From positions 1 through 23,676 of IMG/VR virus record IMGVR_UViG_3300028361_000126: a DNA stretch of 23,676 nucleotides, one strand, 5' to 3'. Source of the DNA: a virus. Positions 1 through 23,676 of the stretch are shown here, piece by piece. The translations under genes and the position numbers were made by a program. Below the pieces are notes generated by a model, which was not told where the DNA came from, made no database searches, and saw only the letters and a list, made by a program, of their open reading frames with translations. Each line of letters opens with the position of its first letter. Within the stretch, counting starts at the first letter, position 1.

Positions 1-297
1 CCTTTTATCAAAAATACTGTATATATTTGCACCACCTGATTGTGTTGTATTAAATGAAATCTTGTAAACAATAGTCCCAGAACCCCTGTTGTAATTAGTA
101 GAGTTTGGAATAACAACAGAGTCATTACTACCATCAAACAAATAAGCACGCCCTTGTTGTACAGGTCGTGTTTGAGTACCTATCTTTGAGATTATCTGTG
201 TAGGAGAAAGTGACTCGCCTTGAAATAGGAGATTAGGGAGAGAGTTCGGGTTGAAGCCATTTCTCTTTTGAATAACTGGGATGCCGCGCTTGTGCAT
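1..297 (-). CDS. LamG/concanavalin-like tail protein, partial
   Basis: The first 99 codons of a leftward gene are open and run off the left edge. It starts with ATG at 297, two bases after the stop of the spike base gene, giving MHKRGIPVIQKRNG at the N-terminus. Around residues 50-70 the pattern GRAYLFDGSNDSVVIP appears; an FDGSND-type strand followed by a hydrophobic strand is the usual opening of concanavalin A-like/LamG sugar-binding domains in phage tail proteins. I infer a distal tail or receptor-binding component, which fits its place after the spike base gene. There is no Shine-Dalgarno, only an AT-rich ATAAATATG leader as in neighbouring genes. The family call rests on this short motif alone. 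Confidence 0.72.
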   Translation of the reverse strand, partial: MHKRGIPVIQKRNGFNPNSLPNLLFQGESLSPTQIISKIGTQTRPVQQGRAYLFDGSNDSVVIPNSTNYNRGSGTIVYKISFNTTQSGGANIYSIFDKR

Positions 298-299
298 AT

Positions 300-533
300 T
301 TATCTAAGAATTAAGATGTTAGTTGCTGTCGTTCCTGCCGACAGTACCCTTCTCGCCATGACATACAGGATCGCTCCGTCTGGTACGTTTTTGAATACCT
401 GCGATGCTCCGTTTACCGGTTGCACCTCCACGTCTCCTCCCACACCAATGAATAGAACTCCCGGTACAAGTTCTGTATTTCCTGGTGTTACTGCTACTGC
501 TGAGTCTGCTATTTGTAAATCTACGATTGCCAT
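300..533 (-). CDS. Spike base-like small tail protein (RCAP_Rcc01079-type)
   Basis: A 77-residue protein. The order VTPGNTEL, then FIGVGGDVEV, then VPDGAILYV, then RRVLSAGTTATNI at the C-terminus matches what I recall of the spike base family named after a Rhodobacter gene transfer agent protein: VTPSD near the start, a vGGaGdv strand, and a final RVxATGTTAT. These proteins sit at the tail tip as a platform for receptor-binding spikes. The gene lies between the large ejection protein and a LamG-like protein, as expected for a tip module. It starts at ATG 533 with an AT-rich leader and no Shine-Dalgarno, about 30 bases downstream of a late-type promoter. An overlapping plus-strand reading frame is its shadow. 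Assignment is from memory of family motifs. Confidence 0.75.
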   Translation of the reverse strand: MAIVDLQIADSAVAVTPGNTELVPGVLFIGVGGDVEVQPVNGASQVFKNVPDGAILYVMARRVLSAGTTATNILILR

Positions 534-562
534 ATATTTTGATCATTAATTATTATATCTCT

Positions 563-595
563 ATCCTAATAAATTGCTCTGTTTTTGTCGCATTT
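563..595 (-). promoter_or_regulatory. Late-type promoter upstream of spike base gene
   Basis: On the minus strand AAATGCGACA (595-586) is followed after 17 bases by TAGGAT (568-563), four of six matches to TATAAT. The motif overlaps the stop codon of the upstream ejection protein gene. The predicted start near 556 would leave about 23 leader bases before ATG 533. One of six like sites; function inferred. Confidence 0.6.
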
Positions 596-3500
596 ATGAT
601 CCGAACCCATCCATGAAGTGTTCGACATATTTAAGTACGTCCTCGTTTTTTTTCTGCCTTGCAATATGCTCCTTTAGGAGTCTATTCTTTTCTTCAAACG
701 GCTTTTGGTCACCAAGAGCGCCCCACCCTTTATGCCACACAATTGCTGTGTCCTCTGGTGTCAGCTTATATCTTTTTGCTACTGCAATGAATTGGTTCAT
801 GAATTCTTCTTGCGCTTCCGGGTCCTTTAGGAACTCCTCCGGCGTGTATGCCTTATCAAGCCACAGTTCTCCCCACTCCTCGAGTGTTTCTGGATGTACT
901 TGATATTTACCAAGGTCTGATGTTTCCTCTCCAATAGACTCGTAGAGGTTTTCCCCACGATCGCGCGCACCTCTGTTTTCTGATTGTATGAAGCCATTCC
1001 GGATGTTGTCATCAGTAGGTTTTTTTGGTTCTGGCTTTTCCACAGGCTGTACAGGTTCAGGTGCAGGTGCAGGTTTTGGTTCCGGCTTTTTCTTCATAAG
1101 CGCAGCACCAAGCGATACCGCTCCTGTAGTCCCGGCGATGGTGAATAGCGGCGATGTGCCGACTGTGCCAAAGGCTTGGACTGGCTCTTTTGCGAGGCTC
1201 GGGTTCACGTCTAGTTGTATCCAAGTGACACCCTTATCATCTGTGACCATTTTTGCATCGTAGTTCTTTTTGAGGAACTTCTGCACGTCCTTTTCGTAGA
1301 ATTTGTAGATGGGGTTGTTGGCGTCTATTTTTCCGGAGATGTCGAATTGTTCTGCATCTCTAGCAAACTTTTCTGAATCAGATGTGCGAGTTTCAATAAA
1401 CTCTCTTGCTTCCTTGCTCGTCTTTGCTGTTTTGGTTGCACCTGTTTTTCTATTTGTTGCGACAAAAATCGTTTCTCCGTTCGTCCCCCTTTCTCTAACG
1501 ATATTCCAAGAATCCCTTGCCTGTTCTTCGAACACTCTTTTCGGCACAGCCTTAAACTTCCCATCTTCGAGGACGTCTGTCACGACCCAGTCACCTCTGT
1601 TTCCACTCGATATCTTTGTCCCCTTCTTAAAGTCGTCAAAGGTTATTGTTTTACCAGTATCTAAGTCCAACATTCTTCCCCAACTTTCTATTCCACTATC
1701 TCCCAACCCCTCCACTTTCATGGCAGTTTCCCCTGTTGGGAACTGTAGCTTTGTCTTGCCATACTTTGCCGCCTGGGCCACCTCCTCCCGGATAATCCGT
1801 TCGTGCCAGGTGTTTCGGTAGGGTTCGAGTTTTCTCATTTCCTCAATTCTTGCGGCTTCTGTAGTCTTATATTTTGCGACCTTTTTTACCTCGACTTCTA
1901 TTTCTTTTTTACTGTATCCTGCATTTTTGAGCTTAGATCTTATTTCACTATCGGTCATCTTAAAACTCACTAAGTTAGATGGAGCCATTTCACTCTCAAG
2001 CCCTCCTTTCTGAAAGAGGTCTGATTGCGCTTCGATGACGCGTCTTGTTTTTCCATCTGCCATGTCCTCGATTCGTGAGTGGGCGAAGTAGTCAGGTATG
2101 TCGCCTTGAAAATGCACGTCGCTAGCTGAGTTCTTTATTGGTGAGGTATATACCCTCTCTTTATATTCTGCAACGTCTCCTCGCACATCATCGGGGAGCG
2201 CAATGTTTTCGTATTGCCCTTTTTTTGAACTTCCTACTCCTCCTGGACCAGTAGCTTTCAGCGGAATCAATTGCGCCTGTACCTTATTTGTGAACTCCTC
2301 TACGTTCACAGTTCTGTTGAAGTCATCCACGATCGATCGTATGAGGTCCCGCTCCGCCTGGCGCAGTTCTCCTCTGTTTGTGGCATCAAGAATATACTGT
2401 TTTGACACAGTTGTTCTACCTTTCAGGTCCTGGAGAATTTTTGTGGTTACGTTGCTATTTCCACCAAGTGCTACGTAGCCACCTTGTGTGTTGGGCTTCT
2501 TTTTCACAACGTCGGCGAAGGGTTTTGTTTTAGGCTTTGCTTTATTAAACGCGTCTGTAGCACTTGATATCCATCCTCTTTTGTCATTCTTCTCTAGATA
2601 TTCAATGATTTCTAGTCTTTTTGCTTCGTTTGGTAAGTCACTCACATCGGTTGATTTTCTCAGCCAGTTATTTATAAAATCATCCGCATTATCGTGTTTA
2701 GCAATTTCTTTGTTTAGTATATTTTGGATAGGTTCTACTTCCTTCTGCTTCCCCTTCACAACGTCGCCGAGAGGTTTTGTTTTAATGTCTTTTGATAATA
2801 CTACTGGTATCTCTTTTATTCCCAATCTCTTATATGCTGAGTATCTGTGATTTCCATCTGTAATTTCAAGACCATTCCCAAAGTCATCAACAACAAGTGG
2901 TATTCTCAAACCATCTTTTATTTCAGCAAGAGCTCTCGCCTTTCGCTCTCCATCAAGACTTGTCTCTGTTGGTGTGAGGTCATCAATCGACACTGTTGTT
3001 CGTTTCACATTGTCTACTCCTCCTATATCATCCAGTGCTTCTATGTACGATGCCTTCCCAACAAATTCGTCACTATCAAATACTTTCAGGCTCTTGTTGT
3101 TAAATTCAGACATTGGATCGGTAATAGTTTCCCCCTTCACAACGTCGCCGAGAGGTTTTGTTGGTTTTTTGGTAACACTTTTATTCCAGTTTACATGATA
3201 GAAAGTTTCTTCTCCTGGCATGGGAGATTGTTCAAACACCACTTTTCCATTTGAGTCTGTAATCTTACTAATGCTTGATGGAGGAACATCTCCTTTGTAT
3301 GCAAAGGATCCTGAGTCAATAGCTCTCTGTCCTATGTAGTCAGCTATGTCATCTCCATTGTCTTGAATTATTTCATAGTAGTCATCATCCACTACAATGT
3401 TTTTGTACTCCTTTTTAGGTACTGAAAATTCTATCAGAGTATCCCCTTTTTTTAATTCTGATATATCAGGTTTATTTTTTAATGCATATGTCCCATCGAT

Positions 3501-5618
3501 ACCATTATTGAATCCTTTGAGGTCTTCTGTTCTTTTGATTCCTCTTGAGCTTGGTTTTAGCAATCCTTCTTCTTGTATTTTTTGTGCTGTAGTTTTCTTC
3601 ACGACATCGCTCAACTTCCTTGCGTTATTCTTAGAAGAAGGTACTATTGGTTCTATGTTATTCTTCGTATTATTTATTATAGTTGTAGCAGTTTGCGCTT
3701 TTCTATTTTCATAGACTTTTGGCGCATCCTTTACTACCGGTAAGTTATCTTTTTTTTTTATATTCTTACCAAAATCAATGACCGGCAATTCATTTGTCGG
3801 TACATATTTTTCTTGAACCTTTGCATTTGAAAACACCTTTGGAGGTCCATCGGCCACAGGTAGGTTTGATTTAGATTTTAGCGCTGCGCCAAGTGATATC
3901 TTTGGCAAGTTAGGATCGTACGATTCGTACATTCGGACATCATTTAGCTTTGTCGATGGACTGTTCTGTGTCGGCGATGCTGATGGTGTTGATTTACCTG
4001 CAGGGTTTGCTCCCGGCATATCAATATTTCTACCTGCAGGAAGTACTGGTGTTACACCTCCTGACCTCATTTCTACATTTGGTTGTCCTGGCTTTGGAGC
4101 AGGGAGTGATAATTGACCTACCTTTTCTGCTGTCGGAAGTCCTACTGTTGGTTTACCTGCAAGAGTCTTTGCTATTTTTGACATCACGCTTTTTGACGAC
4201 AGTGTTTTTTTCACAATGAAGCCTCCCACAGCTGTTGGATCACCTCCTGATAGCATGATCCAGTCAGTAAGTGTCATTGCATTATTCCCGGCTGATCCTG
4301 CGTATTCTTTTCCGAGGTCATCCATTAGCTGACGAGCAAGTCGTGTTTCTCGGTTTATTTGTGGCAAGTTTTGTAGCCCAAGGTTTTCTGCTGTATCAAA
4401 TTGCCACTGCCTTAGTCTATTATCGATATTATTTGAACGTGTGATTTTATCCGAAACATTGTCTCTGATGTAGTCTAGTTTCACATTTCTTTCGTAGAGT
4501 CTTTTTACTTCGTTAATCTCGGACATTGAAAGACCCTCCTGATTGTGTTTATTCAAAAGTTGATTGACTCTTCCTGAGTCTGGCGATATTGCTCCTGGTG
4601 CTGAAACTCTCACTTCACGTTCTGCGAGTTCCTCAAGCGCTGTGTTTACAATTTCCTCTTTGTAGTTTCCTGGCAAAGTAGCAAGCGCTTCGTCTGCTGT
4701 TGTCTTTGATAGTGTAAATCGCTGATATAGCTGATTCGCCACATCATCTACCTCTCCGTATATACCTCTTTTTGTTAAATATTCTCCAACACTTTCTCCT
4801 GCAGTTGCTTCAAACTTGGCTTGCTTTCCTTTTGATATTCTGGCCACACGTTGCATGATTTCCTCGGGCTTGAATCCCCTTACTGCTGCAGGGACAGTAG
4901 GCAAGGCACCTCCCAAGGTTCCTCCTGCTACACCTCCAATAAGCCCTCCTACTGCAGTATCTTTGGCAACACTACCCATTGTGGCATCTTCTTGTTGTAT
5001 TCCCTCTCCTGCGCCAAATAGCGCTCCTCCGGCGGCTCCGTACTTAAGTCCTTCAAGTAGTCCTTGTCCAATTTTTCCTTTAAGTGTCGACGTTGCAACT
5101 TTACTTGCTCCTCCTGTACCCACAGTCCAGGATGCAGTTTTAAGCGCATCGCCTGCTGTTTGTTTAAATGCATCTTCAAATGTATTTGTTGGCGCTACGT
5201 CCACACCTCCTCCTGAACCCATGATTGGCACATTTGTCGGTCCTGCTGTAGCTTTTTCTAGTTGCTGATCAAGAGTGTTTCCCGTTAACCTTTGTACTCT
5301 TTGATCTACTCGCCCGCCTAATACTTTGTCCGCAATCTTGAGACCTCCTGACCCAAGTGCTTGTCCAAAGCGTAGTGCAGGATTTATTACAGCTGATTGT
5401 GCAAAATCAAGCACAGTCGCGTCTGCTGCTTTTTGCGCAATGTTTTTTTCTGGTTTCTTTAATGCTGCAGGAAGACTCTGTGGCTTTGGTTGCCCTCCGT
5501 TTTGTCTAAGGGAATCAAGAAGACTCGAGCCGACTGGTTTCTGGCCCTGAGATTGTGAAGCACCTCCTACGTTGTACTTTTGTCTATATTGTTGAATCTG
5601 TTCTGGTGTGAGTGACAT
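594..5618 (-). CDS. Large multidomain ejection (internal virion) protein with C-terminal transglycosylase-like domain
   Basis: A 1674-residue protein from ATG 5618, four bases after the previous stop; an in-frame TTG at 5651 would add 11 residues. The N-terminus is polar, then Gly/Ala-rich (about 175-260), possibly membrane-active. Further on: a low-complexity stretch with paired NLPVxxxPPKV repeats (about 560-650); a domain resembling ADP-ribosyltransferase folds (about 680-815, AQKIQEEGLLKPSSRG and SGSFAYKGDVPPSSI); a ParB-like domain with DGNHRYSAYKRLG near 918-931; a small helical domain (about 955-1028); and a phage polyvalent region (about 1040-1510) with the FAHSR...IEAQSDLF...WHERI pattern. 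The C-terminus (about 1536-1674) is lysozyme/transglycosylase-like, with candidate catalytic Glu 1547 in FIQSENRG and GKYQVHPETL at 1570-1579. Four KxLxDVVK linkers separate the middle domains. By position and size it resembles T7-type core proteins ejected into the host. The ADP-ribosyltransferase assignment is tentative. Confidence 0.75.
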   Translation of the reverse strand: MSLTPEQIQQYRQKYNVGGASQSQGQKPVGSSLLDSLRQNGGQPKPQSLPAALKKPEKNIAQKAADATVLDFAQSAVINPALRFGQALGSGGLKIADKVLGGRVDQRVQRLTGNTLDQQLEKATAGPTNVPIMGSGGGVDVAPTNTFEDAFKQTAGDALKTASWTVGTGGASKVATSTLKGKIGQGLLEGLKYGAAGGALFGAGEGIQQEDATMGSVAKDTAVGGLIGGVAGGTLGGALPTVPAAVRGFKPEEIMQRVARISKGKQAKFEATAGESVGEYLTKRGIYGEVDDVANQLYQRFTLSKTTADEALATLPGNYKEEIVNTALEELAEREVRVSAPGAISPDSGRVNQLLNKHNQEGLSMSEINEVKRLYERNVKLDYIRDNVSDKITRSNNIDNRLRQWQFDTAENLGLQNLPQINRETRLARQLMDDLGKEYAGSAGNNAMTLTDWIMLSGGDPTAVGGFIVKKTLSSKSVMSKIAKTLAGKPTVGLPTAEKVGQLSLPAPKPGQPNVEMRSGGVTPVLPAGRNIDMPGANPAGKSTPSASPTQNSPSTKLNDVRMYESYDPNLPKISLGAALKSKSNLPVADGPPKVFSNAKVQEKYVPTNELPVIDFGKNIKKKDNLPVVKDAPKVYENRKAQTATTIINNTKNNIEPIVPSSKNNARKLSDVVKKTTAQKIQEEGLLKPSSRGIKRTEDLKGFNNGIDGTYALKNKPDISELKKGDTLIEFSVPKKEYKNIVVDDDYYEIIQDNGDDIADYIGQRAIDSGSFAYKGDVPPSSISKITDSNGKVVFEQSPMPGEETFYHVNWNKSVTKKPTKPLGDVVKGETITDPMSEFNNKSLKVFDSDEFVGKASYIEALDDIGGVDNVKRTTVSIDDLTPTETSLDGERKARALAEIKDGLRIPLVVDDFGNGLEITDGNHRYSAYKRLGIKEIPVVLSKDIKTKPLGDVVKGKQKEVEPIQNILNKEIAKHDNADDFINNWLRKSTDVSDLPNEAKRLEIIEYLEKNDKRGWISSATDAFNKAKPKTKPFADVVKKKPNTQGGYVALGGNSNVTTKILQDLKGRTTVSKQYILDATNRGELRQAERDLIRSIVDDFNRTVNVEEFTNKVQAQLIPLKATGPGGVGSSKKGQYENIALPDDVRGDVAEYKERVYTSPIKNSASDVHFQGDIPDYFAHSRIEDMADGKTRRVIEAQSDLFQKGGLESEMAPSNLVSFKMTDSEIRSKLKNAGYSKKEIEVEVKKVAKYKTTEAARIEEMRKLEPYRNTWHERIIREEVAQAAKYGKTKLQFPTGETAMKVEGLGDSGIESWGRMLDLDTGKTITFDDFKKGTKISSGNRGDWVVTDVLEDGKFKAVPKRVFEEQARDSWNIVRERGTNGETIFVATNRKTGATKTAKTSKEAREFIETRTSDSEKFARDAEQFDISGKIDANNPIYKFYEKDVQKFLKKNYDAKMVTDDKGVTWIQLDVNPSLAKEPVQAFGTVGTSPLFTIAGTTGAVSLGAALMKKKPEPKPAPAPEPVQPVEKPEPKKPTDDNIRNGFIQSENRGARDRGENLYESIGEETSDLGKYQVHPETLEEWGELWLDKAYTPEEFLKDPEAQEEFMNQFIAVAKRYKLTPEDTAIVWHKGWGALGDQKPFEEKNRLLKEHIARQKKNEDVLKYVEHFMDGFGS
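2503..3162 (-). repeat. Near-identical linker repeats inside ejection protein gene
   Basis: Bases 2751-2781 and 3132-3162 are identical over 31 positions and encode the TKPLGDVVKG linker. A diverged third copy lies at 2503-2529 (KPFADVVKKK), and a fourth, more distant, near 3590-3615 (KLSDVVKKT). Each copy falls at a boundary between predicted domains, so they mark module edges and could act as homology for domain exchange. Confidence 0.75.
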
Positions 5619-5622
5619 ATTT

Positions 5623-7725
5623 TTATGCGTAATATCCTTCTTGTCTTGCAATTGCTTCTACTAATTTATCAATAGGTAATGTACTTGTCGCAATGTTTGG
5701 ATCTACTCCCAGTATTGTGGCCACAGAATTGGTCCAGTTAGGATCCTCTGCGTATACCTTTCCAAGCTGTGCGAGTGTCGGGTTCTTTGGTAGGAACCTG
5801 CTGTTTCCATTTATCTTCGCCTGGATGTCTTTTTGCATTGCGAGGAAGCCTGTCTTTTCGTCTGGGAATATAAGGTGTCCTTGATTGTCCTTTCCTATTG
5901 CCAGGCTATCCGCTAGCCCACCTTGCTTTATGTTTCCTGGGTTTTTATTCCTCTGTGGAAGATTGCCGGAATCTGAGGTATTTCCAACCATGCTAAAACC
6001 CTCTCTGGTGTCAAGGATTTGCCAGATGTCATCTTCTGAAAGATCGCTGTTTTCGTTTATCATTTGCTCCACCCTCTGTTGATTCTCCAGTGATTGATTA
6101 AAGTATTCTTGAAGATTATTTGGTTGCCCTCCCCCTTGTGAGTTCTTTGATGCAGTATCTCTCATCTTCACAAAAACTTCTCTCACTTTATTAAGGTTGT
6201 CCTTCATTAGTTTATCACCAATTCCAAACTTGAGTGAAGCCTGCACATTTCCAAGGAGCGCAAGCTCTTTTTCTGAGACGTTTCCTAGCGCACCTCCGGT
6301 CGGTGATGCTGCTCGCATTGCAGTTAGTTCTCCGAATGCAATGTTCGCAAAGACAGTCTCGAGTGTTGATTGAAGTTTGAAAGCATCTGAGCCTGGTATT
6401 TTTTCTGCAATGTTTCCAAAGAACCCTGTGCTTGTATCTTTTAATTGCTCTAGAGCCAAGTCGATTGCAGGGATGGCAGCCTCAGCTTTCTGGAATGCAT
6501 AATCATCCATCTTGCTTGAAAGTTCCCCACCTCGTCCTGATCGGTAGATTTCTGCAATCACCTCCTCTCGGCCTGATGGTGTGAGGTCTTTAAGTGATGC
6601 GACGTTTGCGAGGATACCACTTGTAAGGTCTGACACTTGACCTGCTCCTGACCCTATTCCTGTTCCTGATCCTGATGTCATTCCTTTGTTCACAAACATT
6701 TGCTGAGTTGGGTCTTTTTTATTAAAAAACATAATACGATCGCCAAGGTCTGCGCTCCCATCAAATTCTGCAGGAAGTCCAAGGTCTACAGTTTCGATTG
6801 TTATCTTACCTGTGATTGGGTTTTGTCTTGCGATTACGTATGACCCTCCTTTCATTTGTTTATCTATAATTTGGTCCTGTGGAGTGTTTAGAACGAATGC
6901 TCCCTTTAGCATAGCCTCTCCTCCGAAATTATCCACGAAGTGTGCGAATGCTGCAGGGTCTGTTGCTTTCAGTCCTTCGTATGTTACTCCTGCTGAGGTT
7001 AGGTAGGTAACGTCCTGGACCGCTTTTTCTTGTGCGGCCGCGCGCGCCTCTAGCCTTCCTGTTTCGTCAAGTCGTGCCTCTGCTCGCCTTGCTCTTGATT
7101 CTGCGAGGGCGTTTGTTGCTACATCACTGAGAATAGACTGAATTTTTATCTCAGTCTCGGCTCGGATTCCTTTATTGGCTTGCTGACCTATTGTAGTGGT
7201 CTTTTTTTGCTCTACGTCCGCTTCAGTTGACCCTGCAAGGCCTGTTAGGCTTGATATTGCATTGGTGTTTCGGTCGTTCTTATCATTGATTACTCTCTGC
7301 TCCTGGAGCAGTGTGTTTTCGTAGTCACGAAGTGAGTTGACTTGGCCCTGGGCTGCACCCAGCATTTCTCTGTGTACATTCTCAAAGCTATTTGTGTCGC
7401 TACCTCTATTTCCTCTTCCGTTATCACTACTTCGAATGCTTCTTTTCACAGGTTTTTCTACCGACCCGGTTGACCCCATTGAGCCTGTCGGTTCCGGGTT
7501 TCGAGGTGCTGATGTCGTATCGATTTGACCCAGTTGCTGAAAGCTACCACCACCTCTTTTTGATAGTCCACCTGTCATTTCATTTACCTTTGCAATAGAC
7601 TCATTGAGCCGAGTCATTTGCTCTGGAGTTCCTTGTGTACCACCTGAGTTTCGTCTCTCAGCTCTTTGTTCTCGATTCGTACTTCTTCGTGTACCTGTGT
7701 TTTGTGTGTTTCTTCTTCGTGCCAT
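5623..7725 (-). CDS. Internal virion/ejection protein with RNKNPGNI peptidoglycan-hydrolase-like C-terminus
   Basis: A 700-residue protein. The first 30 residues are Arg/Asn-rich (RRRNTQNTGTRRSTNREQR), followed by Gly/Ser-rich low complexity, then long Ala/Glu/Arg-rich helical stretches (about 110-230). The last 113 residues (from about 588) carry RNKNPGNIKQGG, FPDEKTGFLAM, a TLAQLGKVYAED segment, ATILGVDPN and a final AIARQEG. This is the layout of the small phage domain with an R-N-N-N-P-G-N-I signature, associated with peptidoglycan-degrading structural proteins. It lies directly upstream of the larger transglycosylase-bearing protein with a four-base gap, so the two probably form the ejected core. 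Start ATG 7725 is preceded by AATAATAAT and no Shine-Dalgarno. The hydrolase role is inferred from the motif; the rest of the protein is unrecognised. Confidence 0.72.
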   Translation of the reverse strand: MARRRNTQNTGTRRSTNREQRAERRNSGGTQGTPEQMTRLNESIAKVNEMTGGLSKRGGGSFQQLGQIDTTSAPRNPEPTGSMGSTGSVEKPVKRSIRSSDNGRGNRGSDTNSFENVHREMLGAAQGQVNSLRDYENTLLQEQRVINDKNDRNTNAISSLTGLAGSTEADVEQKKTTTIGQQANKGIRAETEIKIQSILSDVATNALAESRARRAEARLDETGRLEARAAAQEKAVQDVTYLTSAGVTYEGLKATDPAAFAHFVDNFGGEAMLKGAFVLNTPQDQIIDKQMKGGSYVIARQNPITGKITIETVDLGLPAEFDGSADLGDRIMFFNKKDPTQQMFVNKGMTSGSGTGIGSGAGQVSDLTSGILANVASLKDLTPSGREEVIAEIYRSGRGGELSSKMDDYAFQKAEAAIPAIDLALEQLKDTSTGFFGNIAEKIPGSDAFKLQSTLETVFANIAFGELTAMRAASPTGGALGNVSEKELALLGNVQASLKFGIGDKLMKDNLNKVREVFVKMRDTASKNSQGGGQPNNLQEYFNQSLENQQRVEQMINENSDLSEDDIWQILDTREGFSMVGNTSDSGNLPQRNKNPGNIKQGGLADSLAIGKDNQGHLIFPDEKTGFLAMQKDIQAKINGNSRFLPKNPTLAQLGKVYAEDPNWTNSVATILGVDPNIATSTLPIDKLVEAIARQEGYYA
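5663..5691 (-). promoter_or_regulatory. Late-type promoter upstream of large ejection protein gene
   Basis: Minus strand TGCGACA with GCGACA at 5691-5686, 17 bases, then TAAATT at 5668-5663. It lies inside the 3' end of the upstream gene. The upstream flank is AACAT rather than the ATAAA or AAAAA of other copies, so it is the most diverged of the six. The predicted start near 5656 leaves about 38 leader bases to ATG 5618. Confidence 0.5.
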
Positions 7726-7729
7726 ATTA

Positions 7730-9883
7730 TTATTTACTTATTGGTCTTAAACTTATTCTGGTTGAATTTTGTACTGTCGTAGTGTATGTATTGTAAATAA
7801 CACCTTGATAGCAAAGGTCTGCATTTATATTAACAGCAGGTGCTCCCACTTGAGTGCCGTTTGAATACAAACCTTGTTTGTTACTAGATATTAATGTTGT
7901 TGTAGAGCCATCTATATTATCTAGTCTGTATAAGTCTAAGTTACCACTTATTGTTCTTGATAAATAAGCAAATGTCCCATCGTAGAAATAACAGTTTTCA
8001 TTAGTTGCAAAACGAGAAGCGACAACAGTTGCTGTAGACACCGCGGTAAACACTGTGCCACTTACTGACCACCTTCTTGATGTAGTCTCTGAGCTTTGTG
8101 ATACTAAGTAGACATCTACCCCATTTGACCAGACACCAAGACTACTAAAACAAGCTACTGTTGGAACTGTCATAGTAGTTTCTCCTGTTAAATCGGCAGC
8201 TAAGAATCTCGAGCAAGCAATGTTTGCACCATTGCTGAAAAATATATATAAGTGAATACCGATGACTACAAACCCTCCACCATCACCGTTACTTGGTGTG
8301 ATTGTGGGGTTTGCATTGTGAGTTAACTTATATTGACCTGACTTTGCATCTCTTTGGTATCTATATATAAGACCTGAGTTTTGTATATGAACAAATAATT
8401 GAGAGCCATCAGTTGATGAGCCTAGTAGAAGTTCTGTTGAAGAAACTAATGATTCTACTTGATTCAACGCCAAGTCTTGTTGAAAGAAAGGTATTGCTGT
8501 TGATGCGGGTATCAGGTCTTCATCTATCTTCCCTGTTGCTCCAGTCTTTACTACCTGATTCACATTTCCTTCTAGTGTCTTGTAGTAGAGAAATGATGAT
8601 GCAAGTTGTACCCATCCATTGGTAGCGTTTCTGTAGTACACAGTTCCGTCACCTCCTGAAGTATCTGCTCCGAGATTAGGATGGTTTGAGTTATCTGCTG
8701 TTGATGTTGTCACTACAATCCAGTAGAAAGCACCAATAACGAGAGCTCCGTACTCTGTTGTAAATATAGCCTCGAACTCTGCTGCACTTAACCCTAGCCA
8801 CTTTGCGTTTGTAAGTGTCACTGTTGCAAGGTTTGTTCCTGTCGGAGCGATTCCTGCACCTGCATCAGCTTGTAGTGAAACTGTTACTGTACCCGTGAAT
8901 GTACCTGTATCAGCTTTCTTGAATAGTAATGCACCTCGCATCTTTGTCTTTGTCGCAACAAATCTTTGTGCCAAGTCATTATTTTTAGTAGTTGCATCTG
9001 CCTCTCCCACTGCAATAGTATTTGTTGATACTAGCTGAGTTTGTAGCACTGCTGATTGGGTGATTTCGTTTGTCGAAACAAAGTCTGTGATTCTGTTCTC
9101 AAAGTTTACAAATAATTCTGTTGCGCTTTTTGCTACACCCACAAAGATGTCATTTGTTGGAGCTGTTTGTGTAATATCTCCTACTGTTGTAGAGATGTAT
9201 TGCGATGCTCCTGGAGTCATCCCTGATTGGTTCGTATCAGTTCCTCGCACAAGTACACCACCTGTGATTGCAACACCATCAGTTCCTGCTCCTTGAGCAA
9301 TACCAAATTGTGTATCATCTCCATACGCTGTATCTGCATCGGCTCTGTACCATTCTTGGTCTGTAGTATTAAAGTATAGGACTCTTCCTATTGTAAATGT
9401 TTCGCCTGCATTTCCTGTAGCGATAACTTTTGCATAAGAAATAGCGCCAGCCGATCCTGAATCATCAACATATCCCTTTGTTGCAAGTTCTTCTCTATTT
9501 GAAAGAGTTGGTTCTGTTGCATATCTTAGAGAATTTGGAAGAGCATCGTCTCCATTAATCATTCCCTTAAGTAGCTGTATGATCGGCGCATCGGTTATTT
9601 TTATATTGGCTCCCCGCCTGTGAGAGAACTTGTTTGCATTCACTGATGTTTTTCCATCCGCATATGATACCCCTCTTATGAGTGAAGTCATTTCGGTTCC
9701 ATCTACAGTTCCACAAACTATCTCCGCTTGGGCCGATCCTTCGTCTACTGTTATACATACAAGCCCGGACAATGCACCACCTCCTCTCACCGCGTTTGCG
9801 GTCAGAGTTAAGCTCGTCGATGCTGATGTTATTGGTGATGCTAGTGAGGTTTCCCACACTGCTGCTATTTCGGGTAATGACAT
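7730..9883 (-). CDS. Tail fibre/receptor-binding protein
   Basis: A 717-residue Ser/Thr/Gly/Asn-rich, strand-forming protein, typical in composition of tail fibres. An N-terminal module of about 120 residues (ending near GDDALPNSLRY) is probably the virion anchor. ELATKGYVDD at about 132-141 is a motif often seen at the junction to fibre repeats. Middle segments (for example FTGTVTVSLQADAG, FYWIVVTTST, DGTVYYRNATNGW) resemble beta-sandwich modules. The last 230 residues contain spaced YxYQRD, SNGVDVYLV and DGTFAYLSR segments suggesting a beta-propeller. It follows the nozzle gene, the usual place for a fibre in this gene order. The start at ATG 9883 has no Shine-Dalgarno, and a promoter -10 ends only eight bases upstream. 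Receptor and exact fold cannot be told from the sequence. Confidence 0.72.
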   Translation of the reverse strand: MSLPEIAAVWETSLASPITSASTSLTLTANAVRGGGALSGLVCITVDEGSAQAEIVCGTVDGTEMTSLIRGVSYADGKTSVNANKFSHRRGANIKITDAPIIQLLKGMINGDDALPNSLRYATEPTLSNREELATKGYVDDSGSAGAISYAKVIATGNAGETFTIGRVLYFNTTDQEWYRADADTAYGDDTQFGIAQGAGTDGVAITGGVLVRGTDTNQSGMTPGASQYISTTVGDITQTAPTNDIFVGVAKSATELFVNFENRITDFVSTNEITQSAVLQTQLVSTNTIAVGEADATTKNNDLAQRFVATKTKMRGALLFKKADTGTFTGTVTVSLQADAGAGIAPTGTNLATVTLTNAKWLGLSAAEFEAIFTTEYGALVIGAFYWIVVTTSTADNSNHPNLGADTSGGDGTVYYRNATNGWVQLASSFLYYKTLEGNVNQVVKTGATGKIDEDLIPASTAIPFFQQDLALNQVESLVSSTELLLGSSTDGSQLFVHIQNSGLIYRYQRDAKSGQYKLTHNANPTITPSNGDGGGFVVIGIHLYIFFSNGANIACSRFLAADLTGETTMTVPTVACFSSLGVWSNGVDVYLVSQSSETTSRRWSVSGTVFTAVSTATVVASRFATNENCYFYDGTFAYLSRTISGNLDLYRLDNIDGSTTTLISSNKQGLYSNGTQVGAPAVNINADLCYQGVIYNTYTTTVQNSTRISLRPISK

Positions 9884-9890
9884 ATTGTAT

Positions 9891-9923
9891 ATATTAAATT
9901 ATTAATGTTGTTTTGTCGCATTT
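9891..9923 (-). promoter_or_regulatory. Late-type promoter upstream of tail fibre gene
   Basis: Minus strand AAATGCGACA (9923-9914), 17 bases, TAATAT (9896-9891). The element begins in the stop codon of the nozzle gene. Transcription would start at about 9884, next to ATG 9883, so the fibre message would be leaderless or nearly so. Confidence 0.62.
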
Positions 9924-11823
9924 ATACTGTTCGTGACGGAGTGTTCTTCCTTCCTTTGTCTCTGATGTCTTTAAACTTTATCTTATTCGCCTGGACGTAC
10001 CCCACCTTTGTGGCCACAAGTCTTACCTGTACATCTACAAACTTGTCGGAGTTTACCGGGAAGTCTACCTCGAATGGACTCGCTGTGTCCGACCCTCCTG
10101 AACCAATTGTTTTTGACCCAAGTGTTGGACCTCCGATTGATGTATTTTTTCCTGCGTCCACGTAGATTCCATCGCCTTGGATAGTGAACACCTTGGTGAA
10201 TGATCCACTGTCGTATGATAGCCACACCTCTAGCTCCTGCTCTTTTTGGATAAGTCCATCTATAACCATTTTCCGACAGTTCTTTAGGTGATCCGTTCCG
10301 AGGTTGAGCGCTGATGATGTCCAGTAGTTTTCTATCACGTCTCCATCCTCGTCATATCCTGAAAATAGGATGTAGCAGTTGTTGGTTATTGAGTCTCCTG
10401 CGATTAGAAGCCCATCGTATTCGGCCAAGCACCCCACGTAGTAGTTGAGTCTATCCCACACCTTATTTTCTGATGCGATGTTTCGTATCCAGGTTACTGA
10501 ATTGTGATTATCTGCTATTCCATTTTGTTTCGCCTGGGATGAGAATATTTCATAGTCTCCCCATCGATACACTACTCCCTTTGAGTGTCCGAATTCCGAC
10601 AGGTTAATTCTATCCGAGATTGGTTCCGGCTCGATTGTTGTGATGTCAGTTCCCTGGAGTACCTTCATTTTTCTGTACTTTGGTTCGCTTGGATTTGATA
10701 GGTCGGCCATGATTATTCCATCCGGTGTTTGGTGCGCTGCGAGTGTGTGTGGAATACCTACGTTTCGATACTCAAGGTTTACTGACTCTGTGTCATCTAC
10801 GCTTGATTGAAATTGCCATGTCTTGAGTTCGTGAAAGCAGTATACTGTCGTGTTGATGTTGTAGATGGCCATTAGCTTTCCACCACCTGTGTCTTGTCTA
10901 AACGATTTTCCTTGTCCGTTTAGGTTTCCTGTGAAGTCTAGGATTCCTGTCGAGGTTGATGTCTCGTGGTAGTACGATGCGGTGATTGCTTGCGCGTTTG
11001 TTGGTGCTGTATTGAAAGTCACAGAGAATGCTCCTGTTGCGTAGTTTATAGTCCCGGTTCCGCCGAGGTCACCTACCATGTTTCCATCACGATCGTCTAC
11101 GAATGTTTCCACAGTATCGGTGATTGATGGGAACATCACTGTTTTTGGCGCTGTGGCGACAGCAAAGGTCCCGGTGAACGTTATTGCCACACCTGTCCCT
11201 GAGCCCACATTCTCCCCTGTGACCTGCGTGAAGTCCGATAGTTGGTCTTTGTCGATATATGACAAGTAAAGCCCTGTACGGTCATTATTACCTGCTACAG
11301 TACCATTCCTCTGTCCGGCGAAGACTCTTGATTGCCCTGGATGGAATACTCCCCACCGGTAGTTGTTTACCTCCTGGTCTACCGCGCTTCCGGGATTTGC
11401 TGTTGGTATCTTATAGACTGATGAGTTCTGCGACCCTATGTACATAAAAGACCCTGCAAGGCCTTGGTATAGTTTCATCCAAACATCCTCTCCGTTTGCA
11501 GTCGCCGGGAGCAGGTCAGTATCGATTTCCACAGTGTCGTCCAGGTCCGCATCATAGTATTTTACTTTTCGGCCATAAGCGAAGAACAGCACCTCGGTTC
11601 CGTTGTACTTTTTTCCTCTACCTATTCCGGTCACCCTTCCTGTACCATTTACTCTGGTTTGCCCCAGGAGCGTATATCCTCTCCGAAGAGCGATACTGTC
11701 TTGCTCCTTTGAAGTGACCCAGTTGAGCGCATCTGGCGAGTACCCCGCCCTGAGTGTCTTTATATCTCTTACGGAAGTGTTTTGTCCGTAGAATGTGTCT
11801 ATTGTGAAGTCATTAATAATCAT
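9922..11823 (-). CDS. Tail nozzle/hub protein
   Basis: A 633-residue, strand-rich protein. It contains FAYGRKVKYYD, GSFMYIGSQNSSVYKI, AGQRNGTV and GLYLSYIDKD segments of the kind found in beta-propeller nozzle proteins, and an early ALRRGYTLLGQ segment typical of proteins that read out genome-capsid connection parameters in P22 gp10-like and T7 gp12-like families. It follows the predicted adaptor gene by 11 bases and precedes the fibre gene, the standard order of a podoviral neck and tail. A late-domain immunoglobulin-like segment (about 200-270) includes GTGTINYATGAFSVTF. No cysteine-rich or enzymatic motif was seen. Start ATG 11823 has a TTTAATATG leader. The nozzle call rests on order and composition; a hub or stopper role is the alternative. 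Confidence 0.62.
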   Translation of the reverse strand: MIINDFTIDTFYGQNTSVRDIKTLRAGYSPDALNWVTSKEQDSIALRRGYTLLGQTRVNGTGRVTGIGRGKKYNGTEVLFFAYGRKVKYYDADLDDTVEIDTDLLPATANGEDVWMKLYQGLAGSFMYIGSQNSSVYKIPTANPGSAVDQEVNNYRWGVFHPGQSRVFAGQRNGTVAGNNDRTGLYLSYIDKDQLSDFTQVTGENVGSGTGVAITFTGTFAVATAPKTVMFPSITDTVETFVDDRDGNMVGDLGGTGTINYATGAFSVTFNTAPTNAQAITASYYHETSTSTGILDFTGNLNGQGKSFRQDTGGGKLMAIYNINTTVYCFHELKTWQFQSSVDDTESVNLEYRNVGIPHTLAAHQTPDGIIMADLSNPSEPKYRKMKVLQGTDITTIEPEPISDRINLSEFGHSKGVVYRWGDYEIFSSQAKQNGIADNHNSVTWIRNIASENKVWDRLNYYVGCLAEYDGLLIAGDSITNNCYILFSGYDEDGDVIENYWTSSALNLGTDHLKNCRKMVIDGLIQKEQELEVWLSYDSGSFTKVFTIQGDGIYVDAGKNTSIGGPTLGSKTIGSGGSDTASPFEVDFPVNSDKFVDVQVRLVATKVGYVQANKIKFKDIRDKGRKNTPSRTV

Positions 11824-11834
11824 ATTAAATATCG

Positions 11835-12551
11835 TTAGTCGTATCGGTTTATGGCACCTGATCTGAACCCTCCTCCATATCCATCTGTTGGGTCATTTGA
11901 CTGAATGGCTCCGAGTGACTTTTCGTTGTCCCAGGACTCCATTGCGTTTTTAATTGCGTTTAGTACCGCTTGGTTTGAAGGAAGCATTTGTCGGTTGATT
12001 GAGTCGTAGTCGACTGCGCCTTTGTGAATTCCTATTGCATAGTATGCGAGGATAGGCAAGAACCTTGAGGGGAAAACTGGCCACGCTATCGTCGCTGAAT
12101 CCTCCAGGTCTACCTCTGCGCTTGTTGCTAGATATGTCAGCCAGATGTTTCCACTGAACGGAGGTTTTCCGTTGAGGTAAAGTATCTTTGCGTTCTCATC
12201 ATATACACAGGTGTGTGATGAGTCCTTGAACTCTAGTCGTTGATCAAATGGTTTCAGCGTGTAGTATTCTACTCGATTTTCTCCATCAAATATCTTTAGC
12301 GCAGTTCCATCGCTTGTGACGTATATTCTCGACAGGTCTGTGATGGTCGACAGGTCGATTGCAGTTTGCCACGTACCTGATGCGCTTACTACCTTTGTGG
12401 TATCTGTTTTGAGTAGCACGTTCCATGGTCGCTCTTCTTCCAAGATCGCTTTGGCGTTACTTATGAGTATGTTTGCAAGGGACACGTCGATAGTCGCACC
12501 TCCATTGAGTTGCGTTAGAAAGTTGTATAATTCTGTGCCTTTTGTAATCAT
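11835..12551 (-). CDS. Head-tail adaptor (tail tubular A-like)
   Basis: A 238-residue protein of the size and place of T7 gp11/P22 gp4-type adaptors, the ring that docks under the portal. The helical N-terminus (TELYNFLTQLNGG...NILISNAKAILEEERPW) is followed by a strand-rich middle (LSRIYVTSDGTALKIF, RVEYYTLKPF) and a helical C-terminus (AWPVFPSRFLPILAYYAIGIHKG). The W/Y-P-xFxxxLPxLAYY stretch resembles the last helices of these adaptors. It lies between capsid and nozzle genes. Its start at ATG 12551 overlaps nothing; the stop of the small coiled-coil gene is at 12553-12555. A late-type promoter lies 18 bases upstream. Assignment is from context, length and secondary-structure pattern. Confidence 0.65.
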   Translation of the reverse strand: MITKGTELYNFLTQLNGGATIDVSLANILISNAKAILEEERPWNVLLKTDTTKVVSASGTWQTAIDLSTITDLSRIYVTSDGTALKIFDGENRVEYYTLKPFDQRLEFKDSSHTCVYDENAKILYLNGKPPFSGNIWLTYLATSAEVDLEDSATIAWPVFPSRFLPILAYYAIGIHKGAVDYDSINRQMLPSNQAVLNAIKNAMESWDNEKSLGAIQSNDPTDGYGGGFRSGAINRYD

Positions 12552-12552
12552 A

Positions 12553-12810
12553 TTATTGTGCTAAATCATTTATACTAAATGGAGGTGTTTGTGTCGCATT
12601 TTTCTCTTCTTTTCCCTTTTCCATTGCCTCTGATATCTTTTGTTCGACAATTGTCCCCACGTTATCCACGATCGTCTGTGCAAGCGTTTGAAGTGTTCTG
12701 ACAAGGTCCATGTTTAACTGTTCGTACTTTTCTACCTTCTTACCAAGTTCCTGGACGATAACGTCTAGGTCTTTTTCTGTTTCTTCTTTTTTTTCTGTTT
12801 CTTTTTCCAT
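12553..12810 (-). CDS. Small coiled-coil protein between capsid and adaptor genes
   Basis: An 85-residue, Glu/Lys-rich protein, MEKETEKKEETEKDLDVIVQ at the start, with heptad-like leucines and valines (LDVIVQELGKKVEKYEQLNMDLVRTLQTLAQTIV) predicting a continuous coiled coil to about residue 65, then a short PPFSINDLAQ tail. I recognise no family. Its place directly after the major capsid gene suggests a head decoration, scaffolding accessory or head-completion role, but nothing in it proves that. The 3' third also carries a promoter for the next gene. Start ATG 12810 has an A-rich AAAAAACAATT leader. Confidence 0.65.
   Translation of the reverse strand: MEKETEKKEETEKDLDVIVQELGKKVEKYEQLNMDLVRTLQTLAQTIVDNVGTIVEQKISEAMEKGKEEKNATQTPPFSINDLAQ
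12569..12601 (-). promoter_or_regulatory. Late-type promoter upstream of adaptor gene
   Basis: Minus strand AAATGCGACA (12601-12592), 17 bases, TATAAA (12574-12569), five of six matches to TATAAT and the best -10 of the set. It lies wholly within the 3' coding end of the preceding small gene. The predicted start near 12562 gives an 11-base leader. Confidence 0.65.
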
Positions 12811-12834
12811 AATTGTTTTTTGTCTTGGCGCTAT

Positions 12835-12858
12835 CTCAACCCTCCGGGGAGAGCTGAG
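12835..12858 (-). other. Stem-loop downstream of capsid gene
   Basis: The minus-strand transcript can form a nine-pair stem (CTCAGCTCT with GGAGGGTTGAG partners, two G-U pairs) closing a CCCCGG loop. It lies 22 bases after the capsid stop. No uridine run follows, so it is not a classic terminator. A message-stabilising or processing hairpin at the end of the most heavily translated gene is the likely reading. Confidence 0.5.
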
Positions 12859-12880
12859 TAGTGCAGAGACTTTATCGAGA

Positions 12881-14167
12881 TTATCGACTTAGTGGTTCTG
12901 AACCTGAGAATGCTGATGATGCTACTGCATATGAAACAATTTGCGGAGCTTGGTCTGTGAAGACTTCGATTCCGTAAGCTGTCCATACGATGTAGTCTCG
13001 TCCGATTTTTCGGCTCACTGAGTTTTCTTCCATTGAGGGGTTCTTTTGAACCACAAGAGAACATGATCGTGCAAGCGCAAAGATGCAATTTACTTTCTGT
13101 TTTACAACAGTGAAGATTGCAGATGTTACGTTTGTCGATACTACAATAGTACCTTTTCCTGCTCCTTGGAGAGTCATGGTATCTGCTGCGTTATCGTTTA
13201 CTGCAACGAAGTTTCTAAGTAGTCTTTGTTCTGCTCGAGTTGCTGATGAGGCACCTGCATCTGCTGATTCCGCTACTGAAGTTCTTCCTCCTGCATTCAA
13301 GAATGCTGCAAGGTTAGCTCGAGTAATGTCCACAGTTGATGCGATGTGAATCTCAGTTGCTCCTGTTGCTGCTGACAGTGTAGAAACAAAAGTGATTACA
13401 ACACCATTGATTGTGACAGTTTGTCCGTTCGTAGGATTTGTTGCCATTGCAAGTGTTACTGATCCTGAAAGTGCGTTCGAAGTGAAAGTTTCAAACCCTT
13501 GGAAATAACCTGAGTATCCGTTTCGTGATACTTGGTCTCCAAGTAGAGTGTCTTTTCCTCCTAGGTACAATTCAATCGCTGTAAGAATTTCTGGAGAGAT
13601 TGCCGCTGCAGGCATTCCTTCTGGAACTTCTAGCTTCATCTTTGAACTAAATCGCTTGTGGTATACCACGTTCTTTAGTCGAAGTTTTTGCATGGCAGTA
13701 GTGAAGACTGTTGCAACGTTTGATGCAGTAAGTACGTGTCCGTTTCCGGCTGTACCTGCAAATGTTCCATCATCCATCACTGTTCCTGCGCCTAGGTGCA
13801 ATTGAAGCAATACGTCTGCATCGATTTGGTTAATCAAAGCATTCGCAAGTTTCTGGCCATACTTTTGCTTAACAGGAAGGTGAGCTTGTAGCTCGTCAAG
13901 TTTCTTGATGTAGATACTTGATTCCTTCTCGTAGTTGATAGTAAGTGTTTCTTGAGTGTCAGTAATCGCTTGTGGATCGTAACTTCCGTCTCCTCCCATG
14001 TCATTCACATCAACATCTGATGCGAACGATCGAGCAATTGTTTGACCCTTTGTGAGTGACGCTTCTAGACGTGAGTCAGCAAAAATTTGATACACGGGCT
14101 CTTTGTAGTGAGACATCTGGTACTCTGCTGAGAACACAGTTTTGAAGGTCATTGTATTTGGGTTCAT
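12881..14167 (-). CDS. Major capsid protein with inserted beta domain
   Basis: A 428-residue protein following the scaffold gene. The N-terminal part (MTFKTVFSAEYQMSHYKEP...FADSRLEASLTKGQTIARSF) and the middle (INYEKESSIYIKKLDELQAHLPVKQKYGQKLANALINQIDADVL) follow the N-arm, E-loop strand and long spine helix of HK97-fold capsid proteins. The C-terminal part (RKIGRDYIVWTAYGIEVFTDQAPQIV) is the usual late P-domain strand. Residues about 235-355 look inserted: NGQTVTINGVVITFVST, ATEIHIAS, NLAAFLNAGG and NDNAADTMTLQG match a small beta domain common in phage virion proteins. The ATG at 14167 has an ATTATATG leader without Shine-Dalgarno. The capsid call is strong by context and layout. Confidence 0.85.
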   Translation of the reverse strand: MNPNTMTFKTVFSAEYQMSHYKEPVYQIFADSRLEASLTKGQTIARSFASDVDVNDMGGDGSYDPQAITDTQETLTINYEKESSIYIKKLDELQAHLPVKQKYGQKLANALINQIDADVLLQLHLGAGTVMDDGTFAGTAGNGHVLTASNVATVFTTAMQKLRLKNVVYHKRFSSKMKLEVPEGMPAAAISPEILTAIELYLGGKDTLLGDQVSRNGYSGYFQGFETFTSNALSGSVTLAMATNPTNGQTVTINGVVITFVSTLSAATGATEIHIASTVDITRANLAAFLNAGGRTSVAESADAGASSATRAEQRLLRNFVAVNDNAADTMTLQGAGKGTIVVSTNVTSAIFTVVKQKVNCIFALARSCSLVVQKNPSMEENSVSRKIGRDYIVWTAYGIEVFTDQAPQIVSYAVASSAFSGSEPLSR

Positions 14168-14188
14168 ATAATGATTTTAAATTAACGT

Positions 14189-15112
14189 TTAAATGATAAT
14201 TTTTCGTCCATTACTGTCGGTTGATAGCTCACCATTAGATGAAGTTGCTTTATTGTATTCATTGTACCAAGCAATGGTCTCGGATTCGGTCATCTTTGAG
14301 AAGTCAGGTGATGTATTTAGGTCTACTGTTGTAGTTGGTTTCACACCATTCTTTTCTTGAGGACTTTTTGACTCGAGGCCACGTTTTTTTGGTGAGATAA
14401 GTTTCGATAATGCATCCTTGCTTTTGTATATGATGTAGTCAATTTCTTTATCGTGATACTGGTCAGTATGAGCAAGTTCACTTAATTTACTTTTGATCAC
14501 TTCTTTATCTATCTCCGATAGTTCTGGGAAAAATTCTTTTAGAGTTGGAGCCGCTTGGTCGAACTCTTGATTGAATGATTGCTCATCGCTCTGTGTGTTC
14601 GATATCCGCTTTGCATCGTCAAGTGTCCGCCGATCATCCTCTGAAAGTGACGAGATATCCTTGGTCAAGATTGTTTTTAGTTGCCTTAGAGTGTCCGGGG
14701 ACATCTCGTTTTCTTCAGCAAACTTTGACAATTCGTCCTGAACATCTTCATTCTCTTCCTGGGTCGAAGCGCTGTTTCCTTTTTCGATGATAGCTTTTAG
14801 TTCCAAGTTTTCTCTCTCTAATTCTTTGCTTCGCTCTTTTTCATTTCTAAGGTCTTTCTTTTTCTCCTTATACTCTTCATAGATACGTCGCGGTTTACTA
14901 GCTTGTTTCTCCTCTTCTTGATTCTCGGGTTTTTCAGGCTCTTCTTCATGATCGTCTTTTCCTTCAGGGTCAGCTTTCGGCTTATCTTCCGGTGTGTGAT
15001 CGTCTTGAGGTTTCGCTTCTGGTTCCTTTGTTTCAGGAGGAGTTGGATTCTCTAGTTCTGGTAAGTCGACTCCGTTAGCTTTCAAATCTTCCAAATATTG
15101 TTTTTCGTCCAT
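14189..15112 (-). CDS. Scaffolding protein
   Basis: A 307-residue, extremely charged protein immediately upstream of the capsid gene. Residues 1-75 are Pro/Glu/Asp/Lys-rich and disordered in appearance. Residues about 78-115 form a strong coiled coil (YEEYKEKKKDLRNEKERSKELERENLELKAII), followed by helical segments (EDVQDELSKFAEENEMSPDTLRQLKTIL; FFPELSEIDKEVIKSKLSELA). The C-terminus has TTTVDLNTSPDFSKMTESE, a pattern seen in many podoviral scaffold tails. Scaffold proteins of this type line the inside of the procapsid and leave before packaging. No protease signature was seen. The start at ATG 15112 follows the 145-base noncoding gap. Confidence 0.8.
   Translation of the reverse strand: MDEKQYLEDLKANGVDLPELENPTPPETKEPEAKPQDDHTPEDKPKADPEGKDDHEEEPEKPENQEEEKQASKPRRIYEEYKEKKKDLRNEKERSKELERENLELKAIIEKGNSASTQEENEDVQDELSKFAEENEMSPDTLRQLKTILTKDISSLSEDDRRTLDDAKRISNTQSDEQSFNQEFDQAAPTLKEFFPELSEIDKEVIKSKLSELAHTDQYHDKEIDYIIYKSKDALSKLISPKKRGLESKSPQEKNGVKPTTTVDLNTSPDFSKMTESETIAWYNEYNKATSSNGELSTDSNGRKIII
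14193..14220 (-). promoter_or_regulatory. Possible promoter upstream of capsid gene
   Basis: Minus strand CCGACA (14220-14215), 16 bases, TATCAT (14198-14193). The -10 matches TATAAT at five of six bases and the -35 shares CGACA with the late-type sites, but the spacing and first bases differ and AAATG is absent. It overlaps the 3' end of the scaffold gene and would give a leader of about 20 bases. Confidence 0.3.
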
Positions 15113-15257
15113 GGTGTATTTATTTATGTTTCGTTCTCACGAAAAATGGTTTTGTAGTCATGTCCATTAACACCGCTGTTCTTAAAACCTGCACAGCTCG
15201 GGAAAACCACACTAATGATGTGATTTATCGGACCTTGGATATACCAAGGTCTTAAAA
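15113..15257 (-). ncRNA. Structured noncoding gap, candidate RNA element
   Basis: The only long gene-free gap inside the late block. On the minus strand it holds: an eight-pair perfect hairpin GACCTTGG-TATAT-CCAAGGTC (15251-15231) right after the upstream stop; a long-range seven-pair helix TGGTTTT/AAAACCA (15209-15203 with 15153-15147) that encloses a GCTGT/ACAGC hairpin (15197-15193 with 15179-15175); and a six-pair hairpin TTTCGT-GAGA-ACGAAA (15144-15129) with a GNRA tetraloop just before the scaffold start. No uridine run follows any stem. It may be a leader controlling scaffold/capsid translation, a processing site or a small RNA. Pairing was found by eye and not by energy calculation. 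Confidence 0.4.
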
Positions 15258-15554
15258 TTACACCAACTTTCCTCCTGTATTTTCAGCGAATTCCTCCGCC
15301 TCCTTCTTTGTCTTGAAGTCTTTGTATGCAATTGGTCCTTTTCGAGTTCCGTTTTCGAGTAGCTCCCGGTACACAGCTTTAAATGCTCCTGCTTCCTCTG
15401 CTTCTGGCGCTGATTCTTCTGCTCGTCCTGGATCAAGTGCTTCTGCTGCGGCTTTCTCAGCTGCTTTTTTTGCTGCGGCTTTTTCTGCTGCTTCTGCCTT
15501 TGCTTTTTTTTCTGCTGCTAAGGCCTTAGCCTCTGCTTCTTTGTTGTTTGACAT
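15258..15554 (-). CDS. Small Ala/Lys/Glu-rich head-module protein
   Basis: A 98-residue protein. Residues 5-40 are an almost pure Ala/Lys/Glu helix (EAEAKALAAEKKAKAEAAEK and on), predicting a long charged coiled coil or single helix, followed by an acidic linker (GRAEESAPEAEEAG). The C-terminal 40 residues form a compact-looking unit with VYRELLENGT, IAYKDFKTKKEAEEFAENTGG. I recognise no family. Between portal-side genes and scaffold it may be a head-assembly accessory. A plus-strand frame over the same bases is a shadow. ATG 15554 has an AT-rich leader (TATAAAACA) and a late-type promoter about 35 bases upstream. Confidence 0.65.
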   Translation of the reverse strand: MSNNKEAEAKALAAEKKAKAEAAEKAAAKKAAEKAAAEALDPGRAEESAPEAEEAGAFKAVYRELLENGTRKGPIAYKDFKTKKEAEEFAENTGGKLV

Positions 15555-15586
15555 TGTTTTATATTATAAATTATTAACGCTTTTTT

Positions 15587-15619
15587 AATCTAGCAATTAT
15601 GCAACACTATGTCGCATTT
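15587..15619 (-). promoter_or_regulatory. Late-type promoter upstream of small head gene
   Basis: Minus strand AAATGCGACA (15619-15610), 17 bases, TAGATT (15592-15587). The GCGACA core ends in the TAG stop codon region of the preceding gene. The predicted start near 15580 leaves about 26 leader bases before ATG 15554. Confidence 0.58.
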
Positions 15620-15981
15620 ATCGCCTGCTCAATTTCTCTTTTGATTGTTTTCACTATTCCCTTCGCATCTACATCCGAAAGCATAAGCTCAAGCATGAGC
15701 ATGATTGCATCCTGTTTATTCCACAAGTTTGCTCGGTCCTGGTCGCTTAGGCTACGATCGTATGCAAGTTTTACACCAATTTCTTTGTATGCGCTTTTGA
15801 ATAGCTGCACGATATGTTCTGTGTACTCATGCTCCTTCCATGATGCAAGTGGTTCATTCTCACTTAGTACTTGTTGCCACTGGTCTAGGGTGCGCCGATT
15901 ATCCTCAATGATATCTGAATCAAGTTCGTCATCTAGGAATATCTTCCTTATCCTTTCCATTTGGTTGTTTTCGTTTGACAT
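15607..15981 (-). CDS. Small protein following the portal gene
   Basis: A 124-residue, mostly helical acidic protein: IRKIFLDDELDSDIIEDNRR near the start, DQWQQVLSENEPLASWKEHEYTEHIVQLFKSAYKEIGVKLAYDR in the middle, and a final amphipathic helix (IVKTIKREIEQAINAT). No family recognised; no membrane segment or metal site. It starts four bases after the portal stop with an AATAATATG leader and ends with TAG inside a promoter motif. Its position suggests a head-assembly or portal-associated role, by context only. Confidence 0.65.
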   Translation of the reverse strand: MSNENNQMERIRKIFLDDELDSDIIEDNRRTLDQWQQVLSENEPLASWKEHEYTEHIVQLFKSAYKEIGVKLAYDRSLSDQDRANLWNKQDAIMLMLELMLSDVDAKGIVKTIKREIEQAINAT

Positions 15982-15985
15982 ATTA

Positions 15986-18010
15986 TTATATTGTGTCTTC
16001 GGCCATACTTAGTGCTTTGCTCATTCCTCCTGGCATTCCGGGGTTCTCCGCTTTGGACTCTGGAGGCAGTTGCATTCCTTCTGGTTGTTGTTGCCCTGCC
16101 ATCCCTTCATTCTCTAGCATCTTACGTTCTATGTTTTGTCTTGCAATCTCTTCGTGTTGCATTGCATAGTCAATCATTTGTTGAAACTTAGGACCGAGGG
16201 TTGCTCGCTTATCTGAGGCAACGTCCACAATCTTTTGGACGAATGCGATGTTGGCTCCGTACCATATCTGTGGCTGTTGGCCCATCAGTATGAACTGTAC
16301 CGCCTCTGCAGCTTTGGCAAGTGCCTTCCGGTCCTGGAATGTTTTCATGTCTAGGAACTCTGCTACCTCCGAGTCATCATACTCTCCAATTGATGTGAGG
16401 ATCTCTTCGTTGAGCTTCTGTGGGTTCACAGTTCCTGGCATGATCATCTTTAGAGCCTCTACTCTTCGGTCCTTCTTCATTTCTGATTCTTGCACCTTGA
16501 GGTCTGATGATTCTACGAATATGTCGATGTCCTTATCAGTGTTCAGGTCTAGTCTTGTGATGTCATCCCAGTCCCATCCACCTTCGCCCATGATTCGTAC
16601 AGCCATCTTCCCAGGCATGTGGTCTTTGAGTCCCCAGATGTATGATTTACCAAGGTCGGCCATCATGTCCTGGAATGGTTGTGATCCCCATCCAATTCGT
16701 TTTGATACTGACTTCTGTTCTGCGAATGTCACTGATGCTTTCTTTGATACGTTTTGTACACCTCCCATGGCTAGGTCGGTTGCTCCTGTGTTTCTTCCGA
16801 GTGACCCTGTGATCCAGTCGATGAGGTTCACAGTTCCTTGTAGCTCGCCTGTCTTGAATTCAAATACCCCTTGCGCGATTTGCTTTGTACCTCCTTTTGT
16901 ATCTGCAGGCACCAATGCATCCGGTCGGTGCATGGCCTCGTCTAGCTTTCGCACGTCCTTGAACATGTCCTTGTCATAGGCTCTCGCTCCGAAGTTTCTC
17001 TTTTCTCGGTTGGTTAGCTCCTGGTTGAACATCGCTACGATCGCATCTGCTGCAGGGTAAAGGTCATCGGCGTACGACTTTGATAGGAAGTTCTTTTTGT
17101 CCTGGTGAGTTGCAAAGGTTTTCCAAGGGTAGAGTCCTGATGAGTCTATGTTCTTCCACTTCTCGAAGCGTAGCCATGTCTTGGTCCAGGGATGGAAGCA
17201 TAGGTAGTATCGCTCTCCTTTTATGTTCAAGATATGTTCTGCTATTCGGAACACTGGTTCGCCTACGTATGTTTCGCTTGTTGGATCAAGGCCAAGTGGT
17301 TTGAACCTTGCGAGCCTTTCATTCATGTCCATGTTTTCTCGGTCCGGGAGGTACTCCTGGTCAGCTGACCTTTCCACGAGTAGTTTTACTTGCTTTGCAT
17401 CATATATTCCGGCTTCAGCTCCTGATTCCAAGTCTGACTTTGTTTTTTCTACGTTCTCCACACCTGCGAAGAGGTGATTCTCCAGGATGTATCCTCCTTC
17501 CGGTTGGAAGTTGAAGTCAGTCAGGTCTACGTTTGTTATCTCTGATTTGTATTCAGGGTTTGATGTCGCTCGGTACTCTATGATTCCTACTCCGGTCATG
17601 ATTGCATCCTTTCTGGCCATCCGCAGTTTTGATTCCCACTTACTGTTCTTGTTCGCATCCATCACTTCCATTTGGAATGCTGCGTTTACTTTCTTTACCT
17701 TGAAGTAATCCTCCGGTCCTCCTTCCTTAAAGTTCAGGATGATTGGCGTGTCGTATTGTGTATTCAAAGTGTCAATCATTCCGGGGAACACTGGGATGGC
17801 TACGTTGAAGAGTTGTCGTAGTTTCTTTGGTGTCTTGCCATCATATAGCTCATAGAATTTTGTAGTCCTGGCTATTCTAGGTTTCTTGAATTGATGGCAG
17901 GCATTGATTTGTAAAGTTGCACGCCTAACAGCATCCTCTGCCATTGTTTCTTTTTCTGTTTGGTCGAGGGTTGACGATTTTTCTTCAGTAGAGTTTTTGT
18001 ATTCTTGCAT
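15986..18010 (-). CDS. Portal protein
   Basis: A 674-residue protein downstream of the terminase, of typical podoviral portal size. Features include a charged N-terminus, YELYDGKTPKKLRQLFNVAIPVFPGMIDTLNTQYDTP near 50-90 (the wing region seen in portals that bind linear targets and describe prior substrate), VGIIEYRATSNPEYKSEI near 150, a long middle segment with LCFHPWTKTWLRFEKWKN, then DAIVAMFNQELTNREKRNF, a helix of the kind that forms the portal stem, and a Gln/Met/Pro-rich C-terminus (QQQPEGMQLPPESKAENPGMPGGM) typical of portal tails. It forms the dodecameric DNA channel at one capsid vertex. Start ATG 18010 has no Shine-Dalgarno; a promoter -10 ends eight bases away. Very long antisense frames over it are shadows. 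Confidence 0.82.
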   Translation of the reverse strand: MQEYKNSTEEKSSTLDQTEKETMAEDAVRRATLQINACHQFKKPRIARTTKFYELYDGKTPKKLRQLFNVAIPVFPGMIDTLNTQYDTPIILNFKEGGPEDYFKVKKVNAAFQMEVMDANKNSKWESKLRMARKDAIMTGVGIIEYRATSNPEYKSEITNVDLTDFNFQPEGGYILENHLFAGVENVEKTKSDLESGAEAGIYDAKQVKLLVERSADQEYLPDRENMDMNERLARFKPLGLDPTSETYVGEPVFRIAEHILNIKGERYYLCFHPWTKTWLRFEKWKNIDSSGLYPWKTFATHQDKKNFLSKSYADDLYPAADAIVAMFNQELTNREKRNFGARAYDKDMFKDVRKLDEAMHRPDALVPADTKGGTKQIAQGVFEFKTGELQGTVNLIDWITGSLGRNTGATDLAMGGVQNVSKKASVTFAEQKSVSKRIGWGSQPFQDMMADLGKSYIWGLKDHMPGKMAVRIMGEGGWDWDDITRLDLNTDKDIDIFVESSDLKVQESEMKKDRRVEALKMIMPGTVNPQKLNEEILTSIGEYDDSEVAEFLDMKTFQDRKALAKAAEAVQFILMGQQPQIWYGANIAFVQKIVDVASDKRATLGPKFQQMIDYAMQHEEIARQNIERKMLENEGMAGQQQPEGMQLPPESKAENPGMPGGMSKALSMAEDTI

Positions 18011-18017
18011 AGTGATA

Positions 18018-18050
18018 AAGATATCAGGTTATGTGTTTTTTGTCGCATTT
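18018..18050 (-). promoter_or_regulatory. Late-type promoter upstream of portal gene
   Basis: Minus strand AAATGCGACA (18050-18041), 17 bases, TATCTT (18023-18018). It sits over the 3' end of the zinc-ribbon gene, in a reading register different from the other coding-overlap copies. Transcription would start near 18011, essentially at the portal ATG, predicting a leaderless message. Confidence 0.62.
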
Positions 18051-18320
18051 ACTTCGTTGGTACGCTCTCGAGCATCTTATACATCTACCTTTCGAGTGGT
18101 ACTTCACCACTGTGAATGCTATCTTGCAGTCCGCACATCGCCCGGCGAGGTTTCCGTTTGGAACCAGTGGGTTCTTTACGTATTCACAGTGGGTGCAGGG
18201 CATGAACTCAATGAGTATATCCCTTGCGATCGACTCTCTGATGTTTGGCAGTAGGAATATCTCCTCGCACCGGTGACACCTCTTTTTAATGTTCTCGGGC
18301 CTATTCATTGAAGTTGTCAT
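18024..18320 (-). CDS. Double zinc-ribbon protein between terminase and portal genes
   Basis: A 98-residue basic protein with four CxxC pairs: C15/C18 (RCHRCEE), C42/C45 (PCTHCEY), C62/C65 (RCADCKI) and C80/C83 (RCIRCSR), plus a lone C92. The spacing suits two zinc ribbons or knuckles in tandem. No enzyme motif is visible, so a structural zinc role in nucleic-acid or protein binding is likely. ATG 18320 overlaps the preceding 49-residue gene by 20 bases; Met5 at 18308 is an equally possible start with an eight-base overlap. It ends with TGA, one proof that TGA is a stop here. It may help packaging by virtue of its place, but this is a guess. Confidence 0.72.
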   Translation of the reverse strand: MTTSMNRPENIKKRCHRCEEIFLLPNIRESIARDILIEFMPCTHCEYVKNPLVPNGNLAGRCADCKIAFTVVKYHSKGRCIRCSRAYQRSKCDKKHIT

Positions 18321-18450
18321 TTAGTGGACCTTCATACGGAGGTTGAATGAAGGGTTCTTCGCATCCGTTTATGCATTGGTATCCATCATTCTTATCAAGC
18401 ACAGCATCAGCATCGGCCTGCAGTAGTTTGCATATCTTACATCTAAACAT
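18301..18450 (-). CDS. 49-residue zinc-ribbon microprotein
   Basis: A short frame from ATG 18450 to TAG 18301: it begins MFRCKICKLLQADAD and has C4/C7 (RCKIC) and C26/C30 (QCINGC), a likely single zinc site, then an acidic tail (PPYEGPLNDNFNE). It fills the otherwise empty gap between the large terminase and the double zinc-ribbon gene and overlaps the latter's start. The paired cysteines and tight packing support it being real. Function unknown; it may be a paralogue or partner of the next gene. The leader is A-rich (GAAACAAA) without Shine-Dalgarno. Confidence 0.6.
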   Translation of the reverse strand: MFRCKICKLLQADADAVLDKNDGYQCINGCEEPFIQPPYEGPLNDNFNE

Positions 18451-18490
18451 TTTGTTTCTATCGTATTGTTTCGATATCATAGTTTTAGTA

Positions 18491-20104
18491 TTACATGTCT
18501 AACCCCGGTGACTCATAGTCAGGCTGTTGATAACTTTCATTGCTTTCTTCTGACACTTCTGATTGATGTCTTGTTTCGTACGCTATCGCGCAGGCCATGA
18601 GTAGGTCGAAGTGTCTCGTTGTTAGTCTTGGGTCCACTTCGTTTTCCATCAGGTCATCTCTTGAGTACGACTTGAGTTCGTTGATGAGATTCTCGTCCGA
18701 CAGTTCCAGGTGTCCATTGGCCACCGCAGCTTTGAGGTTTGATAGTATTTTGTTTTTAGTGTGCATGTTCGTGTTGTATCCGTACTCTCTTGTCTTTGGA
18801 GGCATCCCGGATCTTGTGCTTTTTACGTCTCTGAAGTAGAGGTTGTTATATTCTAAGTGTCGGAGCCTTGCAATGGTCTGGTCGTACTTATTGTTTTCCA
18901 CAGCGATTATGCATTGCCCGAAGTGATCGCCCTGGCTCATCAGCTCGTCTCCGAATACCATTGGGTCGATGGTGTTGTTGGCGAACGTTGCTACCACCCT
19001 CGATGGTGTTGTTGTGAAGTCTATGAACACAGAGGTTGAGGAGTCGAGTCCTACTCCGCCGGCGACATCTGCTCCACATCCAATTCGATGTCCTGGTGTG
19101 TACTTGTGGAATATCTTGAAGCCTGCGATTGTTCGTATCGGTTCTTTTTTTTCTTGCTTATTGAGTGTGTCTCGGTCAAAGAACACGTCTGCTCCGGCTG
19201 ATGGTTGGCCTAAGTATTCACCCTCGAAGTCCTCGGCGTTATCCTCGATCGTTTGTATCTCTTCCTTGGTGTACGCTTGTGGCCACGTAGGTTCTCCGTC
19301 CTCTCGAATGGGTGTGTTTATCATTCTTCTGTTGAGTGCTTTTTTCATAACAAGTCTGTGAACGTTACCTCGCTCTGATACGTAGTTGCAGTTGTACAGC
19401 GCTGCACCTGATTTTGCGAGTCCATCTTTTGCTTCCTCCATGTTGTCCCATATCTTTTGAGTTTCGACTGCGGACCTTAGCGTTTTTCTAGTTTCGAAGT
19501 CATCGAACCACACGAAGTCCGGGCGCGCCTCTTCCTGGATGTCTCCTCGTTGATCTACTCCCACTGAGTCGGCCTGCATCTTTATTCCTGATGATGTCGT
19601 GAACACGCTCATCCGCTCCGGTCTCTTCTCTGTGGTCTTTTGGAATATCTCTGGGTAGTACTGGAGTACTCTTTTTCTAATAAGTAGGTTGTACACATCG
19701 GTTACAATCTGTACCGCATTCCCTTGGTCGGCGCTCAACACCTTGATGTACTTTCTCGACATGTTGGCATCGTTAGCTATGCAGAAGGCCACGAAGAGTT
19801 TGGTCCGGGTAGTCTTTGCTGCTCCTCGGAATGCTATGTCGGTGAAGAACTTTATTGTACCTCGGTACACGTCTAGGTTTCCCCTATCGATTTCGTTGTG
19901 GAATGGCGCATCATCGAAGGCAAAGAACTTTGGATAAAAGTGGCGAGTCCACAGGTTGAAACGAAAAATCACCTCATCGCTTGGAGTGTTCGAGTTGAAC
20001 TTGAAGATCGCCCTAGTCTTTATCCTGTCCTTGCTTTTTAGTATTTGAAGCAAGTCCCATGAACCTTCGGACGGCTTCGTTTGCTTTTTCGTCGATTTCT
20101 TCAT
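18491..20104 (-). CDS. terL: Terminase large subunit
   Basis: A 537-residue packaging motor. The ATPase part has a Walker A-like RGAAKTT at 93-99, an adenine/coupling region (VLSADQGNAVQIVTD), and Walker B DFVWFDDFE at 196-204 with the catalytic acidic pair. The nuclease part has GADVAGGVGLDSST (Asp 346), IAVENNKYD (Glu 403) and HFDLLMACAIAYE (Asp 500), the three-acid RNase H-like site. It hydrolyses ATP to translocate DNA into the procapsid and cuts the concatemer. Start ATG 20104 lies 92 bases inside the preceding small terminase gene, with a Lys-rich N-terminus (MKKSTKKQTK); a later TTG at 20053 is a possible alternative. Symbol by function. Confidence 0.9.
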   Translation of the reverse strand: MKKSTKKQTKPSEGSWDLLQILKSKDRIKTRAIFKFNSNTPSDEVIFRFNLWTRHFYPKFFAFDDAPFHNEIDRGNLDVYRGTIKFFTDIAFRGAAKTTRTKLFVAFCIANDANMSRKYIKVLSADQGNAVQIVTDVYNLLIRKRVLQYYPEIFQKTTEKRPERMSVFTTSSGIKMQADSVGVDQRGDIQEEARPDFVWFDDFETRKTLRSAVETQKIWDNMEEAKDGLAKSGAALYNCNYVSERGNVHRLVMKKALNRRMINTPIREDGEPTWPQAYTKEEIQTIEDNAEDFEGEYLGQPSAGADVFFDRDTLNKQEKKEPIRTIAGFKIFHKYTPGHRIGCGADVAGGVGLDSSTSVFIDFTTTPSRVVATFANNTIDPMVFGDELMSQGDHFGQCIIAVENNKYDQTIARLRHLEYNNLYFRDVKSTRSGMPPKTREYGYNTNMHTKNKILSNLKAAVANGHLELSDENLINELKSYSRDDLMENEVDPRLTTRHFDLLMACAIAYETRHQSEVSEESNESYQQPDYESPGLDM

Positions 20105-20459
20105 CTTGTATTTCGATGTCTAGATTAATGTTTTTCTGCACAGGTTTGTCGTGCTTTCTGTCCATGTAGTCTTGATAGAACTTGTAGTCTCCGAGCCTCG
20201 CCTTCTTGATACCCATCTCAAATATCTCTAGCTCCATCTTGTCCGGGTCGCCTCCATTCTTTTTAGCGAGCGATATCATTGCTTCGCGCATCAGAGTTCT
20301 GTAGTTCTTTTGTCCTTTAGGACGACCGTTAGGATTACCTCCTGGTATGAGATTTAATTTTCTCTTTTCTATACCAGTCAGTGTTTTTCGAGTTTCATTC
20401 GAGTTTTTGACCTTAGTCGCTTTTAATGGTACAGTTTTTTTTACTAGCTTTTTGGCCAT
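20013..20459 (-). CDS. terS: Terminase small subunit-like protein
   Basis: A 148-residue basic protein next to the large terminase. The N-terminus is Lys-rich (MAKKLVKKTVPLKATKVKN), followed by LIPGGNPNGRPKGQKNYRTLM, the short GNPxGRPKG signature of small proteins found beside terminase genes, then a helical middle (LMREAMISLAKKNGGDPDKMELEIFEMGIKKARLGDYKFYQDYMDRKHDK). No obvious helix-turn-helix was assigned. Small terminase proteins bind the packaging site and load the large subunit. Its start overlaps the end of the methyltransferase gene by 16 bases, so the genes are translationally coupled. Named by context; the GRPKG motif alone is not specific. Confidence 0.68.
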   Translation of the reverse strand: MAKKLVKKTVPLKATKVKNSNETRKTLTGIEKRKLNLIPGGNPNGRPKGQKNYRTLMREAMISLAKKNGGDPDKMELEIFEMGIKKARLGDYKFYQDYMDRKHDKPVQKNINLDIEIQDEEIDEKANEAVRRFMGLASNTKKQGQDKD

Positions 20460-21688
20460 TTTATTTTCTTCTTATTCTTGACCACCTCGCCTCCTTCAGT
20501 GAAGTCTACCCACCTCTGTACGATCACGTCACAGTATTTTGGGTCTAGCTCTAGTCCATAGCATAGTCTACTCGACTTCTCGGCTGCAATCACTGTTGAT
20601 CCTGATCCAAGGAATTGGTCCAGGACGATGTCATCCTCTTTGGTACTGTTTGTGATTGCTTTAACCACTAGCTCTACAGGCTTCTGGGTCGGATGCACGT
20701 AGTCATTCACGTTTGAACGTTTCATTGACCACACCGTTGATTGCCCACCCTCGATTGATTCCGTTTGTTTCCGGAGCCAGTCGAGAGCCTTGAGGTCATC
20801 TGCAGGTATTTTCCACACTGTTGTTCCTCGCCTGTCACCATAAAAACTTTTCTTTTTGTTCAGGTAGCAATAATAGAAAGGCTCATGTTTTGTCCTGTAG
20901 TCATTCATGCCGAGTCCGGCTGATGGTTTATTCCAGATGAGTTGTGTATCTATGATGAAGCCTACATGGTTTAGCGCCATGTCGAAGTCGGTCATTGTCT
21001 TGTGTGAGTGAAAGACATAGCATCCGGCGGTCGCCTTAATGTTCTCCTTCATTCGTTCGAACGTTCCGAGTAGGAACGTAGAGAACTGCTCGTCTGACAT
21101 CTTGTCATTCAGGATTGTGTTCGAAGTCTTTTTACCTGTACCTGAGTAGTTCACGTTGTACGGAGGATCTGTGAAGACTGCATCCGCCTTGTGTCCATCC
21201 ATAAGTTTCTCCAGGGCCTCGACACTGGTGCTATCTCCACAGAGGAGTCGGTGTCCGTTTAGTTCATACAAGTCGCCTAGCTTGCTACGTGGTTCGTCTG
21301 GTAGTCCCGGAACGACGTCATCCTTTGAGTCCACATCAATTATGAGGTCAGCTTCGAAGCCTGTCATCTCGAGTAGTCGCATCTCTAGCTCTTTGAGTTC
21401 CTCGATTACGAGTTCCATATCCCAGTCTGATTCATTCAATTTGTTGTCGGCGAGCCGATACGCTTTCGCTTGCTGTTCGGTCAGGTCTACGACCTTTATC
21501 CATTCAGGTTTCACATCCCACCCAAGCATTTGCAGCGCTGCGAATCGTCCATGGCCAACAATGATTACTCCATCATTATCCACGACGATTTGTTGGTTCA
21601 TTCCAAACTCTTCAATTGACTTTGCTACTTGCTCAATCTGTTTCTTGGGATGCTTTTTAGCATTTTTTGAGTAGGGTCTGATATCCAT
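20444..21688 (-). CDS. ParB-like domain fused to DNA methyltransferase (N4/N6 class)
   Basis: A 414-residue protein. Residues 1-110 form a ParB-like unit (IRPYSKNAKKHPKKQIEQVAKSIEEFGMNQQIVVD then IIVGHGRFAALQMLG at about 42-56). The methylase domain has the target-base motif TDPPYN at 173-178 and the AdoMet-binding FLGSGST at 359-365 near the C-terminus, so catalysis precedes cofactor motif, the beta-type order; DPPY fits adenine-N6 or cytosine-N4 methylation. No restriction endonuclease gene is next to it, so it looks like an orphan phage methylase that protects or marks phage DNA. It starts four bases before the preceding gene's stop region and overlaps the small terminase. Modification type is inferred. 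Confidence 0.88.
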   Translation of the reverse strand: MDIRPYSKNAKKHPKKQIEQVAKSIEEFGMNQQIVVDNDGVIIVGHGRFAALQMLGWDVKPEWIKVVDLTEQQAKAYRLADNKLNESDWDMELVIEELKELEMRLLEMTGFEADLIIDVDSKDDVVPGLPDEPRSKLGDLYELNGHRLLCGDSTSVEALEKLMDGHKADAVFTDPPYNVNYSGTGKKTSNTILNDKMSDEQFSTFLLGTFERMKENIKATAGCYVFHSHKTMTDFDMALNHVGFIIDTQLIWNKPSAGLGMNDYRTKHEPFYYCYLNKKKSFYGDRRGTTVWKIPADDLKALDWLRKQTESIEGGQSTVWSMKRSNVNDYVHPTQKPVELVVKAITNSTKEDDIVLDQFLGSGSTVIAAEKSSRLCYGLELDPKYCDVIVQRWVDFTEGGEVVKNKKKIKWPKS

Positions 21689-21691
21689 AAG

Positions 21692-22285
21692 TTATTTTTT
21701 ACTTTTTACTCTCTCATCAGCTTCCTCTTGGGTTTTTCCCGATGCTTGAGTCTTGCCATTTTCTGACACAGCTGTGAATATTCTGTTAGGCTCTATTGCC
21801 TCATCAACAACACCTTCCTTGAGGACCGCATCAATCATCAGCTTTCTCACTTCGATTTCATCCATGATGTCAGTTATCTCTGGAGAGTTCATTGCGAGTT
21901 GATTTGATTTCTGATCTCGTGCATTTTTAAGATTACTCATACGATCAACAATTAATTTCTTTGCATCGTAGTTATCCTTTGACTTTCCTTCGATAGCATC
22001 AAGCTCCGCTTGCAGTCCTTCGATTTGAACATTAATCCTTTGAACCTGCATGGTGTATTTGTGTTGCACAAAAAGTATCACATCAAGCTCCTGGAGTTTC
22101 TTGTTGATTTCTTCTTTATGCGCAGTTACTACCTGCTCTTTGTTGAGCTGACTTCCATCCTCGTATGGAATTAGTATCTCACCGCTGTTTGAGAACACAG
22201 GTTGTCCGTTGGCAATTGTATTCTTTGACAGTAGCTCATTGATTCCATCTGAGTCTGATAGTTTGAAACTTTGATATTTAATCAT
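21692..22285 (-). CDS. Coiled-coil protein of unknown function
   Basis: A 197-residue protein. The N-terminal 50 residues (SFKLSDSDGINELLSKNTIANGQPVFSNSGEILIPYEDG) look like a small folded unit, followed by a long helical stretch (about 55-150) with LQELDVILFVQHKYTMQVQRINVQIEGLQAELDAIE and NYDAKKLIVDRMSNLKN heptads, then a polar tail. No family recognised; no cysteine pair, membrane span or catalytic motif. It lies in a run of small genes upstream of the methyltransferase with a three-base gap, read as one unit. Start ATG 22285 has the AATAATAATATG leader also used by late genes. Confidence 0.65.
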   Translation of the reverse strand: MIKYQSFKLSDSDGINELLSKNTIANGQPVFSNSGEILIPYEDGSQLNKEQVVTAHKEEINKKLQELDVILFVQHKYTMQVQRINVQIEGLQAELDAIEGKSKDNYDAKKLIVDRMSNLKNARDQKSNQLAMNSPEITDIMDEIEVRKLMIDAVLKEGVVDEAIEPNRIFTAVSENGKTQASGKTQEEADERVKSKK

Positions 22286-22289
22286 ATTA

Positions 22290-22547
22290 TTATTTGTTAC
22301 TTTCTAATCTTGCTTGTTGGTCTTTTTGAAATGGCATCCAATCCCATTGTCCTCCTTCTTGCCCTTGTGACACTTTTTCGTTAAAAAACATTCCTGATGG
22401 ATTTAGCACACAAAGGCTTACCTCTGTTTCGCTAATGACTTCTGTAATGACTGCAGCACGATCCACTGAAGGGAACTTTCCTCCCGCGCTTCCATAAGAT
22501 TTGTAGTAGACCATTCTTCCTGTTGTCGGTTTAATATTATTTGACAT
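22290..22547 (-). CDS. Small conserved phage protein (GRMVYYKSYG-type)
   Basis: An 85-residue protein. GRMVYYKSYG at residues 10-19, AAVITEVISETEVSLCVLNPSG in the middle and GGQWDWMPF near the end follow a small beta-fold pattern, G-x-V-x-Y ... A-I-V-T-x-V ... V-x-L-x-V ... G-x-W-x-W-P, that I recall in many uncharacterised phage proteins. Function unknown. Its start overlaps the stop of the preceding gene by 11 bases. It is likely a real gene; the family resemblance is from memory. Confidence 0.65.
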   Translation of the reverse strand: MSNNIKPTTGRMVYYKSYGSAGGKFPSVDRAAVITEVISETEVSLCVLNPSGMFFNEKVSQGQEGGQWDWMPFQKDQQARLESNK

Positions 22548-22722
22548 CTTGTTTTTTCTTATTTCTTTTAACTTCGTTCATAAATAAAGCGTGCGCTCGG
22601 TGATCCTTGGGACTTATCTTTGCATGCTTTTTCAAGGCAACGTCCCTCATGATTTTTGTCCTCTCTTCTGGAGGGATATTTTGCCACCTTTTTTTTGCAG
22701 CTATGGATTGGTTCCTTGACAT
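22537..22722 (-). CDS. Small basic protein heading the leftward operon
   Basis: A 61-residue, Lys/Arg-rich protein. It opens with AAKKRWQNIPPEERTKIM, a KRW-x-N-x-P-x-E-R pattern seen in small phage and mobile-element proteins and in some DNA-binding repeats of intron endonucleases. Charge and size suggest nucleic-acid binding. It is the first gene of the leftward block; a promoter with an extended -10 ends six bases upstream of ATG 22722, so its message may be leaderless. The next gene overlaps its stop. Function not known. Confidence 0.6.
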   Translation of the reverse strand: MSRNQSIAAKKRWQNIPPEERTKIMRDVALKKHAKISPKDHRAHALFMNEVKRNKKKQDVK

Positions 22723-22728
22723 GGTCTG

Positions 22729-22757
22729 ATATTAGCACCTGCCTTGCGTTACTGCAA
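22729..22757 (-). promoter_or_regulatory. Leftward promoter of the small-gene/packaging operon
   Basis: Minus strand TTGCAG (22757-22752), 17 bases, then TAATAT (22734-22729), with TGC directly before the -10 giving an extended -10. It lacks the AAATGCGACA late motif, so it may be read by the ordinary host polymerase. The predicted start is at or next to ATG 22722. Confidence 0.45.
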
Positions 22758-22803
22758 CCATACGTTATACACAGGGGTTTATTGCCATATTACGCACCAT
22801 AAC

Positions 22804-22818
22804 TTGACAACCCGTCAA
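22804..22818. promoter_or_regulatory. Inverted repeat, possible operator
   Basis: TTGAC-aaccc-GTCAA, arms of five bases with five between, about 50 bases upstream of the leftward promoter. It looks like a small regulator-binding site. No nearby repressor gene is in the window. Confidence 0.35.
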
Positions 22819-22830
22819 ATTATGTGAATT

Positions 22831-22840
22831 CGTTTAAACG
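22831..22840. other. Perfect ten-base palindrome beside an AT run
   Basis: CGTTTAAACG is a perfect palindrome, followed within four bases by TATATATA (22845-22852). It could be a protein site or part of an unwinding element next to the iteron array; short enough to be chance. Confidence 0.3.
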
Positions 22841-22867
22841 TTGGTATATATAGCTTTTGCCTCTAAC

Positions 22868-23168
22868 TTGCACACCTTTAGGGGGTGTGCAAGGGGTGTG
22901 CAAGGGGTGTGCAACCTCCACAGAGCGTTATATATTCCCCTCTCCTGTCTATTTGCATACCTCACACACCTATTTAGGGGGTATAAACTAGTAGGGAAAG
23001 TACAGCACCAGTGGACCCCACCCCGATCCCCCACCCCCACCCCAGTGTTGGGAAAAGGTATGCAAATGTTGTCAAGGTGTGCAAGCCCCTTTGCCACACT
23101 CGTCTAAGGCTTGCACACCCCCCTTGCACACCCCCTATTTGTGGTGTAATACTGTCAAAGGTATGCAA
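22868..23168. repeat. Iteron array, ten copies of GGTRTGCAA in both orientations
   Basis: GGTGTGCAA or GGTATGCAA occurs on the plus strand at 22884, 22895, 22906, 23057, 23076 and 23160, and inverted at 22868, 22953, 23111 and 23124. Seven are the G form and three the A form. Three plus copies (22882-22914) are tandem 11-base GGGGTGTGCAA units, preceded by an inverted copy across a TTTAGG spacer. Such clusters are typical of origin-binding or master-regulator sites in phages and plasmids. Frames crossing this region owe their length to the repeats. Confidence 0.8.
23016..23043 (-). other. Guanine-quadruplex-capable tract
   Basis: Minus strand has five runs of four or five G separated by one- to three-base loops (C runs on plus at 23016-23019, 23021-23024, 23028-23032, 23034-23038, 23040-23043). 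This exceeds the usual four-run G-quadruplex rule and stands out in an AT-rich control region. It lies between iteron copies. Confidence 0.7.
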
Positions 23169-23183
23169 GTTTTCCCCATAATT

Positions 23184-23216
23184 AGGGTATCGGTACCCTT
23201 ATTTGTATTGTATAAT
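23184..23216 (+). promoter_or_regulatory. Rightward promoter with palindrome over its -35 region
   Basis: AGGGTA-TCGG-TACCCT (23184-23199) is a perfect six-base-arm inverted repeat. A perfect TATAAT follows at 23211-23216, with no recognisable -35, so the palindrome may be the binding site of an activator or repressor. Transcription would start near 23223. Confidence 0.45.
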
Positions 23217-23222
23217 GCTAAT

Positions 23223-23290
23223 TAGATGCACTGTACTCACTTAAATAATCAGAGACACCTCACTACTTTCACGAGCATTGGGGTGTTTTT
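23223..23290 (+). ncRNA. Candidate short RNA
   Basis: A predicted start after TATAAT at 23211-23216 and a terminator ending near 23290 bound a transcript of about 68 bases with no convincing ORF. The upstream palindrome would give it its own control. Nothing identifies its role. Confidence 0.3.
23255..23290 (+). terminator. Terminator-like hairpin
   Basis: ACACCTC (23255-23261) pairs with GGGGTGT (23280-23286), seven pairs with one G-U, around an 18-base loop, followed by four more T. The large loop lowers confidence. Confidence 0.45.
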
Positions 23291-23313
23291 GATTCCCATG
23301 ATATGATATATCT

Positions 23314-23412
23314 ATGAATAATCACCCTGATTCACAGAATATTGATGACACAGAAAAATATGCAGTTATGCAGGATCCATCCGACTTGAACGTTTGTGAT
23401 TCTTGCCAGTAA
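23314..23412 (+). CDS. Possible 32-residue microprotein
   Basis: A short rightward frame starting MNNHPDSQNIDDTEKY and ending with a CDSCQ pair. It is acidic, with a CxxC that could bind metal or form a disulphide. It has no Shine-Dalgarno and no homology I recognise. It lies between two terminator-like hairpins in the control region. It could be chance. Confidence 0.25.
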   Translation: MNNHPDSQNIDDTEKYAVMQDPSDLNVCDSCQ

Positions 23413-23429
23413 CATGGTACAATTAACTA

Positions 23430-23473
23430 GTCGTATTATTCATGTTTACGACAGACCTTTTAATTTTTTTTTT
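23430..23473 (+). terminator. Weak hairpin followed by T-rich run
   Basis: GTCGTA (23430-23435) pairs with TACGAC (23447-23452), an 11-base loop, then a T-rich stretch ending in ten consecutive T (23464-23473). The run starts several bases after the stem, so termination is only plausible. Confidence 0.35.
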
Positions 23474-23503
23474 GTTATTAAATAAAAATTTACCTTAGCA
23501 AGG

Positions 23504-23531
23504 CACATCCGATTTCCCCGGGTGTGTTTTT
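23504..23531 (+). terminator. Rho-independent terminator
   Basis: CACATCCG (23504-23511) pairs with CGGGTGTG (23519-23526), eight pairs with one G-U, seven-base loop ATTTCCC, then five T. It isolates the following rightward gene from transcription to its left. Confidence 0.7.
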
Positions 23532-23580
23532 GTTTACTATATAAAAGTGTATAACTTTTTAATCACGCGCTTGGAGGGTG

Positions 23581-23600
23581 TATAATTAAATAGAAAGGAG
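23581..23600 (+). promoter_or_regulatory. Promoter -10 and Shine-Dalgarno of the rightward gene
   Basis: A perfect TATAAT at 23581-23586, without a clear -35 at the expected distance, is followed by AAAGGAG at 23594-23600, nine bases before ATG 23610. This strong Shine-Dalgarno contrasts with the leftward genes, which almost all lack one. Confidence 0.6.
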
Positions 23601-23609
23601 AACATTTAT

Positions 23610-23676
23610 ATGGAAATACAACCGCTACTATTCAAAGAAGTCTTCGGAAAGTACATGTACTGGCACGAAGTTCGCA
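23610..23676 (+). CDS. Start of a rightward gene, partial
   Basis: ATG 23610 opens a frame of 22 codons to the right edge, starting MEIQPLLFKEVFGKYMYWHE. Strong AAAGGAG nine bases upstream, TATAAT before that and a terminator further left support a real gene start. Too short to identify. As the first gene of the divergent arm it may belong to the early or replication block, by position only. Confidence 0.6.
   Translation, partial: MEIQPLLFKEVFGKYMYWHEVR

Follow-up and report, generated by a model that had tools for sequence, protein, structure and literature searches.

Large polyvalent proteins, known from phages and from conjugative elements, have been proposed to be injected together with the phage DNA, and proteolytic release of domains is supposed for those with metallopeptidase domains; proteolytic processing has been described for phage P1 DdrB (Iyer et al. 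2017, PMC5512222). For podovirus ejection proteins (T7 gp14-16, P22 gp7/16/20), the available text of PMC8954989 presents domain swapping as pervasive mosaicism. The proteins studied here are like the polyvalent proteins of PMC5512222 in being long chains, apparently of disparate domains, encoded near virion genes and in their domain set, with Zeta_toxin, LPD38 and weak RelA_SpoT and ART-PolyVal matches in relatives and a weakly matched ParB-like domain in the protein under study. By description they also resemble the podovirus ejection proteins, being large, probably internal to the virion and subject to swapping of functional domains, for which the available text of PMC8954989 describes no repeated joints. 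Unlike the account in PMC5512222, from whose text the word "linker" is absent, our proteins display near-identical peptides at the joints of segments and tandem motifs at N-termini, neither of which we found described there. Nor did a literature search of incomplete coverage turn up any account of joints or tandem starts of this sort.

The window analysed spans a complete virus record (23,676 bases) and represents a single population. Its terminase and major head genes were identified on the minus strand, and putative portal- and tail-like genes were assigned by position. The gene of the large protein (P0001; 594..5618, minus strand), the last full gene in the window, lies in an open reading frame (594-5651) that begins with TTG. 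Counted from this TTG, as are all residue numbers below, the protein comprises 1,685 amino acids; the ATG at 5618, just after the stop codon (5623-5625) of the preceding gene, is the likelier start. The large-protein gene directly follows this gene (5623-7725), an arrangement also found in relatives, and its position after the major head, tail and neighbour genes, constant among relatives, places it among the late virion genes. A second contig, IMGVR_UViG_3300028364_000128 (L009), is 99.98% identical to window positions 8521-23676 over 15,156 bases; it stops within the 7730-9883 gene, short of the large-protein gene, and continues the genome at the opposite side with a PIF1-like helicase and a VapE-like protein. 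Elsewhere in the window, 20444-21688 (minus strand) encodes a 414-aa protein with a ParB_N-like domain (below the curated cut-off) ahead of an N6/N4 DNA methylase.

Neither the large protein as a whole nor its linker region yielded relatives in direct scans, probably because the 8-residue patterns were overly strict, and neighbour genes served as queries instead. Relatives were gathered by head, portal and tail alignments (35 portal loci, 80/201 tail loci, one MAG contig), and 48 related metagenomic records supplied the homologous protein at the same place, behind a gene resembling 5623-7725; this set includes a few near-duplicates (e.g. L110 and L113) and a few proteins cut by contig ends. 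Homologues at this locus reach 2,085 residues. Among deposited phages the tail protein had no match and the terminase distant matches only. One relative lies within a MAG (L053, L065) of a phylum with genomes mostly of 0.5-1.2 Mb, and a Patescibacteria-like host is at most suggested. In 380 genomes of this phylum the N-module of the large protein (see below) was not found, and the whole protein gave weak matches only, nearly all to its ParB region.

All-versus-all BLASTP revealed that modules are exchanged among the homologues. The N-module of the window protein (residues 163-568; 3948..5165, minus strand) is common to L006/L019 (43%) and L118 (45%), and reappears in L019 and L118 with different C-termini. 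Its C-module (residues 1068-1498; 1158..2450, minus strand) is 42% identical to residues 1004-1408 of the L132 protein, where it follows another N-module, namely that of L013. Pfam Zeta_toxin scored above the cut-off in five proteins (L019:11519-13933; L017:11424-14258; L064:819-3503; L086:10001-14710; L106:7999-13995), a cargo found in at least three N-terminal contexts, one of which L017 and L064 have in common. LPD38 (Pfam) was detected in L086 and L106, sub-threshold Pfam RelA_SpoT and ART-PolyVal matches in L100, and a ParB domain in L132 (residues 911-970; TIGR00180, E=1.7e-3). L102 and L103 have their last 900-odd residues in common and differ in the preceding parts. The C-terminal domain of the MAG-derived relative L065 (L065:1570-4092, residues 680-839) matches phrog_2579, a ParB C-terminal domain family (E=7e-26). 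Private internal repeats occur in L118 (L118:15030-17456, residues 539-660, three LGLDEVRNATINRQ-like units) and in L125 (L125:14994-18509, residues 358-475, three EVFVERNSEMVPV-like units).

Between the two modules, the window protein contains three consecutive segments of 144, 117 and 74 residues, at whose ends sit exactly four K-x-x-x-DVVK-like peptides (starting at residues 679, 832, 959 and 1043), all encoded, like the segments, on the minus strand. Linker 1 (KLSDVVKK, residues 679-686) is encoded at 3594..3617, linker 2 (KPLGDVVKGE, residues 832-841) at 3129..3158, linker 3 (KPLGDVVKGK, residues 959-968) at 2748..2777 and linker 4 (KPFADVVKKK, residues 1043-1052, continuing into PNTQGGYVAL) at 2496..2525. 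Just ahead of linker 1 lies a 32-residue repeat, with copy A (LPKISLGAALKSKSNLPVADGPPKVFSNAKVQ) at residues 582-613 (3813..3908, minus strand) and copy B (LPVIDFGKNIKKKDNLPVVKDAPKVYENRKAQ) at residues 622-653 (3693..3788, minus strand); the pair scores 80, and shuffled sequences reach 50 at most. A similar stretch forms the tail of the L014 protein (residues 647-713), which is without recognised cargo.

The first-pass annotation had described these peptides as linkers at the boundaries of an ADP-ribosyltransferase-like, a ParB-like and a small helical domain. Their placement at segment ends held, whereas the first of these domain labels received no support: residues 688-831, between linkers 1 and 2 (3165..3587), matched no ADP-ribosyltransferase in Pfam, NCBIfam or PDB, and a BLASTP comparison with the C-terminal part of the L065 protein revealed no similarity (E=0.82). 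The label of the second segment was partly upheld. A ParB/sulfiredoxin-like domain (residues 861-957; 2781..3071, with its DGNHRYSAYKRLG core within 2793-2918) matched Pfam ParB_N at E=8.6e-4 (19.7 bits, below the curated cut-off of 26.3) and ParB/Noc/SbnI structures in PDB at E ~3e-3. Sequence matches thus point, weakly and consistently, to a ParB-like fold between linkers 2 and 3, the sole part of the window protein with any family match. The 74-residue segment between linkers 3 and 4 (2532..2747) is probably helical. Single-sequence fold predictions were not used, either for the linker-bounded part (pLDDT 33, poor for want of an alignment) or for the C-module (pLDDT 50).

At the DNA level, the reported 31-base identity between 2751-2781 and 3132-3162, which covers most of linkers 3 and 2, was confirmed by direct reading, and the two diverged copies (2495-2532 and 3594-3617) were located as well. 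A 29-base core of the repeat occurs twice in the window (at most 3 mismatches) and in none of 100 shuffles. A profile built from the four linkers scored these at 28-36, compared to 15.8 for the average shuffled maximum and 15 for the next-best place; in leave-one-out profiles, p was 0 of 300 shuffles for copy 4 and 0.03 for copy 1. Linkers 2 and 3 use the same codon at 9/9 shared residues (3.4 expected from the codon usage of the gene), linkers 2 and 4 at 5/7 (2.9 expected) and linkers 1 and 4 at 1/5 (2.1 expected), which marks linkers 2 and 3 as recent DNA copies, makes the same probable for linker 4 and shows linker 1 to be old. A self-repeat search of the large protein found no repeats linking the three segments to each other, so that the joint alone, not a domain, was copied. 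As the identical repeats are spaced 381 bases (127 codons) apart, recombination between them would delete the ParB segment in frame. Folding of the linker DNA was unremarkable, with no hairpin at the linkers. The SLGAAL segments near 3890 and 1100, proposed earlier as further relatives of the linkers, were not among the 14 highest-scoring places found with the profile, and the pair is absent from the self-repeat list; the claim was dropped. Grouping SLGAALK, DFGKNIKK, KGLGTLLKSK (L017) and KGLGTVLPDK (L065) into one family with the linkers was likewise non-significant after allowing for 48 tests.

It had also been expected that linkers persist among homologues while the domains between them vary. 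This was observed for linker 4 only: its region (KPFADVVKKKPNTQGGYVAL) aligns with QQFSDKIKNTPNKQGGFIKL of L132 at a score of 64, and the null, drawn from 48 proteins with 60 shuffles, did not exceed 50. The linker-4-like peptide precedes the ParB domain in L132 and the C-module in the window protein, and L132 has ParB and C-module in the same order as the window, lacking the helical segment between them. At the level of sequence, a joint here clearly has another neighbour, a single case that supports the proposed layout. No counterpart of linkers 1-3 was found among the 48 relatives, so that homology of this linker cannot be what drove most of the observed exchanges. Hence, of the layout in which linker homology was said to allow domain gain or swap, the exchange of modules is clear and the joints were recently copied as DNA, whereas linker homology as the cause of exchange is unproven.

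A different kind of repetition was found at the N-termini of the homologues. Within the first 60 residues, 23/49 start with two near-identical tandem copies of a short motif (among them L016, L015, L019, L017, L018, L013, L014, L063, L091, L118 and L131), for example DLSKYKK, SYxSKLKPI, MTRAEYEAKYG or ETLLQKAQRLGMKPA. Such starts were rare (~7%) in the neighbour gene (2/40), the tail gene (3/45), other open reading frames (9/119) and inside the same proteins (4/48), a difference with a Fisher p of ~1e-10 when the phages are counted as independent despite their kinship. Likeness of motif copies was 0.74 within a protein and 0.27 between proteins. Motif class proved independent of the N-module, with classes shared by unrelated N-modules and homologous N-modules bearing different classes. 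In 21 tandem pairs, the same codon was used at 57/155 identical residues (68 expected from codon usage alone); because this sharing is no higher than codon usage predicts, the copies are kept alike at the protein level, in contrast to the fresh DNA copies among the window linkers. The N-terminal motif recurs inside the chain in 6/27 proteins at p<=0.05, clearly in L102, where a third copy at residue 484 lies ahead of the part common to L103. The window protein itself has no tandem N-terminal motif (46/100 shuffles score as well). By analogy, the internal copy in L102 hints at a possible common nature of joints and N-terminal motifs.

These motifs bear on what the joints do. The joint could be a functional short linear motif, i.e. 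a docking or loading tag whose target is the portal, the adjacent virion protein (5623-7725) or the inside of the capsid, repeated along the chain and maintained by selection on the protein like the N-terminal motifs of the relatives. The excess of tandem starts over all controls, their upkeep at the protein level, their independence from N-modules and the internal copy in L102 all fit this possibility, as does the DVVK common to linkers 1 and 4, encoded mostly by different codons. The internal proteins and Alt of phage T4 carry a capsid-targeting sequence, and a short peptide that sends cargo into the head would act like such a repeated motif, a functional resemblance only. However, the window protein is without the N-terminal motif, this motif mostly does not recur inside the chains of the relatives, and the joints are equated with it by analogy; we give a tag function some credence, short of an even chance. 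Its general form is a rather doubtful proposal: in this phage group, a phage-specific short peptide that is present at least twice, N-terminally and in some cases at module joints too, would dock the large delivered protein to a virion partner and, being swapped independently of modules, would serve as a general loading tag for interchangeable cargo.

Two further explanations give the joints other roles or none. They may be inert spacers, with the identity of linkers 2 and 3 a chance local duplication unrelated to domain gain; the differences of linkers between phages and the unremarkable folding of their DNA agree with this, yet copies at segment ends three times over, and a DVVK retained between the old copies despite codon change, make an inert spacer unlikely. 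Cleavage at K-x-x-x-DVVK by a phage or host protease, freeing the domains before packaging or after injection, would account for a near-identical peptide at every boundary and has a precedent in the proteolytic processing of P1 DdrB (PMC5512222). Since no peptidase domain was found in the large protein (Pfam, PHROGs, NCBIfam; the other genes of the window were screened in part), we consider processing distinctly improbable.

We favour, as moderately probable, a large polyvalent protein with repeated joints that were copied along with gained domains. Four joints far above chance, the codon identity of joints 2 and 3 and mostly 4, the exchange of modules, the order of ParB domain and C-module in L132, the polyvalent domain set of the relatives and the fixed place of the gene behind the tail genes support this explanation. 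It would be a long chain of the tailed-phage polyvalent kind, in which an N-terminal module is combined with changing effector or nucleic-acid domains, and it would probably be packaged into the virion for delivery together with the DNA. The K-x-x-x-DVVK peptides would form the joints of its modules. The older joint, linker 1, would have been copied as DNA as the chain gained its ParB-like domain and its small helical segment, leaving the near-identical joints 2, 3 and 4; with joints 1-3 found in none of the relatives, a single sequence underlies this proposed order. The joint peptide may be a short element, flexible or used for docking, that is compatible with any neighbour. Recent copying of the joints fits a recent gain of domains, without proving that the joints drove it.

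Little is known of how phages select proteins for packaging and delivery alongside their DNA, and knowledge of polyvalent proteins consists mainly of domain lists. The copied joints of this chain show how polyvalent chains may grow, and the repeated motif with which about half of the homologues begin, conserved as protein sequence, would be a testable candidate for a cargo-independent loading signal.
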